From Iphinoe sp. HA4291-MV1 (GTDB lineage: Bacteria > Cyanobacteriota > Cyanobacteriia > Cyanobacteriales > Nostocaceae): a DNA stretch of 64,000 nt. The translations under genes were made by a program, and so were the position numbers. This document shows positions 1-64,000 of the stretch, in pieces. The first letter of the stretch is position 1; every line of letters begins with the position of its first letter. The notes beneath the pieces were generated by a model. It made no database searches, was not told the origin of the DNA, and saw nothing but the letters and a program-made list of their open reading frames with translations. Location of the stretch: positions 62,001-126,000 of the forward strand of contig JAHHHH010000006.1 of NCBI GenBank assembly GCA_019359415.1. Direction: 5' to 3'.

Positions 1-382
1 CTACCTGGGGAAAGGTATACTTAATGCGGTTGGGATAAGTCGTCCAAGAGATGGGAACTGTTGGCGCTCCCTCAGGAACCTCAGTTGTTCGGGGATTGTA
101 ATAATCGGTGAGAGCGGGTTGGTTCGTGAAATTCCAAGGCTCGTTTTGCAAGACTCGCTCGGTCAAACGATTGACATCCTCGTTCCAGCGCGATCGCAGC
201 AGTTGTTCAAGTTGTTCTTCACCTCGTTGAAAATCATTCTGAAATCCCGGTAGATCGAATGTAAAGCCGGGCGCACTTTGAGCAAAAACTTTGCTGAAGC
301 GGTTGAATTGCAGTTCATGCAAACCCCAAGCGGTGAATGCTGCTCCTGTAGCTTGCAAAAAATGACGGCGCGAGAATTTCAT
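1..382 (-). CDS. Tat-exported protein of unknown family, N-terminal part (module protein A1)
   Basis: This is the first 127 codons of a gene that runs off the left edge of the window. The ATG at 382 is followed by a twin-arginine signal: SRRHFLQ at residues 4-10, a hydrophobic stretch, and a cleavage-like VFAQSA near residues 32-37. The product should therefore be folded in the cytoplasm and exported by Tat. From about residue 38 it is nearly the same protein as the gene at 9958-12384, sharing landmarks such as PGFQNDF, LRSRWNEDVNRL and NEPWNFTNQPALTDYY. The biochemical function of this family is unknown to me. It lies downstream of, and on the same strand as, a CxxCH cytochrome-like gene (763-2526). 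The same gene order recurs at 13557-15341 and 9958-12384. An inverted-repeat element (578-709) lies between the two genes here. Confidence 0.8.
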   Translation of the reverse strand, partial: MKFSRRHFLQATGAAFTAWGLHELQFNRFSKVFAQSAPGFTFDLPGFQNDFQRGEEQLEQLLRSRWNEDVNRLTERVLQNEPWNFTNQPALTDYYNPRTTEVPEGAPTVPISWTTYPNRIKYTFPQV

Positions 383-577
383 TATTTTGGTACTCCATTT
401 ATTATCCGAAATTAGTTCTTGCTGTAAATTTTTCGTTGTAGCGCGAATTTTCACGACGCTGTAATAGAGCTTTGCGAAGACGAGAGTCATGGGAGAAACA
501 AGCGCATCGCGCTATCGTCAACTCTGAGTCAAAGCGATCATGCTTGCTGGTAGTTGTTGCCTTCTCACCAGATAAAG

Positions 578-709
578 TCAGGACTTACGCACGAACAACG
601 TAACTATAGTCATTGCGCCGAACGCGAGTGCGTGCCGTTAGGCATAGGGAAGCATAAGCCCTTAGATCACGCAACCCGCTCTTTTTTGTAGCGCGTGCGT
701 AAGTCCTGA
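578..709. mobile_element. MITE-like element, family 1 copy 1
   Basis: A 132-bp element is bounded by a perfect 15-bp terminal inverted repeat, TCAGGACTTACGCAC on the left and its reverse complement on the right. A diverged copy with the same ends and shared internal blocks (GGGAAGCATAAGCCCTT and CGCTCTTTT) lies at 19886-20100. It has no coding capacity, so it would have to be moved by a transposase elsewhere in the genome. I see no clear target-site duplication. It separates the cytochrome-like gene from the Tat-exported gene of the same module. Confidence 0.75.
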
Positions 710-762
710 AAATCAGAAGTTAAAGCACAACTGCTGTGCCAAGCCTGGTAGGCGTTATTGAG

Positions 763-2526
763 TTATGACGCTTGTCCACCATCGTCCAAATTGATTGTTG
801 GAACCTCTGGACATTCCGGCACTTCGGATAGGCTGGTTTCTGGAAACATTAGTCTGGACTCGTAAAACGCGCAGAAGGGTCGGGTTGAGATAAAGCGATC
901 GCGCTGCTTGACACTCCACCGCATCAGGTAATCTAAGCGTTCGCCGGTTTCGAGATTGGCAACTGAGTCTACATAGTCTTGCAGCCGCTTTGCAGTTAGC
1001 TGTTTCCATTGCTCCTTGGGCAACTCCCAGGTATAGAGGAACTGCTCCTCTGCTGTGCAAGCGTCAAAATCTTTAGCATTGCAAGCTTGTGCTCCCGTCT
1101 CCTTAATTTTGGCGGCAAAATCTGTGGGGACGCTGCTGACTCGATTGGCGATCGTGCCGGTCGTTATTTCTTTCGCGTATTTCTGAAGAGAAGCGCGTTT
1201 TTCAGAAAACAACGGATTTTTGAAGTCCACCATCAATAGGGCGGCGACGAATTTGTCCGTCACAACCTTCGATTGCAGCAATTTTTGCGTCACGTAAATG
1301 TCTTCCGCCGCTATCTGCGGTACGTAGAAGGCAAAATAGGTTGCGCCTGGATACTCATATGCCTTCTCGCTCGTGCGGAAGAACTCTTTCGTGCCAACCA
1401 ACTTGAAGTCATATTTCTTCAGATAGGCATCATAGTCATCCCGAGGTAACCTCACTGAAAGTGTGGAGTAATCCAGCCCCAAAGTTGTCTGCAAAAGCGT
1501 ATCTGACAAGAAAGTGTCATTGGGAGGAACGCCGGTAATATCAAGATTCTTTGGACTTGTATTCCATCCTTTGCTCTGAACGTCAGTGGACTTAAAGTTA
1601 ACGGTGGTATTGGTGGTCAAGTAGCGCAACATTTTATCGACATCACTGATAGAAATGGTGCTACCTTCCTTGCGGATGCGCTCTCTCAACCAATTCTTGT
1701 AGTAGCTTTGAATGTCGCCTCTAATGAGCGGCTCAAAGATTTCAGCACCGCGCCGTTGCAGAAAGAAGCTATCGGTGGCGAGTGCCTCTGAAACGTTCAG
1801 TGAGGAAATATTGGCTCGCTGAGATTGCCAATTATTCCAAGGAAGCTCTATCTCCCTCATAATTGGAATACCGTTATGATGACAGGCAAAGCAACCCTGT
1901 CCCATCGTTTGCGGTTTTCGTGCATTAGAAGTATTGCCCGTCCAAGCCCACACAAAAGGAGAATTATCACTAGTGAATCCCTGTTGGTATGTTAGGAGAT
2001 AGTAGTTGTATTCTTTGGTTCGCTCGTCAAAAGACAAAACCTCAAGCAGGGAACGTTGCGTGCTAGGACCCAGCTTGGAGAAAAAGATTTTGCCTTCGTT
2101 TTCATTCGCTCCGTAACTCACGTCATAACGAATACTGCGAGGTTCTTCCCTCGAAACAGCCGTTGCCGGGATTTGCGCCCCTTCCCCGACCACGTAAACA
2201 GTCGGGCTATAACCCAAAGTAGACCCGATCGCCTGATTGAGGGCTTGGGCGGTCTCCGGGAAAATCCCCTGACGCAGCAAACTCGCGGCAAACGGGTCGT
2301 TGAGGTTCTGAATGTACGAGTCGCTCAGAGGCGTAACACAGGTGTCCTCTCCTGCAACGTAGCGGTAAATTTTGCCGGGAACGACAGGCTCGCACTCAAC
2401 TGATGCTGGTGGAGCACTGGTAGCTTTCATCGAGGCGAGCCAAGACCCGCCTACAACTAGAAACAGAGTGAGAAACCCCACTGAAGTTGCTCTCGCGAGC
2501 CTCGATCTCAAAAATTTGACGAGCAT
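763..2526 (-). CDS. Exported single-CxxCH cytochrome-like protein (module protein B1)
   Basis: This 587-residue protein has a hydrophobic N-terminal segment at about residues 13-33, a signal peptide or anchor, which places it in the periplasm or lumen. One c-type heme motif, CFACH, lies at residues 212-216 in the context GQGCFACHHNG, followed by EIELPWNNWQSQRAN. Established: CxxCH binds heme c covalently. Inferred: the protein is an electron-transfer partner or heme-dependent oxidoreductase; I do not recognise the rest of the fold. It is a close paralog of the gene at 13557-15341 along its whole length, including the Shine-Dalgarno stretch GATTGAGGAGAA and the leader before it. The ATG start has GAGGAG at a good distance. 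Downstream on the same strand is the Tat-exported protein A1. The C-terminal end is slightly different from its paralog. Confidence 0.8.
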   Translation of the reverse strand: MLVKFLRSRLARATSVGFLTLFLVVGGSWLASMKATSAPPASVECEPVVPGKIYRYVAGEDTCVTPLSDSYIQNLNDPFAASLLRQGIFPETAQALNQAIGSTLGYSPTVYVVGEGAQIPATAVSREEPRSIRYDVSYGANENEGKIFFSKLGPSTQRSLLEVLSFDERTKEYNYYLLTYQQGFTSDNSPFVWAWTGNTSNARKPQTMGQGCFACHHNGIPIMREIELPWNNWQSQRANISSLNVSEALATDSFFLQRRGAEIFEPLIRGDIQSYYKNWLRERIRKEGSTISISDVDKMLRYLTTNTTVNFKSTDVQSKGWNTSPKNLDITGVPPNDTFLSDTLLQTTLGLDYSTLSVRLPRDDYDAYLKKYDFKLVGTKEFFRTSEKAYEYPGATYFAFYVPQIAAEDIYVTQKLLQSKVVTDKFVAALLMVDFKNPLFSEKRASLQKYAKEITTGTIANRVSSVPTDFAAKIKETGAQACNAKDFDACTAEEQFLYTWELPKEQWKQLTAKRLQDYVDSVANLETGERLDYLMRWSVKQRDRFISTRPFCAFYESRLMFPETSLSEVPECPEVPTINLDDGGQAS

Positions 2527-3473
2527 ACACTTCTCCTCAATCTTGCTATAGAGCTTGATTTTTTCGCTCTAACTATAGATGACTAAACCTCGAATATACT
2601 TTATAATTACAAGTCTTTTCGATGTAGGTATTTTATAACACAAACAGTTAGTGTCAATTGAATGTAACGAAAATTTTATCAATTAATAAATCTCCTACAA
2701 AAGTGAATGTTTATGAAAAAAAAACAGATAAACACAGATAAATTATCTGTCTTCATCTGTGGTTCTAAATACCTTTAAACCGGACTTTTGCAAGAAGTCT
2801 AATGAACAAATTTAGTACTTTACCAAGGCAACTTTGTCAACGTGCGTCTGCGGCGCTTAGAGAGCGTTCGATGTAAGCCATCTCGTCCCTTGCGCGTCTC
2901 CGACCGGAGAAGAAAAGGAAGAGTAAAAGAAGATGAATTTGAAAGTTGCTCAATCGAGCAAAGTTGATGGACTAGACTAGTAGTCTAGTACCCCTTATCG
3001 GAATTCGCTCATTCGCTCATTCTAAAGTTCAAAATTAAGAGAAATAATTTTGAATTGATTAATTCAGGACACAAGTCCCCTACTTACGGTATGGAATACA
3101 AAAAAGCGTAGCATCTTTAGTTCAAGCCCAGACCGCCGCGAGCGGAGCGCGGCGCTACGCGACTTATGGTATGGGGTTTGTTAACATTAATTCTTATGTG
3201 CGCGCACGTGGAGAATTAATGTCTGCAATCCTTGTTTAATAAGAATTTGAGTGACACAGTTTTCTGTGCAACTTCAAATGAAATTGATATAACAGAATTA
3301 GACTTTCGTTGACAATTATTAGATTCTCATAAAATTTGTACAAATATGATGAAGTTTTTGTAAATTCTTTTTAGAAGACCGCCCAACCCCGAAAAGGCTT
3401 TCTAAAAAGAGAAGGAGTCAGAAATCAGAAATCAGAAATCAGAATGCAATTAGGTGAGGTTTTATACCGCTAC
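2527..3473. other. 947-bp intergenic region, AT-rich, no gene seen
   Basis: This stretch holds the promoter and leader region of the cytochrome-like gene (about 2527-2580). The rest is AT-rich spacer in which I find no plausible coding frame. A short GC-rich palindromic repeat of the common cyanobacterial type lies near 3131-3165 (core CCGCCGCGAGCGGAGCGCGG). Short direct repeats of AAATCAG occur at 3421-3443. Confidence 0.5.
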
Positions 3474-3989
3474 TCATTTATTCATCCACCCATTTATAGG
3501 AGCAGTTGGGTCTGGACTGAGTACGTTTGTTTCTGAAAAGGTTAAGATACCTTTAGCACCAATGAATCTGCCTTCACCGCCAGTAATATTTATGGTGTAA
3601 AAACCACTACCCACAAGATTTTCAAAGTCATATTGTAGAAGTACCAGTTTCGGTTCCAAACAGTTTGTCACTTCCTTGACCAGACAATGTCAGCTTGCCA
3701 AATGGAAAGCCTTCTAAACCAAACCTTGCTGGATCTGGACCTACTGTAATCACATTACCAGTTTCCACGGCGTAGTTAGTATTTTCAATTTTAGTTAGAC
3801 CGTATGTGGCTCAGTACTTTCACTTATATCACGTACCCGAAAACGTTACCTATGAAAGGTTCACCTGTGCTTTCTGCATTAAATGTGGCTTGAAATGGAT
3901 AAATAGTCTGCGCGATTGCCCTTGTGTTCCCTAGTCCCAAACCAAGTAATACGATAGTTGCAGAAGCTAGTACTCCGTGTAAATGCATA
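3474..3989 (-). pseudogene. Frameshifted gene for a small secreted protein
   Basis: Reading from an ATG at 3989, a clear signal peptide (MHLHGVLASATIVLLGLGLG, ending in a RAIAQ-like cleavage site) leads into TIYPFQATFNAESTGEPF, after which the frame is lost near 3830. The reading continues in other frames as RDISESTEPHTV, then TNYAVETGNVITVGPDPARF, and finally as GSGFYTINITGGEGRFIGAK and the TAA/TGA end at 3474. At least three frame breaks or stops interrupt one otherwise coherent protein of about 170 residues. The late GEGRFIGAKG pattern recalls the G-x-F-x-G-A-x-G turns of small beta-barrel families (dirigent or allene-oxide-cyclase-like), but that is only a resemblance. A gene with sequencing errors is the alternative. 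Confidence 0.6.
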
Positions 3990-4099
3990 ACTCTTTTTTT
4001 GTGTTGTCAAATTATTGATTAAGCTCCGATTTTAGATCTTAGAGCAATTGCGGTTCAATTCATACTTCCTTTATAGAAACTTTAAAATTGAATAATAAG

Positions 4100-4130
4100 C
4101 CTCAAAGCCTTAGTTGGCAATGCTTTGAGG
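4100..4130. repeat. CCTCAAAG hairpin family, copy 1
   Basis: CCTCAAAGC pairs with GCTTTGAGG around a short loop. The flank AATAATAAG is shared with the copies at 5681-5711 and 9560-9588. The other two copies lie directly downstream of minus-strand coding ends, so I read the family as intrinsic terminators or terminator-derived repeats. This copy now has no intact minus-strand gene just upstream of it. Confidence 0.6.
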
Positions 4131-4214
4131 CAAAAGTGATTAAATTCAGATCTTGTACCTAACCGTATAAATCCGGACTTGGTTAAAAGCAGCGCAATGA
4201 AGTTACATCACCGA

Positions 4215-4273
4215 AAGACGACGAGGAAGCCCATCCCTTCTAGGGGTGGGAAGAATCGTCGCCTCGTCGTCTT
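4215..4273. repeat. Nested inverted repeat resembling an IS200/IS605-type end
   Basis: Perfect 12-bp arms (AAGACGACGAGG and its complement) enclose a second hairpin, CCCATCCC-TTCTA-GGGGTGGG. The inner hairpin resembles the subterminal hairpins found at the right end of IS200/IS605 elements downstream of tnpB. No tnpA or tnpB is nearby, so at most this is a remnant. It could equally be a strong transcription terminator. Confidence 0.35.
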
Positions 4274-5004
4274 AGTCATTAGTCACTGGTCTTTAGTTAT
4301 TAGTACTATTAGACACCATAAAATGTAAAAATATACTGAGAACTAAGGACTAATGACGCCGAACTCGAAATCAAGAGGCTTTTTATGAAACTGTAGACGC
4401 TTTGCGGCTTCCCGCAGGGTACGAAGTGATAGTTTCATAGCCGGGGGATGAGTTAATTTTCTTGGCTTTTAGAAATTTCCAAGAAATAAATTATCAGCCT
4501 TGTGGGGTGCTTGTGAGATGGGCACCAAAGCCCACCCTGAATACAAAGGACGGGCAAAACAAGTCAAAAATCAAAAATCAAAAATCAAAATTAATATTTT
4601 TGACTTTTGACTTGATACTTTTGTTCTCTGTAAGCGCAGAAGAGCGCCCTAAGGGGGTACGCGCAGCGTGTCCGTAAGGACTTAGGAGTGGACCACCCTA
4701 CAAGAAAATTTGGGATATTTTGTTATTTGGAAGTCCCTTATAGGTAAAATAAGAGCTAATGACTTTGTACTGAGTTTAAAAATAACATCAATTGTTCTTG
4801 GTGCAAGATGTAAGGAAATTTAAGGCAAGCTTGGGAAAAATGTTTTAGTAAAAAAGCAGTTGTTCCCAGGTTTAAAAAGAAGGGATGTGATAATTTATTC
4901 ACTTGGTTTAGCGGGAATGAGCGTAGCGATTTCACGCAGCCAGGGGAGCGTCAATTAAGTGTTCCTACTTAGCAACTAATAGTGGCAAATTAAGAAAAAC
5001 TAAA

Positions 5005-5487
5005 ATGCGAAAAACTTTTCAAGTTGCAATTGTATTAGTCTTGGCGCTGACTTTATTATCTGCAAATGTTTCTGCAGATCAGACAACAGATTTGCAAAAT
5101 ATAACCGCCCAAACAAGTGTTCCAAACAATTCTCAAAACAACTTTGATGCCAGAGAATTTGCAGATGGCTATTTCCAACTCTGGAATAATCAGGCTATAG
5201 ATAAAGCTGGTGATTATTACGCAAAAAAAGTTCATTATAGAGACCTTTCATTAGGTGTATCCCTTAAAGGTATCGAGGCAGTCAAGAAGTTTATGAAGGA
5301 GCAATTCGAGGGTACACCTGATCTGAAATTTAAAACTATAGATGTGGTGGTTCAAAGTCCAGAGAAAATAGCCATTCAGTGGTTGATGACAGGAACCGAT
5401 CAAGGTAAGCTGTCCCAGACGGAAGGTGTCTCCGTAATGGAGTTAAGGCAGGGGAAAATCATCAAAAACACAGACTATTACAAATAA
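5005..5487 (+). CDS. Secreted SnoaL-like (NTF2-fold) protein
   Basis: This 160-residue protein has a signal peptide (residues 1 to about 25, ending LLSANVSA) followed by a single SnoaL-like/ester-cyclase-type domain. The domain has the usual order of helices (AREFADGYFQLWNNQ), a YY..KVHYRDLS strand, KGIEAVKKFMKEQF, and a C-terminal sheet (EKIAIQWLMTGT, SVMELRQGKIIK). NTF2-fold proteins bind or isomerise small hydrophobic ligands, but many have no known activity, and the exact reaction cannot be read here. It is the only forward-strand gene in an otherwise minus-strand array. The neighbouring propeller protein (8130-9464) also ends in an NTF2-like domain. The start ATG follows an A-rich stretch with no clear Shine-Dalgarno. 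Confidence 0.75.
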   Translation: MRKTFQVAIVLVLALTLLSANVSADQTTDLQNITAQTSVPNNSQNNFDAREFADGYFQLWNNQAIDKAGDYYAKKVHYRDLSLGVSLKGIEAVKKFMKEQFEGTPDLKFKTIDVVVQSPEKIAIQWLMTGTDQGKLSQTEGVSVMELRQGKIIKNTDYYK

Positions 5488-5680
5488 ATGTGAAGGAAGC
5501 GATCGCTTGATTTCTTAAATGGCTGATTCTGATTCCGCGCTATATTAAACCTCTTGCAAAAGTGAGATTTTTTGAGGTTCTGTTCTCCTCTGTTCCCTGT
5601 TAAGAGTTTCCGACTTCTGCAAGAAGTCTATTGTGATTGCTCATAGGTAGCAATTTGGGTAGTGGTATACAGATAATAAG

Positions 5681-5711
5681 CCTCAAAACATTGCCCAACA
5701 ATGTTTTGAGG
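5681..5711 (-). terminator. CCTCAAAA hairpin, copy 2, downstream of the copper-radical oxidase gene
   Basis: A perfect 13-bp stem (CCTCAAAACATTG and its complement) with a 5-base loop lies 56 bases past the stop codon of the minus-strand gene ending at 5767. It is a member of the three-copy family also seen at 4100-4130 and 9560-9588. There is no clean T-run on either side, so terminator function is likely but not certain. Confidence 0.55.
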
Positions 5712-5766
5712 TTAAAGTTATCAAAAAAGTGTCAAAATTTCTCAAAATCTTTGTACGGCAAGAGAT

Positions 5767-7836
5767 TTATAAGTCACTGCTTTCTTTCGACACAACGAGC
5801 TGCACCATCTTGGCATGAGAAGGTTTTCCTTTATCGTTAACGTAAAACATCATGTAGTAACCCGGAGGACTCATATGTTTGTCCGTGGGTGCAGTGAAGG
5901 AAGCAAAGGAAAATGACTTTCCATTAAGCTCCTTTATGGTGCTTTGCTTAAATTTCAGATCAACTAGGCGCTGTCCGAAATCAAAACCATGAGTTGTCGA
6001 TCCGAGCTTGATCAAAACCAGAGATGACTTGTCGGTGGGATTGCTCACTGCGATCTTCTGTTCCGAACCGTAGGTTATTTGTTCGAGTGATTTAGTAATC
6101 TCTGGACGAGGTCCATCTATGAATAGATAGGGCGGGTTAAATATTTCGGGCTGCCAAGTTTCGGCAGAAAAGAAGTTCTGTCCCTTGTCAATTAAGTCAC
6201 CAGTGCCAGCCTTGATATCAAGACGAAGCTGCTTGGCTAGATCCACAGGCGGGTTTATCGGACCATTTCGATTATCCCAGGCTGCATAACCGCCCTGTCC
6301 GCCCAAAACCAAAACTCGGGCATCGGGCAAGAGTATAGCATTGTTATGGTAGAGTCTAGGTTCGGTACCTGGATTCATCCACTCAGTTTTATAGCCAACA
6401 GGTGCATTTTGATCCGGTGTCAGCAGGGTGGGATGATAGACAGGCATGTAAAATACGTAGTTGCCTCCACCAACAACCAAGATTTGTTTGCTAGGAAGAA
6501 TAACCGCGTGATGGGTAGTGCGGCGGGCGTAGGGACTTGTCCCAAGAAAATTCTCCTTGAGTTCCCACTGACCTTTTCCTCCCGACGCGGAAGCACGCCA
6601 ACGTTCAACAGAAGCAGTGGTTCTCACTCCTTCAATCGGCAGATCGGGACCGAAATTCGGATTGTTCATGCCTTCTAAGCCACCCATAAGCAAAATGTCT
6701 CCATTTGGAGAATTGGGATCGAGCAGGCTTGTAGTATAGTACTTAGACCATCCTTCTCTTTTCGCACCTGGCTCGAAGGAGACTGATAAACCATCCTTTG
6801 AGTCTTTGATGGATAGGAAGTAAGTGTTATGGGTTTTGCGTGGGGGGAGTTCGCGAGTCCCTCCCGAGTCACCTGTAATCAGGAAGCGACCATCTTTTGT
6901 CGGGTAGGTATGGGGATAGAGGGCGATGAAATCCGGTTCGCCATCTTCCTTGAGAGTTTTATAGGGACTATTAGGTAAGTCCTTAAGGTCTATTGATCGC
7001 CAAGCATCTTCCGGGGGCTTACTGGGATCGTAAACATCAAGTTGGGTGGAGACTTTTAGGTTATTTCCCCAGTCACTTCCAGACAAAACACTATTAAAGC
7101 TAATTCCAGAAAAAACGGCAATCTTGCCGTTGTCTAGGGGAAGTAAAGCCGGATACCAATGACCGTCAGCCATCTCCCCCGCTAAATCCCACTTATTGTT
7201 TTTCCAGTCATAGCGGTTTGCCTGTTTTGTTCCTAGAGGTGTAGGAGCTGGATAAGGAAACCAAGAGCCACTAACAACCAGAACATCTCCGTTGGGCAAG
7301 TGCAGATGACCTCCACAGAAAGGGTCATTGACTTGATCGTCATTGCTCCCTTTATATTTCACAGGTGTAGGGGGCGATTTGATTTTGGTAAAGGGGTTAG
7401 CATTATAGTCGATTGGGTTGATGGGATTTCCCTGATCATCAATAATTGGATCTGGATCGGAGAGGGTTGGATCGAATAGGGAAGTATTATCGAGCAACCA
7501 AGGTTTTCTTCCATCTTTACCTTCTATACCTTCGCCCTGTAGTGAAAGCCGAACAGAACCACCATTGACAATCAACAATTTGCCATTGGGTAAGAGTGCG
7601 ACGTGCAGACCCTGCATTCTCTCGTTGATATTCTTTGGCATTGGGGGCGTGTACCAAGCTCCCATTTTTTTGGCTGACCCCTCGACTGCTCGTAGAGGGG
7701 GTTCGCTCAGGTTGGCTGCGTAGGCATAGCTCAACCCAGGTATCGCATTATCCCAACCGCAGAGGGTGACAGTTATTGCTAGAAGAAAAGCGATAAAAAG
7801 CCTCAGTATCTTGTGAAGAAAGTTGTGTGGCACCAT
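5767..7836 (-). CDS. Exported copper-radical oxidase (galactose/glyoxal oxidase-like, kelch propeller plus DUF1929)
   Basis: This 689-residue protein has a signal peptide (residues 1 to about 41, LRLFIAFLLAITV then AYAYAA). A kelch-type beta-propeller (about 60-560) is built of LLPNGKLLIVNGG-like strands, and the C-terminal E-set domain is of DUF1929 type (about 575-685). The galactose oxidase active site can be traced: Cys174 (DPFCGGH) and Tyr228 (HWYPALLPL) for the Tyr-Cys cofactor, Tyr496-His497 (EPRLYHNN), and His616 (STTHGFDFGQR). Established: this family oxidises primary alcohols or aldehydes using O2 and releases H2O2. The substrate is unknown here. Neighbours on the same strand are propeller-module proteins and cytochrome-like proteins, all apparently outside the cytoplasm. 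A hairpin follows the gene. Confidence 0.88.
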   Translation of the reverse strand: MVPHNFLHKILRLFIAFLLAITVTLCGWDNAIPGLSYAYAANLSEPPLRAVEGSAKKMGAWYTPPMPKNINERMQGLHVALLPNGKLLIVNGGSVRLSLQGEGIEGKDGRKPWLLDNTSLFDPTLSDPDPIIDDQGNPINPIDYNANPFTKIKSPPTPVKYKGSNDDQVNDPFCGGHLHLPNGDVLVVSGSWFPYPAPTPLGTKQANRYDWKNNKWDLAGEMADGHWYPALLPLDNGKIAVFSGISFNSVLSGSDWGNNLKVSTQLDVYDPSKPPEDAWRSIDLKDLPNSPYKTLKEDGEPDFIALYPHTYPTKDGRFLITGDSGGTRELPPRKTHNTYFLSIKDSKDGLSVSFEPGAKREGWSKYYTTSLLDPNSPNGDILLMGGLEGMNNPNFGPDLPIEGVRTTASVERWRASASGGKGQWELKENFLGTSPYARRTTHHAVILPSKQILVVGGGNYVFYMPVYHPTLLTPDQNAPVGYKTEWMNPGTEPRLYHNNAILLPDARVLVLGGQGGYAAWDNRNGPINPPVDLAKQLRLDIKAGTGDLIDKGQNFFSAETWQPEIFNPPYLFIDGPRPEITKSLEQITYGSEQKIAVSNPTDKSSLVLIKLGSTTHGFDFGQRLVDLKFKQSTIKELNGKSFSFASFTAPTDKHMSPPGYYMMFYVNDKGKPSHAKMVQLVVSKESSDL

Positions 7837-8129
7837 AATACAAAACTTGATTTACAGTTAAATTGGGAGTTGGCGTTATTAGGAAATGCGGGCTGAAAAC
7901 CAATAGTAAATTTCTCAAAACCAAAAAGTTTTGAGATGAGAAAAACTTTTGCAGTTTTGGGCTGTAAAAACTGATCGTGGGTTTTTCTTAGGGGAAAGGA
8001 GCGATCGCTCCTTTCCCCATTAGACATCTCCAGAAATCAAGTTTTCGCTTTGAGCGGGCAAGAGTTTTAGATTCTTTTTCGGAGATATCAATTGAGAAAT
8101 TATGAAACTTTACTTGTTGTCTTTTGTCT

Positions 8130-9464
8130 CTACAGAGGTTTTGAATTCCAAATTTCGCGGGCAATCTTCCAGGTGCCTTGCTCTTTTCGCACCAACCATA
8201 CTATCCGAAGTTTAACTTCACTGGGTTCACTGTCGTCATCTTCCGGATAGAGCATGGCTGAAGACATACCGACAACATAACCGAAATTCTCGATTACTTG
8301 GATTTCTTCCGCAGTCAATTCTGGCTTGACACTCCTATTGCCGAACACCTCCTCAAACCCATCAGCGATTTCATCGGGTCCACGCCGATCGCGAGATTCT
8401 GGTGGCATCCAGAAAGCATCTTCAGTAAACATAGCGACATAAGCATCTACATCACCGGCTCTAACGTTCGACGCATATGTTTCTTCAAAGAGCTTTCTGA
8501 TCTCATCCTCATCACTCGCTACTGATCTGGATTTTAGCTGATCGTAAAAGATTAGGTCATCAGTGTCACGATCTCCACCAAATTCACCAGCAACAATCAA
8601 CTCCCAGGTTTTGCGCCATCCGGTGTGGCTGGACGCTGATGAGATCTCACCCCTACCATCAGTTCTACAAATTCTCACTTCTCCAATTGTTGGGTCATAA
8701 AACAACAGATCAGTGTAAGGATTTCCACCAAAGTTTCCTGGAATAATCGAGTGCCAAGTTTTGCTCCATCCAGTCTGCCTACTCAACTCTGAGAGATTCC
8801 CCCTACCATCAGTTGCATAAAATCGACCTTCCCCTGTTGTTGAATCGTACAACAGCAGGTCAGTGTAATAAGAATTTTCACTAAAGTTTCCTGGAATAAT
8901 CGAGTGCCAAGTTTTACGCCATCCAGTGTGCCTCCTCAACTCTGAGAGATTCCCCCTACCATCAGTAGTATAAAATTCAGCTTCTCCAGTTGTGGGGTCA
9001 TAGAACAGCAGGTCGGTGTAACTATTTCCACCAAAGTTTCCCGGAACAATCGAGTGCCAAGTTTTACGCCATCCAGTGTACTTCTTCAACAGTGAGATAT
9101 TGCCGTTATCACCAGTTGTATAAAATTCAGCTTCTCCAGTTGTAGGGTCATAGAACAGCAGGTCGGTGTAAGCATTTCCACCAAAGTTTCCCGGAATAAT
9201 CAACTCCCAGGTTTTGGGCCATCCGGTGTACTTCTTCAACACTGAGATTTTACCACTACTATCAGTCGTGTAAAATTCACCTTCTCCAGTTGCTGGATCA
9301 TAGAACAGCCGGTCGGTGTAAGTCTTTCCACCAAACTTTCCCGTAACAATCAACTTCCAGGTTTGGCGCCATCCCCAGTCCTGCTTGAACAGTGAGATAT
9401 TGCCGCTACCATCAGTTGCATAAAATTCGCCACAAATTTCGTCACTAGATGTCTGTTCACTCAT
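8130..9464 (-). CDS. Six-module propeller-like repeat protein with a C-terminal SnoaL/DUF4440-like domain
   Basis: In this 444-residue protein, residues 12 to about 315 are six modules of about 50 residues with the consensus GEFYTTDGxGNIS, HTGWRKTW, IVPGNFGGNxYTDLLFYD. This pattern fits one blade per module of a beta-propeller lectin-like or FG-GAP-like protein. From about residue 318 (DEDEIRKLFEETYASNVRAG) to the end is an NTF2-fold domain of DUF4440/SnoaL type (VDAYVAMFTEDAFWMPP, GTWKIAREIWNSKPL). The modules are very similar to those at 9958-12384. I see no signal peptide at the ATG start, although related domains nearby are exported. It may be the 3' part of a duplicated A-type gene that lost its front; the orphan fragment at 9599-9805 lies just upstream. 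The last two modules are the most diverged. Confidence 0.72.
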   Translation of the reverse strand: MSEQTSSDEICGEFYATDGSGNISLFKQDWGWRQTWKLIVTGKFGGKTYTDRLFYDPATGEGEFYTTDSSGKISVLKKYTGWPKTWELIIPGNFGGNAYTDLLFYDPTTGEAEFYTTGDNGNISLLKKYTGWRKTWHSIVPGNFGGNSYTDLLFYDPTTGEAEFYTTDGRGNLSELRRHTGWRKTWHSIIPGNFSENSYYTDLLLYDSTTGEGRFYATDGRGNLSELSRQTGWSKTWHSIIPGNFGGNPYTDLLFYDPTIGEVRICRTDGRGEISSASSHTGWRKTWELIVAGEFGGDRDTDDLIFYDQLKSRSVASDEDEIRKLFEETYASNVRAGDVDAYVAMFTEDAFWMPPESRDRRGPDEIADGFEEVFGNRSVKPELTAEEIQVIENFGYVVGMSSAMLYPEDDDSEPSEVKLRIVWLVRKEQGTWKIAREIWNSKPL

Positions 9465-9559
9465 TTTTTTACAGTTACTCGATTTTTAGAAAAGCTATGC
9501 AGTTCCCTACTTTAAAGTATGGGGAGCTACCTGAAACTTTTTACAATTGAATAATATGC

Positions 9560-9588
9560 CTCAAAGCATTGTTTGGTAATGCTTTGAG
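9560..9588 (-). repeat. CCTCAAAG hairpin family, copy 3
   Basis: CTCAAAGCATT pairs with AATGCTTTGAG around a 7-base loop, flanked by the family sequence TTGAATAAT. It lies 10 bases past the stop of the minus-strand fragment at 9599-9805 and before the start of the gene at 9464, as expected of a terminator between two minus-strand genes. Confidence 0.6.
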
Positions 9589-9598
9589 ACCAAAGTCA

Positions 9599-9805
9599 TC
9601 ATACACCAGAAGTTCCAGAAGGAATCACTTCTAACATTCCAAACCGTGCAGGACCTGCAGAACCGTCGGGATTTTTGAGGAGGAGCGATCGGTTTCCTAG
9701 TGGCGCATCCGCCATCGCTGTAAGGGTCAGGGTAAATATTTGAGAACCATCTTCTTCTCGAAAATCAATCTTTTTTGTGTTGAGTGCACTTCGCGCATTC
9801 AACAC
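9599..9805 (-). pseudogene. Orphan fragment of the linker domain of protein A
   Basis: Residues from about FREEDGSQIFTLTLTAM to GPARFGMLEVIPSGTSGV match residues about 460-508 of the protein at 9958-12384 almost exactly. There the domain sits between the N-terminal domain and the propeller modules. Here it has neither. Its apparent start lies in unrelated sequence containing a GTGTTGAATGCGCGAAGTGCACTCAACAC-type palindrome at about 9776-9806, and it stops where the module array should begin. I read it as debris of a third copy of gene A whose 5' part was deleted and whose repeats may survive as the gene at 8130-9464. Confidence 0.65.
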
Positions 9806-9814
9806 AAAATTGTT

Positions 9815-9940
9815 ATATCATGTCCAGATGAATATCTCTGGTTTTCTGTTGACGATCGCCCTTTGGGCGGCTCCTCCGGAGCATCGCTTGACTTTTAAGA
9901 CAGTCGCTACACTTGATAAGTAATTAATCGGACATGATAT
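9815..9940. mobile_element. MITE-like element with 11-bp perfect terminal repeats
   Basis: The 126-bp element is bounded by ATATCATGTCC and GGACATGATAT. Its interior holds a GC-rich cyanobacterial palindrome (GCCCTTTGGGCGGC followed by TCCTCCGGAG). It lies exactly between the prematurely ended propeller array of the gene at 9958-12384 and the orphan domain at 9599-9805, so insertion or recombination at this element may have created the break. It has no coding capacity. Confidence 0.6.
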
Positions 9941-9957
9941 CACTCTATGTTTTTGGA

Positions 9958-12384
9958 TTAGGTTGTCGAATCATAGAAGAGCAGGTCGGTGTAAGTATTT
10001 CCACCAAAGTTTCCCGGAACAATTGAGTGCCAGGTTTTGCGCCATCCAGTGTGGCTCAACACTGATGAGATCCTACCGCTACCATCAGTTGTACAAAATC
10101 TCCCTTCTCCAGTTGTTGGGTCATAGAATAGCAGGTCGGTATAATCATTTCCACCAAAGTCTCCCGGAACAATCAACTTCCAGGTTTTGAGCCATCCAGT
10201 GTGGCTCAACACTGATGAGATATTACCGCTACCATCAGTCGTACAAAATCTCCCTTCTCCAGTTGTGGAGTCATAGAAGAGCAGGTCGGTGTAAGTATTT
10301 CCACCAAAGTTTCCCGGAACAATCAACTTCCAGGTTTTGAGCCATCCAGTGTGTCTCCTCAACCCTGAGATATTGCCGTTACCATCAGTTGTATAAAATT
10401 CACCTTCTCCAGTTGTTGGGTCATAGAACAGCAGGTCAGTGTAAGAATTTCCACCAAAGTTTCCCGGAACAATCGAGTGCCAGGTTTTACGCCATCCAGT
10501 GTGCCTTTTCAACCCTGAGATATTGCCGTTACCATCAGTTGTATAAAATTCACCTTCTCCAGTTGTTGGGTCATAGAACAGCAGGTCGGTGTAAGCATTT
10601 CCACCAAAGTTCCCAGGAACAATCAACTTCCAGGTTTTGCGCCATCCGGTGTGCTTCTTCAACAGTGAGATATTGCCGTTACCATCAGTTGTATAAAATT
10701 CACCTTCTCCAGTTGTTGGGTCATAAAAGAGCAGGTCGATGTAAGTATTTCCACCAAAGTTTCCCGGAACAATCAACTTCCAGGTTTTGCGCCATCCGGT
10801 GTGCTTCTTTAACAGTGAGATATTGCCGCTACCATCAGTCGTATAAAATTCGCCATTAGATACGCCACCAGATACACCAGGAGTTTCAGAAGGAATCACT
10901 TCTAACATTCCAAACCGTGCAGGACCTGTAGAACCGTCGGGATTTTTGAGGAGGAGCGATCGGTTTCCTAGTGGCGCATTTGCCGCCGCAGTCAGGGTCA
11001 GGATAAAAATTTGGGAACCTTCTTCTTCTCGAAAGCCAGTCTTTTGCACGGTGATGCCAGGTGCATCCACAAACTCAATTGTGGCATTGCGATCGCTATT
11101 ACGAGCCTTGAGAGCAACATTCGCAATCGTCGTTCCTTGCTTGATTCTCATATTCAAGTTGGAACGCTCGCCGACTTGGAGCAACTCGGATTCCCGCAAG
11201 ACGGCAGGATAAGGCAAATTATTGCTGGCGACACGCCCATAAGACCGAGGGGGGGTCTGTTGGGGGATACCCTCACCGATGACCGCGATTTGAAGGGTTT
11301 CGGCGATTTGAGCGCCGTACTCAATGGGAAATCCACCAACCGAGATGTCGCTGACCGTAAAGCCATGTTCTGGTGGAACTTCGTAAACCGCATGAAGAAT
11401 CAAATCGTAAGCTTCTCCATCTTGGCGCTTGCGACCGCGAATCACTTTCCAGTAGTCGGACGGCTTGGCATCGTCAGGTGCGTCGAAGGGAAGCTCGTAG
11501 GTGCCGAAATTGGGTTCTTGTATATAAAGCCCTATAGGGTTTTTGAGAGTCACTCTCACGCCGGAACGCACTAAATCGTTAACCCTTGCACTAATAAAGG
11601 GATCGCTATTGCGGTTGGGGGTGGCATGCTGACCCCAGATAACGAGTTGGCTTGCATCGGTGATGGCATTTCCTTTGTCCTCTCGCAGGATCGTGGACTG
11701 CGCTCCTAAGAACATGGCACCATACTGGTAGTTGAAATTGCCAATCAGATGAGCTAAACCATTGGTTGGCTTATTATTCCACTCATTGAGTTCGTTGTAA
11801 GCCGGTCGTCCAGTCTGAGGATCGACAATCGGATTACCGCTAGTATCCCGCAGATACAAATCCTCTAGCTTGACTTGCTCGCTAATGAGTTGCTTGTAGA
11901 GACGCAACACGATATGAGGAGCGACATCCCAGAGGGCGTACCAGTACTCTCGGGTTTCGCTGGTGAATGAGACTTTCGTAATTTTCCCTTCAGCATTGCG
12001 GGTGACGCTCCACTCGGCATACTCATCCTGCCAACCTCGAGGACCTGGTGGGTAGTAGTCGGGATCTGGCACTCCATTATCGGCATATTCCCAATGCTTG
12101 AGCCGACCCGCCTCGGGCTTCTCGAACTTAATGCGGTTAGGATAAGCTGTCCAAGTGATGGGAACTGTTGGCGCTCCCTCGGGAACCTCGGTTGTTCGGG
12201 GATTGTAATAATCGGTGAGGGCTGGTTGATTGGTGAAATTCCAAGGCTCGTTTTGCAGCAGTCGTTCGGTCAAACGATTGACATCCTCGTTCCAGCGCGA
12301 TCGCAGCAGTTGTGCAAGTTGTTCTTCACCGGCTTGAAAGTCATTCTGAAACCCTGGCGGATCGAATTTAAAGTTGTTAGTCAT
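9958..12384 (-). CDS. Protein A2: unknown N-terminal domain plus six propeller-like modules, truncated
   Basis: This protein has about 808 residues from the ATG at 12384; a GTG at 12396 is the alternative, and neither has a clear Shine-Dalgarno. Residues 1 to about 440 are the unknown domain shared with the Tat-exported protein at 1-382. A short beta-rich linker follows (about 400-508, GSQIFILTLTAAANAPLGN). Six 50-residue modules (GEFYTTDGxGNIS, HTGWRKTW, GNFGGNxYTDLLFYDPTT) run to the stop. The last module ends at LLFYDSTT, short of a full unit, and an inverted-repeat element follows within 20 bases, so the array is probably truncated. Unlike its paralog it has no twin-arginine signal: the start falls just where the mature part of the paralog begins. 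The function is unknown. The gene is downstream of the second cytochrome-like gene, with one small gene between. Confidence 0.75.
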   Translation of the reverse strand: MTNNFKFDPPGFQNDFQAGEEQLAQLLRSRWNEDVNRLTERLLQNEPWNFTNQPALTDYYNPRTTEVPEGAPTVPITWTAYPNRIKFEKPEAGRLKHWEYADNGVPDPDYYPPGPRGWQDEYAEWSVTRNAEGKITKVSFTSETREYWYALWDVAPHIVLRLYKQLISEQVKLEDLYLRDTSGNPIVDPQTGRPAYNELNEWNNKPTNGLAHLIGNFNYQYGAMFLGAQSTILREDKGNAITDASQLVIWGQHATPNRNSDPFISARVNDLVRSGVRVTLKNPIGLYIQEPNFGTYELPFDAPDDAKPSDYWKVIRGRKRQDGEAYDLILHAVYEVPPEHGFTVSDISVGGFPIEYGAQIAETLQIAVIGEGIPQQTPPRSYGRVASNNLPYPAVLRESELLQVGERSNLNMRIKQGTTIANVALKARNSDRNATIEFVDAPGITVQKTGFREEEGSQIFILTLTAAANAPLGNRSLLLKNPDGSTGPARFGMLEVIPSETPGVSGGVSNGEFYTTDGSGNISLLKKHTGWRKTWKLIVPGNFGGNTYIDLLFYDPTTGEGEFYTTDGNGNISLLKKHTGWRKTWKLIVPGNFGGNAYTDLLFYDPTTGEGEFYTTDGNGNISGLKRHTGWRKTWHSIVPGNFGGNSYTDLLFYDPTTGEGEFYTTDGNGNISGLRRHTGWLKTWKLIVPGNFGGNTYTDLLFYDSTTGEGRFCTTDGSGNISSVLSHTGWLKTWKLIVPGDFGGNDYTDLLFYDPTTGEGRFCTTDGSGRISSVLSHTGWRKTWHSIVPGNFGGNTYTDLLFYDSTT
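10000..10850 (-). repeat. Six tandem 150-bp coding repeats (propeller modules)
   Basis: These are direct repeats with a 150-bp period inside the gene at 9958-12384, highly similar at the DNA level (for example CACCAAAGTTTCCCGGAACA and CATCAGTTGTATAAAATTC recur in each unit). A second array with the same period lies in the gene at 8130-9464. High DNA identity between units implies recent expansion or ongoing gene conversion. Units 1-4 and units 5-6 form two subgroups (GEFYTT against GRFCTT). Confidence 0.9.
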
Positions 12385-12396
12385 TTGCTTGTTCAC

Positions 12397-12835
12397 GCTT
12401 TTGTGTAGGAGTTTGGGAGTTCAGCAGCTAAACTCAATGGCTGCGTATCTCATTAATTCTCGAGATACAAAAGACTCGTTACATTTAGAAAAAATACTAT
12501 GCAGATTGTTTTGTAGGGGAGCGATCGCACTTACAGCAATTTTCTATTGGATAGAACACAGGTTGACTTTCCAAGACACAGCAATGCTGTGCCCTTACCA
12601 TCTCGTTTGTAGTCTATGCAATTGAGAAGCGCTGTAAGGCTAAAAGACTGATTAATGATGTGAAATTTGGGAGCTTCGACTCGTTGTCCAGTACCTCTGT
12701 AACCTCCTTACTGAACTAATGTCCCAACAAAGCACCGTTTACCTCTTGCAAAACTTCCGCTACACCCGCAAAGGTTAACGGTGGGAGGATGTCAATACGC
12801 GCTCATTACCGTAAAAAAAAACTCGTAGGAGTGTG
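12397..12835. other. 439-bp intergenic region
   Basis: I see no intact gene. On the minus strand, 12716 to about 12800 reads as an open C-terminal-looking fragment (LPPLTFAGVAEVLQEVNGAL) with no start codon, which may be the remains of a deleted gene. The region just before 12396 should hold the promoter of the propeller-protein gene, but I cannot identify boxes. Confidence 0.4.
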
Positions 12836-13204
12836 TCAAAGCTGAATTTTAATAGGCTCTTGCCCTTCCACAAAACTATACTCGATTTCTTTTGTGTTTA
12901 CCCGCATATAACTTTTTGCGGGAAATTGAGATTGCAATTCTTCAAGATTTAGCTCTTGCACAATCTTAGCAAGTAAACCTTTTGGTGAATCATCTACCTC
13001 TAACAAGACTTCTTCGTTGTCAATAATCTTGTTTAATTCATCGGATAACTGTTGCTCAAATGCGTTAATTTGTGGATCGTTTAAAAGTTGAAGATCTTGA
13101 TTGCGTAGCATTTTGTCCAAATGCGTGTCGCCAGTCTGATATTCTGGTGCTTGTCTTAACGCATTTGCCCAAATTTTCGCTGCTGTTGTTGCTGCAATTC
13201 TCAT
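12836..13204 (-). CDS. Hypothetical 122-residue protein
   Basis: I do not recognise the family. The protein is soluble with no signal peptide or membrane segment. It begins with a helical MRIAATTAAKIWANALRQAP, continues with an acidic central part (INAFEQQLSDELNKIIDNEE), and ends with a strand-like KEIEYSFVEGQEPIKIQL. The ATG start and consistent codon use suggest a real gene. It sits between the second cytochrome-like gene and the propeller gene on the same strand, a position empty in the other copy of the module, so it was probably inserted or is independent. Confidence 0.55.
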   Translation of the reverse strand: MRIAATTAAKIWANALRQAPEYQTGDTHLDKMLRNQDLQLLNDPQINAFEQQLSDELNKIIDNEEVLLEVDDSPKGLLAKIVQELNLEELQSQFPAKSYMRVNTKEIEYSFVEGQEPIKIQL

Positions 13205-13556
13205 TGTTTTTTGTTTTGTTTTTAATAATCATTGTAGCTAACTTGTAGGTATTGAGTTTTGCATTGCTCGATTTCTACCTACAAGCTCAAGCGATTGGCT
13301 TTGCCACTGCCCCTTGGGCAATCGCTTTAGAATCCCTAGAATACCGATTCAGCATTCACAGTTTTGACAAAAAACCAGGTTTCTTTGGGTCACAACAAGG
13401 AAATTTTGGTTTGAAAGGACATAGAAATTGAGTTTTTCAGTCTCACCTTTTATGACTAAATCGGTGTTCTAGCGATCAAGCTATGTCAAACAGAATTCAA
13501 TCAGTTGCACTTAAGAATGCTGCTTTTCTCATAACACCGGGTTATGGAAGCTCACA
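13205..13556. other. 352-bp intergenic region with a palindromic repeat
   Basis: No gene is seen. A dispersed hairpin lies at 13289-13327 (AAGCGATTG and CAATCGCTT arms around GCCCCTTGGGC). Relatives occur near 49326-49368 and inside the element at 9815-9940. A CAGGTTTCTTTGGG-type short repeat common in cyanobacteria lies near 13375. Confidence 0.45.
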
Positions 13557-15341
13557 CTAATTGCTAGCGGTGGGTTTCGGACAGGACGGCAGTTCGGATA
13601 GGTCGTTTTCCGGAAACAGCAGTCTAGACTCGTAAAACTCGCATAGAGCGGGGGTTGAGGCAAAGCGATCGCGCTGCTCGATGCTCCATCGCATCACGTA
13701 ATCCAAGCGTTCGGTTGGTTCAAGATTTTCCACCGACTTCACATAGGCTTTCAGTCGGTCTGCTGTTACCTGCTTCCATTGATCATTGGGCAACTCCCAG
13801 GTATAGAGAAACTGCTCTTCTGGTGAGGAAGCGTCAAAATCTTCAGGATTGGAAGGTGCTTTGAACCCCTTCTCCTTAATCTTGGCAGCAAAGTCTGTGG
13901 GAACGCTGCTGACTCCATTAACGATCTTGCCGGTCGTTATTCCCTTGGCGTATTTTTGAAGAGAAGCGCGTTTTTCAGAAAACAACGGGTTTTTGTAGTC
14001 CACCATCAATAGAGCGGCGACGAATCTGTCTGTCACAACCTTCGATTGCAACAATTTTTGCGTCACGTAAATGTCTTCCGCTGCTACCTGCGGTAAGTAG
14101 AGGGCAAAATAGGTCGATCCTGGAGACTCATATGCTTTCTCGCTATCGCGCGTGAACCCTTTCGTGCCAACCAATTTGAAGTCATGTTCCTTGAGAAAGG
14201 CATCATAGTCCTTCCGAGGCAATTTCACCGAAAGAGGCGAGTAGTCCAACTTCAAGGTTGTCTGCAAAAGCGTGTCCGACAAGAAAGTGTCGTTGGGAGG
14301 AACGCCAGCAATATCAGAGTCTGGCGGACTTGTATTTTGTCCTGCGCTCTGAACGTCACTGGACTTAAAGTTGACGGTGGTATTGGTGGTCAAGTAGCGC
14401 AACATTTGATCGACATCACTGACATTGATAGTGCTGCCTTCCTTACGGATGCGCTGTCGCAACCAATTGCTGTAGTAGCCTTGAAAGTTGCTTCTGATGA
14501 CCTGTTCAAGGATCTCAGCACCACGCCGTGACAAAAAGAAAGCTTCGCTGGCGACTTCCTTTGGAAGGAACTGTGCGGAAATATTGGCTCGCTGAGACTG
14601 CCAATTACTCCAAGGAAGCTCTATCTCCCTCATAACTGGAACGCCGTTATGATGACAGCGAAAACAACCTTGTCCTATCGTTTGGGGTTGTTGTGCTTGA
14701 GAAGTATGACCCGTCCAAGCCCAAACCATAGGATTCTTATCACTAGCTTCAAAGTCGGGTACTTGCGGTCTGAGGAAATAGTAGTTGTATTCTTTGGTTT
14801 GGTCGTCAAAAGACAGAACCTCAATCAACCCTAGAGTCTTAGTCTCAGGAATGGCAGGGGAAAGCTTCGCCATCATAATTTTGCTCTCGTTTTCATTCGC
14901 TCCCCAAGTTATGGTATAGCGAAGACCGCGAGGCAGATCCCTTGCAGCAACAGTTGTGGGGATTTGTGCTCCTTCCCCGACAAAGTAAGTCGTTGGACCA
15001 TAGCCCCATTTGTCCGCGATCGCCTGATTGATGGTTTGGGTGTCATCCGGGAGAGGCTTCTGCTGCGTCAAAAGACCCTGCAGAGTCTTGGCAAAGGGAT
15101 CGGTAAGCTTCTCAATTTCAGAGTCGCTCAGGGGCGTAAGGCATTTGTCCAACCCCTCAATGTGGCGGTAAATTTTGTCTTTAACTACGGGAGGGCAGCT
15201 GATTGATTCTTCTAGTGGCGCACTGCTAGCTTCCATTGAGGCGAACCAAGTTCCGCCTAAGACCGAAAGTAGGGTGAGAAAAACCACTATACTTAGCGTT
15301 GCAATAGTCGATTTTACAAATCTTAAAGATTTTGCAAGCAT
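13557..15341 (-). CDS. Exported single-CxxCH cytochrome-like protein (module protein B2)
   Basis: This is a full-length paralog of the gene at 763-2526, about 594 residues from the ATG chosen at 15341. An upstream TTG at 15356 would place GAGGAG inside the gene, whereas from 15341 the GAGGAG lies 7 bases ahead, exactly as in the paralog. The N-terminal hydrophobic segment (TIATLSIVVFLTLLSVLGG) suggests export. The heme motif CFRCH is in the context GQGCFRCHHNG, followed by REIELPWSNWQSQRAN. The 5' leader with AGAGCTTGATTTTTTCGCTC is also shared with the paralog, so the duplication included the regulatory region. The heme iron's second ligand and the protein's partner are unknown. It is the first gene of the second B-A module. 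Confidence 0.8.
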   Translation of the reverse strand: MLAKSLRFVKSTIATLSIVVFLTLLSVLGGTWFASMEASSAPLEESISCPPVVKDKIYRHIEGLDKCLTPLSDSEIEKLTDPFAKTLQGLLTQQKPLPDDTQTINQAIADKWGYGPTTYFVGEGAQIPTTVAARDLPRGLRYTITWGANENESKIMMAKLSPAIPETKTLGLIEVLSFDDQTKEYNYYFLRPQVPDFEASDKNPMVWAWTGHTSQAQQPQTIGQGCFRCHHNGVPVMREIELPWSNWQSQRANISAQFLPKEVASEAFFLSRRGAEILEQVIRSNFQGYYSNWLRQRIRKEGSTINVSDVDQMLRYLTTNTTVNFKSSDVQSAGQNTSPPDSDIAGVPPNDTFLSDTLLQTTLKLDYSPLSVKLPRKDYDAFLKEHDFKLVGTKGFTRDSEKAYESPGSTYFALYLPQVAAEDIYVTQKLLQSKVVTDRFVAALLMVDYKNPLFSEKRASLQKYAKGITTGKIVNGVSSVPTDFAAKIKEKGFKAPSNPEDFDASSPEEQFLYTWELPNDQWKQVTADRLKAYVKSVENLEPTERLDYVMRWSIEQRDRFASTPALCEFYESRLLFPENDLSELPSCPKPTASN

Positions 15342-15476
15342 TATGATTCTCCTCAATCTTGCTATAGCTTGCTATAGAGCTTGATTTTTTCGCTCTCACT
15401 CACAGATAGCGAACATATCGAGCGTATAGTAGATAGCTAACATACTTGAGCCTACCGCAAAAGAGTGATTATAAGA

Positions 15477-16649
15477 TCAAAAATATGATTGAAGTTTTCC
15501 CCTTCTTCTCACATCTAGCGTTGCACAATGAAAAGAACCACCAAAGATATTAAAGTTGCGAAAATTACAAGTAATTGGCTGAAATCCCCAATCTTTTAGA
15601 AGTCTAATCATTGCTTCGTCTTGCTTTTCAACGATGACTCTTTTTTCATCGAGTGTCAAAAGATTCATACCGACTCCCTTAGAGCTCATATAGAGAGGAT
15701 GACTGTCAGGAATACAGAATTCAGAAACTTTTAGCACATCCCAACTTTTAAACATTTCTGGAACTTTTTCCACTTTTTCTGGATGTATTAAGAGTTTACC
15801 AGGAGCAAGAAGCACAAACGTTGCATCAATGTGCATGGCTGATTGATCCTTAAACTTGAGTTCATGGATTCTGTACTCATTTCCCAAACATCTCCGTACC
15901 CACTCTATGCCAAAACGATTGGTAACATGACTTTGTTGCACGAAGATATCTCTACCACATTTGGTAAACTCTGCCGCATCAAATACTGGTTCAAATTCAG
16001 TCAGTGAAGAGTTGAATTCTTGATCCTTATCTGCCTCTTCATATTGATAGTTGTATAGTTCATCACACAGTTGTGGTTTGGGTGCTGGAATCCATTGAGC
16101 GCCCTGATGAAAATACTCTTTGATCAGTGAACGATAGGCATTAATTTCAAAGTATCTAGAGCGCCAAGGCATTGGAGCTTCGATCAGTTTATCTCCAATG
16201 ACCATCATGACATCTCTTGGCATTGCTCCGTAGAGACCACTTGGACTTTCCCAGTCTGGGGTTGCATAAGGACGAGTATAATTTATAGCATCAGGACGAC
16301 GAACTGTTACACCTTCTGATTCCAAAATGTGAACGAGTTCTTGCAGATCTTTTTCTCCAGCTTGTACTTGCTCTTCTGGGAATAGTTGTCCACCTTTGCT
16401 CCGAAAAAAATCCCAATAACGCCTAGGCATTGTTGCTTTAACTGTTACATGCCAAGGTGGTACTACTGCACCATCCAATCGACCAACAATCACTTCCTCT
16501 AGAGGGTCCCATTCATTGAATGAGTTGACAACAGGTGTTGCTGGTTCTGTTAATTGCGAGCGCGTGGTTGGGACAGAGGTAGTCATTTGTGCGAAGTTGA
16601 CAACAGGTATTGCTGGTTCTGTTAATTGCGAACTATGATTCTGCTCCAT
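15477..16649 (-). CDS. Amidinotransferase of the arginine:glycine amidinotransferase family
   Basis: This 390-residue enzyme moves an amidino group from arginine to an amine acceptor. The catalytic triad of the family is visible: Asp234 (CGRDIFVQQS), His273 (SAMHIDATFVLL) and Cys375 (GGSFHCATLDVRR), along with the N-terminal WDPLEEVIVGR. Known cyanobacterial relatives include CyrA (guanidinoacetate, cylindrospermopsin) and SxtG (saxitoxin). The acceptor here is not readable. Glycine, lysine or a product of the neighbouring lysine-halogenase-like enzyme are all possible. The family core starts near residue 41; before it lies a duplicated 12-residue block (SQLTEPAxPVVN), so ATG 16649 may be followed by a dispensable tail, or Met22 could be the start. 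It is divergent from the exporter/methyltransferase/halogenase genes. No PKS or NRPS gene is nearby, so this is not a cylindrospermopsin or saxitoxin cluster. Confidence 0.88.
   Translation of the reverse strand: MEQNHSSQLTEPAIPVVNFAQMTTSVPTTRSQLTEPATPVVNSFNEWDPLEEVIVGRLDGAVVPPWHVTVKATMPRRYWDFFRSKGGQLFPEEQVQAGEKDLQELVHILESEGVTVRRPDAINYTRPYATPDWESPSGLYGAMPRDVMMVIGDKLIEAPMPWRSRYFEINAYRSLIKEYFHQGAQWIPAPKPQLCDELYNYQYEEADKDQEFNSSLTEFEPVFDAAEFTKCGRDIFVQQSHVTNRFGIEWVRRCLGNEYRIHELKFKDQSAMHIDATFVLLAPGKLLIHPEKVEKVPEMFKSWDVLKVSEFCIPDSHPLYMSSKGVGMNLLTLDEKRVIVEKQDEAMIRLLKDWGFQPITCNFRNFNIFGGSFHCATLDVRRRGKLQSYF
16524..16631 (-). repeat. 36-bp direct repeat in the amidinotransferase 5' end
   Basis: Two 36-base copies (16524-16559 and 16596-16631) differ at one base, are in frame and are 72 bases apart. 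They encode SQLTEPAxPVVN twice and lie outside the conserved catalytic core. Confidence 0.85.
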
Positions 16650-16709
16650 AATCAGGTAAATTTAAGAACAAAGTACAAGTTTGAGAGGCTATCCAAGGGA
16701 ACTGATCAG

Positions 16710-16816
16710 ATATAGCAATCCCTATATGAATTGTGAGAATTTACGGAGTCTAAAAGCAAACTTTTACAGGCTTTTCAGCTTTTTTATTTCTCACGAATGA
16801 TAAAAGAATGCTATAT
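16710..16816. mobile_element. MITE-like element with imperfect ATATAGCA ends
   Basis: The 107-bp element has outer ends ATATAGCA and TGCTATAT and an imperfect inverted repeat of about 30 bases (inner blocks TTGTGAGAA and TTCTCACGA). It has no coding capacity. It lies in the divergent promoter region upstream of the amidinotransferase gene, 60 bases before its start, so it may affect transcription of that gene. Confidence 0.5.
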
Positions 16817-17103
16817 ATTGTGGTATTGTGAAACACACAATCAAGGTATACTATGAATTAGATTCTTTTGTCAAAATAATTAAGTCAGCAATTCACCAGA
16901 ATGAAAATGCTTTTCTCGAAGATGTCTCATAAGTAGAACTTCATGCTTGTACTAACGACTAAAAGTCGGTAGTTTACGGGTACACCGATAACAACCACCT
17001 ATCTAGGTTTAAAAACCCCTATTTTCCATTAGTCCGAGCAGGTAGACTTAGCTAGTGTAGTAGTGTTCGCCGTAGATGTTGCCAAGCAAGATTTATTCCC
17101 TCA

Positions 17104-17258
17104 GTTATACCCAGATTTCTCACAAAGAGAGAAAAAAATGGGGTGAAAAACTGCTAAAACAAAATAGAGATATAATAAGCATTCCAGTAGTTAAAAACAT
17201 GCTTTTTTCTGCCAATTTTGGTGATTTTTCAATGACTTGTGAGAAATCCAGGTATAAC
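17104..17258. mobile_element. MITE-like element with 22-bp terminal repeats
   Basis: Arms at 17104-17125 and 17237-17258 match at 20 of 22 positions (core GATTTCTCACAA and its complement, outer GTTATACC). A 62-codon frame runs through it but resembles no protein I know. It sits in the divergent intergenic region between the amidinotransferase and the exporter gene, beside a second element. Confidence 0.65.
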
Positions 17259-17335
17259 ATGTGACACTCCAAAATGCGGAATGTAAGTTATTTTATGATA
17301 GTGTATTGATTAATTAAAATTCTCAGATATGAAAA

Positions 17336-17425
17336 ATGAAACAGAAAACTTCTACGTATTCTTCGGAGTCATTTGAGAATAAAGCAGATACAAGTCTCAA
17401 GAGGACCAGTAGAAGAATATCATGA
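17336..17425 (+). pseudogene. Remnant of a duplicated methyltransferase start
   Basis: A 29-codon frame beginning MKQKTSTYSSESFENKADTS matches the start of the methyltransferase at 18638 (MEPEISISSEDFKNKADTGL). The 17-base run AGAATAAAGCAGATACA is identical in both. The upstream AT-rich leader (TTGATTAATT, AAATTCT) is also similar. After residue 21 the likeness ends and a stop follows. I read this as the 5' stub of a second methyltransferase gene whose body was lost, perhaps when the exporter gene arrived. A short leader peptide is the alternative. Confidence 0.55.
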
Positions 17426-17496
17426 AACGTGAGATATCCCGTCTAATAACCAAATTTGTCTCCTCTACCAAACCTATTCTAATCCTTTAACCTTAA

Positions 17497-18486
17497 ATGA
17501 CTAATGTCCTTGATAATTCACAAGAGAAAGTAGAATCACAAGAGAAAGTAGAATCACAAGAGAAAGTAGAATTCACTCCAGTCATTCTGGATTTGCTTTT
17601 GTTATTGATAGCAGTATTGCTCGTATCTTTGGATCCAATCTTTACGAGATTGAGTGAAAACGAGCTTGGATTTAATGCAACAGTTTTCAATCGTGAATTA
17701 ATAGCCAGTGTAGTCTTCCTATTTTGGCAGGGAATAAAAGTAATATTGGACAGCCATAAGAGCGATTTGTCATCGCCAAAAGAGTCAAAGCCAATTACTA
17801 TTAGCACTTTAGCTATTCTATTAGCCGTGGTTATTTTTGGAGAAGTGTGCTTAGTTACTTGGGCTTTATCTTTGACTCAAACCAGTGTTGCCAATTCTAA
17901 TCTACTCCATAACTTACCCTCAGTTTTTGCTGTTCTTGGAGGATGGCTATTTTTAGGTCAACGCTTTGATAGAAAGTTTCTCATAGGGATGACTGTTGCT
18001 TTAGGTGGCGCGATCGCCATTGGAATTGAAGATTTACAAATTTCTCCCGAAAACCTTGTAGGCGATGGCTGGGCTTTATTCTCTGCTGTCGTCTATGCAG
18101 GTTACTTTTTGACTATAGAAAAACTCCGATCTCAATTTTCAGCACTGACCATATCACTGTGGTATTGTATCCTTTCAAGTCTCCTCCTTCTCCCAGTTGT
18201 ACTCTTTTTTGAAAATCAAGTTTTTCCAACTTCACTGTTGGGATGGGTAAATGTCATTTGTCTAAGTATTCTTTGCCAAGTGATTGCTTCTGTAATTTTT
18301 ATCTATCAACTCAAAAATTTTTCTTCAGCTTTTGTTTCTCTGTTCATGTTACTACAACCAATTATTACGGCTGTGCTTGCCTGGTTCATCTTTCAAGAAA
18401 AGTTGAATTTGCTCAACTGGATAGGTTTTTTGATTGTTTTATTGGGCATTTACCTCGCTCAAACTGGTGAAGGTGTCAAACATTAA
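17497..18486 (+). CDS. EamA/DMT-family transporter
   Basis: This 329-residue membrane protein has about ten hydrophobic helices in two halves, the EamA duplication (for example LLLLIAVLLVSLDPIFTRLS, LAILLAVVIFGEVCLVTWAL, FLIVLLGIYLAQTGEG). Members of the drug/metabolite transporter superfamily export amino acids, metabolites or toxins, or take up sugars. In this context I infer efflux of the product of the neighbouring amino-acid-modifying enzymes. The N-terminus carries three identical 18-base repeats (SQEKVE three times) before the first helix. A plausible in-frame alternative start is not evident, so the ATG at 17497 is kept. It is followed 151 bases later by the methyltransferase gene on the same strand. 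Confidence 0.85.
   Translation: MTNVLDNSQEKVESQEKVESQEKVEFTPVILDLLLLLIAVLLVSLDPIFTRLSENELGFNATVFNRELIASVVFLFWQGIKVILDSHKSDLSSPKESKPITISTLAILLAVVIFGEVCLVTWALSLTQTSVANSNLLHNLPSVFAVLGGWLFLGQRFDRKFLIGMTVALGGAIAIGIEDLQISPENLVGDGWALFSAVVYAGYFLTIEKLRSQFSALTISLWYCILSSLLLLPVVLFFENQVFPTSLLGWVNVICLSILCQVIASVIFIYQLKNFSSAFVSLFMLLQPIITAVLAWFIFQEKLNLLNWIGFLIVLLGIYLAQTGEGVKH
17518..17571 (+). repeat. Three exact 18-bp tandem repeats in the transporter 5' end
   Basis: TCACAAGAGAAAGTAGAA occurs three times in a row in frame, encoding SQEKVE each time. Copy number could vary between strains by slippage without breaking the frame. Confidence 0.95.
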
Positions 18487-18637
18487 ATAAAATGCCAAAA
18501 ATTAAATAAAAGTTAATAGTGGAATGAAACCTATACTATCTCAATAGTATTTACTTTGAGATAGTGAAGTTTTCTGATAGAGTTTTAAGTAGTAGTGTGC
18601 TGATTAATTTATTGATTTAAATTCTGAGGATTTAACA

Positions 18638-19528
18638 ATGGAACCGGAAATATCTATTTCTTCCGAGGATTTTAAGAATAAAGCAGATACAGGACTGATA
18701 ATGTCCAGCACGCGATGGCTTATCGATCACTATAAAGCTAAAGAAAAGTACCGCCACCAAATGGTTGAAGATTTAGATTTAAAACCTGGCGATATTGTGT
18801 TAGATGTAGGTTCAGGTCCAGGTTTATGGTCAAATCGTTTAGCTGAAAAAGTAGCTCCAAATGGTCGTGTTATAGGCATTGATTATTCTATTGATGCCCT
18901 TAGTTATGCCCAAAAGAATTTAGAGAACTATCCTTATAAAGATATAATAGAATACTCGCAAGCTGATTTTTTTAATATTCCCTACCCTGATGAAACATTT
19001 GATTTTGTTTTTTGCAGTAATAGTCTGATGTACTTCCCCGATTCGATGAAAGAAAAACTCTTGAAAGAACAAAAGCGGATTGTCAAAAAAGGCGGAAGAA
19101 TTGCGTCTAAAGAATATGATGGAGAAACAATCATTCTTTACCCAATTCCTCCAGAATTGTGGTTGAAACTTAAAAATGCTGTAGCTCAAGTTCTATCAGA
19201 GAGACCATTAGAAGAATATTATGATGAGTATGTCGCTCGTAAGGTACGTAAATCATTCTTAGATGCTGGATTAAAAGATGTTGTAACCATACCTTATCCT
19301 ATTCAAATGTTTTCACCTTTATCATCCCATCAAAAAAACTACATTACTGAAGAGAGTCAGTGGTTTATAAAAACGGCTTTTCCTTACTTGAGTAAATCAG
19401 AAGTATCTCAACTTGAATCTTTTTTCGATTCCAATTCAAGTCAATACATTCTAGATAGAGAAGATTTTTCTTATTTAGTAGTCGAATTTATGTCAATTGG
19501 AACTAAGACTTCTAGTTCTTCAGTATAA
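18638..19528 (+). CDS. Class I SAM-dependent methyltransferase
   Basis: In this 296-residue protein, the Rossmann-fold SAM site is clear: VLDVGSGPGLWSNRLAE (motif I, about residues 50-66), VIGIDYSIDALSYA (acidic loop), QADFFNIPYPDETFDFVFCS (motifs II/III). The N-terminal helix and the extended C-terminal part after residue 190 probably bind the substrate. The substrate is unknown. In this cluster an N-methylation of an amino-acid or guanidino compound is a reasonable but unproven inference; an amidinotransferase plus a methyltransferase is also how creatine is made. A stub of a duplicate of this gene lies at 17336-17425. Confidence 0.82.
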   Translation: MEPEISISSEDFKNKADTGLIMSSTRWLIDHYKAKEKYRHQMVEDLDLKPGDIVLDVGSGPGLWSNRLAEKVAPNGRVIGIDYSIDALSYAQKNLENYPYKDIIEYSQADFFNIPYPDETFDFVFCSNSLMYFPDSMKEKLLKEQKRIVKKGGRIASKEYDGETIILYPIPPELWLKLKNAVAQVLSERPLEEYYDEYVARKVRKSFLDAGLKDVVTIPYPIQMFSPLSSHQKNYITEESQWFIKTAFPYLSKSEVSQLESFFDSNSSQYILDREDFSYLVVEFMSIGTKTSSSSV

Positions 19529-19885
19529 ACTATGATAAATTCATAAGCTAAAATGTGGTTCCTAGGTGTTCCTTGAACACCGATTTACTCATCTCAAAAA
19601 CCTGGTTTGGTGTTACTAGGAAGACCGAAGTTACGCTTTTCTCAACTAGAAGAAACCGAGTTTTTTAGTCACAATTATCATGTGTTACATAGATTTGGTC
19701 GTTCCAGACTATTGGTGTTCAAAGATGGTGGCTTCCACATTGCTCGTTAAATTAAGAAAAATCTCACTTTCATGCCTAAGAGTTTTGAATGCACAATTGA
19801 TGATTTCTGTCAAGTACAAAGAGGAATATTAAAAAATGTTTAGGATGTATCGGGATCAAGGAAAACCTAGGATAATAAACAGCTG
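19529..19885. other. 357-bp intergenic region
   Basis: I see no gene. A short hairpin-like block of the cyanobacterial AAACCTGGTTT / AGAAACCGAGTTTTTT type lies at 19600-19665. The first bases should hold the terminator of the methyltransferase transcript, but I do not see a clear stem with a T-run. Confidence 0.4.
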
Positions 19886-20100
19886 CAGGACTTACGCACA
19901 CACAGCATAACTATAATCATTGCAACCGTTCGCGGTAGCATTCCGCAGGGAAGGGAAGCATAAGCCCTTGTCCTTCTCCTATCCCAGAGGCTGCGCCAAC
20001 GGACACACTACGCGAACGGGCATGCTGAATAGCTTTGCGACACGCACTCGCCTTCGCGAACGCAACGCGCTCTTTTAAAGTAGCGCATGCGTCAGTCCTA
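19886..20100. mobile_element. MITE-like element, family 1 copy 2
   Basis: This is a 215-bp relative of the element at 578-709. The left end CAGGACTTACGCAC is identical to copy 1; the right end ATGCGTCAGTCCTA is degenerate. Internal blocks GGGAAGCATAAGCCCTT and GCGCTCTTTT are shared, and this copy has an extra GC-rich insert of about 85 bases. It ends only 28 bases before the start codon of the halogenase-like gene, so that gene's promoter must lie inside or beyond the element. Confidence 0.7.
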
Positions 20101-20128
20101 AACTGTATAAATTTACTCAAAAAATCAA

Positions 20129-20902
20129 ATGACACAAGTCGCAATAATCAACAACTTGGAACAGCAGATCCAAGACAATATTCATGGTAATTTTTCTCAG
20201 GAATCTTTACCCTTGATCCATCAAAAGTTTAAGCGAGAGGGATTTATCAAAGTTCCTGAAATTATGCCTCTCAACATTCGCCAACAGATGAAACAAGAGG
20301 CTCTGAGGCTTTTAGAACTATACGCCGAGCGGCGCGATCTGAAGCTGGCAACTACAGGAAATACTCCCAGGAAAATGAGTGTAGTGACCAGTGAAACCAT
20401 TGCCGCTAACAGCGAGTTTATTAACTCTATATATAGATCAAAATCACTGCTAGACTTTCTCTTAAAACTTGCTGGAGAACCTTTCTTACCTTGTCCATCA
20501 AAGGACGAGGAATTTTTGATTACTAGACATGAAAAGAGTGGCGACACCCACGGATGGCACTGGGGAGATTATCGTTTTGCTCTAATTTGGATTCTGGAAA
20601 CCCCACCCCTTGAATATGGTGGTATGTTGCAATGTGTTCCTCATACCGTTTGGGACAAGTCTCATCCCAGGATTCATGAGTACCTGTGTGAGAATCTTAT
20701 CCGTACCTATGGCTTTGTTAGTGGTGACATTTACTTGTTAAAAGCAGATACAACTCTTCATCGCACAGTACCCCTGAATCGTGATGCTACTCGCATTATG
20801 ATCAACATGACTTGGGGATGCCTTGATGACGAGAAAAGGAATCTCAATGGTAATGATCGTTGGTGGGCAGAAAAGGAAGTAGAAGCGGGTATCTATAGCT
20901 AA
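20129..20902 (+). CDS. BesD-like Fe(II)/2-oxoglutarate amino-acid radical halogenase (predicted)
   Basis: This 257-residue cupin-fold enzyme is superficially of the phytanoyl-CoA dioxygenase type. The iron site reads H144-W-G146-D147 with distal His211. Gly replaces the usual Asp/Glu ligand, which is the mark of radical halogenases where chloride fills the site. Compared with BesD (lysine 4-chlorinase), every key residue I remember matches at a +7 offset: R74/R81, E120/E127, H134/H141, H137/H144, G139/G146, D140/D147, H204/H211, N219/N226, T221/T228, W239/W246. Arg222 is placed to bind 2-oxoglutarate. I therefore predict chlorination of free lysine or a close analogue; hydroxylation or another basic amino acid remains possible. 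The next gene is a BesC-like oxidase. The ATG has only a weak Shine-Dalgarno. Confidence 0.85.
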   Translation: MTQVAIINNLEQQIQDNIHGNFSQESLPLIHQKFKREGFIKVPEIMPLNIRQQMKQEALRLLELYAERRDLKLATTGNTPRKMSVVTSETIAANSEFINSIYRSKSLLDFLLKLAGEPFLPCPSKDEEFLITRHEKSGDTHGWHWGDYRFALIWILETPPLEYGGMLQCVPHTVWDKSHPRIHEYLCENLIRTYGFVSGDIYLLKADTTLHRTVPLNRDATRIMINMTWGCLDDEKRNLNGNDRWWAEKEVEAGIYS

Positions 20903-21144
20903 AACCTTGTTTGGCGTTGGTTCTATCGCTCTCTTGATGGTTTGCTAATAATAAAATGGCATTATGGGCTATGTTCCTTGCCTGGATTGATTTTTAAGGT
21001 TTTTAAGCTTCCCTAGAAAACCTTGATATTAATGGCATACCATAAGGGGAACGGTAGAATCGTTTCTCATGTTTAATAAAGACATCTGCATAGAAAGGGC
21101 GAAAATAAAGCTCGGAAAGATTTAATTCGAAAAGGAGAATCTAA

Positions 21145-21906
21145 ATGACAGCTTTAGAAGTTCAAAAGTTTGAGGAAATACAAGAGCCTAATGTTCGTCA
21201 ACGGTTGGAGGTCAATGACCAAGAAATCAAAAATTATCTCAATGAGAAGATGGAGTATATTCTCAATCACCGAGCAGTAGAGCATCCTCTTCTCAACTAC
21301 TACCGAAAAAACAAGTTTACCAAGGAACAAGAAAAGAAATTTTATCTAGAGTGCTGGTATTATTTCCAATACGAGCCATTCTATATCACATCTATGGCAG
21401 TGAATACTCGTGATTATAATATTTTGCGGGAAGTGGTACTCAATGTGGTTGATGAAGTCGGAGGTAAGGTAACCCATGAGACGCTTTTCCGCGAGCAAAT
21501 TAATGAGCTTGGGGTTAGCAATGAAGAAATTGACAATTACAAGTGTTTGCCCACAACCACAGCCATCAATGAAGGAGCAATGAAGCTTTATGGTGAACCC
21601 CCAATTGAAAAAGCCTTGGGGGCATTGTATGCTGATGAGACTATGTCCGCCGTGCTGGCAACTCAGCTTAATGATGGGTTACAGAACCAAGGCTATGACA
21701 AGAATGTTAGAAAGCATTGGTTGATGCACCTGAATGTGGAAATTGGACATAGCAACAATGCGTTTAATGCGATCGCACCTTATGTTATCCATCCGCAGGG
21801 ACGGGAATTATTTGAGGCAGGCATAAATAAATACTTGGAACTGCTAGAAGCCTATTGGGATGGAGTTGATTCAATTGTCAGAGGAGAAAAAGTTGCTACA
21901 AATTAG
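21145..21906 (+). CDS. Heme-oxygenase-like diiron oxidase, BesC-like (predicted)
   Basis: This 253-residue all-helical protein of the heme-oxygenase-like diiron (HDO) superfamily carries six candidate iron ligands with the family spacing: Glu104-x6-His111 (DEVGGKVTH), Glu165 (YADETMS), and His195-x3-Glu199-x2-His202 (HLNVEIGH). BesC uses such a site to cleave 4-chlorolysine to 4-chloroallylglycine, releasing formaldehyde and ammonia. The halogenase-like gene 242 bases upstream makes the same role likely here, though relatives also decarboxylate fatty acids (UndA) or N-hydroxylate. The start is well supported: AAAGGAG lies 9 bases before the ATG. A hairpin with a T-run follows, so this looks like the last gene of the transcript. 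No BesB-like PLP enzyme is in the window. Confidence 0.85.
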   Translation: MTALEVQKFEEIQEPNVRQRLEVNDQEIKNYLNEKMEYILNHRAVEHPLLNYYRKNKFTKEQEKKFYLECWYYFQYEPFYITSMAVNTRDYNILREVVLNVVDEVGGKVTHETLFREQINELGVSNEEIDNYKCLPTTTAINEGAMKLYGEPPIEKALGALYADETMSAVLATQLNDGLQNQGYDKNVRKHWLMHLNVEIGHSNNAFNAIAPYVIHPQGRELFEAGINKYLELLEAYWDGVDSIVRGEKVATN

Positions 21907-21943
21907 ATCCGAAAACTAGCACTAAGTAACAGAATTGGCTTCA

Positions 21944-21980
21944 GGTTCTCCTATCCCTTAATCAGGAGAGCCTTTATTTT
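21944..21980 (+). terminator. Intrinsic terminator after the HDO gene
   Basis: GGTTCTCCT pairs with AGGAGAGCC (one G-T pair) around an 11-base loop and is followed by TTTATTTT. It lies 38 bases past the stop codon at 21906. Confidence 0.75.
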
Positions 21981-22097
21981 CAGAGTAGCCGTCATGAACT
22001 GCAAACCACCGAACGAATGAAAATTTATTTTTTCTTCTGCGTTGGTGAGTTCTATTTTCAAGCTAGCTGCGGATTGAAAGAGTTTACTTAACGTAAC

Positions 22098-22547
22098 TTA
22101 ATGTAACTCGCATTCACGTTTGGTTACATAATGGCGGTAGCGAAACATCGCTTCTAGCTGGACTTGCACAAGCCAACCACTGACAAATTCCACAGGTTGT
22201 CCACCAGGCATAGAAAAGGAAATCTCATCAGTTAACCTGGTTTGACCATTTTCTGATTCAAATAAATGTCGATGCACCCAAGAATCAAAAGGTCCAGAAA
22301 TTTGTTCGTCGGTAAATAAGTGATATTCTTCGTATTCTGTGTGATGCGCTAACCAACGCAAAGGTAATAGTCCCAAAAAAAGCCGAAACTCAGTGATAGC
22401 ACCCTTACCAAGTCCCCCTTCGCGGCGGACGACTTGAACAGGTTGCCAAGGTGGAGTCAGCAGTTGCAAAACATCTGGTCTTTCGTGGAATTTCCAAACA
22501 ACCTCCACTGGTGCATTAATGACTGAGGAATATTTAAAGTGCAGCAT
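22098..22547 (-). CDS. SRPBCC-family (START-like) protein
   Basis: This 149-residue protein has the START/Bet v1-like cavity fold: an opening strand HFKYSSVINAPVEVVWKFHE, then DVLQLLTPPWQPVQVV, and a final helix VQLEAMFRYRHYVTKRE. Members bind hydrophobic ligands or act as cyclases/dehydratases. The specific ligand is not readable. The gene follows the radical SAM gene at 22586-24232 by 38 bases on the same strand and is probably co-transcribed. No signal peptide. Confidence 0.8.
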   Translation of the reverse strand: MLHFKYSSVINAPVEVVWKFHERPDVLQLLTPPWQPVQVVRREGGLGKGAITEFRLFLGLLPLRWLAHHTEYEEYHLFTDEQISGPFDSWVHRHLFESENGQTRLTDEISFSMPGGQPVEFVSGWLVQVQLEAMFRYRHYVTKRECELH

Positions 22548-22585
22548 CTCAACAATTTTGGATTTTGCAGAGGAAAATAATTTTG

Positions 22586-24232
22586 TTAGCTTTTTAAAGG
22601 CTGAAGTTCTCTTTGGTGCGAGTTGAAATGACTAGTGGCATCAGCCAAGTGCTTTAGTAGTGTAGACTGTGGCAACGGTCCTTGCAAATGATTCCAAGGT
22701 AAGATTTGGTCTGTTGACCAATTGGTGTGAACGTAGAAATCTAAGTTAGGAATTTGTCCTTTGAGTTGTTTGAAAGCACGTCTGTAACTACCTAGAGAAT
22801 CGCCGAAGTTGCGAGTCACCTCTAGAAGGTGAGAGAGTCGGCGATCGCCTCTCGACAACAAAGCTTGAATAATAGACCAATTGTAACTTTCCGGGCGAAA
22901 GTCTATTCCTTGAGGCTTGAGTTTTTTCTGTAAAAACTGCAACCGCTTTTCTGCTTGCGGATTCACCCCAAACCACTGAAATGGTGTATGTGCCTTGGGA
23001 ACAAAAGTACTGCATCCTAGTGTTAACCGCAATCCAGGAGCAGCTTTTTTAACATCGCGCATCATTGTTACGGTTGCATCTAAATCTTCTGATTCTTCAC
23101 CAGGAATTCCCACCATTCCGTAGAGTTTCAAACCAGATAATCCCCCAGTTCTAGCATTCACTGCTGCTTGGATGATTTCGTCGTTGTGCAGCTTTTTATT
23201 GATGATGCGTCGTAACTTTTCCGAACCGCTTTCTACAGCAATAGTAAGCGATTTTGTGTATCGTTTCGCCAAAGTCTGAGCCAACTGCACCGTTACTGTG
23301 TTTGTTCGTACCGAGGAAATGCTCAGACGTATATCATCGTACTTTGGTTGACTGATGTAATCCAGTAAAGCCTCAAATTCAGGATGCTGAGTCACCGAGG
23401 CTCCCAATAATCCTAACCGATTTGTAACTGATAACCCTTTTTCAATCGCTGGAATAAGCGAACTTTCAACACTAGCGGTTCTAAAAGGTAGTGTGAGATA
23501 ACTTGCTAGACAAAAGCGGCACATTTCTGGGCAACTTCTCACCACTTCCACCATATAAATATTTTCCCATGCTGCTTTTTCTGTCACCACTGTTGATGCT
23601 GAGAGGACATTTCCCCGGTAAGTTTGCTTCTGTATAACTGTAGGAATTTCTGGTGAAATTGGTTGAATTGACTTTACTGCATCATCTAATGCATGATATT
23701 CCACCTCATACAAACTGGGAACATAAACACCAGGAACTTGTGCTAATGCTTTGAGTTGGGTTTGTCTATCAGCGTTTCTAACTTCTTTGTAAGCTTCGAT
23801 AAAATTCCCCAGTAAAATTTCCCCATCACCCAGCAAAATAACATCAAAGAAATCTGCGAAAGGTTCAGGGTTGGCTGTGAGTACGGGACCGCCACCAAAA
23901 ACTATGGGATGATTATTATCTCGGGCACTTGCCCTGATGGGAATTTCTAAAGATTCCAGCAGATTCAAAACATTGACATAATCCAGTTCCCACGACAAGG
24001 AAAAGCCCAATAATTCTGGCTTTCTTGGGAGTTGTTCATGAGTGTCGGTGAACAAACGACTCACCTGCACATCAGAACGCATTGCTAAAGTTGCCCATAC
24101 CACCTGATAGCCAAGGCTGGTAATACCCACACTGTACTCGTTAGGAAAAGCAAAGATGGTGGGAACAGCGTCGGTGTCTGGGATACCAGGGCTAAATAAA
24201 AGGCGTTCAGCAGTAAATACAGAAGATGTCAC
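22586..24232 (-). CDS. B12-binding-type radical SAM protein
   Basis: In this 548-residue protein, an N-terminal cobalamin-binding-like Rossmann domain (about 25-175, with SLGYQVVWATLA, FGGGPVLTANPEPFADFFDV) precedes a radical SAM barrel. The cluster motif C-x3-C-x2-C is in SCPEMCRFCLASY (about residue 240). Later features are LYGMVGIPGEESEDL and CSTFVPKAHTPFQW, typical of the uncharacterised TIGR03960-like group. The reaction is unknown. The start is a GTG at 24232. It is upstream of an SRPBCC gene in a likely two-gene operon. Confidence 0.82.
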   Translation of the reverse strand: MTSSVFTAERLLFSPGIPDTDAVPTIFAFPNEYSVGITSLGYQVVWATLAMRSDVQVSRLFTDTHEQLPRKPELLGFSLSWELDYVNVLNLLESLEIPIRASARDNNHPIVFGGGPVLTANPEPFADFFDVILLGDGEILLGNFIEAYKEVRNADRQTQLKALAQVPGVYVPSLYEVEYHALDDAVKSIQPISPEIPTVIQKQTYRGNVLSASTVVTEKAAWENIYMVEVVRSCPEMCRFCLASYLTLPFRTASVESSLIPAIEKGLSVTNRLGLLGASVTQHPEFEALLDYISQPKYDDIRLSISSVRTNTVTVQLAQTLAKRYTKSLTIAVESGSEKLRRIINKKLHNDEIIQAAVNARTGGLSGLKLYGMVGIPGEESEDLDATVTMMRDVKKAAPGLRLTLGCSTFVPKAHTPFQWFGVNPQAEKRLQFLQKKLKPQGIDFRPESYNWSIIQALLSRGDRRLSHLLEVTRNFGDSLGSYRRAFKQLKGQIPNLDFYVHTNWSTDQILPWNHLQGPLPQSTLLKHLADATSHFNSHQRELQPLKS

Positions 24233-24575
24233 AGGTGTTTACAATAAACAGGTTATCTATATTTAATTTTAAGCCATAGAATTATGAGGTTAAAAAATAA
24301 TGTGACGCTGTTAGCAAAAATAACTGGAAAAGATTCTATGGAAATTCCATAAATTATCCATAAGAATACACCTATATTAAAGAACATGAGTCAAGTGAAT
24401 GAAACGTCTTTTGCTGATTTTGTTCGCCATGTTTTCAACAGTTGTGGCAAGAAGGAAAATGTTGTTAATGTTGCAGCAAGTCATTTTAAGATATTCTAGT
24501 AGGATTAGCCTACGTTTGAGGGGCGTTGCACACTAAGACATTTATAGATAAGATACTACAATCCTTGTAATTGCC
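24233..24575. other. 343-bp intergenic region with one small frame
   Basis: The region lies between the divergent radical SAM and acyltransferase genes and should contain both promoters. A 37-codon frame at 24386-24499 on the plus strand (starts MSQVNETSFADFVRHVFNSC) has protein-like composition but no recognisable family and no clear ribosome site. It may be a remnant, and I do not call it as a gene. Confidence 0.4.
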
Positions 24576-25844
24576 ATGAATCGCATCCTTACAGCATCAG
24601 AACAGTTGATGTGGTTATCATACAACAATAGCCCGGAAAATGTTACCTTGTCGGCGACTATTAATGGGTCATTTACCGTTGAGTTATTAACTGAAGCTCT
24701 GGCTTGGCTACAACTGAGGCATTCTCGGTTAAGAGTAAAAATAGTCACTAACAATCAAAATCAGCCACAATTTTCCTTAGAAAATGTTCCGCCTATTCCA
24801 CTACGAGTCATTGAGCGACAAGGAGAAGAACATTGGTGTCGGGAGATGGTAGAAGAATTACGTCACCCTTTGAATTGGAGTAAAGAACCCCTGCTGCGTG
24901 TATTGTTGCTGCACTCACCTGATATTTCTGACCTAATAATTACTTTTCATCATTGCATTGGTGATGGTCTCTCAGGAGCTTATCTTATCCGAGATATCTT
25001 GCAATTTCTTGGTGAACCAGACAGCCCTCGTGAGCTTTTACCAGACTTGCCTCCTGTTGATGAAATTATCCCTGATGCGACAAAAAATTGGGTTGAGGAA
25101 GATTTAGATAGTTCGATAGAATCAGAATCTATATTAACAACAACTTATCGAAATAATCAGAGAGTAAATACTTTAGAAACATTTCCCATTCGCTTATTTC
25201 GTTGGACGCTATCTCCTGGGGAAGCTACCAAGCTTATAGCTCGTTGTCGAGAAGAAAAAACTTCTGTTCACGGTGCTTTATGTGCTGCATTTTTTTTAGC
25301 GATCGCTGCTGAAATCAAATCTCATAACGAGATTATTCTCAAGTGTCTTACTCCAATAAATATCCGTAACTATTTAACAATTGATGTTGGCAAAAATCTG
25401 GGAGAATACATTACTCGACAAGTCACGGCTCATCGATTAAGCCAAAAGACTGATTTTTGGGATTTAGCACGTGAAGTTAAGTATAAGCTCAATCAATTGG
25501 TAGCAGACGGAAAATTATTTGACGATGTACTAAAAGCAAGAGCCTTATTGTCTAGTAATTCTAACAAAGGTGAGGAAACTTTAGATGCTAGAGATTTAGG
25601 AGGAATAGATCTTGTAGTTAGTAATTTGGGGAATCTAAATATTAAACAGCAGTTTGGAAATTTACAGCTACAGGAACTTTATTTTACGGCTACAGGGGCA
25701 AGAACTCTACCACTTTTGATGAGTGTAGTAACACTTCAAGATAAAATGTGTTTTATTTGTCGTTACCAAGCGTCTCTTGTGCCTGATGCAAACGCCTACA
25801 ACATAAAAAACACAGCTATGGAACAATTAGTGAAAAATATCTGA
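24576..25844 (+). CDS. Condensation-domain-like acyltransferase (PapA/WES-type)
   Basis: This 422-residue protein has the HHxxxDG catalytic motif, seen as FHHCIGDGLSGAYL (about residues 128-141), and the DFG-like late motif region LVVSNLGNLNIKQQFG of stand-alone condensation domains. Relatives such as PapA5 or alcohol acetyltransferases join an acyl group to an alcohol or amine. The substrate cannot be read. The last codon and stop touch the left end of an inverted-repeat element (25844-26012), so the C-terminus may have been set by that insertion. It is on its own strand block between unrelated genes. A role with the amino-acid cluster upstream is possible but unsupported. Confidence 0.8.
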   Translation: MNRILTASEQLMWLSYNNSPENVTLSATINGSFTVELLTEALAWLQLRHSRLRVKIVTNNQNQPQFSLENVPPIPLRVIERQGEEHWCREMVEELRHPLNWSKEPLLRVLLLHSPDISDLIITFHHCIGDGLSGAYLIRDILQFLGEPDSPRELLPDLPPVDEIIPDATKNWVEEDLDSSIESESILTTTYRNNQRVNTLETFPIRLFRWTLSPGEATKLIARCREEKTSVHGALCAAFFLAIAAEIKSHNEIILKCLTPINIRNYLTIDVGKNLGEYITRQVTAHRLSQKTDFWDLAREVKYKLNQLVADGKLFDDVLKARALLSSNSNKGEETLDARDLGGIDLVVSNLGNLNIKQQFGNLQLQELYFTATGARTLPLLMSVVTLQDKMCFICRYQASLVPDANAYNIKNTAMEQLVKNI

Positions 25845-26012
25845 TACCGTTTCTTTATGATAGCTTGCATGGCGTAGCCATAGATGCGCCAAATCTTTAG
25901 CCTGCCTCCACAGGCTACCCTTCGGGAAGCCGCCTTTGGCGTCTATGTTCGTAGAGCAAGAGGCTTCAGCCTATGGGAAAATAGAGCGCACAGCCTCATA
26001 CAGAATTGGTAT
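25844..26012. mobile_element. MITE-like element with ATACC..TATGA ends
   Basis: The 169-bp element is bounded by imperfect inverted ends of 17 bases (14 matching): ATACCGTTTCTTTATGA and TCATACAGAATTGGTAT. The interior is GC-rich with palindromic cyanobacterial repeats. The flanking TA on each side would fit insertion by an IS630/Tc1-mariner-type transposase, which duplicates TA. It begins at the stop codon of the acyltransferase gene. Confidence 0.65.
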
Positions 26013-26024
26013 GACTTCCAACTG

Positions 26025-26855
26025 TTAATTTAAATTGTCGATTAAATTTTCTGCACGCAACAATTCCTCAAGAGAATCAATCAAGTTATTAGCTTTGCAA
26101 AGAATAGCTTGTTCACCAAATGGATATGCTATACAGCAGATAAGGCTGTTTATATTTTGCTCCATATTCACAGGCAATTTTTGACATAGCTGTTTGGCAA
26201 ATTGTATCAAGCGTTTCTCACCTGGATATGGTATATAGTTGATAGCAAAAACAATATCAAAGTAACTTGCTATTAATGCAGCTATCCTATGGTTGATACT
26301 CACAAAGTCATAACGGCTAATTGCCACTTCTATCTGATGCAGGTAGGAGGAAATATTGTTTCTTAAAATGGGATAATTTTTAGCAATGATAGCTTGTCTT
26401 AAAGGTTCGGGATAGGGTTGATTAGCTTTCTGTTGCAGTTGTTTAAACCAATCGTCTCGATCATACAAGCACGTTGAATGCAAAACATTCCACCAAAAAC
26501 AAGTAGAATAGCCAACTGAAGCTTGATGCTTCACAAGTACAGAATCTAACTGTGCTTCAATCCATTGCGGTGAACGGTACATAATATCAATCCCATTTCC
26601 AGAATTGATATCTATCCACTCATCCCCTGGTTCCCAGAATTTATTATTGATTTCGCTACGAGTAGCAAATTTTTGACTGATTTCCGAACGAAGATCTATG
26701 GGAATTTCTTCCTGTATGTAAACATAAAAATCGAAATCGGAGAATTCATCAGAAACTTCAGTTGCTTGAGAACCTGCTAAAACAACTGCTATGACTTGCG
26801 GTAGTTGACTAAATTCTGAGGCTATAGTTTGAGCTAAAGAATTATTTGTGACCAT
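26025..26855 (-). CDS. Nucleotidyltransferase-fold protein (DUF4037-like)
   Basis: In this 276-residue protein, the Pol-beta nucleotidyltransferase signature is present: VVLAGSQATEVSDEFSDFDF (GS, then D-x-D, about residues 24-43). A helical C-terminal part of the type found in DUF4037 and aminoglycoside-nucleotidyltransferase-like proteins follows. Such proteins transfer a nucleotide to a small molecule or protein; the target is unknown. The signature Asp residues are intact, so it is probably active. It is a single gene, 12 bases from an inverted-repeat element and 106 bases upstream of aroC on the same strand. Confidence 0.75.
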   Translation of the reverse strand: MVTNNSLAQTIASEFSQLPQVIAVVLAGSQATEVSDEFSDFDFYVYIQEEIPIDLRSEISQKFATRSEINNKFWEPGDEWIDINSGNGIDIMYRSPQWIEAQLDSVLVKHQASVGYSTCFWWNVLHSTCLYDRDDWFKQLQQKANQPYPEPLRQAIIAKNYPILRNNISSYLHQIEVAISRYDFVSINHRIAALIASYFDIVFAINYIPYPGEKRLIQFAKQLCQKLPVNMEQNINSLICCIAYPFGEQAILCKANNLIDSLEELLRAENLIDNLN

Positions 26856-26961
26856 AATTTCTAGCAGTTTGCATTTCGGTGCTATGCATCCTCAAATTAA
26901 TTAGGGTGGGCATAGGCAATGCCCACCCTACTTCTCATAAATTTCTTATAAGTTAATTATT

Positions 26962-28050
26962 CTACAACACTTTACACTGTCCATGATTCCGCAACAAATG
27001 GTCGCACAGTATCAAAGCTACCATCGCTTCAACCATTGGCACTGCACGCGGTAATACGCAAGGATCATGGCGTCCTTTCCCTGCTAGAATTGTCTGTTCA
27101 CCCTCAATCGTGACTGTCTTCTGCTCTTTTCTAATAGTTGCTGTTGGCTTAAATGCTACGCGCAAGATAATGTTTTCACCGTTGGAAATACCGCCTTGAA
27201 TTCCTCCAGAACGATTGGTTACGGTGCGAATTTCTCCTTTCTCATCTGTATAAAACTCGTCGTTATGCTCAAAACCAGTAAGTAAAGTTCCTGCAAAACC
27301 AGAACCAATTTCAAAGCCTTTGCTAGCCGGGAGAGACATCACACCCTTAGCAATATCTGCTTCCAACTTATCAAAAACTGGTTCGCCTAAGCCTTTGGGT
27401 ACATTTCGCGCTACGCATTCTACCACACCGCCAATAGAATTACCTTGTCTGCCAGTTTGTTCAATTAATTCAATCATCCGTTCTGCACATTCTGCATCAG
27501 GACAGCGGACGATGTTGCTTTCAACTTGCTCTAAAGTGACAGTGTTGGGATCGATTTCGCCTTCCAAATCTTTGATACGCTTGACGTAACCAATAACTTC
27601 AACGTTGGCGACTTGACGGAGGATTTTTTTGGCTACAGCACCTGCGGCGACTCGTCCTATAGTCTCCCGCGCCGATGATCTACCGCCACCTTGCCAATTA
27701 CGGATACCATATTTTGCATCATATGTCGCATCTGCATGAGAGGGGCGATACTTAAATGCCATCTCATCATAATCCTGAGGGCGCGTATCTTTATTTCGTA
27801 CCAGAATTGCGATCGGCGTTCCTAGCGTTTTCCCTTCAAATACCCCAGAGAGGATTTCGCAACTGTCCGTTTCCTTGCGAGGCGTTGTAATCTTACTTTG
27901 TCCGGGACGCCTTCTATCTAATTCTACTTGAATTTCCTCAGCAGAAATTTCTAATTGCGGAGGACAACCATCAATCACAACTCCCACACCGCCGCCGTGG
28001 GACTCGCCGAAAGTGGTGATGCGAAACAGATGCCCAAAAGTGTTGCCCAT
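26962..28050 (-). CDS. aroC: Chorismate synthase
   Basis: This 362-residue enzyme converts 5-enolpyruvylshikimate-3-phosphate to chorismate, the last common step of aromatic amino acid synthesis, using reduced FMN. Clear family landmarks are the N-terminal [20 protein letters not shown], [14 protein letters not shown], [17 protein letters not shown] and [13 protein letters not shown]. The length is usual for the family. The ATG start at 28050 fits the conserved MGNTFGH beginning. Confidence 0.97.
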
Positions 28051-28149
28051 GATGTTGAGGAAGTATCGTCAAGCGCCTGTATTATAACATTGACATCTTC
28101 CCACATTTAACGATGACAATCATATTAACAGCAGAGTGTCAATCAGCAA

Positions 28150-28449
28150 TTATTGACCCCATTCTAAAGTAATCTCTATATTGGCTGTATTGGAACCTTT
28201 TACCAGTAAAGCTGTGAGTTTACCAGATTCAACGCCAATATCTACACCAAACTTTACACTTGCTCTATCTGGCTTAACCTTGTGTAATGCTTCAGCAATT
28301 TCTTTGGTAAGCGATTCAATTGCGGTGGTGACTTCATGAAAAGGTCGGATTTGAAAATTGATTTTGCGATCGCCTATCTGTGTAGCTTCAACTCTCACAC
28401 TTGTCCCATCAGCAAGTTCTACTGCAATTATTTTAGTTTGGAGTTCCAT
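28150..28449 (-). CDS. Trypco1 (CU044_2847-like) small protein
   Basis: This 99-residue protein is a single small beta-rich domain: IIAVELADGTSVRVEA at the start, a central helix AIESLTKEIAEALHKVKPDR, then SVKFGVDIGVESGKLTALLV and a terminal NIEITLEWGQ. This is the pattern of the trypsin-co-occurring domain 1 family, often encoded next to trypsin-like proteases in conflict-type systems. No protease gene is next to it here. It has an ATG start and no signal peptide. Confidence 0.75.
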   Translation of the reverse strand: MELQTKIIAVELADGTSVRVEATQIGDRKINFQIRPFHEVTTAIESLTKEIAEALHKVKPDRASVKFGVDIGVESGKLTALLVKGSNTANIEITLEWGQ

Positions 28450-28768
28450 GTGTGTTTGACTGGATGACTCTGCTTTTATAGTATTCCCTCCTAAGCAAGA
28501 AAATTATCAAGCATACAAAAAGTACACAAAACAAAGTTCCACAATCAGGGGCGAGGTAGCCACATTTTCTCATGGGTATAGGGGAAAGCCGCCCCGTCAC
28601 TGGAATTCAAACATTCAAAATCACCGTATGCGCAAAGCGCAGGCTCCGCCAACGCGCAAGCGTGCCCTATGGGCAAGATTTGAGCGGAGGAAACCTCCGA
28701 TCAAACTTCTCTCAAAATTCATTTTGAGTTTTTGGAAGCGAAGGTCAACCCCTTTCATCCTCGTTCTC
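28450..28768. other. 319-bp intergenic region with palindromic repeats
   Basis: No gene is seen. GC-rich palindromic repeat blocks of cyanobacterial type (TGCGCAAAGCGCAGGCTCCG and ACGCGCAAGCGTGCCCTATG) lie at 28627-28677. Confidence 0.45.
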
Positions 28769-29602
28769 TTAACCCCCAACGTTCATTGCTGCTAAAACAG
28801 CCTTCTGGCTAACATCTTTGTACGTTATATCTAAATACTTCATGACCACATCAGCAGCAGTTAAATTTGTTAAATTTTCCTCTTCCTTTGCCAAAGGAAT
28901 TGACCCCAACACATCTAAAACTGTTTCGCTTGTTGATGGTACAATGACTACTAAAGAAGACTCAAGTGGTTCATTGTATTTCCAAAAAGAGTCTATTTTG
29001 ATAGAAAATTGTTTCTCTGGTGTTGACTCTTGAATCTCAGATGGTTCCTTTTCAGAAGTTTCAACGCTTTTGGTGCGTAACTGACGTAAATCACTGATAA
29101 TTTGTTCTTTTGTGCGTCCCCGTAATTGAAAAAGAACAAATGGGTCTTCACTAAAGCGATCGCCTAACTGATAGTAAACTGCAGCGACGTGTTTGCAGGG
29201 ATTTGCCTTATCAGGACAAGAGCATTTACTATGGACATCAGATAAGGTAAAAGGAAATAGGGAAAGACCATTGGCAGTGAAAACATCTTCTATATTTTGT
29301 GGCATTTCTCCTGCTAGTAACTTTGCCGCAAAAATTGATTTTTGAGACATAGTTTCAATCACATAACCCCACTGTTCCTCACTAAAGGGATCAAGAGACA
29401 AAGAAACTTTGTATGGTTCTGAATCAGAACCTTGCACTCTAGCCAACACAATGACACCTTTAAACTCAATGTTCAGAACATTTCCCTGACGCGCATAGTT
29501 TCTCGCACGTTCCAGACGTTTCTTAAAACGATAGGAATCTAATAAATCCAGCCACCGTTGTGACCACCATTCCCGACTTGCTTGAAGGGTGTCATTTGTC
29601 AT
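28769..29602 (-). CDS. SWIM zinc-finger protein, partner of a SNF2 helicase
   Basis: This 277-residue protein has a SWIM zinc finger, CSCPDKANPCKHVAAVYYQLG (C-x-C ... C-x-H, about residues 127-147). The N-terminus begins EWWSQRWLDLLDSYRFKKRL, typical of SWIM proteins encoded with SNF2 helicases. The start codon overlaps the stop of the helicase gene (ATGA), so translation is coupled and the two probably act together on DNA, perhaps in repair or chromosome maintenance. The exact role is not established. Confidence 0.88.
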   Translation of the reverse strand: MTNDTLQASREWWSQRWLDLLDSYRFKKRLERARNYARQGNVLNIEFKGVIVLARVQGSDSEPYKVSLSLDPFSEEQWGYVIETMSQKSIFAAKLLAGEMPQNIEDVFTANGLSLFPFTLSDVHSKCSCPDKANPCKHVAAVYYQLGDRFSEDPFVLFQLRGRTKEQIISDLRQLRTKSVETSEKEPSEIQESTPEKQFSIKIDSFWKYNEPLESSLVVIVPSTSETVLDVLGSIPLAKEEENLTNLTAADVVMKYLDITYKDVSQKAVLAAMNVGG

Positions 29603-32600
29603 TCTGTTTCCTCTTCTATGATTGCATTGCGGTCAAGTATGAGCAAGTTGCGGAGTTGGTCTGTATCCATTTCAGTCAGCCAATCTTCACCTGCACCGAC
29701 AACTTGTTCAGCAAGTTGTTTCTTACTTTCAATCATGTCGTGAATTTTTTCTTCCAAAGTGCCGGTGCAAACAAATTTATGGACTTGGACATTGCGCGTT
29801 TGACCAATACGAAAGACTCTGTCTGTTGCCTGATTTTCCACTGCTGGGTTCCACCATCTGTCAAAGTGAAAAACGTGATTTGCCCGTGTTAAATTCAGTC
29901 CCACACCACCTGCTTTCAAGGACAAAATCATAATTGGTGGTCCTTGGGGATCGTGTTGGAAACGGTCTACCATTTCCTCACGTTGTTTTTTCTGAGTACT
30001 ACCGTATAAAAACAATGTTTCTCGCCCTAGCTGTTTTTCCAGATATGGTTTTAGCAACTTACCCCACTCTGCAAACTGAGTGAAAATTAAAGCACGGTCA
30101 CCTTCTGCGATCGCCATCTCTAACATTTCTTGTAAGCGCTGAAGTTTTCCAGAATGATATTGTTCTAATGTGTCTTGCTTCAAATAATGCGATGGGTGAT
30201 TGCAGATTTGTTTTAGCTTGATGAGTAAAGCTAAAATCATTCCTCTGCGTTGCAAACCCTCAGCTTCTTCAATCTCAGCTAGAGAATCTTCCACAACTTT
30301 TTGATACAGTTGAGCTTGTTCAGTACTCAAACCACAAAATACAGTCATTTCCTGCTTCTCTGGCAAGTCTTGAATAATGCTGCGGTCAGTTTTCAGACGA
30401 CGTAGAATAAAAGGTTGAGCTAATGAACGCAATTGATTTAACGAAGCTGCATCACCATACTTCTCAATTGGTATAGCAAAACGCCGCTGGAAAAATTGCC
30501 GATTTCCTAAATATCCAGGATTGAGAAAATCCAAAATTGACCAGAGTTCTTGCAGTCTATTTTCTACTGGTGTTCCTGTCAAGGCAATCCGAAATGTGGA
30601 TTCTATTTGCCTTACCGCCTGTGACTGTTTTGCTTCTGAATTTTTTACATTCTGTGCTTCATCTAAAACAATAATCTGCCAAGAAACACTCTGCAATACT
30701 TTGACATCACGGTGAATGATCGAGTAGCTAGTGATAATTATATCATGCTTGTTTGCTACTTCTACAAACGCTTTACCTTTTGGGCGCTTATCACCGTGAT
30801 ATTGGAAGACTTTCAGCGTTGGGGCAAATTTATTGACTTCTCTTTCCCAATTTCCTAACACTGAAGTTGGACAAACAAGCAATGTTGTTTTCTCTAGTGT
30901 TTCCTGTTCTTTTAAGTGTAAGAGGAAGGCGATGAACTCTACGGTCTTTCCCAGTCCCATATCGTCCGCCAGACATGCACCTAAGCCCCAACGTTCCAGG
31001 AAAGCAAGCCACGCCATTCCACGTTCTTGATAAGGTCGCAATTTTCCTTGAAAGCTAGCAGGTGTGGGCAAGGGTTCGACTGCTTTGTTATTTGTCAGGG
31101 CAGATATTAATTCCTGTAATGCCCCAGACGCCTCAAAGCTAACCACTGGTAATTTTTCAATCGTCTGAGTGTCCCCCGTACTGATACGCAAAGCATCTTC
31201 CAAAGACAGCGCCATTTGTTCTTTACGAGAAGCAAAAAAGGCTTGTGCTGTCTTGATATCTTGGGGTCGCAATTCCACCCACTCGTTATTAATTTCTACC
31301 AATGGGCTATTCAACGCCACCAGCCTGTCAAACTCTGCTTTGGAAATCGTCTGTCCGCCAATTGCTAATTCCCACTTGAAATTCAACAAACTCTGCAAAC
31401 CCAAGCGTTCCTGCTTTTTCTTCGATGTTTGAGCTGTGATTTTCAAACCTAAACGATTCGCCCATCCTTCGCGGTTTGCCAAACTAGCAGGCAAAATGAC
31501 ACCCAAACCACTATCTTCAAACCGCCATGCTACAGATTTAATAAACTCATAAGCCTGAACTGGGTTGAGGTGGCAAGATTGAGGATATGAGGTTTCTAAG
31601 CTGGCTGCAATTGGTGAATACAATCGCGAAGCTAATCCTAAACCTCGTAAAAATGTCTCCTGTGGTTGTTCAATTGTTCGATTTTGATAAACAAATTTTT
31701 CTAAAGGATGGTTCCAAATTGTTGTCGCATCCACAAGAAAATTTGGGTCATCAGCAGCTTGGAGGAAATAAGCTAAAGTCCAATTAGTTTCCCCTGATGA
31801 TTCTGGAGAACGCAACACAAAACAGGTACGAAACTGGTTTTTCGTTCCTATTTGGTATTGCAAGGGCATAGTCCAAGCTTTCAGCACCGCCTCTAATCGT
31901 TCCACTCCAAACGGATCGTCGGTATTAACTGTGTTAGAGGTAGCCGTCAGAGAATGCAACCACTGGCGCACCGTAGCTGGTAAAGATGCCATCACTCTGG
32001 TTTCCACCAAAGGTTGGGAACCCACCATGACTCGTATTTGAGCATCTATCACACTATTAAGAAATCCTAGCAGCAATTCTTGAGGTTCGAGCGGTAAGTT
32101 TATATGAGCAGATGAGGATTTTGCCTCTTGATCTCCCGTATCTCTCCCATTACCTTGATAAGTTCGACAAGCTAATGGCATCAATTGAGAAAATTTTTCT
32201 AAACGAGTGCCATCTTGAGCGCTATCTAGAAGTGCTAGCCATTTGGCAACTACGGAATGTTCTTGTTGCCTTTGAATAATAGGCAAAAACTTACCGCGCG
32301 ATATTAAATCTAAACTCCAGCGGGCAATCTGCACCCAAAAGTGTAAGTCTCCTCCCAAAAAACTATCTTCTTCATTAGTGACGCTTAGAGGTAAGGAGGT
32401 GAGGAATTTTATTGCCTCTTCGGGATTGAGGCAAAAACCTTCGACAAGCCACGGGTGCAAGTACTGCGGAGTTTTGTTTAGTGAACCTAATGTGGTAGAA
32501 TGCGCTGGGGATATCTCAGCTATTCCCTCTTCAGTATTTTCTAAAATATGAGTTGGTAAGGCAACAATTTGGGAGTGTGTTGGCAAACTCACATCGCCAG

Positions 32601-32865
32601 CACTGGCAACTTTGCGCGTTTTTCCATTTTGTAAAGACTTTGCATCCAACGTTGCGACACGTTTTGTTTGTGGTATTTTAGCAATTTGAATGTTATGTGA
32701 ATGCAGCCACTCGACTAATTCTAATGGTGTCATTGCCAAAGGATGTAGTGGTACATCATTAGATGTACTCTTACTAGAATTTGTCCCAAGAGTTCGCCAA
32801 GTCTCTCCCCAAACAAATAAACACCCCTGACTTTTTATTAACCAACTACCGTGTAAAAGTGACAT
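29599..32865 (-). CDS. SNF2-family DEAD/DEAH-box helicase
   Basis: This 1088-residue protein has an N-terminal SNF2-associated region (1 to about 600) with no motif I can assign. It is followed by the SNF2 ATPase: LADDMGLGKTVEFIAFL (Walker A), IIVLDEAQNVKN (DEAQ box), ALTGTPVENRLQELW, and the C-terminal helicase half with LSLKAGGVGLNLTRAN and RWWNPAVENQATDRVFRIGQ. It should translocate on double-stranded DNA using ATP. It is the first gene of a coupled pair with the SWIM protein. The length is typical for the bacterial group. Confidence 0.92.
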   Translation of the reverse strand: MSLLHGSWLIKSQGCLFVWGETWRTLGTNSSKSTSNDVPLHPLAMTPLELVEWLHSHNIQIAKIPQTKRVATLDAKSLQNGKTRKVASAGDVSLPTHSQIVALPTHILENTEEGIAEISPAHSTTLGSLNKTPQYLHPWLVEGFCLNPEEAIKFLTSLPLSVTNEEDSFLGGDLHFWVQIARWSLDLISRGKFLPIIQRQQEHSVVAKWLALLDSAQDGTRLEKFSQLMPLACRTYQGNGRDTGDQEAKSSSAHINLPLEPQELLLGFLNSVIDAQIRVMVGSQPLVETRVMASLPATVRQWLHSLTATSNTVNTDDPFGVERLEAVLKAWTMPLQYQIGTKNQFRTCFVLRSPESSGETNWTLAYFLQAADDPNFLVDATTIWNHPLEKFVYQNRTIEQPQETFLRGLGLASRLYSPIAASLETSYPQSCHLNPVQAYEFIKSVAWRFEDSGLGVILPASLANREGWANRLGLKITAQTSKKKQERLGLQSLLNFKWELAIGGQTISKAEFDRLVALNSPLVEINNEWVELRPQDIKTAQAFFASRKEQMALSLEDALRISTGDTQTIEKLPVVSFEASGALQELISALTNNKAVEPLPTPASFQGKLRPYQERGMAWLAFLERWGLGACLADDMGLGKTVEFIAFLLHLKEQETLEKTTLLVCPTSVLGNWEREVNKFAPTLKVFQYHGDKRPKGKAFVEVANKHDIIITSYSIIHRDVKVLQSVSWQIIVLDEAQNVKNSEAKQSQAVRQIESTFRIALTGTPVENRLQELWSILDFLNPGYLGNRQFFQRRFAIPIEKYGDAASLNQLRSLAQPFILRRLKTDRSIIQDLPEKQEMTVFCGLSTEQAQLYQKVVEDSLAEIEEAEGLQRRGMILALLIKLKQICNHPSHYLKQDTLEQYHSGKLQRLQEMLEMAIAEGDRALIFTQFAEWGKLLKPYLEKQLGRETLFLYGSTQKKQREEMVDRFQHDPQGPPIMILSLKAGGVGLNLTRANHVFHFDRWWNPAVENQATDRVFRIGQTRNVQVHKFVCTGTLEEKIHDMIESKKQLAEQVVGAGEDWLTEMDTDQLRNLLILDRNAIIEEETE

Positions 32866-33371
32866 TTAACAACTACTCAAATATTCGTACAACTAAGGTC
32901 TTGAATGATCTATTTTTTGATTTCGAAAATCGCCTAATTTTTGGAAGGTAGCATCCCAAATGTGCAAATTTATTTCGTCTTGTAGTGCGGGCATCTCGCC
33001 CGCTACTGCTACAAATAGGGAGCAAGATACTCCCACTACTCGTTTTTTTTCAAAACTGGGATGCTCCCTCTTGGAATTATCATTTTATTGTTAAAAATAT
33101 TTTTTGACAACTAATTAACATAGTGAATCTTTAAAAGCATTTATCATAAATATTAGCAAAAAGGTAATTTTTTCTTGATAAGATTTTAGGAGAAGATTCT
33201 ATGCAACCAGAATAACAAGAGGTCATAAGATGACTGTATATTGTTATTCTTGATGGTAAAACATATCCTAAAAACAACTCTCGGTCAAAAAGAGTTTGCA
33301 GCATTCTGGCTGATGAAACATACTTTTGTTGTTAGGGTAGGCGACGAAGATAACACACATTAGTCAAAAAA
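32866..33371. other. Intergenic region upstream of the pnp leader
   Basis: No gene is seen. A hairpin of the common GCGGGCATCTCGCCCGC type lies at about 32986-33002. The remainder is AT-rich. Confidence 0.45.
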
Positions 33372-33462
33372 GCCTCGGAATTTTTGTGAAGAGGCGAAAT
33401 AGCCTAGCTCTACGTAGATGCTTAAATAGCATCTTCTCGTTATAGTAGAGCTTGGCTAGGGC
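33372..33462 (+). promoter_or_regulatory. Structured RNA segment upstream of pnp
   Basis: Three helices can be drawn from the sequence: GCCTC/GAGGC (33372-33395); a longer stem AGCTCTAC/GTAGAGCT with outer pairs AGCC/GGCT (33401-33458); and inside it a perfect 7-bp hairpin, AGATGCT-TAAAT-AGCATCT. It lies about 310 bases before the pnp start. In E. coli, pnp controls itself through an RNase III-cut stem in its leader; a similar role is an inference here. It could instead be the terminator of an unseen small RNA. Confidence 0.4.
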
Positions 33463-33771
33463 ATTTTCACATTTTAGTTTGATGTAGCATATTTGCAACG
33501 CTGGTTTTATTGTATAGCTTAGGCTGCAGGAGCGAGGAACTAGGTGATTCATGGAAAAGGCAGTGCTTTTCTAGTGTGTACCCATTTGTAGCAACCTTTA
33601 AAGTGAAATGGTATTACTTTCTTACATCTAGCTTTAATAGCTTAGGCTTAGGCGCTGTGCACGTAAGTCTAAAGTTGTTTATCTTTGTATGCCACTGACG
33701 TCAGCCATAGAGCATAAATGTTAGGATTGCCACAGAGAGAGAATAGCGAGCATAGAAGGAAAAAAAACTGA
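33463..33771. other. Leader/promoter region of pnp, no gene seen
   Basis: Short frames occur in this stretch but none has protein-like character. AGCATAGAAGGAAAAAAAAC just before 33772 contains AAGGA, the ribosome site for pnp. Confidence 0.4.
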
Positions 33772-35931
33772 ATGGGAGAATTTGAGAAGTCAATATCCTT
33801 TGACGGACGGGATATTCGACTGAAGGTTGGTCATCTAGCTCCCCAGGCTGGTGGCTCAGTGTTGATACAATCTGGGGACACAGCAGTTTTGGTAATGGCT
33901 ACGCGTTCGGAAGCCAGAGAAGGCATTGATTTTCTTCCCTTGACAGTAGATTACGAAGAAAGACTGTATGCGGCAGGTAGAATTCCCGGAGGGATAATGC
34001 GGCGGGAAGGTCGTCCGCCAGAAAGAGCAACTCTCACGAGCCGTTTAATTGACCGTCCTCTGCGTCCTTTGTTCCCGTCTTGGTTGCGAGACGATCTGCA
34101 AATTATTGCCCTGACGCTCTCAATGGATGAGTTGGTACCACCTGATGTGCTAGCAGTCACAGGTGCTTCGATCGCCACCTTAATGGCTAAGATACCATTT
34201 AACGGACCAATGGCGGCAGTGCGTGTTGGTTTAGTGGGAGACGATTTTATCATTAACCCTACCTATGCAGAAGTTGAAGCTGGAGACCTGGATCTGGTAG
34301 TTGCTGGTTCACCAAAAGGTGTCATCATGGTGGAAGCAGGAGCAAATCAACTGTCAGAGAGAGACATTATCGAAGCAATTGAATTTGGCTACGAAGCTGT
34401 ACAGGACCTGATTAGGGCGCAGCAAGATTTGATTTCTGAAATTGGTCTAGAAATTCCAGCAGTACAGGAGCCACCAGAGGTAGACTCAACACTGGAAAAC
34501 TATATACGCGATCGCGCTGCCCTTGAAATTAAGAAAATACTGTCGCAATTTGAGTTAGATAAAACACAGCGCGATCAGGCTTTAGATGCAGTTCAGAAAT
34601 CTATAGAGACTGCGATCGCAGAACTTAGCGAAGAAGATTCTATTCGCGTTGCCGCATCTGCAAATAGCAAGGCTGTTGACAATACCTTCAAAGAACTTAC
34701 CAAAAAGTTCATGCGCCGTCAAATCATCGAAGATGACGTCCGCGTTGACGGTCGCAAGCTCGATGAAGTACGTCCTGTATCTTGTGACGTTAGCATTTTG
34801 CCCAAGCGAGTTCACGGGAGCGGTTTATTTAATCGAGGATTAACTCAGGTCTTGTCTGCTTGTACCCTTGGCACACCAGGAGATGCTCAATCACTAGCTG
34901 ATGACTTGCAACAGGATCAGCAAAAGCGCTACCTGCACCATTACAACTTTCCACCCTTCTCTGTTGGGGAAACTAAACCTTTACGTGCGCCAGGACGTCG
35001 AGAAATCGGTCATGGCGCACTGGCAGAAAGGGCAATGCTACCCGTGCTACCGCCAAAAGAACAATTTCCTTACGTTATTCGGGTGGTATCAGAAGTGCTT
35101 TCTTCCAACGGTTCCACCTCAATGGGTTCAGTGTGTGCTTCAACATTGGCGTTAATGGATGCAGGCGTACCCATTTCTAAACCTGTCAGCGGTGCTGCAA
35201 TGGGTCTGATTAAGGAAGGCGACGAAGTCCGAGTCCTGACTGACATCCAGGGCATAGAAGACTTTTTGGGCGACATGGACTTTAAAGTTGCTGGGACAGA
35301 AACAGGGATTACTGCCCTGCAAATGGATATGAAAATTTCCGGTCTCTCCTTGGGTATTATTTCCCAAGCTGTCCACCAGGCAAAAGCAGCACGGTTGCAC
35401 ATTCTGGAGAAAATGCTCCAGACAATTGATCAACCGCGCAGTGAAATGTCACCTTTTGCCCCACGTCTATTGACCATCCGGATTGATCCAGACATGATTG
35501 GTCTGGTTATTGGACCAGGAGGCAAGACGATTAAGGGTATCACCGAAGAAACAGGTGCCAGAATTGACATTGAAGATGATGGTACAGTGACGATTTCCGC
35601 TATAGATGAAACCAAAGCGAAAAAAGCACGCAACATTATCCAAGGCATGACCAGAAAGCTAAATGAAGGTGATGTTTACGTAGGCAGAGTAACAAGAATT
35701 ATACCTATTGGCGCATTTGTAGAATTTCTTCCTGGTAAGGAAGGAATGATCCACATTTCGCAACTGGCTGACTACCGTGTTGGCAAAGTTGAGGACGAAG
35801 TCGCAGTTGGTGATGAAGTGATTGTGAAAGTGCGGGAAATTGATAACAAAGGCAGAATCAATCTTACCCGTCTAGGTATTCATCCAGAGCAGGCAGCTGC
35901 AGCGCGAGAAGCAGCAGCAGTGAATCGGTAA
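33772..35931 (+). CDS. pnp: Polyribonucleotide nucleotidyltransferase (PNPase)
   Basis: This 719-residue enzyme degrades RNA 3' to 5' with phosphate and can add tails. It has two RNase PH-like halves (about 5-220 and 320-545, with [20 protein letters not shown] and [18 protein letters not shown]), a KH domain (about 560-620, [15 protein letters not shown]), and an S1 domain (about 625-695, [20 protein letters not shown]). All parts are complete. The ATG is preceded by AAGGA. A structured leader lies upstream. Cyanobacterial PNPase is the main polyadenylating enzyme in this phylum. Confidence 0.97.
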
Positions 35932-36068
35932 CTGGATTTAGGATTTTAGATTGTAGATTTTCGATGAATTGCAAATCTAAAATCCGCTTTATGTCTATGA
36001 ATAGCACTCGACAAATTTCTCTTGAATCCTTACCCTAAAGTAAGGAAAATTTAATAACGAAAGGGTAA

Positions 36069-36314
36069 ATGCCAACAGCAACAATTACAACTAAGGGACA
36101 GACCACAATTCCCAAAGAAATACGGGAGTATCTACAACTCAACCCAGGAGATCACATTGATTTCATCATTGAGGAAGATGGACGTGTGGTCATTCAACCA
36201 GCAACTATTAAAGTGCAAGAACTCAAGGGAATCTTGCACCGAGAAGGCATGAAATCTGTTTCTGTGGAAGAAATGAATGCAGCAGTGACAAAAAGAGCGG
36301 CGACGAAGTTGTGA
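36069..36314 (+). CDS. AbrB/MazE-type antitoxin
   Basis: This 81-residue protein begins with a swapped-hairpin AbrB DNA-binding domain (TATITTKGQTTIPKEIREYL, then GDHIDFIIEEDGRVVIQP). The C-terminal part, after residue 50, should wrap the toxin. Its stop codon overlaps the GTG start of the PIN toxin (GTGA), the usual antitoxin-first arrangement. It probably represses its own operon. Confidence 0.9.
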   Translation: MPTATITTKGQTTIPKEIREYLQLNPGDHIDFIIEEDGRVVIQPATIKVQELKGILHREGMKSVSVEEMNAAVTKRAATKL

Positions 36315-36706
36315 AGGGATTAGATACCAATATTCTTGTCCGGTACATAGTACAAGATGACCCTCCTCAAGGAGAACAAGTAACCCAATTTATTGAGAAA
36401 ACAGTTGCAGATGGCGAAACTTGCTTCATAAATAACATTGTTCTGTGCGAACTGGTATGGGTTTTAGAATCTGTTTATAGGTACAGCAAAGAGGAAATAG
36501 CAGACGTTCTAGAAAAACTCTTAAGAACAAGTATGTTTCATTTCGAGAGCAAAGATGCAGCATGGTGGTCGCTGCGCGAGTATAAAAAGAGCAAGGCTGA
36601 CTTCTCGGATTGTTTCATTAGCAGACAGAATAAAACCTACGGATGTGTAGAAACGGTTTCCTTTGACAAGAAAGTTAAAGAAGTGGATGGATTTGTAGTC
36701 CTCTAA
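36311..36706 (+). CDS. PIN-domain toxin (VapC-like)
   Basis: This 131-residue ribonuclease of the PIN fold has the acidic metal-binding residues: Asp5 (GLDTNILVRY), Glu47 region (IVLCELVWVLE), Asp in KADFSDCFI, and Asp in TVSFDKKVKE. GTG start overlapping the antitoxin stop. Known PIN toxins cut tRNA or rRNA; the target here is unknown. Confidence 0.9.
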   Translation: MKGLDTNILVRYIVQDDPPQGEQVTQFIEKTVADGETCFINNIVLCELVWVLESVYRYSKEEIADVLEKLLRTSMFHFESKDAAWWSLREYKKSKADFSDCFISRQNKTYGCVETVSFDKKVKEVDGFVVL

Positions 36707-36813
36707 AAGGATTGTATTGGCTGATCTTTAATCCATTGATGTATTTGAGGTATTTTGAGTAAATGTAAAGCTATAACAAGTTGGCTTTAATTTTCAACTC
36801 GACATACAGCATT

Positions 36814-37077
36814 GTGAGTGCCAAAGGTCTACCAGAAACGACTGCCCATGTCAGGATTATCCGCCAATCCTGGCAACACGGTTTCCTTGAAGGTGAAGTG
36901 AGAGCAGGTGACTTTGAATGGCAGTTCCAATGGCATTTCCGCCAGGGAGAACTTTCTGTCAAGCCTTCTCAAGGGCGTGCTTTAATCAAAGAACCCCTCG
37001 GTCGCTTCTTGGAGCAACGAGATTATCAGCTCGAGCCAGGAGGAGACTATGCTTTCACGATTCGGGCTAAGCTGTAA
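36814..37077 (+). CDS. DUF3146 family protein
   Basis: This is an 87-residue protein of a small family restricted mainly to cyanobacteria, function unknown. Recognisable by SAKGLPETTAHVRIIRQSW, GEVRAGDFEWQFQWHF and FLEQRDYQLEPGGDYAFTIR. I chose the GTG at 36814 because the family begins at that point; an earlier TTG at 36781 would add 11 residues without conservation. It has no signal or membrane segment. Confidence 0.82.
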   Translation: MSAKGLPETTAHVRIIRQSWQHGFLEGEVRAGDFEWQFQWHFRQGELSVKPSQGRALIKEPLGRFLEQRDYQLEPGGDYAFTIRAKL

Positions 37078-37193
37078 CAAACAAACAAGAAATGAAGATA
37101 AAAGGCAACAGATGATTAACGGACTTAACGGATAGATTGTTTGTGGGAGACACAGGTATCTTATCCGCTACATCCGCTACAACATTTGTTGCT

Positions 37194-37649
37194 TCACTCT
37201 TCATTCTTCACAACTGATTCAGTTAAACGATTGAGGTATCTTTCAATTAATAAGATAGCAACAATGTCGTCTACTGGGCGTGGAGGTTGTCGCAAGCCTT
37301 GTGGTATAAGCTTGGCGAGTCCTTTGGGAGGATACATTTGCCAGTAGCGATCGCGTGCCTCTAAACTGGTGTAACGCTCATCCACTAAAATGACGTTCAG
37401 TGGATCTGCTAATTCAGCGTACAGTTGCTTTTTCCAGTGTTTTGCCGTGGTTTGGTCACCCATAACCAGTAAAGAAATGGGGAACTGTTGACGCAGTGAC
37501 ATAATAGTGGCGATCGCTTCAGTTGCCGATACAACTTGGTGATGGTATAGTTGCCTATCCAGTCCCATCACAGCTAAACCACACTTATCGCGACCTGGAT
37601 CAAAACCTAAGACAGCTGGTTGGGTTGGTAAGAATTCACGGAGAATCAT
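37194..37649 (-). CDS. YqgF/RuvX-like RNase H-fold nuclease
   Basis: This 151-residue protein has the YqgF fold: VLGFDPGRDKCGLAVMG at the start (first catalytic Asp), LLVMGDQTTAK, VILVDERYTSLEARDRYW (second acidic pair), and RPVDDIVAILLIERYL (last Asp). YqgF proteins process the 5' end of 16S rRNA precursor; this is a divergent cyanobacterial branch, so the exact substrate is uncertain. It lies downstream of the DUF3084 gene on the same strand, 136 bases apart. Confidence 0.8.
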   Translation of the reverse strand: MILREFLPTQPAVLGFDPGRDKCGLAVMGLDRQLYHHQVVSATEAIATIMSLRQQFPISLLVMGDQTTAKHWKKQLYAELADPLNVILVDERYTSLEARDRYWQMYPPKGLAKLIPQGLRQPPRPVDDIVAILLIERYLNRLTESVVKNEE

Positions 37650-37785
37650 AATAAAAATTTAAAAGTCAAAAGTCAATAACTTTTGCACTGTGGACTCTAG
37701 ACTATAGATGATTAAAATTTAACAACTAGCAGTATAGCTGGGTAGTTTTTATACTTAGGTATTTTTCATCTTATCCTTAGTTTTT

Positions 37786-39270
37786 TCAAGTGCTAAAAAT
37801 AACTTGTCCGTTTTGGATTGCCACGAGTTTTATTTTCAGTGGTCCAGCTGTGTATGCATCCTCCGCAGCAACAGCTTTGATATCTATTGGCTGGTCGTGC
37901 TGTCTCAACTGGGCGATAAAGCGCATGACGGTACCATCTATTTGAATACTTTCTAAAATACCAGCATTACGAGCGCGAAATTGCGAAGCAGAAATCAGCT
38001 GTTCCAGCCGCTGTCCCAATTGATAAGATGTCATCTTTTTGGGATCTGCGGTCGTTGTTGCTATGACCTCACCTCCGGTAAAAACAACTTGATTGCGTGC
38101 TGCATCAGCAAAAAATGCAATCTGCTTCTCTCCCCTGACGTAATTGCCAGCAGAAAAAATTCGCACCACGTATTCTCGACCATCATCAATCTGCTTGCTC
38201 AATTGCTCAACCTGCTCTTTTGTTACTTGCAGAACCTGCACCCTTTGTTGATTCGTCCCACCAGGCTCAGTTAATCCGATGCTAGCGTTTCGGTTTGCTT
38301 CTTGTAAAAGTTGAATGATCAACCGACGTGCCGCAACAGGTTGGTTGACACGAACCACGGCTGCAGCAAGAACTTGACCGCGAATCAGTGCCAGTTTACC
38401 CAAACGGAGGTCACGATAGGACTTTTCCAGTCTTGCTACTTCCTGTTCCAGATAGTCCTGTTGCGTTTCTAATTCTTTCAGGCGAGATTCCCGTTGAACA
38501 ATCACTTGCTCTCGCGCAGTAATTTCTAGATTTCGCTTTTGAATGAGTTGATCCAGTTTGGCAATTTTTTGATCCCGCTGCTGAATAGCTTCCTGTCGAT
38601 TGGCTAATTCGCGATCGCGTTTCTCAATTGCTGTTTTGGCTTGCGCAATCGCTTTTTTCGCTTCTTCATACAGTCGTTGACGTTCTGCTTTTCTTTGTTC
38701 AATTTCCACCAACAGCTTTTTTTTCTCATCGTCAACGCTTTGAAGTTCCGCTATGGCTTGTTTATACCGAGTAACTGCTTGACTTAGTTGATTTTGGGTG
38801 TTTTGAAGTCGAGCTTGAGTCTGAGCTTGTTGGCTAATAGTGTGGTTCAGTTGAGCCTGCGTTGCCTGTTGTTTAGCGTTTGCCTCCCGCAAGGACTGAT
38901 TTGTCTGCTGCAAGCGTTCTTCTTGAGTCTTTTGTTCTTTTCGGGCTTGTTCTAGCTCTGTTCTGGTTTCTTCTAGCTGCTTTGCTGTTGTGTCTAGCTG
39001 TTCGCGCCTGCGCCTGAGGTCTTTTTGAATATCCTCCAGCTCAAAAACTCCCTGACGCAATCCGTCGTCGGCAGCAAATAAAATCCCTAAGGTTGATGCC
39101 GAAATCAAAGTACCTGTAAAAAGAGTTACTAGTACTGCCGTGTTCTTGGGACGCAGCTTAAACAGTGAAAGCCTTGCCTTGCCAACTCGTGTGCCAATGC
39201 GATCGCCCACGGTGGCAATGACGCCTCCCAGAATTAAAATTGCCACTATTAGGATGTACCCGGTGGTCAT
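37786..39270 (-). CDS. DUF3084 membrane-anchored coiled-coil protein
   Basis: This 494-residue protein has two N-terminal membrane helices (YILIVAILILGGVIATVGD and NTAVLVTLFTGTLISASTLG). A long coiled coil follows at about 80-290, rich in Gln, Glu and Lys (EQARKEQKTQEERLQQTNQS), and then a globular C-terminal DUF3084 domain from about 295 (KLALIRGQVLAAAVVRVNQP). It is widespread in cyanobacteria with no known function; a structural role at the membrane is an inference. Coiled-coil region may have expanded by repeats. Confidence 0.88.
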   Translation of the reverse strand: MTTGYILIVAILILGGVIATVGDRIGTRVGKARLSLFKLRPKNTAVLVTLFTGTLISASTLGILFAADDGLRQGVFELEDIQKDLRRRREQLDTTAKQLEETRTELEQARKEQKTQEERLQQTNQSLREANAKQQATQAQLNHTISQQAQTQARLQNTQNQLSQAVTRYKQAIAELQSVDDEKKKLLVEIEQRKAERQRLYEEAKKAIAQAKTAIEKRDRELANRQEAIQQRDQKIAKLDQLIQKRNLEITAREQVIVQRESRLKELETQQDYLEQEVARLEKSYRDLRLGKLALIRGQVLAAAVVRVNQPVAARRLIIQLLQEANRNASIGLTEPGGTNQQRVQVLQVTKEQVEQLSKQIDDGREYVVRIFSAGNYVRGEKQIAFFADAARNQVVFTGGEVIATTTADPKKMTSYQLGQRLEQLISASQFRARNAGILESIQIDGTVMRFIAQLRQHDQPIDIKAVAAEDAYTAGPLKIKLVAIQNGQVIFST

Positions 39271-39345
39271 CTTCAGCTACCGACGAACTCCTTCCAGATA
39301 CAGCCTACTACTTCCAGTCATTATCTGTGGGAAATTGAGTGATTG

Positions 39346-39445
39346 GTAATGGGCAATGGGCAATGGGCAATGGGCAATGGGCAATACTCGATTCCCAATT
39401 TCCAATTCCCAATTCCCGATTCCCAATTCCCAATTCCCAATGCCC
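39346..39445. repeat. Two short tandem repeat arrays (heptamer type)
   Basis: ATGGGCA is repeated about five times (39348-39382), followed by CCAATTC/CCAATTT-type units to 39445. These are the short tandemly repeated repetitive (STRR) sequences typical of filamentous cyanobacteria. They lie between the DUF3084 gene and ntcA and are not CRISPR: there are no spacers. Confidence 0.9.
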
Positions 39446-39642
39446 GACTTTAACAAAGAATTGTTTTTTCTCACCGATCTACTTAGTCTTTATTCCTAGT
39501 TTAAGAGAGTTTTGAGTTTTGAGTCCTGAGGAGCCACTGTGCCCTTGGGGTTTCCGGGTGTTGTGCCAGTGGCATTTGGTGAGTCATTTTTGGGTGACTT
39601 TTTATCTGACTCAGAACTCGATACTCATTGCTTGAAACCTTT

Positions 39643-40314
39643 TTAAGTGAATTGCCGACTTAGGGTAACAGGCTTATGAACAGTAATCTTTTTCTTGTGT
39701 ATTGAAATCATCCTTTTTTCGCGCAAGTCACCCAGTAATCTAGTGACGGTAACACGAGTCGAACCAATTGCTTCAGCGATCGCTTGATGAGATAGCTTCA
39801 GATCAATTGTGATTCCATCTGCACAAGGAACGCCAAAATCACGACAAAGAATTAACAAAAAACTCACCAATCTAGAACCCATATCTCTGTGAGCGAGTGT
39901 TTCTATCATCATCTCTGTCTGTAAAATCCGCGAAGACAGTCCTCGCAGCATTAACATCGACAGTTCTGGGTTTTCCTTAAGCGCTTGTTCCACCTGTTCA
40001 ATTGGTGCTGATAGCAATTCTACAGATGTGAAAGCAACCGCATGGTAAAACCTATCTGACTTGTTTCCTGTCAGCAAGGACAAGACGCCGAAAACACTAT
40101 TTTCCCGCAGCAGTGCTACGGTTATTTCTTCTCCCGCTTCATACACTCTGGAGAGTTTAACGGCACCTTTTAATAGAAAATACACTCGTTCGGCAGGATC
40201 ACCGGGGAAAAAGATGGTCTTACTACGTTCAAACGTTTCCACAACCGGCGGAAACGCTCCCGTTGCCATCTGACGAAAAACATTTGCTAGGGCTTTATCT
40301 TGTGTCACGATCAT
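39643..40314 (-). CDS. ntcA: Global nitrogen regulator NtcA
   Basis: This 223-residue CRP-family transcription factor activates nitrogen-assimilation genes in response to 2-oxoglutarate. It has an N-terminal cyclic-nucleotide-type effector domain ([33 protein letters not shown]) and a C-terminal helix-turn-helix ([20 protein letters not shown]). I chose the ATG at 40314, giving the conserved [15 protein letters not shown] beginning; six upstream codons to 40332 (GTG-type) are not conserved. AGGGGAAGGGAG precedes it. A perfect NtcA box lies upstream at 40403-40416, so it probably regulates itself. The protein is almost identical to those of Nostoc/Anabaena as I recall them. Confidence 0.97.
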
Positions 40315-40402
40315 CTCCCTTCCCCTACCCAATGCCAGAAAAACTAAAACTAATTTCCTAAGAATACACCGGAAAAATCAAGAACACATTGTCAACCTTT
40401 TT

Positions 40403-40416
40403 GTACTTCCCTATAC
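40403..40416 (-). promoter_or_regulatory. NtcA binding box upstream of ntcA
   Basis: GTA-N8-TAC is exact (GTACTTCCCTATAC on the plus strand), centred about 95 bases before the ntcA start codon. Autoregulation by NtcA is known in cyanobacteria. I cannot place the -10 box with confidence. Confidence 0.7.
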
Positions 40417-40840
40417 TTAACATCTCTAACTAGTATTTATTTGTTCATCATGATACATAATTTTTCCTGTTTAGATCTAGTCCTTTTTAATAGTTGATTA
40501 CAAAATTCTTTCCCAAAGTTATATGAAGTAAAAAAAATAGACACAGTCATCCTATTGAAGGTGTAAAATCTTTAGTGAGTAAGTGATATGTGGTAGATAA
40601 AGAATAAATTCTATTGACTACCTATTACCTACTATCTATTACCTACCATCTCCCACCTACTGTTAACTTGTAAATCATTTATAACTATCATGTTTTGAGC
40701 ATAGATTAAGAATTTAATGATGATTTTGTGGTATCAAAACTTGACTCAATAATCGTGTTTGCAAAGAGTATCCAAAACAAAGACAAATCGGTGTCAGATT
40801 CTAGTATGCTCAAGCATGAATGTTCACATTAAGAATTGAT

Positions 40841-41617
40841 ATGCTGGATCTCACCGGAAAAAATGCTTTGGTCACAGGAATTGCAAACAACCGCTCAATT
40901 GCTTGGGGAATTGCCCAACAACTGCACAAAGCAGGAGCTAACCTAGGTATTACTTATTTGCCAGATGACAAAGGTAAAATGGAGAAAAAAGTCGCAGAAC
41001 TGGTAGAACCGCTAAACCCCAGCTTGTTTCTTCCTTGTAATGTCCAAAACGATGAGGAGGTTAAGTCTACCTTTCATGCGATTAGTGATAAGTGGGACTC
41101 TTTAGATATTCTCATCCATTGCCTTGCTTATGCTAGTAAAGAAGACCTGAGTGGAGATTTTAGTCAAACTTCTCGTTCTGGCTTCAATCTGGCTTTAGAG
41201 ATCAGTACTTACTCCTTAGTGCAACTCGCTGGACATGCTAAACCTTTGATGACACAAGGAGGAAGTATCGTTACTCTCACCTACCTAGGAGGTGTGCGGG
41301 CAATTCCTAACTATAATGTGATGGGAATTGCTAAAGCAGGGCTAGAAGCAAGTGTACGATACTTAGCTGCTGAAATGGGTCCGCAAAATATCAGAGTGAA
41401 TGCCATCTCTGCTGGTCCCATTCGGACTTTAGCCTCTAGTGCCGTAGGAGGCATTTTGGATATGATTCATCATGTGGAGCAGGTAGCTCCTCTACGACGC
41501 ACTGTCACTCAGCTAGAAGTGGGCAATGCGGCGACTTTCTTGTGTAGTGATCTAGCAAGTGGAATCACAGGACAAGTCCTGTATGTGGATGCAGGATATG
41601 AAATCATGGGTATGTAA
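40841..41617 (+). CDS. fabI: Enoyl-[acyl-carrier-protein] reductase (NADH)
   Basis: This 258-residue enzyme catalyses the last reduction of each fatty-acid elongation cycle. It is an SDR fold with LTGKNALVTGIANNRSIAWG (cofactor site), YNVMGIAKAGLEASVRYL (catalytic Tyr and Lys), and SAGPIRTLASSAVGG (substrate loop). I use the ATG at 40841 (MLDLTGKNALVTG), the family start; an ATG-less extension to 40820 is not conserved. Divergent from ntcA with about 520 bases between, and 118 bases upstream of hisB. Confidence 0.95.
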   Translation: MLDLTGKNALVTGIANNRSIAWGIAQQLHKAGANLGITYLPDDKGKMEKKVAELVEPLNPSLFLPCNVQNDEEVKSTFHAISDKWDSLDILIHCLAYASKEDLSGDFSQTSRSGFNLALEISTYSLVQLAGHAKPLMTQGGSIVTLTYLGGVRAIPNYNVMGIAKAGLEASVRYLAAEMGPQNIRVNAISAGPIRTLASSAVGGILDMIHHVEQVAPLRRTVTQLEVGNAATFLCSDLASGITGQVLYVDAGYEIMGM

Positions 41618-41735
41618 CGTCCATACTGCTATTTGCTAACTAATAACTGCTATTTGTTTATTTACCATTAGCAATTAGCTGTTAGCAAATGGCTCTGACC
41701 CATTATTCTATAGTTAAGCATAAGCCAGGTTCTGT

Positions 41736-42428
41736 ATGCAAATAAGCGATGCCTCCGGCAAGGACTCTGTCCTACACCAAATTCTCCCCTCACATAACGA
41801 ACAGCTCCCCTATAGCGATCGCGAAGCGGGCGCTCTGCGCCATCGCATTGTCGAAATTAGCCGCACGACGAGCGAAACGCATGTGTCTGTCAGAGTCAAC
41901 TTGGATGGTACAGGAGTTTGCAATGCAGCAACTGGCATTCCTTTTTTGGATCATATGCTGCATCAAATTTCCTCACACGGGCTAATTGACCTAGAGGTTA
42001 GGGCGACGGGAGATTTGCACATTGATGACCACCACACCAACGAAGATGTTGGTATTACCTTGGGTCAAGCTATTAGCAAAGCACTTGGTGATAAAAAAGG
42101 TATTGTCCGCTTTGGTCATTTCGTTGCACCTCTTGATGAAGCACTCATTCAAGTGGCGCTGGATTTTTCCGGACGTCCCCACATAAGCTATGGCTTACAA
42201 ATTCCTACCCAACGGGTGGGAACTTATGACACACAGTTAGTGCGTGAATTCTTTGTGGCTTTGGTGAATCATAGCCAAATGACGTTACATATTCGCCAAT
42301 TGGATGGTATGAATTCCCATCACATTATTGAAGCAACGTTCAAGGCGTTTGCCAGAGCAACGCGGATGGCTGTGGAAATTGATAAGCGTCGTGCTGGTAC
42401 AATTCCTAGTTCTAAGGGAATGTTATGA
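41736..42428 (+). CDS. hisB: Imidazoleglycerol-phosphate dehydratase
   Basis: This 230-residue enzyme performs the sixth step of histidine synthesis. Metal-binding motifs HHTNEDVGI and [14 protein letters not shown] are present, as is [20 protein letters not shown]. The N-terminal tail is longer than usual. Residues about 27-38 ([11 protein letters not shown]) are encoded by a GC-rich palindromic repeat containing a HIP1 octamer, apparently inserted in frame before the conserved [11 protein letters not shown]. The next small gene overlaps its stop codon (ATGA). Confidence 0.95.
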
Positions 42429-42646
42429 TTCAAACCATTCAAGCTAGAGATATTAGTCTAGAAGAACTCCAAGAACATTTCGGACTTCAACTGACAACAA
42501 ATCCGGAATTTTTCCCCGAATGGCAAGAAAACTTACCTGCTCTCACAGATGAAGAAAAACGGGCTTTAGACCGAGTTAAAAGTAACTATTTTAACTTATT
42601 TCATGCTTTTCTCGGCGAGGTGGAAGTCGCACACGACGTTCTCTAA
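42425..42646 (+). CDS. Small protein, probably the N-terminal stub of a larger family
   Basis: This 73-residue protein begins [20 protein letters not shown] and contains [19 protein letters not shown]. This resembles the first part of a cyanobacterial family often labelled restriction endonuclease subunit-like, whose members are some 200 residues long; here the frame ends after [15 protein letters not shown]. It is either a truncated remnant or a short variant. Translationally coupled to hisB by an ATGA overlap, and followed by a Uma2 nuclease-like gene. Function unknown. Confidence 0.5.
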
Positions 42647-42692
42647 CAAGCAGTAATATCAAATTATCCCCAACCACCAGAAATTTTCTCCC

Positions 42693-43271
42693 ATGAATCC
42701 CTTAATGCTTGACCTGCGCCCAATCATCAAGCTAACCCACGACCAATTTGAGCAAATTGCAGCGGCTAACCGCGATTTGCGGTTGGAACTTACTGCTCAT
42801 GGAGAACTGATTATTATGCCCCCAACGGGAGGAAATACAGGCAGACGGAACGCTGATCTAACCTACCAACTGCGAGCTTGGAACCGCCAAACCCAGCTCG
42901 GTGAAGTTTTTGACTCCTCTACGGTTTTTCAACTTCCCAATGGCGCAGAACGCTCTCCTGATGCTGCTTGGGTGAGTTCAGAACGATGGAACCTACTCAC
43001 GCCAGAACAACAAGATACTTTCCCGCCTCTATGTCCTGACTTTGTGGTTGAATTACGCTCCAAAACGGACTCGCTCAAAACACTACAGCAAAAGATGCTC
43101 GAATACATGGATAATGGCTGTCGCCTCGGTTGGTTGATTAACTATCAACAGCGACAAGTTGAAATTTATCGTGCAGGTCAAGCCAAAGAGATTTTGCAAT
43201 CTCCCCAGACGCTTTCTGGTGAGGAGGTCCTTCCTGGTTTCGTGTTGGATTTGCAGTTCATTTGGGGCTAA
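42693..43271 (+). CDS. Uma2-family (DUF820) putative endonuclease
   Basis: This 192-residue protein of the PD-(D/E)xK-like Uma2 family is very abundant in cyanobacteria. Seen: LTHDQFEQIAAANRDLRLEL, the family block ERSPDAAWVSSERW (with the acidic residue), and CPDFVVELRSKTDSLKTLQQ (the E-x-R/K nuclease core). Copies often occur many times per genome. The cellular role is unclear. Confidence 0.88.
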   Translation: MNPLMLDLRPIIKLTHDQFEQIAAANRDLRLELTAHGELIIMPPTGGNTGRRNADLTYQLRAWNRQTQLGEVFDSSTVFQLPNGAERSPDAAWVSSERWNLLTPEQQDTFPPLCPDFVVELRSKTDSLKTLQQKMLEYMDNGCRLGWLINYQQRQVEIYRAGQAKEILQSPQTLSGEEVLPGFVLDLQFIWG

Positions 43272-43399
43272 TTTCCGTTTCGCTGAATCGGATGAAGATG
43301 AGGGCTAGGGACAATTTAGATATTCAAAGGTGTTATTATTATCAGTCATCTGGATAATTTGTCATCACCTTTTATTTTTTCTGTTGCATTAATCACAAC

Positions 43400-44383
43400 A
43401 TGATGTCTGTCGCAGACGCTTCTGACTCTGAACTCGATATCACAGGTATTCCGCCAGTTGTCTTAACTTCTGAGTTGCGAAAAGTCTATCGCACTGGCTT
43501 TTTTTTGAATCAAAAAGTCGTATCCCTCAAGAGCTGTTCTTTAAAAGTTTATAAGGGAGAAACTTTTGGGTTACTCGGACCAAATGGTGCTGGTAAAACA
43601 ACGTTGTTGAAACTGTTGCTGGGAATTATTCGCCCAACATCGGGACGGGGATTGCTTTTGGGTAGACCATTAGGCGATCGCACTGTCAAGGAACGCATCG
43701 GCTACCTTAGCGAAAACCCCTATTTTTATGACCATCTCACAGGCTGGGAACTTTTGCAACTCTGTGCAGGGCTATTCCAAATTCCGAAAAAGGTGCAACG
43801 TCAACGCATTCCTCAACTCTTGGAATTAGTAGGCTTATCTCAAGCTGACGCCCGCAAAAAGCTTCTTCGTCTCTACTCTAAAGGGATGCTACAGCGTGTT
43901 GGTATGGCACAGGCACTCATTAACGACCCAGAACTGGTGTTTCTTGATGAACCGATGTCGGGTCTTGACCCCGTGGGACGTTACCAAATGCGGGAAATCA
44001 TTCTAGCACTAAAAGCCGCAGGTAAGACGATTTTTTTCAATAGCCATGTTCTGAGTGAGGTTGAACAAATTTGCGATCGCGTCGCTATTCTTGCTCAAGG
44101 AGAATTCATTTCCTCTGGTTCCCTTGATGAACTATTAGGAACAACTCACGTATACCATGTCAAAGGTCACGGAGGTAATTGGGAAGTTCTTAAAAAATGG
44201 GTTCCTCATCTAGAGTATCAATCTGATGGTTCTTGGCAAGGTGAAGTCCAAGGCGATGCTTATGATTTTCTTGCCAGTTTTCGTCTCATGGGAGGACAAC
44301 TCATTGCTATGAATTTGTCTCGTCCCTCTTTGGAGGATTTTTTTGTAGAACAGATCCAAAAACACAAGCAGTCTCTTGGATAG
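43400..44383 (+). CDS. ABC transporter ATP-binding protein
   Basis: This 327-residue protein has the ABC ATPase core: Walker A GPNGAGKTTLLKLLLG, signature LYSKGMLQRVGMAQALI, Walker B LVFLDEPMSGLDP, and H-loop FFNSHVLSEVEQ. The C-terminal part after about residue 230 is typical of ABC-2 type exporters. No permease gene is adjacent on either side, so its membrane partner must be elsewhere. The substrate is unknown. Two ATGs are adjacent at the start. Confidence 0.93.
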   Translation: MMSVADASDSELDITGIPPVVLTSELRKVYRTGFFLNQKVVSLKSCSLKVYKGETFGLLGPNGAGKTTLLKLLLGIIRPTSGRGLLLGRPLGDRTVKERIGYLSENPYFYDHLTGWELLQLCAGLFQIPKKVQRQRIPQLLELVGLSQADARKKLLRLYSKGMLQRVGMAQALINDPELVFLDEPMSGLDPVGRYQMREIILALKAAGKTIFFNSHVLSEVEQICDRVAILAQGEFISSGSLDELLGTTHVYHVKGHGGNWEVLKKWVPHLEYQSDGSWQGEVQGDAYDFLASFRLMGGQLIAMNLSRPSLEDFFVEQIQKHKQSLG

Positions 44384-44862
44384 TTTCATACGCGTCTAGC
44401 TAACTTTGTCTGCTCATCTTCTCAGTTACATATTCTTTGTAACTATTAAGAACAGCAGATAATCTAGAGGAAAAATACGCACGCCTCAAAGCTTTGTCTA
44501 TTTTTACTATTTTTTTATTTGACATCTATTCCTGGTTTTATGATAAACTGCATAATTCATTATCTTATTTTTCTTATACGTAATATTTGATGGTGAAGAA
44601 TATTTTTGTTGATACGACTGTACGAGTACAAAACTAATCAGATAAAATGTTATGATAACCACAATATTTTGTTAAAAATTGGGTATGATAGGAGTCCTAA
44701 CTTTAAATATTCTTCACTAAAAATTCAAATACAATAAACAATTATGCTCCTGAAAAATAAGATATTTTAAGAGAATATGATTGTTAGGGAACTTGAATAG
44801 GTAAGAATAGTCAAGCTAAAAATGTTTAAATAGTACTTTACTAATAGTAGTCTTAGGTAAAT
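44384..44862. other. 479-bp intergenic region, AT-rich
   Basis: No gene, repeat or clear terminator is seen. Its long AT-rich stretch just before the polysaccharide export gene may hold the promoter. Confidence 0.4.
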
Positions 44863-46452
44863 ATGCATCATACAAGGTTAAGATTTATCAGCAAACCATT
44901 CGGGGGTGTGGTACTGTTAACTGCTGTTAATATCGCTTTTGTGCCTGCTAGTTTAGCTCAGAATCAAGTCAAACAATCAACAATACAAACAAATACAAAT
45001 ACTCCAAGACAAGTCATACCAGCAGCGACACAAACAAATACAAATACTCCAAGACAAATCGTACCATCAACAGGACAGACAAATACAACATATACTCAGA
45101 GACGAGCCGTACCAGCAGCAGCGGCGACACAGGTAAACTTAAACTATACATTAGGAGGCGGCGATCGCGTCAGAATTAGCGTATTTGAAGTTCCTGAATA
45201 TTCAGGCGAGTACCAAATTCCTCCAGGTGGAGGAGTTAACCTACCTTTAATTGGTAACGTATCCCTGTCAGGACTCACTACAGAACAGTCGGCTGACTTA
45301 ATTGCTCAAAAGTACTCTCGCTACCTCAAACGACCCATCATCTCAGTCAATCTTTTATCACCCCGTCCCATTAATGTTTTCGTTGCTGGAGAGGTGACAC
45401 GTCAAGGCGCTTATACTCTCAGCTTACAAGGAGGCGCGGGAGATCAGCCCGGTGTACAATACCCAACTGTACTATCGGCACTAACGACGGCTCAGGGGAT
45501 AACGCAGTCAGCAGATGAGACAAAAGTGCAGTTAAGGCGTAAGCTGGGACGAGGTCAAGAGCAAGTCATCAACGTCAATTTAAAAGAAATTAGACAGACA
45601 GGCAGAATAACGCAGGATCTAACATTGCGGGATGGAGATACTATCTATGTCCCAACAGCAACTACCTTAGATTTGGTAGATGCACGAAATGCATCTGCAT
45701 CAAGCTTTGCTGCAGATCCTACCAGACCTCGTACAGTCGCAGTGATTGGTGAGGTTCTGCGTCCAGGTTCGTATCTTGTCACCCAAGGTACTGCAGAAGG
45801 GGGAAATGCAAATAATACAACAGGTGCGCCAAGTATAACTGGATTGCCAACTGTGATGCGAGCGCTGCAGCTAGCAGGGGGAATTACACCACAGGCTGAT
45901 GTTCGTAATGTCTCCATACGACGCCCCACTAGAACAGGCGCGGAACAATCGATCAAAGTTGACCTCTGGAAACTACTCAATAGTGGTGACATCAATCAGG
46001 ATGTGATTTTGCAAGACGGAGATACGATTGTGTTTCCAACTGCAACTGAAGTCAGCCGAGCAGAAGCGACTCAATTAGCGACTACGACTTTGTCTCCTTC
46101 ACGTATTCAAGTCAACGTGGTAGGCGAAGTGAAAGCTCCAGGAGTAAAAGAAGTTCAGCCTAACACCCCATTAAATCAGGCATTGCTTGCCGCTGGCGGA
46201 TTCAACGATGCTAGAGCCAGTAGAGCTACTGTTGATTTGGTTCGCCTCAACCCAGATGGCTCTGTAACCAAACGAGAAGTCAAAGTAGATATCAAACAAG
46301 GAATTAATGAGCAAACGAATCCCATACTCCGCAACAATGATATCGTGATAGTCAACCGCTCTGGTGTGGCTAAAGTCGGTGATACTATAGGTGCTTTGTT
46401 CAATCCTCTAGGCACTGTCCTTGGTTTTTTAAGGTCTATATTCGGGTATTGA
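44863..46452 (+). CDS. Outer-membrane polysaccharide export protein (Wza-like, SLBB domains)
   Basis: This 529-residue protein has a signal peptide (residues 1 to about 32, LLTAVNIAFVPASLAQ). Residues 35-85 are a low-complexity linker with three TNTNTPRQ-type repeats. The polysaccharide export domain (about 94-190; NYTLGGGDRVRISVFEVPEY) is followed by SLBB-type domains that begin VAVIGEVLRPGSYLV and INVNVVGEVKAPG-like strands. Homologs form the channel for capsule or exopolysaccharide. No glycosyltransferase or tyrosine kinase gene is adjacent. Confidence 0.9.
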   Translation: MHHTRLRFISKPFGGVVLLTAVNIAFVPASLAQNQVKQSTIQTNTNTPRQVIPAATQTNTNTPRQIVPSTGQTNTTYTQRRAVPAAAATQVNLNYTLGGGDRVRISVFEVPEYSGEYQIPPGGGVNLPLIGNVSLSGLTTEQSADLIAQKYSRYLKRPIISVNLLSPRPINVFVAGEVTRQGAYTLSLQGGAGDQPGVQYPTVLSALTTAQGITQSADETKVQLRRKLGRGQEQVINVNLKEIRQTGRITQDLTLRDGDTIYVPTATTLDLVDARNASASSFAADPTRPRTVAVIGEVLRPGSYLVTQGTAEGGNANNTTGAPSITGLPTVMRALQLAGGITPQADVRNVSIRRPTRTGAEQSIKVDLWKLLNSGDINQDVILQDGDTIVFPTATEVSRAEATQLATTTLSPSRIQVNVVGEVKAPGVKEVQPNTPLNQALLAAGGFNDARASRATVDLVRLNPDGSVTKREVKVDIKQGINEQTNPILRNNDIVIVNRSGVAKVGDTIGALFNPLGTVLGFLRSIFGY

Positions 46453-46659
46453 ACGAATCATAAACTGGGGACGCTAGTTGATCCTCTGGTCCCCAAATTT
46501 TTAGAGAAACTGCATTGCAATTCGTAAAGTCATAAATTTTGCGCTAAGCTATTCCACATTTAACTTACATGATTAAAGGGGGACCAGATGCTCACCCCAC
46601 AAAATTTGAAAAAATTTGAAGCAAGCAAATTAAATGTGCTGTCTTCTTGCTAATAACTA

Positions 46660-48294
46660 ATGACTAATGACTATTGGCGTAAAGCATCCTGGGCAAAAAA
46701 ATTACTATTTCCTTTGATGCTTGCTTTAGAGTGGAGCGTAGGAATACCCTCTACTCTAGCGGCAGAAAAAGTTACTATCCGCTTAGGTCCATTTCAGCAG
46801 TCAGTCGCGATCGCAGACTTAGAGAAGTTTGCCAAAACCGGGAGATTGCCAGAAAATTTGCAAGTTCTGTCACCCGTTTTGACGTCACAAGTGCGAGAAT
46901 TACTCAACTTACGATTAGAAGTCAATCCTGCTGTTGCAGACAGATTTATCGACAATTTGATGCGATCGCCAGGAGGTAGGCAGTTTCTATCATCTTTGGG
47001 CGGAGTCATGCCAGGTAGTACAGTAGAAAGTATCAAGGTGACCCTGAGTTTCGCACTCCGGCAGGCAAACGGTTTTAGCGCATTGAGTTTCTTGCGAGCT
47101 TACCCAGGAGAGAATATTACTGTAGACGCCACAAAAGCTGCAAGTTTGGCGCTTGAATTTAACCCAAATAACTTACAAAGTCAAGCCTTTGGTCTCTTGC
47201 TTGAACAAGAGTTGTCTGTTGAAAGTAGCATACCCTTCAAAGCAGCATTTGATCCAGCAGCACTGGGTCATCAAGTAGTACAGCAGCAGACAATTGTCCT
47301 AAGTGACCGACAACGTAATCGTATCATTCCTGTAGACATTTATTGGAGTCAGGAAAACGCTGAAAACCCACTCGTTGTACTCTCCCACGGTTTTGGGTCA
47401 AATCGGAAATTCTTGAGCTATTTAGCGCGTCATTTAGCTTCTCATGGCATAACTGTTGTTGCTGTTGAACATCCTGGGAGCAACGTCACTGCTGTTGATA
47501 AAGCTTCAGAAACACAGAACTTAACACAGCTGCTCAGCACCACTGAATTTATTGATCGACCAAAAGATATTAGCTTTGTACTAGATGAACTGGCAAAATT
47601 GAATACTCAAGTTGGGCAACTTCAAGGTAAGTTCAATACAGGAAAAGTTACTGTCATCGGTCACTCCTTAGGAGGTTATACTGCTTTGGCTTTGGTAGGA
47701 GGAGGGGTGGACTTGGAAGAGTTGCGTCAATTTTGTAAAGAATCTTTAAATATCGGTGAAGCTCCTGGTGATTGGTTGCAGTGTTCGGCTGCTTCCTTAC
47801 GAGAGAGAAAACTGAAAGTAAAAGATGAGCGGGTTAAAAGTGCGATCGCTCTTAACCCCCTGGTTGGCAAACTTTTTGGTAAAAAAGGTCTCACACAAAT
47901 CACCAAGCCAGTTTTAGTCTTAACTGGAACTGAAGACGCCCTCACTCCAGCGCTTAAGCATCAAATAGAACCTTTTACCCAACTTCGAGGTGAGAAGTAT
48001 CTGGTAACTGCTATTGGTGGTACTCACTTGAGTATTAGCGATCCAATGTACCCAGCAAGTGCAGCGACTACTCTTGTCAAAGAACGGCGAGGTGAAGAAA
48101 CCAAATCTCTTCGTCAATTAACCAAGGGTGTGAGTTTGGCATTCATCAAGCAACTAACACCAGAAGCAAAAATTTACAAACCTTTTTTAACACCAGCTTA
48201 CGCACAATCACTATCTACACCCCAGCTACCATTGCGTCTTACTTCTGAGTTACCAGCAAGTGTCAAACGGTGGCTTGAGCCTGTGAAGAAATAG
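46660..48294 (+). CDS. Exported alpha/beta hydrolase with N-terminal DUF1400
   Basis: This 544-residue protein has a signal-like N-terminus (LLFPLMLALEWSVGIPSTLA). A DUF1400 domain (about 30-160, KVTIRLGPFQQSVAIADLEK) is followed by the hydrolase, with LVVLSHGFGSNRKFL (oxyanion region), VTVIGHSLGGYTALAL (nucleophile elbow Ser), an Asp in VLTGTEDALTPA and a His in GGTHLSISD. The catalytic triad is complete. Substrate unknown; the family is typical of cyanobacteria. Confidence 0.9.
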   Translation: MTNDYWRKASWAKKLLFPLMLALEWSVGIPSTLAAEKVTIRLGPFQQSVAIADLEKFAKTGRLPENLQVLSPVLTSQVRELLNLRLEVNPAVADRFIDNLMRSPGGRQFLSSLGGVMPGSTVESIKVTLSFALRQANGFSALSFLRAYPGENITVDATKAASLALEFNPNNLQSQAFGLLLEQELSVESSIPFKAAFDPAALGHQVVQQQTIVLSDRQRNRIIPVDIYWSQENAENPLVVLSHGFGSNRKFLSYLARHLASHGITVVAVEHPGSNVTAVDKASETQNLTQLLSTTEFIDRPKDISFVLDELAKLNTQVGQLQGKFNTGKVTVIGHSLGGYTALALVGGGVDLEELRQFCKESLNIGEAPGDWLQCSAASLRERKLKVKDERVKSAIALNPLVGKLFGKKGLTQITKPVLVLTGTEDALTPALKHQIEPFTQLRGEKYLVTAIGGTHLSISDPMYPASAATTLVKERRGEETKSLRQLTKGVSLAFIKQLTPEAKIYKPFLTPAYAQSLSTPQLPLRLTSELPASVKRWLEPVKK

Positions 48295-48461
48295 AGTTGA
48301 GCAAAGTGTTCGTTGTGGGATGGAGATCTGCTATTAGCTGTACGTTTACTGGAAACTATGTTTGATATCGAGTAGAATCATTCTAGAAATTGTACAATTT
48401 TTTATTTTTTATAAATTTGTACAAAATTACCAATTCACTTTAATTGATATAGCGAGGCAGT

Positions 48462-48713
48462 ATGACTGTTGTAAGTGCAACTGAGGCTCGTGCTAATTTC
48501 CAAGAGCTAATTAATCGTGCTGAATACAAGGGTGAGCGCATCCTGATTCAGCGTCATGGCAAGGCTGTTGTGGCGATTATTGGTCTAGAAGACCTAAGAT
48601 TGCTGGAAGCTATAGAGGATGCTATTGACTCTGCTGAACTCCGCCGTGCCATTGAGCAAAATGATGGCTTTACCACACTAGAAGCTATTGTTGCTAGTCG
48701 TGGAAATGAGTGA
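48462..48713 (+). CDS. Phd/YefM-type antitoxin
   Basis: This 83-residue protein has the Phd/YefM N-terminal fold: VVSATEARANFQELINRAEY then RILIQRHGKAVVAIIGLEDL. Followed by a RelE/ParE-like toxin gene that overlaps its end by 8 bases. Probably represses its own operon. Confidence 0.92.
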   Translation: MTVVSATEARANFQELINRAEYKGERILIQRHGKAVVAIIGLEDLRLLEAIEDAIDSAELRRAIEQNDGFTTLEAIVASRGNE

Positions 48714-48981
48714 GCGTTACAATTTGAGAATTGCCAAGACTGCCGAGAAGGACTTGATTGACTTACCAACTAAACGGTTTAAGCAGGTCGTATCGAAGAT
48801 ATTCTCACTCCAGGGTAATCCTCGACCTCAAGACTACAAAGCACTTAAAGGTTACGAAGGTGGTTATCGAGTAGATCAAGGAGAGTATAGAATCCTCTAT
48901 AGGATTGATGATGAAAACTTGTTAGTTGATATTTTCAGAGTCGGCAAGCGGAATGATGATGAGGTTTATAAAAATCTGTGA
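48706..48981 (+). CDS. RelE/ParE-type toxin
   Basis: This 91-residue protein from the ATG at 48706 (MSERYNLRIAKTAEKDL) is chosen over an earlier non-ATG start at 48688 because the RelE fold begins there. Seen: QGNPRPQDYKALKGYEGGYR, DQGEYRILYRID, FRVGKRNDDEVYKNL, the usual basic RelE-fold residues. It would act on ribosome-bound mRNA or on gyrase depending on subgroup. A hairpin follows it at once. Confidence 0.9.
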   Translation: MSERYNLRIAKTAEKDLIDLPTKRFKQVVSKIFSLQGNPRPQDYKALKGYEGGYRVDQGEYRILYRIDDENLLVDIFRVGKRNDDEVYKNL

Positions 48982-48986
48982 ACCTC

Positions 48987-49051
48987 TGCCCCTTCTTTCC
49001 AAAGCCTACGGAAAATTTATTTTTTATAGGCGATTCTGGAGAGAAGGGGCA
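48987..49051 (+). terminator. Inverted repeat after the RelE-like gene
   Basis: TGCCCCTTCTTTCC and GGAGAGAAGGGGCA form the base of a long imperfect hairpin starting 6 bases after the toxin stop codon. Its location suggests a terminator; there is no T-run. Confidence 0.4.
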
Positions 49052-49230
49052 ACTGTGCGTGAGATTTGTTGATTCGCTCTCAGGGAGATCCAAAAAATAA
49101 AATAGAGCGCCGTCTAATTTATCGATTCTCCCAAATCCTTGCGTTGAGGTCGTCCCAGCCCGGAGGGTTGGGACACGGCTGGATATTTTATTACTTGTAA
49201 GTGCCTCACCAAGAATTTCCATCCAAAAGC
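49052..49230. other. Spacer with a palindromic repeat
   Basis: A TCCCAGCCCGGAGGGTTGGGA-like palindrome lies at 49154-49174. The minus-strand frame across this spacer is not protein-like in my reading. Confidence 0.35.
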
Positions 49231-49499
49231 CATTCGTGACAGGTTAAGGTTATGGTGCATTTGTCAATATGTAATAGGACTGAAAAATATCCAGAAAACT
49301 GTGGTCAAAAACATGATTTTTGGGTTAGCGATTGCGCAGAGCGCAGTGCCCTTTGGGCAATCGCTTAGTATTTAGACGCATCATTCATTCTTGCCCAAAA
49401 AAGTCAGTATAAAACTAAATTTTATACCTTATATTTTCCTCAATATTCAGGATAATTACTAATTGACAAAAGTAGTGCTGTCTTAACCTGTCACAAATG
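49231..49499. mobile_element. MITE-like element with 18-bp terminal repeats
   Basis: The 269-bp element has arms matching at 17 of 18 positions (CATTCGTGACAGGTTAAG, and CTTAACCTGTCACAAATG). The interior is AT-rich, with one dispersed palindrome at about 49326-49368 (AGCGATTGCGCAGAGC... CAATCGCTT type). It has no coding capacity. Confidence 0.65.
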
Positions 49500-49961
49500 T
49501 CCAAAAGCTGTCAGACAATTTTGGATTTTAGATTTTGGATAATGGAATTGACCCCACGGATCAATCTGGAGAGAAGTTGCCAGGAGGGTTTCCCTCCAAG
49601 CAAACTTCGGGGGGCTTGGGAATGAGCGGATTTTAGATAATGGAATTGGTTCCACAGGATTTATCCGCTTGCTCTGTACCATCAAGGAATCATTGGTCAA
49701 GCAGTGTGGGGAGCGTCAAGTAAACTAAATTACAAACTCAGTGCCAGCACACGCCACTCTCCTGGTGATTTAATAACCATGTCTAATTAGTTATTATGCC
49801 AAATGGCTGCAAATCTCGTATAACTTTCTCGCCTACTATTGCCTAGTACCGCAACTTGTGATAATAACATTACACATTCTGGACATTAGACTGAAGATAG
49901 GACATGGTGGTAGTGCTGCGTCCTTATGGCTAATTCCGCCAAATGCTAAATAGGAGAGTAC
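49500..49961. other. 462-bp intergenic region
   Basis: No gene seen. A segment with GGATAATGGAATTG occurs twice (about 49537 and 49636), an imperfect direct repeat of about 100-bp period. AATAGGAGAGTAC just before 49962 contains the ribosome site AGGAG for the next gene. Confidence 0.45.
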
Positions 49962-50801
49962 ATGGAACCAATTATTGCCATAGTTTTAGTCCTTATAGGG
50001 TATGCATTAGGATCTGCAAAACTTATTAATCAGGGAAATGAAGCTTTGGTTGAACGTTTGGGGCAGTATCATCGCAAACTGAGACCAGGACTCAACTTTA
50101 TCGTTCCCTTGTTGGATCAGATTGTAATGGAGGACACGACACGAGAGCAGGTTTTAGACATCAAGCCTCAGAATGTGATCACTAAAGATAACATCTACTT
50201 GGAAGTGGATGGCGTTGTTTACTGGCGCATCAGAGATATAGAGAAAAGCTTTTACGAAATTGACGATCTTCAACAGGCGCTGACAAACCTGACGACAACA
50301 ACGCTTCGAGAAATTATTGCCCAAAACACCTTGGAGGAAACCAATGCTGCCAGAGCTAACATGAACCAAGCATTATTGGATGAGTTGAATCGGACAACTC
50401 AAGAGTGGGGAGTTGAGATTCTCCGGGTAGATATTCAAAGTATTACACCGCCTGAGAGCGTGCGGAAATCAATGGAAGAGCAGCGAGCAGCTGAAATTAA
50501 TAGCCGCGCTGCGATTTTAGAAGCGGAAGGACAGCGCCAAGCGGCAATTAAGAAAGCAGAAGGTACGAAAACCTCAATGCAGATCATTTCTGATGCTTTA
50601 CGTGCCAACCCCGAAAGTAAGGAAATTCTACGGTATCTCGTGGCTCAAGATTACATCAATGCCAGTTACAGACTGGGTGAAAGCGAGAATGCCAAAGTTG
50701 TCTTTGTAGACCCAGGCAAAGGTGGTGAGATGATGGATTTGATCTCCGAGATGACATATCACGAAGATAATGGCAAAAATACTGAAAATAGTTCTACCTA
50801 G
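49962..50801 (+). CDS. SPFH/Band 7 (stomatin/paraslipin-like) membrane protein
   Basis: This 279-residue protein has an N-terminal membrane segment (IIAIVLVLIGYALGSAKL). The SPFH domain at about 25-190 contains NEALVERLGQYHRKLRPGL and LQQALTNLTTTTLREIIAQN, followed by a coiled-coil tail with EAEGQRQAAIKKAEGTKTSM. SPFH proteins form large membrane rings or scaffolds linked to membrane protein quality control. The stop overlaps tail-to-tail with folP by 4 bases. The start is supported by AGGAG. Confidence 0.92.
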   Translation: MEPIIAIVLVLIGYALGSAKLINQGNEALVERLGQYHRKLRPGLNFIVPLLDQIVMEDTTREQVLDIKPQNVITKDNIYLEVDGVVYWRIRDIEKSFYEIDDLQQALTNLTTTTLREIIAQNTLEETNAARANMNQALLDELNRTTQEWGVEILRVDIQSITPPESVRKSMEEQRAAEINSRAAILEAEGQRQAAIKKAEGTKTSMQIISDALRANPESKEILRYLVAQDYINASYRLGESENAKVVFVDPGKGGEMMDLISEMTYHEDNGKNTENSST

Positions 50802-51664
50802 TTTGACAGCAACACTTGCGAAGATTGTCGGAAAATAGCATCAGCAACCAACGATACATCGCGCATTTCTTTGACATCGTGAACTCGGAGGATATCAGCA
50901 CCATTAAAGATAGCAGCACAACACGCCGCCGCCGTTCCCCAGACTCGTGCTTTCGGGTCTGGTTGGTTTAAAATGCGACCAATGAAACTTTTACGGGAAG
51001 GTCCTACTAAGATAGGACAGTTGAGTTGATGCAATTGGGGTAAGCGGCGAAAAATTTCTAAATTTTGCTCGTAGTTCTTAGCAAAGCCAATACCTGGATC
51101 AATGATGATTTTTCCTTGGTCAATACCTGCAGTAGTAGCTGCAGCAGTTTGTTTTGTCAAGAAACTGTAAATCTCGCCTATCAAATCCTGATACTCAGTG
51201 AATTGTTGCATCGTTTGCGGGTTTCCTCGGAGGTGCATTAATATAATAGGCACATTCATCCTTGCCACTGTTAGCAGCATATCTGGGTCAAATATACCGC
51301 CGGAAATGTCATTAACTATATCTGCACCAGCTTCTACAGCAGCTTTAGCAACAACTGCCCTTGTTGTATCTATAGAAATTGGTACTGGTATCTCTTTTCG
51401 CAGCACTTGTAACACTGGAAGAATTCGGTCAAGTTCTTCTATAAGAGTAATTTGATTTGCCCCGGGTCGAGTTGACTGACCACCGACATCGATAATATCT
51501 GCACCAGCTGCTATCATTGCTTGCGCCTGAGCTAAAGCAGTGGTTGTCGTAATGAATTCGCCACCATCACTAAAACTATCAGGTGTGACATTGAGAACCC
51601 CCATGAGGTACGTTCGCTGTCCCCACTCAAAACAGCGTTCTCGAATGATTAAATTGGGTGTCAT
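50798..51664 (-). CDS. folP: Dihydropteroate synthase
   Basis: This 288-residue enzyme joins p-aminobenzoate to the pterin diphosphate in folate synthesis. TIM barrel with MGVLNVTPDSFSDGGEF, GADIIDVGGQSTRPGA, DIVNDISGG, IIIDPGIGFAKNYEQNL and GPSRKSFIG. Complete and typical in length. It precedes tpiA's downstream side: tpiA is 163 bases upstream on the same strand. Confidence 0.97.
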   Translation of the reverse strand: MTPNLIIRERCFEWGQRTYLMGVLNVTPDSFSDGGEFITTTTALAQAQAMIAAGADIIDVGGQSTRPGANQITLIEELDRILPVLQVLRKEIPVPISIDTTRAVVAKAAVEAGADIVNDISGGIFDPDMLLTVARMNVPIILMHLRGNPQTMQQFTEYQDLIGEIYSFLTKQTAAATTAGIDQGKIIIDPGIGFAKNYEQNLEIFRRLPQLHQLNCPILVGPSRKSFIGRILNQPDPKARVWGTAAACCAAIFNGADILRVHDVKEMRDVSLVADAIFRQSSQVLLSN

Positions 51665-51827
51665 AAGATTTACACTCTACACTCGTTCCTAGGGCTTTGC
51701 CTGAGAACGCTTTACGAGAGGCTCCGCCTCCAGATTTTACGATGACTATCGCTATTTCTACGTGAGGCAGAGCCTCACTGTATGCATTCCCTGGCTCAGC
51801 CAGGGAACGAGAGAAAATGTACATGAA

Positions 51828-52553
51828 TTACCGATAATTCACAAGTCTGGCGAAACTTGCGGGTTCCAAACTTGCTCCTCCCACCAGAACGCCATCAATT
51901 TCTGGTTCAGCCATGATTTTGTCTATCAAATTTGGCTTGACTGAACCACCGTACTGAATTGGCACATCAGGATTATTCAACTGGCTGCGAATTAAACCGA
52001 TGACACGATTGGCTTCCTTGCATTCACAAGTGTCACCAGTGCCGATCGCCCAAATTGGTTCATAAGCAATCACCAAATTCTCCTGATCAATATCCACTAG
52101 GTCTTTTTCGAGTTGGGTGCTAATCAGTGATTCTGTTTCTCCCGTATCTCGTTGTTGTTTCGTTTCACCTACACAGAGAATTGGGGTCAGACCAAACCTT
52201 TGAGCAGCTTTGAGGCGCAGGTTGACGGTGTAGTCCGTTTCACCAAAGTATTGCCGTCGTTCGCTATGACCGACAATAACATAGCGCACCCCAATTTCGG
52301 TGAGCATCGGTCCGGAAATTTCACCCGTATAAGCTCCACTCCCTTCCCAGTGAACATTTTGCGCCCCCAATTGTACACGGCTTCCATGCAAATTCTTGGA
52401 CAAAACATTTAGATTGGTGAAGGGGACGCATAATACCACTTCTCGGTCTTGAGGGGTTTGGTCCAAGCTGGGCAGAAATCCTTTTAAAAACTCCAGGGAT
52501 TCTGCCTGGGTTTTGAACATTTTCCAGTTACCGGCAATAACTATTTTTCGCAC
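51828..52553 (-). CDS. tpiA: Triosephosphate isomerase
   Basis: This enzyme (241 residues from the GTG at 52553) interconverts glyceraldehyde-3-phosphate and dihydroxyacetone phosphate. The start [19 protein letters not shown] is the family beginning; a longer frame to 52592 is not conserved. Catalytic His in [15 protein letters not shown], Glu in [14 protein letters not shown], phosphate loop in [10 protein letters not shown]. Complete. Confidence 0.96.
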
Positions 52554-52761
52554 AGGTGATTTCGTCAAGAACAATAACGCTACTAGATGCATTTTTCAGT
52601 TTATGACTTTAAGGGGTCATCACGAAAGATAAACATCGTCGCTTCATGGATAAGGAACAACAAAATAATCAAGCCCTCGAAAGCGTGATCGCCCTCCACA
52701 ACACGCAAGGAGCAAGTACAATGGAGGTACAACCTTAGTTGTACCTCCAGAGGCTTCCAAG

Positions 52762-52977
52762 ATGAAACGGACACTTTATATTCCTGATGAGTTGTGGACA
52801 CAACTTGACGAATACTTAAAAGACCACCCAGAGCAAAACCCATCAAGTGTTGTACAGGCAGCACTGGCGGAAAAGTTACGCCCCAAAAATGGTTCAAGGC
52901 TACTATCGCTGGCAGGAATCGTGGAAAATGCTCCTACAGATGCTTCAGTTAATGAAGACTATTTGATACAAGGATGA
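52762..52977 (+). CDS. RHH-like antitoxin
   Basis: This 71-residue protein has a ribbon-helix-helix-like N-terminus (KRTLYIPDELWTQLDEYLKD, then PSSVVQAALAEKL). The C-terminal tail likely binds the toxin. Its stop overlaps the start of the PIN toxin gene (ATGA). It lies divergent from tpiA. Confidence 0.82.
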   Translation: MKRTLYIPDELWTQLDEYLKDHPEQNPSSVVQAALAEKLRPKNGSRLLSLAGIVENAPTDASVNEDYLIQG

Positions 52978-53381
52978 AGCGTCTCGTTTTGGATGCAGGT
53001 CCCCTGATTGCCCTGGTTTCTGTCCAAGATGACTACCATCAGGAATGCAAAGCGGGTTTTAGTAAATTACCAGCGTTGTTTGGTGAGGTTCTTACCCCTC
53101 TACCAGTGCTGTTTGAAGTTTACAAGTTTGTGCTGCGAGAACAATCGAGCCGTGCTGCAATGACTGCATTAGCTGTCATTTGTGAGAACACAGTCACTGT
53201 AGCACTGAGCATGGAAATGTTTCAGGATATTTACAGCATGGTTCGTCAGATACCAAATTGGCAGGGAAGTTTAGAGGATGCCTCAGTCGTAGCGGTAGCT
53301 CAGCTTTATGACGCTAGTGTTTGGACATTGGATTACAGAGATTTGAGTTGGTTCAAGAGTCTGGAATTGTGGTCGCCGTGA
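52974..53381 (+). CDS. PIN-domain toxin (VapC-like)
   Basis: This 135-residue protein has the PIN acidic residues: Asp in RLVLDAGPLIAL, Glu in LPVLFEVYKFVL, Asp in SLEDASVVAVAQ and Asp in WTLDYRDLSWF. ATG overlaps the antitoxin stop. It is only distantly similar to the PIN toxin at 36311-36706. Confidence 0.87.
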   Translation: MKRLVLDAGPLIALVSVQDDYHQECKAGFSKLPALFGEVLTPLPVLFEVYKFVLREQSSRAAMTALAVICENTVTVALSMEMFQDIYSMVRQIPNWQGSLEDASVVAVAQLYDASVWTLDYRDLSWFKSLELWSP

Positions 53382-53716
53382 GCATTGCACAGGACAAGTC
53401 AACTACTTACACTGACACCTTCCGGTACAGTCAAATAATTTATGAGTATTTTACTTCTGGAATGAGATACAAGTAAGAAAAATCAAGAAACGATATTTTC
53501 TCAGTTGGCTAAAAAGCTCTATTTATAAAGGATTGAGGTAGATGCGAGCGTTCATCCTTCTTGCGCAGTCGAGGCATTTGTTGTTAGTAACAGCAAAGTG
53601 CTTATCTGTACCTCAAATCTGAGTTAAATAGCTACTTCACGATGTGGTCGTCGTCGCTTCCCGGAAGTCATGATAGTAAACGAGATATATATATAAATTT
53701 AAAATCCAAAATTAGC
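53382..53716. other. 335-bp intergenic region
   Basis: No gene seen. It contains the promoter region for the GTPase gene; a non-conserved in-frame extension of that gene reaches up to 53642. Confidence 0.4.
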
Positions 53717-55192
53717 ATGACTTCTACATTGCCAGATCCACATCGTAGCGACTTGCCCAAAAATAGCGAAAATTCCCCCAATTGGGAGGAACAGCTCGAT
53801 AGTGCCATTTTCACTTTTGAAGATATTCAGGCAGAACTCAACTATAAACAGGCACGCACAGCACTACAACATTTGGTCGATCATCTTGACCTCACTCCCC
53901 AGGAAAAAGACGGACTGGAGATGGAAATTGCCGATTTGGAAACAATGCTCTCCAAGTTAGAACGTATGGTGGTGCAAATAGCCGCCTTTGGTATGGTGGG
54001 ACGAGGCAAATCATCTCTACTCAACGCTTTGGTTGGACAAAGCGTGTTTGAAACAGGTCCGTTGCATGGTGTCACCCGCAATTCTCAAACAGCAAATTGG
54101 ACTATCACAGAAGAAGCGATTGGGAACACAGAACGTACTTTGCGAGTGACTCTATCAGGTACAGGTCAATCTCAAGTGGAATTGATTGACACCCCAGGAT
54201 TAGACGAAGTTGATGGTGAAACCCGCGCAACACTGGCTCAACAAGTGGCAAAACAAGCAGATCTGATTCTGTTTGTGATTGCTGGCGACATGACGAAAGT
54301 TGAACACGAAGCCCTTTCTCAATTGCGGGAAGCAGGTAAACCTATCTTGCTAGTGTTTAACAAGGTCGATCAGTATCCCGAAGCAGACCGGATGGCAATT
54401 TACCAAAAAATCCGGGATGAGAGAGTACGAGAATTACTATCACCAGATGAGATTGTTATGGCTGCAGCATCACCATTGGTGAGGACGATGGTTCATCGCC
54501 CCGATGGTAGCAAGGGTGTGCAGTTGCGTACAGGGGAAGCCCAAGTTGAGGAATTGAAGCTGAAAATTTTGGAGATTTTACACCGCGAGGGTAAAGCCTT
54601 AGTCGCCCTCAACACGATGCTTTATGCTGACAATATCAACGAGCAATTGGTGCAGCGAAAACTAAAGATTCGAGATGCGAGTGCCAACCAGTTAATTTGG
54701 AAGGCGGTGATGACCAAAGCAATGGCGATCGCTCTCAATCCTGTCATGCTAGTAGATGTTATCACGGGTGCGGTGATAGATATCGTCCTGATCCTAGGTC
54801 TATCAAAACTTTATGGCATTCCCATGACCGAAACCGGAGCCGTACAATTATTACAAAAAATTGCCTTTAGTATGGGTGGTATCGGTGCCAGCGAACTATT
54901 GGCAAACTTGGGCTTGAGTTCGCTGAAAACATTACTTGGTCTATCTGCACCGGTGACTGGGGGCGCTTCGGTAGGTGCTTATCTTTCGGTAGCGCTGACT
55001 CAAGCGGGTGTAGCAGGCGTTTCTTGCTATGGTCTTGGGTATGTGACCAAAGCATATTTAGCCAATGGGGCAAATTGGGGACCAGATGGTCCTAAAGTTG
55101 TGATTAGTAAAATTTTGGCAACCCTAGATGAAGGTTCAATTCTCAATCGTATTAAAGATGAATTGCGATTGAAGATAAAAGGGAAAAGATAA
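53717..55192 (+). CDS. GTPase with C-terminal DUF697-like membrane domain
   Basis: This 491-residue protein from the ATG at 53717 (MTSTLPDPHRSDL); a longer ATG at 53642 adds 25 non-conserved residues. GTPase motifs: G1 GMVGRGKSSLLNALVG, G3 IDTPGLDEVDGE, G4 VFNKVDQY. The C-terminal part (about 330-470) has hydrophobic helices (MLVDVITGAVIDIVLILGLS and GGASVGAYLSVALTQAGVAG), as in the YcjF/DUF697 GTPases. A membrane-linked GTPase of unknown function, common in cyanobacteria. Confidence 0.88.
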   Translation: MTSTLPDPHRSDLPKNSENSPNWEEQLDSAIFTFEDIQAELNYKQARTALQHLVDHLDLTPQEKDGLEMEIADLETMLSKLERMVVQIAAFGMVGRGKSSLLNALVGQSVFETGPLHGVTRNSQTANWTITEEAIGNTERTLRVTLSGTGQSQVELIDTPGLDEVDGETRATLAQQVAKQADLILFVIAGDMTKVEHEALSQLREAGKPILLVFNKVDQYPEADRMAIYQKIRDERVRELLSPDEIVMAAASPLVRTMVHRPDGSKGVQLRTGEAQVEELKLKILEILHREGKALVALNTMLYADNINEQLVQRKLKIRDASANQLIWKAVMTKAMAIALNPVMLVDVITGAVIDIVLILGLSKLYGIPMTETGAVQLLQKIAFSMGGIGASELLANLGLSSLKTLLGLSAPVTGGASVGAYLSVALTQAGVAGVSCYGLGYVTKAYLANGANWGPDGPKVVISKILATLDEGSILNRIKDELRLKIKGKR

Positions 55193-55258
55193 GGGTAACC
55201 TTGGTCAAATCAATTTGTTTTAGACAAAGACTTATGCAAGATGAAACGCCCTCATTCC

Positions 55259-55396
55259 CAATACGGTTCGGATAACCCTGCAGGCGAAGTGCTATCGCAC
55301 CGCTCCGCTAACGCGCCCCCGACGCAGTTTGCACGCCCCGCTTTGAATGGCGCGCACCCAATAGGGTGACGGCTCACCGTTAACCGAACCGTATTG
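55259..55396. mobile_element. MITE-like element with CAATACGGTTCGG ends
   Basis: The 138-bp element has a perfect 13-bp terminal inverted repeat: CAATACGGTTCGG and CCGAACCGTATTG. GC-rich interior, no coding capacity. A long palindrome (55396-55450) abuts its right end. Confidence 0.7.
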
Positions 55397-55450
55397 CCCT
55401 CACCCCCTAGCCCCCTCTCCCACTGGGAGAGGGGGCTAGGGGGTGAGGGC
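55396..55450. repeat. Perfect 26-bp-arm palindrome (CCTCACCCCCTAGCCCCCTC type)
   Basis: Arms of 26 bases (GCCCTCACCCCCTAGCCCCC at the start) enclose a 3-base loop. This is a well-known dispersed repeat type of cyanobacterial genomes. Between convergent genes it may also end transcription from both sides. Confidence 0.85.
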
Positions 55451-55514
55451 TATTTTCCTGAAAATTCTAATTTCAACAATAAGGTGCTTTCAAAACCGGA
55501 CTCAGTATCTTATG

Positions 55515-56471
55515 TTAGATACTCTTGACATACATAATTCGCGTGTTTTTTTTACGGAAACCAATAGATTCATACAGCCGCAAAGCACCGTTGGGGTTAT
55601 CTGCATCAACACCAAGTCTAGCTGTTTCCATATCTGCTGCTTTTAGACAATGCAATCCGCAAAGCAATATGGCTCGTCCCAGTCCCATCCGGCGGAAGCC
55701 ACGCTGCGTACCAAGTATGCGAACCCAACCTTCGTTAAGTCCGGTACGTGCATTGTAATCTGGGTCAACGTAGCAGTGACAAAAAGCAGCAAAAGTACCA
55801 TCAGCAGCAGTGGCAATTAAATCCAATTCTGGTCTGTAGGTTGGTTCATTTAGCCAGTACTTGAGATTTTCCACTGTTAAAGGATGGTAATTCCAGTGGT
55901 CGATAAATGACTGGTTATGTAATTCCACCCACGCTGGTGCATCCTGTTCACCATTCATCTGGCGTAAGGTGAAGCCCCCTGGAAACTGTGGTTGTGGGAT
56001 GGGTTCAGCAAGTGAACGCTCCATTGTAAAAAAGTAGCGATCGCGTGTGAAACCGTTACTCTCAACAATAGCGACGTGTTCGTTTTGGTAGTCTCGCACT
56101 CCTAAAAGTAACCTAACAGGAAAACTCCGCTCTTGACTAACTTCATGCATCCGCTCTTGGCTCCACTGAATAATTTTAGTTTCCAAATCGCCACCACGAG
56201 CGCTTGGATGGACATAGAAACTCATGAAACCATCAATAGTCTCGCTAGGTTCAGTCAGCCATAGAAAACCGAAGCCTATTAGCTTGCCATCAGCATCTTC
56301 CCATAACTTTAGGTCACGGACTCGATCCACAGAAGGGGTGTTGATATCTGTTTTGAGTTCGGTAACTGATACTCCTTCATCTTTATCAATGGTGTCACAG
56401 ATGTTAATCAAGTAAGCTATTGTTTCTAAATCCGCTTCTTCCTTATAGGGACGTGTAGTTATAGTCGTCAT
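55515..56471 (-). CDS. GNAT N-acetyltransferase, tandem domains
   Basis: This 318-residue protein has two GNAT folds. The N-terminal one (about 1-150) holds LIGFGFLWLTEPSE and a degenerate acetyl-CoA loop. The C-terminal one (about 160-315) has the standard loop RGFRRMGLGRAILLCGLHCL and the end block GALRLYESIGFRKKNTRIMY. Acceptor unknown. Convergent with the GTPase gene. Confidence 0.88.
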   Translation of the reverse strand: MTTITTRPYKEEADLETIAYLINICDTIDKDEGVSVTELKTDINTPSVDRVRDLKLWEDADGKLIGFGFLWLTEPSETIDGFMSFYVHPSARGGDLETKIIQWSQERMHEVSQERSFPVRLLLGVRDYQNEHVAIVESNGFTRDRYFFTMERSLAEPIPQPQFPGGFTLRQMNGEQDAPAWVELHNQSFIDHWNYHPLTVENLKYWLNEPTYRPELDLIATAADGTFAAFCHCYVDPDYNARTGLNEGWVRILGTQRGFRRMGLGRAILLCGLHCLKAADMETARLGVDADNPNGALRLYESIGFRKKNTRIMYVKSI

Positions 56472-57182
56472 AGAAATTCAATGCTTTTTCCTTATAAAAA
56501 ACTTTACACCTAACTACGATATATTTTTAAGAAGAACTCAGTTGTCAGAATGCAGAACGGGCTTTGCCCCGCTACGCTAACAGAATGCATCCCCATAAAT
56601 AAATAGAGTGCAAGCCGCTATGGAGTGCGTGGTCGTCAAAAATGCTGTGAATGTCTACAAAATTAACTACCAAAAAATCGTCGTTCTAAGTAATAGTTCT
56701 CTTGAATTGTGTGGAAATATTCAGGTGTTTTTGTTTTGAATTGGTTATGAGAATGTAAATCTAATTCAGAGTTATTCATGTGAGATGTCTTCTGATTTTT
56801 TTCCTCTTTTGGAGGAGGTTTAAGTTGGAAAATTAAGGCGATGTACAACATAACTGTTTAAGTGACTCTCTTTGTTTAGAAGTTTTTGTATTACACTTGC
56901 ATACTTTTATAATACATTGAATACTACAAACAGTGTCAAGGAGTTTAGGAAAAAATTTGGGAAATTCTTTGAAAACCTCACTAAACTTGTCTTTGAGCCT
57001 AAAATCTTTGTCCTACCCCGTAGACAAGGGAGCGGTGAGACAGCGCTGTAGTCCTTGTTTCGATGCGCCTAGGAGACTGCTCTCCCGTTGGAAGAAGAAA
57101 AAGAAGATAGGTCATCTTAGACTGGGAAGGGAGTAGGATACAACAAATACGCAACTAGCCCTTTGATAGGAGTAATCAATCT
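56472..57182. other. 711-bp intergenic region
   Basis: No gene seen. A degenerate GC-rich repeat related to the CGGGAGAGCAGTCTCC type lies near 57025-57095. GATAGGAGTAATCAATCT before 57183 carries the ribosome site AGGAG that supports the GTG start. Confidence 0.4.
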
Positions 57183-57845
57183 GTGCAGCCGGACTTATTG
57201 AGCCTGGAAATGACTAAGGGAGAACTGAGACGCTTGATTGGGTTAGATCCAGAGGATGTCTTTCGACCTTCTATTATGAAAAATCGCGAAAAGCGATTAA
57301 GTCTTTTGATTAACGAAATAGTTGTAGCGCTGGCGCTTACTCCAATCATTGTCGGGTTTATTTATGCGTTTATTATTCTGCCGACAATTGGTTCCTCAAT
57401 CCTATTAGGAATCATCTTACTCACAAGCGTGCCAATTGCTGTCATTGTTGGACGCTGGTTTTGGCGGCGTTTTACCTGTCCTAGAACACTCACAATACTT
57501 TTAGATGAAGTCGATAAATATCATGCTGTTATCAAAGCCATTGATATCCATGACCAACTGGTCACATCTGGTAACACACAGAGCAGTATAGCTGATAGAG
57601 AAAAAGTCGTTGCGGCTCTGCAACTTATTAGAGAAGATTTCGTTCGTGCTTTGAAAACAGAACGAATTTTACGAGATAATAAAAAATTATTCACTCATAA
57701 TCAAGAGTTACTTGCCAATAATTTAACAAATTTGCAAGCCTTGCAAGTCAGCAATCAAGCAGGCGAGTATGCCCAACTCCTAAATCAATCATTGCAGATT
57801 GCTCTTGATGTGCAAACAGAGATAAGAAAATTGCGGAAAGTCTGA
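57183..57845 (+). CDS. Hypothetical membrane protein
   Basis: This 220-residue protein has a GTG start backed by AGGAG. After a soluble N-terminus (residues 1-45) there are two membrane helices (EIVVALALTPIIVGFIYAFI and SILLGIILLTSVPIAVIVGR), then a long helical cytoplasmic part to the end (LTILLDEVDKYHAVIKAIDI, EDFVRALKTERILRDN). I do not recognise a named family. It lies 15 bases upstream of the sugar-acid kinase gene and is probably co-transcribed. Confidence 0.75.
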   Translation: MQPDLLSLEMTKGELRRLIGLDPEDVFRPSIMKNREKRLSLLINEIVVALALTPIIVGFIYAFIILPTIGSSILLGIILLTSVPIAVIVGRWFWRRFTCPRTLTILLDEVDKYHAVIKAIDIHDQLVTSGNTQSSIADREKVVAALQLIREDFVRALKTERILRDNKKLFTHNQELLANNLTNLQALQVSNQAGEYAQLLNQSLQIALDVQTEIRKLRKV

Positions 57846-57860
57846 GCGGTTAACTTAAAA

Positions 57861-59276
57861 ATGACCAACAAATCAAAAATAATTGTCTTAGATGATGACC
57901 CTACAGGTTCTCAAACAGTCCATAGTTGCTTGCTGCTCATGCGTTGGGATGTAGAAACATTACGCCTGGGGTTGCAAGATGATTCACCCATTTTCTTTGT
58001 GCTCACAAATACAAGATCCCTTCCCCCAGAAAAAGCCGCATCCATTACCAAAGAAGTTTGCCATAACCTGAAACAAGCAATATCTAGAGTAGGGGGGAGA
58101 CAAATCAATTCAAAATTCAAAATTCAAAATTCAAAATTAGGAGTCTCTCCCTCATCCTCCTCATCTCTACAAGCAGGTGAAACAGAAGGATTTCTCATTG
58201 TTAGTCGTTCAGATTCGACTTTACGGGGACATTACCCAATTGAAACAGATGTCATTGCTTCTGAACTGGGTCCATTTGATGCTCATTTTCTCGTACCAGC
58301 GTTTTTTGAAGGCGGACGTATTACCCGCGACAGTGTACATTATTTGATAGTTGATGGTGTTCCTACCCCTGTGCATGAAACTGAGTTTGCTCGTGATTCA
58401 GTCTTCGGTTATCATCACAGCTACTTACCCAAGTATGTAGAAGAAAAAACTCAAGGACGTATCAATGCTGAGTCGGTACAAAGATTTTTATTGGCGGATA
58501 TTCGCGCTGGTAGCTTAGAACGACTCATGCAACTCAGTCATAACCAATGTGCTGTTGTGGATGGTGAAACTCAAGCAGATCTTAACCGCTTTGCACAAGA
58601 TGTGTTGGTAGCAGCAAGTCAGGGGAAACGCTTTCTGTTTCGCAGTGCTGCTAGTATCTTAACGGCTTTAGCAGCATTACCACCCCAACCTATTGACCCA
58701 GAAAATATGTCACAGTACGTGCGAGGAGGTCAACCGGGTGTCGTGATTGTTGGTTCCCATGTGAAAAAGACAACTCAGCAATTAGAGGTGCTATTGCAAC
58801 AAGAGGAAACGATAGGAGTTGAAGTAGATGTAACGCGGTTAGCTGATAATGGAGCAAATGAATCTGCTACACTGCTAACCGAGGTTCTACATCATGTCCG
58901 TGTAGCACATGATGCTGGGAAAACACCAGTGGTTTACACCAGCCGCAAGGAACTCACTTTTAAGGATGTTAAGACAAGGTTAGAGTTTGGTGCAAAAGTT
59001 TCAGGCTTATTGATGGATATCGTGCGGGGTTTACCATCGGATATAGGATTTTTAATGAGTAAAGGTGGCATTACTTCAAACGATGTCTTAAGTAACGGTT
59101 TAGCATTGACTTCAGCACGTTTACTTGGTCAAATTTTAGCTGGTTGTTCAATGGTGACAACTCCATCAGACCATCCTCAATTTCCTAATTTACCAGTAGT
59201 GCTGTTTCCAGGAAACGTGGGCGATGCTGATGCGTTGGCAATAATCTACCAAAGACTAAGTAGAAAGACAGGGTGA
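57861..59276 (+). CDS. Four-carbon acid sugar kinase family protein (OtnK/DUF1537-like)
   Basis: This 471-residue protein has the family start IIVLDDDPTGSQTVHSCLLL, LIVSRSDSTLRGHYPIE, the region VIVGSHVKKTTQQLEVL, and the C-terminal nucleotide-binding SKGGITSNDVLSNGL and VVLFPGNVGDADAL. Such kinases phosphorylate four-carbon sugar acids such as threonate; the substrate here is not readable. Residues about 81-105 (QINSKFKIQNSK, then a serine run) come from an in-frame AATTCAAA short tandem repeat, apparently inserted between conserved blocks. Confidence 0.87.
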   Translation: MTNKSKIIVLDDDPTGSQTVHSCLLLMRWDVETLRLGLQDDSPIFFVLTNTRSLPPEKAASITKEVCHNLKQAISRVGGRQINSKFKIQNSKLGVSPSSSSSLQAGETEGFLIVSRSDSTLRGHYPIETDVIASELGPFDAHFLVPAFFEGGRITRDSVHYLIVDGVPTPVHETEFARDSVFGYHHSYLPKYVEEKTQGRINAESVQRFLLADIRAGSLERLMQLSHNQCAVVDGETQADLNRFAQDVLVAASQGKRFLFRSAASILTALAALPPQPIDPENMSQYVRGGQPGVVIVGSHVKKTTQQLEVLLQQEETIGVEVDVTRLADNGANESATLLTEVLHHVRVAHDAGKTPVVYTSRKELTFKDVKTRLEFGAKVSGLLMDIVRGLPSDIGFLMSKGGITSNDVLSNGLALTSARLLGQILAGCSMVTTPSDHPQFPNLPVVLFPGNVGDADALAIIYQRLSRKTG

Positions 59277-59324
59277 GGATTGTTAATTTTTAAGAACACT
59301 GTCGCAAGTTGTAATTAATTTAGT

Positions 59325-60554
59325 ATGGATGATCGCTCTGTTCCGTATTTTGGCAAGTGTTACATGACTTCTGATTCTACTATCTCTGATTTAGAATCAA
59401 AAAAAGCCTTTTCTGATGTGGAGGAAATCTCTACCCTTTCCGAGATAGAAGCGATTTCGCAAGCAGAGGAAAGTCCAGTCCTTCCTGAAGCAGAGGTCAA
59501 CTCTGTCCTACTTTACTTAAAGTTACATCCTACAGATTCCAATATCGAGTCAAATTCTCATCGTCCCGACATGGAGGCAAATTCTTCCCATCCCAACATA
59601 GAACAAACAAATTCCAATCATCCTAACGTGGAAGCAAATCCTCACCATCCCGATGTTGAGTCACATCCTATTTCCGATACAGAGTCAGATTCTGTCGTTC
59701 CTGATGTTGACCATCCTGATGTTGAGTCAAATTCTGACGTTCCTGATGTAGAATTCAATTGCGACTTTCTCAACGTAGATCTCACTGAATTACCTTTATT
59801 AGAAGCTACGTTGAATCCCAATATTCAAGTTCAAGTGAAAAGCCAGGAGGGAAAACTTTTATTAATCTTACCAACAGAATCACAATTGCCTGCCTCAGAA
59901 AATAGTTGGACTGATATTTGGCAACAGATGAAGCTGAGACTTTTAGCTTGCGATCGCTCTTTTTCACCTAATACTATCGTGCATCTGGTGGCGCAAGACC
60001 GATTATTGGATGCTAGACAACTCCAAGAACTCGCTGAAAGTTTGAATCAATTCCAAATTCAGCTAAAATCAGTTTCTACTAGTCGTCGCCAAACTGCCAT
60101 TGCTGCAGTAACAGCTGGCTATTCTGTAGAACAACTACAGCAACAAACAACGCTTGGCACTGAGTTAAAACCTGATAGACCTCCCTTTGCAGAACCTCTG
60201 TATCTAGAAAAGACGGTACGTTCTGGAGAAGAAATTCGTCACCCGGGTCATGTTATCCTCTTGGGAGACTTAAATCCTGGTGGTAGTGTCGTTGCAGATG
60301 GAGATATTCTCGTTTGGGGTCGTCTACGTGGAATTGCTCATGCAGGTGTCCTTGGAAATCGCGACTGTCTGATTATGGCTTTGCAAATGGAACCAACTCA
60401 ACTGCGAATTGCAGATACTGTTGCTAGGGCACCAGAAAAATCACCGATGCAGTATTATCCTGAAGTGGCGTACATTACGTCCCAAGGAATTCGCATTGCT
60501 AGGGTTAGCGATTTTTCCAGAATCCTATTAAGCAGAATGAATCAAGAGACATAA
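59325..60554 (+). CDS. minC: Septum site-determining protein MinC
   Basis: This 409-residue protein inhibits FtsZ ring formation away from mid-cell. The conserved C-terminal beta-helix MinC_C domain (about 300-405) is clear: VRSGEEIRHPGHVILLGDLN, GGSVVADGDILVWGRLRGIA, ELNRDCLIMALQMEP-type end. A MinC_N-like domain (about 155-240) is visible but more diverged. Residues 1 to about 150 are a low-complexity acidic region with repeated HPDVESN / VPDVE units, much longer than in most MinC proteins. Met14 (59364) could be the start. Followed by minD and minE. Confidence 0.92.
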   Translation: MDDRSVPYFGKCYMTSDSTISDLESKKAFSDVEEISTLSEIEAISQAEESPVLPEAEVNSVLLYLKLHPTDSNIESNSHRPDMEANSSHPNIEQTNSNHPNVEANPHHPDVESHPISDTESDSVVPDVDHPDVESNSDVPDVEFNCDFLNVDLTELPLLEATLNPNIQVQVKSQEGKLLLILPTESQLPASENSWTDIWQQMKLRLLACDRSFSPNTIVHLVAQDRLLDARQLQELAESLNQFQIQLKSVSTSRRQTAIAAVTAGYSVEQLQQQTTLGTELKPDRPPFAEPLYLEKTVRSGEEIRHPGHVILLGDLNPGGSVVADGDILVWGRLRGIAHAGVLGNRDCLIMALQMEPTQLRIADTVARAPEKSPMQYYPEVAYITSQGIRIARVSDFSRILLSRMNQET

Positions 60555-60606
60555 ATCTTTGTTATTGTTGTATATTTTCTAATCATTAATCGAGCTCGTT
60601 CCTATC

Positions 60607-61413
60607 ATGACTCGCATTATTGTTATTACCTCCGGCAAAGGAGGGGTGGGCAAAACCACGATTACGGCAAATCTGGGGATGGCTTTAGCCAAAATAGGGC
60701 GTCAAGTCGCTTTGATTGATGCGGATTTTGGTCTGAGAAATTTGGATTTGCTCCTAGGGCTAGAAAACCGCATAGTCTATACTGCGGTTGAAGTTCTGGC
60801 TAGAGAGTGTCGCTTAGAACAAGCTTTGGTGAAGGATAAGCGGCAACCTAACCTCGTTCTGTTACCTGCAGCACAAAATCGCACCAAAGATGCGGTCACT
60901 CCTGACCAGATGAAATTATTGGTGAATGCACTGGCGCAGAAGTATCAATATGTTTTGGTTGATAGCCCAGCGGGAATTGAAATGGGGTTCAAAAACGCAA
61001 CCGCCCCAGCAAAAGAAGCCCTTATTGTAACCACTCCAGAAATTGCCTCAGTTCGTGATGCTGACCGCGTCGTTGGGTTACTAGAAGCACAAGGCATTAA
61101 GCGCATTCACTTGATTATTAACCGTATCAGACCCGCCATGGTACGGGTAAATGATATGATGTCAGTTCAAGATGTTCAGGAACTTCTCGCAATTCCTTTG
61201 CTTGGAGTTATTCCTGATGATGAGCGCGTTATTGTCTCTACCAACCGCGGCGAACCTTTAGTATTAGCGGAGAACCCTTCTTTAGCTGCTACAGCTTTCG
61301 ATAACATTGCTCGTAGATTAGAGGGGGAAACGGTCGAATTTCTTGAACTTGACTCAACTCAGGACAACATCTTCTCTCGTTTGAGAAGATTGTTCTGGAC
61401 AAAAGCTATTTAA
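60607..61413 (+). CDS. minD: Septum site-determining ATPase MinD
   Basis: This 268-residue deviant-Walker ATPase recruits MinC to the membrane. Seen: IVITSGKGGVGKTTITANLG, ALIDADFGLRNLDLLLGLEN, LVDSPAGIEMGFKNA, and a C-terminal amphipathic membrane-targeting helix (NIFSRLRRLFWTKAI). Complete. Between minC and minE. Confidence 0.97.
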   Translation: MTRIIVITSGKGGVGKTTITANLGMALAKIGRQVALIDADFGLRNLDLLLGLENRIVYTAVEVLARECRLEQALVKDKRQPNLVLLPAAQNRTKDAVTPDQMKLLVNALAQKYQYVLVDSPAGIEMGFKNATAPAKEALIVTTPEIASVRDADRVVGLLEAQGIKRIHLIINRIRPAMVRVNDMMSVQDVQELLAIPLLGVIPDDERVIVSTNRGEPLVLAENPSLAATAFDNIARRLEGETVEFLELDSTQDNIFSRLRRLFWTKAI

Positions 61414-61443
61414 CATATTCCGTCTATTGCCGACCTAGCTGCA

Positions 61444-61776
61444 ATGATTCTCGAAATTTTGGAAAGGTTTTTTGTTCGTGGTGCTGACAATAGTCGCACT
61501 CAAGTGAAGCGCCGCCTGCAATTGGTTATAGCCCATGATCGCGCTGACATCAGCCCTGAAGTACTAGAAAAAATGCGGCAAGAAATCTTAGAAATCGTCT
61601 GTCGTTACGTAGAAGTTGAAACGGATGGCTTAGAGTTTTCCCTGGAAAGCAATCAACGGACGACAGCTTTAATTGCTAATATGCCCATCCGTCGAGTGAA
61701 AGAAACTCTAGAGGAAACACCTGAGTTAGACAATGGTGATAAGGGCAATGGTGATAAGGGTGATAAGCCTGAGTAG
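61444..61776 (+). CDS. minE: Cell division topological specificity factor MinE
   Basis: This 110-residue protein stimulates MinD ATPase and drives Min oscillation. N-terminal anti-MinCD helix region ([20 protein letters not shown]) and the topological domain ([37 protein letters not shown]). A short C-terminal tail repeats NGDKG. 30 bases after minD, so minCDE is likely one operon. Confidence 0.95.
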
Positions 61777-62077
61777 TTTTACGATTTTTCTTTTGTCATT
61801 GGTGTCATGACTAATGAATTATCGTTTACAATAGAAAAAAATCCCGCTATAGCCACTAGCTGCAACGGGGTTATATTTAGAATACTCATAACAAAGGCTC
61901 TCCTAGATCTTAAGATTCCTACGCCCAAAAGGCGATAAGATTCTTGAGTAGCAGATTCATCCACACCCTTGAAAGGATAAGCCTTCTCTAAAACTTTTGT
62001 AAGGCTTTGAGTTTTTCCGTGTGAGTTCTAATTATGGTCAACTGGACAAATATTAAGACAAATATTAAAAATATTAC
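61777..62077. other. 301-bp intergenic region after minE
   Basis: No gene called. A minus-strand frame at 61779-61964 (last part MSILNITPLQLVAIAGFF) is hydrophobic but lacks a ribosome site and overlaps the terminator region of minCDE, so I leave it out. Confidence 0.35.
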
Positions 62078-63409
62078 CTATCTGTAAGCGACTTGTGGAC
62101 CAGCCCAGACATCTTTGCCTCTTTGACCATAGATAACAGGCTGATCTGGACTTGTGGCAGCTACAGTCTTGCCATCGTAAGCAACTGTGACTAAGGACCA
62201 TTCTTCGTCGCCCAATTCGCCAGCGCGGAACATCAGTTGATCAGGGTGAGTTTGACTCCAACCTAACAACACAGCAATATCGTGCTTGTATTCTTCTTGT
62301 GAAGGAGTGACACTCGTAGAGCGATTTTGTTCCCGATCCCAAATCACTCCATAATCTGTAACATCAGAAGTGTTCATCGCCCCTTCAAACTTGCGTGCTA
62401 AAAAGCGATCGCCTTTCTGTGACCAGCTGACAGGAACTAAAACTGCGATCGTTCCTTGTGCATCATTTTGTGAAGAGACCTTAACCTTTAAGAGAGGATC
62501 GCTAATAGGAGCAGTTGAGCTAACCACTCGTAATTTCTTAGTTTCCCTATCTTCTACAAACAGAACACTAGTCACACGGCTATTGTACATTTGTGGTTGG
62601 ACTTCTAGTTGTACACGGCTGTACATAGCATATCTACCATCTGGAGAAATAACAGGCATACTGCGGTAGTAACGTACTCCAGAAACACCTTTAGAACCAA
62701 GAGTATCTTGAGTTGTTTGTATCCAAGCCCAAGGAATATGATGAGGACTTCCTACTGGATCTTGCGGTGCGGCTTGAGCTTCTTGTGGTGGTTGTTCCAC
62801 AACAGGTACTGCTGTTGACTTTTGTTGTAATTCCAGAGGACCAATTTTCACCGCTTCCAATGTTTTCGCAACAAGCACTTCCTTGTACGCAGAGTCATTG
62901 TTGACTTCCAAGGCTTGACCTTTAGAGACTCTTAATCGTTCCACTAAATTATGTTGACTAGCTACGACCTCCTTTGATGCCGACTTAGATTCTTCTCCTA
63001 GCGGTGCTAGCTCAACTGCTGCCAATGGATCATGATACGGCATTTGAGCCGATGCAGAATCATCTTCTACAGTCCAAATCTCATTCTCATCTATTTGTAT
63101 TTGCGGTTGAGAAATTGCACCGACAGACATTGGTATAGAGTAAGATTTTCCTGTAGAGTTAATTGGTGCTGCTTTTGATACTGAAATCAAATTAGCTTCA
63201 TCAACAGCAGCCGTCGCCTTTAACAAAGAGTCAACCGCTACAGAGTCAGACTCTATTGTGACGAAAGGTACTCTAGCTACTTGTATTTCTTGTGCCGAAG
63301 TTATGTGCTCTGATGCTGCTACCAAGGGCGCAATCAGCATCACAAAAATAAAGTACTTAGGGAACGGTTGCACGCGGAACCATCCAAACAACATAGGGTG
63401 TTTAAACAT
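62078..63409 (-). CDS. Exported protein of unknown function
   Basis: This 443-residue protein from the ATG at 63409 (MFKHPMLFGWFRVQPFPKYF); an earlier TTG at 63463 is less likely. A signal peptide (about 1-36, IFVMLIAPLVAASEHITSAQ) is followed by a low-complexity region to about residue 210. The C-terminal 230 residues resemble a WD/TolB-like single propeller region (RYYRSMPVISPDGRYAMYSR, GDRFLARKFEGAMNTSDVTD), and are conserved-looking. Not recognised as a named family. Convergent with minCDE and divergent from fmt. Confidence 0.7.
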   Translation of the reverse strand: MFKHPMLFGWFRVQPFPKYFIFVMLIAPLVAASEHITSAQEIQVARVPFVTIESDSVAVDSLLKATAAVDEANLISVSKAAPINSTGKSYSIPMSVGAISQPQIQIDENEIWTVEDDSASAQMPYHDPLAAVELAPLGEESKSASKEVVASQHNLVERLRVSKGQALEVNNDSAYKEVLVAKTLEAVKIGPLELQQKSTAVPVVEQPPQEAQAAPQDPVGSPHHIPWAWIQTTQDTLGSKGVSGVRYYRSMPVISPDGRYAMYSRVQLEVQPQMYNSRVTSVLFVEDRETKKLRVVSSTAPISDPLLKVKVSSQNDAQGTIAVLVPVSWSQKGDRFLARKFEGAMNTSDVTDYGVIWDREQNRSTSVTPSQEEYKHDIAVLLGWSQTHPDQLMFRAGELGDEEWSLVTVAYDGKTVAATSPDQPVIYGQRGKDVWAGPQVAYR

Positions 63410-63781
63410 TTGTTGACTCTCTAGAGGGCGGTTGCTGTGCGAGGAGTAGTGCTTATACAGCAATGGAGCAGACTCTCATTATATGTATAACAAGGAACTA
63501 CCTGTTCTGACGAAATAGTTTACTCAAATTTCGTATACTTTTACAAAATTGAGTATCCTTCACTATGCATTATAGCTACAGGATTTTGGGTAGAAGATAC
63601 TAGTATGATTATGACGGTACAAGTATGGCGTCACTACAAAGAATCTGCAAGTTCACTTTTACAACAAAGCCAACTCAAGTATCATCGCTCTCACCTCTAG
63701 CACAGGGATAATGCCTTGTGCGATTACACCTTCTCAATGTGAATTGTAGACTAATGACTAATGATGAATGACTAACAACCG
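63410..63781. other. 372-bp divergent intergenic region
   Basis: No gene seen. It should contain the promoters of the exported protein gene and of fmt. CTAATGACTAATGATGAATG-type spacer repeats lie near 63752-63772. Confidence 0.4.
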
Positions 63782-64000
63782 ATGAAAATTGTATTCTTTG
63801 GCACTCCTAGTTTTGCTGTACCCACTCTGGAAAAACTATTGAATCATGCAGAATTTGATGTCTTGGCAGTTGTGACACAGCCTGATAAACGCCGAGGACG
63901 CGGAAATCAACTGATACCCTCACCAGTAAAAGCTGTCGCAACCTCTCTTAACATACCTGTATGGCAACCTCAGCGGGTGAAGAAAGACATTGAAACTTTA
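63782..64000 (+). CDS. fmt: Methionyl-tRNA formyltransferase, N-terminal part
   Basis: This is the first 73 codons of a gene cut by the right edge. It opens [20 protein letters not shown] with [20 protein letters not shown], the hallmark of the formyltransferase N-terminal domain that binds 10-formyltetrahydrofolate. It formylates initiator Met-tRNA. The ATG is at 63782. Confidence 0.95.

Follow-up and report, generated by a model that had tools for sequence, protein, structure and literature searches.

The window, by which the whole analysed stretch of 64,000 nucleotides is meant, carries a gene, Hal, whose product is predicted to be a BesD-type lysine halogenase and very probably chlorinates free lysine. 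It lies next to a gene coding for a relative of the diiron oxidase BesC, and the gene set to which both belong suggests that the product is a chlorinated amino acid not described before: judging from sequence, the cassette would correspond to the bes pathway of S. cattleya in a form that retains the chlorine, with an exporter and a step proposed to form a guanidine. The features discussed are the following:

15477..16649, minus strand: predicted L-arginine amidinotransferase, AGAT-like (390 aa; flap D268-Q-S-A-M272, H273, C375)
17497..18486, plus strand: predicted EamA/DMT-type exporter (329 aa; PF00892), divergent from the amidinotransferase gene
18638..19528, plus strand: predicted class I SAM-dependent methyltransferase (296 aa; profile matches), a variable partner
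20129..20902, plus strand: Hal, predicted BesD-type Fe(II)/2OG lysine halogenase (257 aa, ATG start; homology, residues, fold model)
21145..21906, plus strand: predicted BesC-like haem-oxygenase-like diiron oxidase (253 aa; PDB 7twa, six ligands)
L003 (G000:C34:28000-47999), 11246-12832: second Hal+BesC pair, a second copy in the same genome

In a phmmer search of the PDB the best match of Hal was BesD (6nie, E 3.8e-87), followed by the lysine halogenase 9oer (1.7e-79), HalB (5.8e-71), the lysine hydroxylase 7jsd (1.3e-69) and HalD (3.1e-58), and residues 19-253 of Hal align with residues 15-249 of 6nie without a gap. The original prediction had seen a phytanoyl-CoA dioxygenase-like fold; Pfam places Hal in the HalD family PF23169, with 304 bits against a gathering cut-off of 26, and not with the phytanoyl-CoA dioxygenases. 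This score, the phmmer value and dN/dS of 0.11-0.16 in three comparisons with relatives, indicating purifying selection, uphold the view expressed at the same time that the resemblance to BesD goes beyond chance. On the NCBIfam BesD equivalog model NF042920 Hal reaches 333 bits and stays below the curated cut-off of 450, which is a tight one, S. cattleya BesD itself scoring 470 bits; Hal is a family relative and is not filed as an NCBIfam BesD equivalog.

The active-site residues were compared in a MAFFT alignment of 57 rows, with BesD taken from the S. cattleya megaplasmid locus L062, where its identity is confirmed by the NCBIfam score just given. H144-W145-G146-D147 and H211 stand where the original prediction had put them, and the ten residues it had named as shared with BesD (R81, E127, H141, H144, G146, D147, H211, N226, T228 and W246) are all the same in the S. 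cattleya enzyme, with Gly146 falling at the iron-carboxylate position, so that the HxD triad shows the Gly/Ala-for-Asp/Glu replacement. A paper on BesD lists R77, E123, H137, D143, D239 and W241 as its lysine contacts (PMC13244439), and with the offset of 4 taken from the ungapped 6nie alignment their equivalents R81, E127, H141, D147, D243 and W245 are all present in Hal. The tryptophan originally assigned to lysine binding, W246, does match BesD, but the contact given in that paper corresponds to W245; Hal has both. In the PDB alignment the lid reads NDRWW in Hal and HalA and DDRWW in BesD.

An AlphaFold2 model of Hal, built with 26 aligned relatives as input, has a mean pLDDT of 88.5, the C-terminal lid being of low confidence (pLDDT about 52-71). 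When the model was submitted to Foldseek, 6nie was found at rank 1 (TM 0.87/0.92, 55% identity), HalB and HalA came next, and the lysine hydroxylase 7jsd (45% identity to Hal) followed at rank 31. The predicted fold agrees with the solved BesD-type fold, which the hydroxylases share.

The nearest non-halogenase structures, 7jsd and 9oet, are lysine hydroxylases, and Hal could in practice be one itself; the iron-site residue argues against this reading. Gly is expected in the 53 Hal loci collected here, since these were found partly with the peptide HGWHWGDY, and it is not independent evidence in that set. A motif-free search of 218 genomes of the same family gave 14 Hal places in 13 genomes, six of them close (78-100% identity) and eight distant (29-39%). 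Gly occupies the iron site in all six close copies, as opposed to Asp in each of the six readable homologues among the eight distant ones (judged from the motif by eye; the six do not include L070 and L072), and Asp is also present in L061 from a phylum-wide sample. A hydroxylase is thus highly improbable. The sequence, the predicted fold, the Gly-for-Asp iron site, the lysine contacts, the DRWW lid and the tree described below all argue for Hal being a BesD-like lysine halogenase, as had been predicted.

The adjacent gene at 21145-21906, absent from the original prediction, has BesC (7twa, 4-chloro-allylglycine synthase) as its best match in the PDB (E 1.1e-80), the second best being at 2.7e-11. 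On the NCBIfam BesC equivalog model NF042919 it scores 315 bits and its second copy in the genome 350, neither reaching the cut-off of 500, which is again tight (551 bits for S. cattleya BesC). The predicted diiron ligands E104, H111, E165, H195, E199 and H202 are invariant in all 18 aligned BesC relatives and fit the HDO metal motif E-H-X-H-D/E-H as given in PMC11363339, and dN/dS of 0.10-0.12 (two comparisons) indicates purifying selection. A BesC relative adjoins Hal in nine out of nine cyanobacterial loci with Hal of at least 73% identity, the window and the second copy counted. In the stretches examined it is present in 15 of the 53 Hal loci, namely seven cyanobacterial ones (Hal at least 73%), one gammaproteobacterial MAG, two from Marinobacter and five from Pseudomonas; it was not found in the other three cyanobacterial loci of the 53, L027, L033 and L053, where Hal is 37-50% identical and the L033 stretch ends near the gene. 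Five of the 218 family genomes have BesC, and these are exactly the ones with close Hal.

The adjacent BesC homologue supports lysine C4 as the target of Hal. With the lid modelled at low confidence, the choice between C4 and C5 is made on the letters, and we infer C4 from the clade, the lid letters and the BesC partner. Hal may also be a halogenase with a different target, such as lysine C5 in the manner of HalB, ornithine in the manner of HalD or some other basic amino acid, with the BesC relative taking that product. HalD-type enzymes from Pseudomonas (L041, almost identical to PDB 7u6h) also adjoin BesC relatives, so the BesC neighbour alone does not fix the substrate. However, Hal has the DRWW lid found in BesD and HalA, which HalB and HalD lack in their printed sequences, and in the tree Hal belongs to the BesD clade, which is separate from the HalD-type clade; a different target is therefore improbable, though less so than hydroxylation.

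Several loci outside the cyanobacteria were read alongside. The BesC relative adjoins the halogenase in the Pseudomonas (HalD-type) and Marinobacter loci L041, L044, L045, L047, L048, L031 and L032. In L031 it is followed by genes annotated as RarD-like EamA and aspartate-semialdehyde dehydrogenase-like, relatives of which occupy the same place in L041 and L048. The gammaproteobacterial Hal-BesC run of L014 (8001-12630) comprises a fatty-acid-hydroxylase-like gene, a gene for a LysE exporter and one for a glutathione-dependent formaldehyde-activating enzyme, the last being in keeping with formaldehyde release by BesC.

The second Hal+BesC pair of the genome, located on contig C34, shows 79% (Hal) and 63% (BesC) identity to the pair in the window. 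A more distant EamA gene (51%), a GNAT gene and an M20 peptidase gene lie near it. A GCS2 ligase gene beside this pair was considered as coding for a gamma-glutamyl ligase that would stand in for BesA, and was rejected; it is the sole match in the genome and most likely codes for the housekeeping glutamate-cysteine ligase.

The original prediction regarded a cyanobacterial member of the family as noteworthy, and such members turned out to be real but rare: four of the 386 genomes sampled phylum-wide match at E 1e-20, and only two of these four have Hal with at least 78% identity, both of the Gly type. Close Hal is present in two of eight genomes of the same genus. The Hal tree was built from 54 rows, including two identical pairs, after omission of seven partial or divergent rows. 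All nine cyanobacterial rows with at least 73% identity fall into one clade (96/99), in which five families are represented going by the NCBI names and which is nested in a BesD clade of 27 rows (100/98), and the window Hal is nearest to that of Brasilonema UFV-L1 and then to that of Kamptonema. Several long branches are flagged, and the branching order inside the BesD clade is tentative. The BesC neighbour corresponds to two changes on this tree, one in the BesD clade and one in the HalD-type clade. The patchy presence of Hal together with the order in the tree suggests its horizontal transfer.

The BesD clade also includes Gly-type halogenases from six Legionella species (L019, L021, L022, L024, L025, L035), within about 8 kb of which a BesC relative was not found. 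More distant Gly-type cyanobacterial homologues of Hal accompanied by an EamA gene are found in L053 from Symploca (7526-10884) and in L027 (3171-5069), the former also with a methyltransferase gene nearby.

The dechlorinating part of the bes pathway was sought with the S. cattleya proteins. The besB and besA genes of L062 were confirmed by NCBIfam (949 vs 800 and 879 vs 750 bits, respectively), and the label besE is presumably the right one for a gene of this locus. BesB, which NCBIfam describes as a dechlorinase/desaturase of 2-amino-4-chloropent-4-enoate, gave no match at E 0.001 in the genome carrying the window (95% complete), and among the 64 stretches examined it matched only in its source L062, the query itself being the sole positive control; the negatives are weak ones, and the gene by which a bes alkyne pathway would be recognized was not found. 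With no BesB match, it is unlikely that the S. cattleya alkyne route operates here, and the product probably retains its chlorine. A full S. cattleya-like alkyne pathway would call for BesB to be replaced by an unrelated enzyme and for a BesA relative of the ATP-grasp type elsewhere, and there is indeed a BesA-like ATP-grasp gene on the contig of Hal (C138:46955-48346, or L080 4829-6439; 32% identity, E 9.7e-44). That gene, however, lies about 34 kb from Hal, some 14 kb ahead of the window, and in Pfam it matches IQCH-like ATP-grasp and PGM1_C; BesA had no match in any of the 53 Hal loci. Such a complete pathway is very improbable, being hardly better placed than the hydroxylase reading.

The retention of chlorine is therefore the preferred reading, and the first three steps may be pictured as follows. 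In step 1, H144 and H211 of Hal would hold Fe(II) and Gly146 would give chloride room, as the residues and the fold imply; O2 and 2-oxoglutarate would yield a chloro-ferryl species, which takes a hydrogen from C4 of free L-lysine and returns chlorine, giving 4-chloro-L-lysine. In step 2, going by homology and ligands, the BesC-like oxidase would use O2 to convert 4-chlorolysine to 4-chloro-L-allylglycine, formaldehyde and ammonia. In step 3 the chlorine would probably be retained, as the search found no BesB relative, whereas in S. cattleya it is lost on the way to the alkyne. This sequence-based course from lysine through 4-chlorolysine to 4-chloroallylglycine with its chlorine is rather likely as a whole.

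The product of the gene at 15477-16649 matches human AGAT in the PDB (1jdx, E 5.7e-121, aligned over 353 aa) and also HsvA and SxtG; no Pfam or NCBIfam model matched it at the limits used. H273 and C375 align with human AGAT, as in an AGAT-type enzyme, and we take them to be the catalytic His and the catalytic Cys, respectively, set in the arginine-site framework of AGAT-type amidinotransferases. The dN/dS value (0.14, one comparison) indicates purifying selection. The 300-flap is DQSAM in all subtype members read; the flaps given in PMC4887976 are DPNPM for human AGAT, DMHPM for AmtA and DIFPS for CyrA. According to the same paper, AmtA used only lysine and ornithine among the acceptors tested, makes homoarginine from lysine and needs the flap methionine for acceptor use, and the methionine kept in the window protein would allow a lysine-like acceptor.

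Relatives of the amidinotransferase are present at E 1e-60 in 34 of the 218 family genomes. The subtype with at least 80% identity is confined to five of them, the same five that have Hal+BesC, and is absent from all the 213 genomes without this pair, the next best match being at 57%; the number of independent events is smaller than five, given that G072 and G429 are near-identical strains at the locus and two genomes belong to one genus. Kamptonema (the L007 genome) has the amidinotransferase at 84% and Oscillatoria (the L012 genome) at 80%, so that with these two and a MAG added the subtype occurs in seven of the eight cyanobacterial genomes with Hal+BesC. Neither the L011 MAG (3.0 Mb) nor the gammaproteobacterial genome of L014 gave a match to it. 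Another cyanobacterium has, in L106 (G533:C1190, 381-2386), a distant Hal homologue (33%) adjoining an amidinotransferase gene (48%).

The arrangement of the genes varies. In the window the amidinotransferase gene is on the opposite strand to Hal and about 3.5 kb off, so the two do not form one operon; in L012 the order Hal-BesC-methyltransferase-amidinotransferase is found on a single strand, and in Kamptonema the amidinotransferase gene is located about 11 kb from Hal, beside another gene set, both genes being on a single contig as its length and the genes in common show. All five family genomes with Hal+BesC have the amidinotransferase and EamA genes as a divergent pair (window, L009, L010, L104, L105), which in G407 and G418 is on a different contig from Hal, and an EamA relative is also present in Kamptonema. 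The methyltransferase gene accompanies Hal+BesC in the window and in L007, L008 and L012; a search at E 1e-60, in which up to 10 candidates per genome were scored, did not find it in G407, G072 or G429.

The amidinotransferase, the methyltransferase and the exporter might be mere bystanders, and the pathway would then end with exported 4-chloroallylglycine. All eight proteobacterial Hal+BesC stretches are without the amidinotransferase, as is the whole genome of L014; exporter genes stand beside proteobacterial Hal+BesC where these loci were read (RarD in L031, LysE in L014); next to the amidinotransferase gene the window and Kamptonema both have an unrelated set of oxidase genes; and the genomes are small in number and in part closely related. 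Against this, the subtype accompanies Hal+BesC in five of five family genomes and in none of the other 213, in varied arrangements, and L012 has all four genes on one strand. The bystander reading is rather unlikely in our view, although better placed than any of the other alternatives.

If the amidinotransferase does take part, it would in step 4 transfer the amidino group of arginine to a pathway amine, a step deduced from co-occurrence and put forward tentatively. The acceptor could be the alpha-amine of chloroallylglycine, a branched amine being amidinated by SxtG, or else the amine on the side chain of lysine or chlorolysine. In step 5 the EamA protein would export the product, and the methyltransferase may be an optional tailoring enzyme. 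The three-enzyme route as a whole, in which lysine, chloride and arginine would end up in a chlorinated guanidino amino acid for export by the EamA protein, is a shade more speculative still than the amidination itself. The candidate products are 2-guanidino-4-chloropent-4-enoate and 4-chlorohomoarginine, the latter of which could cyclise to a cyclic guanidine with displacement of chloride. Close to Hal in L007, L008 and L074 there is a gene of the arginase family, which was considered as a guanidine hydrolase gene; it scores as agmatinase (186-188 bits vs the cut-off of 174) and was given no special role.

The upstream part of the window (763-15356) contains a gene set with a galactose-oxidase-like gene (5767-7836), a SnoaL gene and genes for two related proteins of 587 and 599 aa, the latter with a CxxCH motif, and for a protein of 812 aa. 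Parts of the set recur in Brasilonema UFV-L1 and in Kamptonema, close to Hal or to the amidinotransferase gene (L006, L007/L113, L105, L080), and some of it is repeated immediately upstream of the window. PDB searches with two of its proteins, those of 548 aa and 599 aa, gave no match.

If the proposed reading is true, free-lysine halogenation and diiron C-C cleavage are extended to cyanobacteria and a chlorinated amino acid retaining its halogen is predicted; the amidinotransferase association leads to a definite, testable product prediction in strains with public genomes. The halogenase family is already known, and what is new is the cassette in which BesB was not found and an amidinotransferase is co-inherited. 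A literature search did not find BesC, an amidinotransferase and a halogenase together, although prior mention in print is possible. In the available text of a survey of cyanobacterial halogenases the non-haem iron queries were CurA, BarB1, HctB, WelO5 and AmbO5, with no mention of BesD (PMC8406957), and the BesD-type class may for that reason have been overlooked in cyanobacteria.

Among the known systems Hal is closest to BesD, the L-lysine 4-chlorinase of S. cattleya (6nie), with 53-55% identity, the ten shared residues, the iron-site Gly and an adjoining BesC gene, but it is cyanobacterial and scores below the BesD equivalog cut-off; a BesB was not found, and its surroundings contain no BesA. 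HalA (9oer), another lysine halogenase, shares about 50% identity and the DRWW lid with Hal, the comparison being by protein alone. HalB and HalD (7u6i and 7u6h) belong to the same family and have the same fold, and HalD-type loci also have BesC relatives, but Hal is only 41-43% identical to HalB and 38% to HalD, and the lid sequence differs. The neighbouring oxidase resembles BesC (7twa) in its PDB match and its E-H-E-H-E-H ligands, but with 315 bits falls short of the 500 set for the equivalog. The amidinotransferase keeps the flap methionine of AGAT and AmtA, while its flap as a whole, DQSAM, differs from those of AGAT, AmtA and CyrA. The S. cattleya bes cluster (L062) likewise has a halogenase-BesC pair with an EamA gene (PF00892) in the locus; the cyanobacterial sets differ from it in that no BesB was found in them and in that they carry the amidinotransferase gene with a divergent EamA gene.
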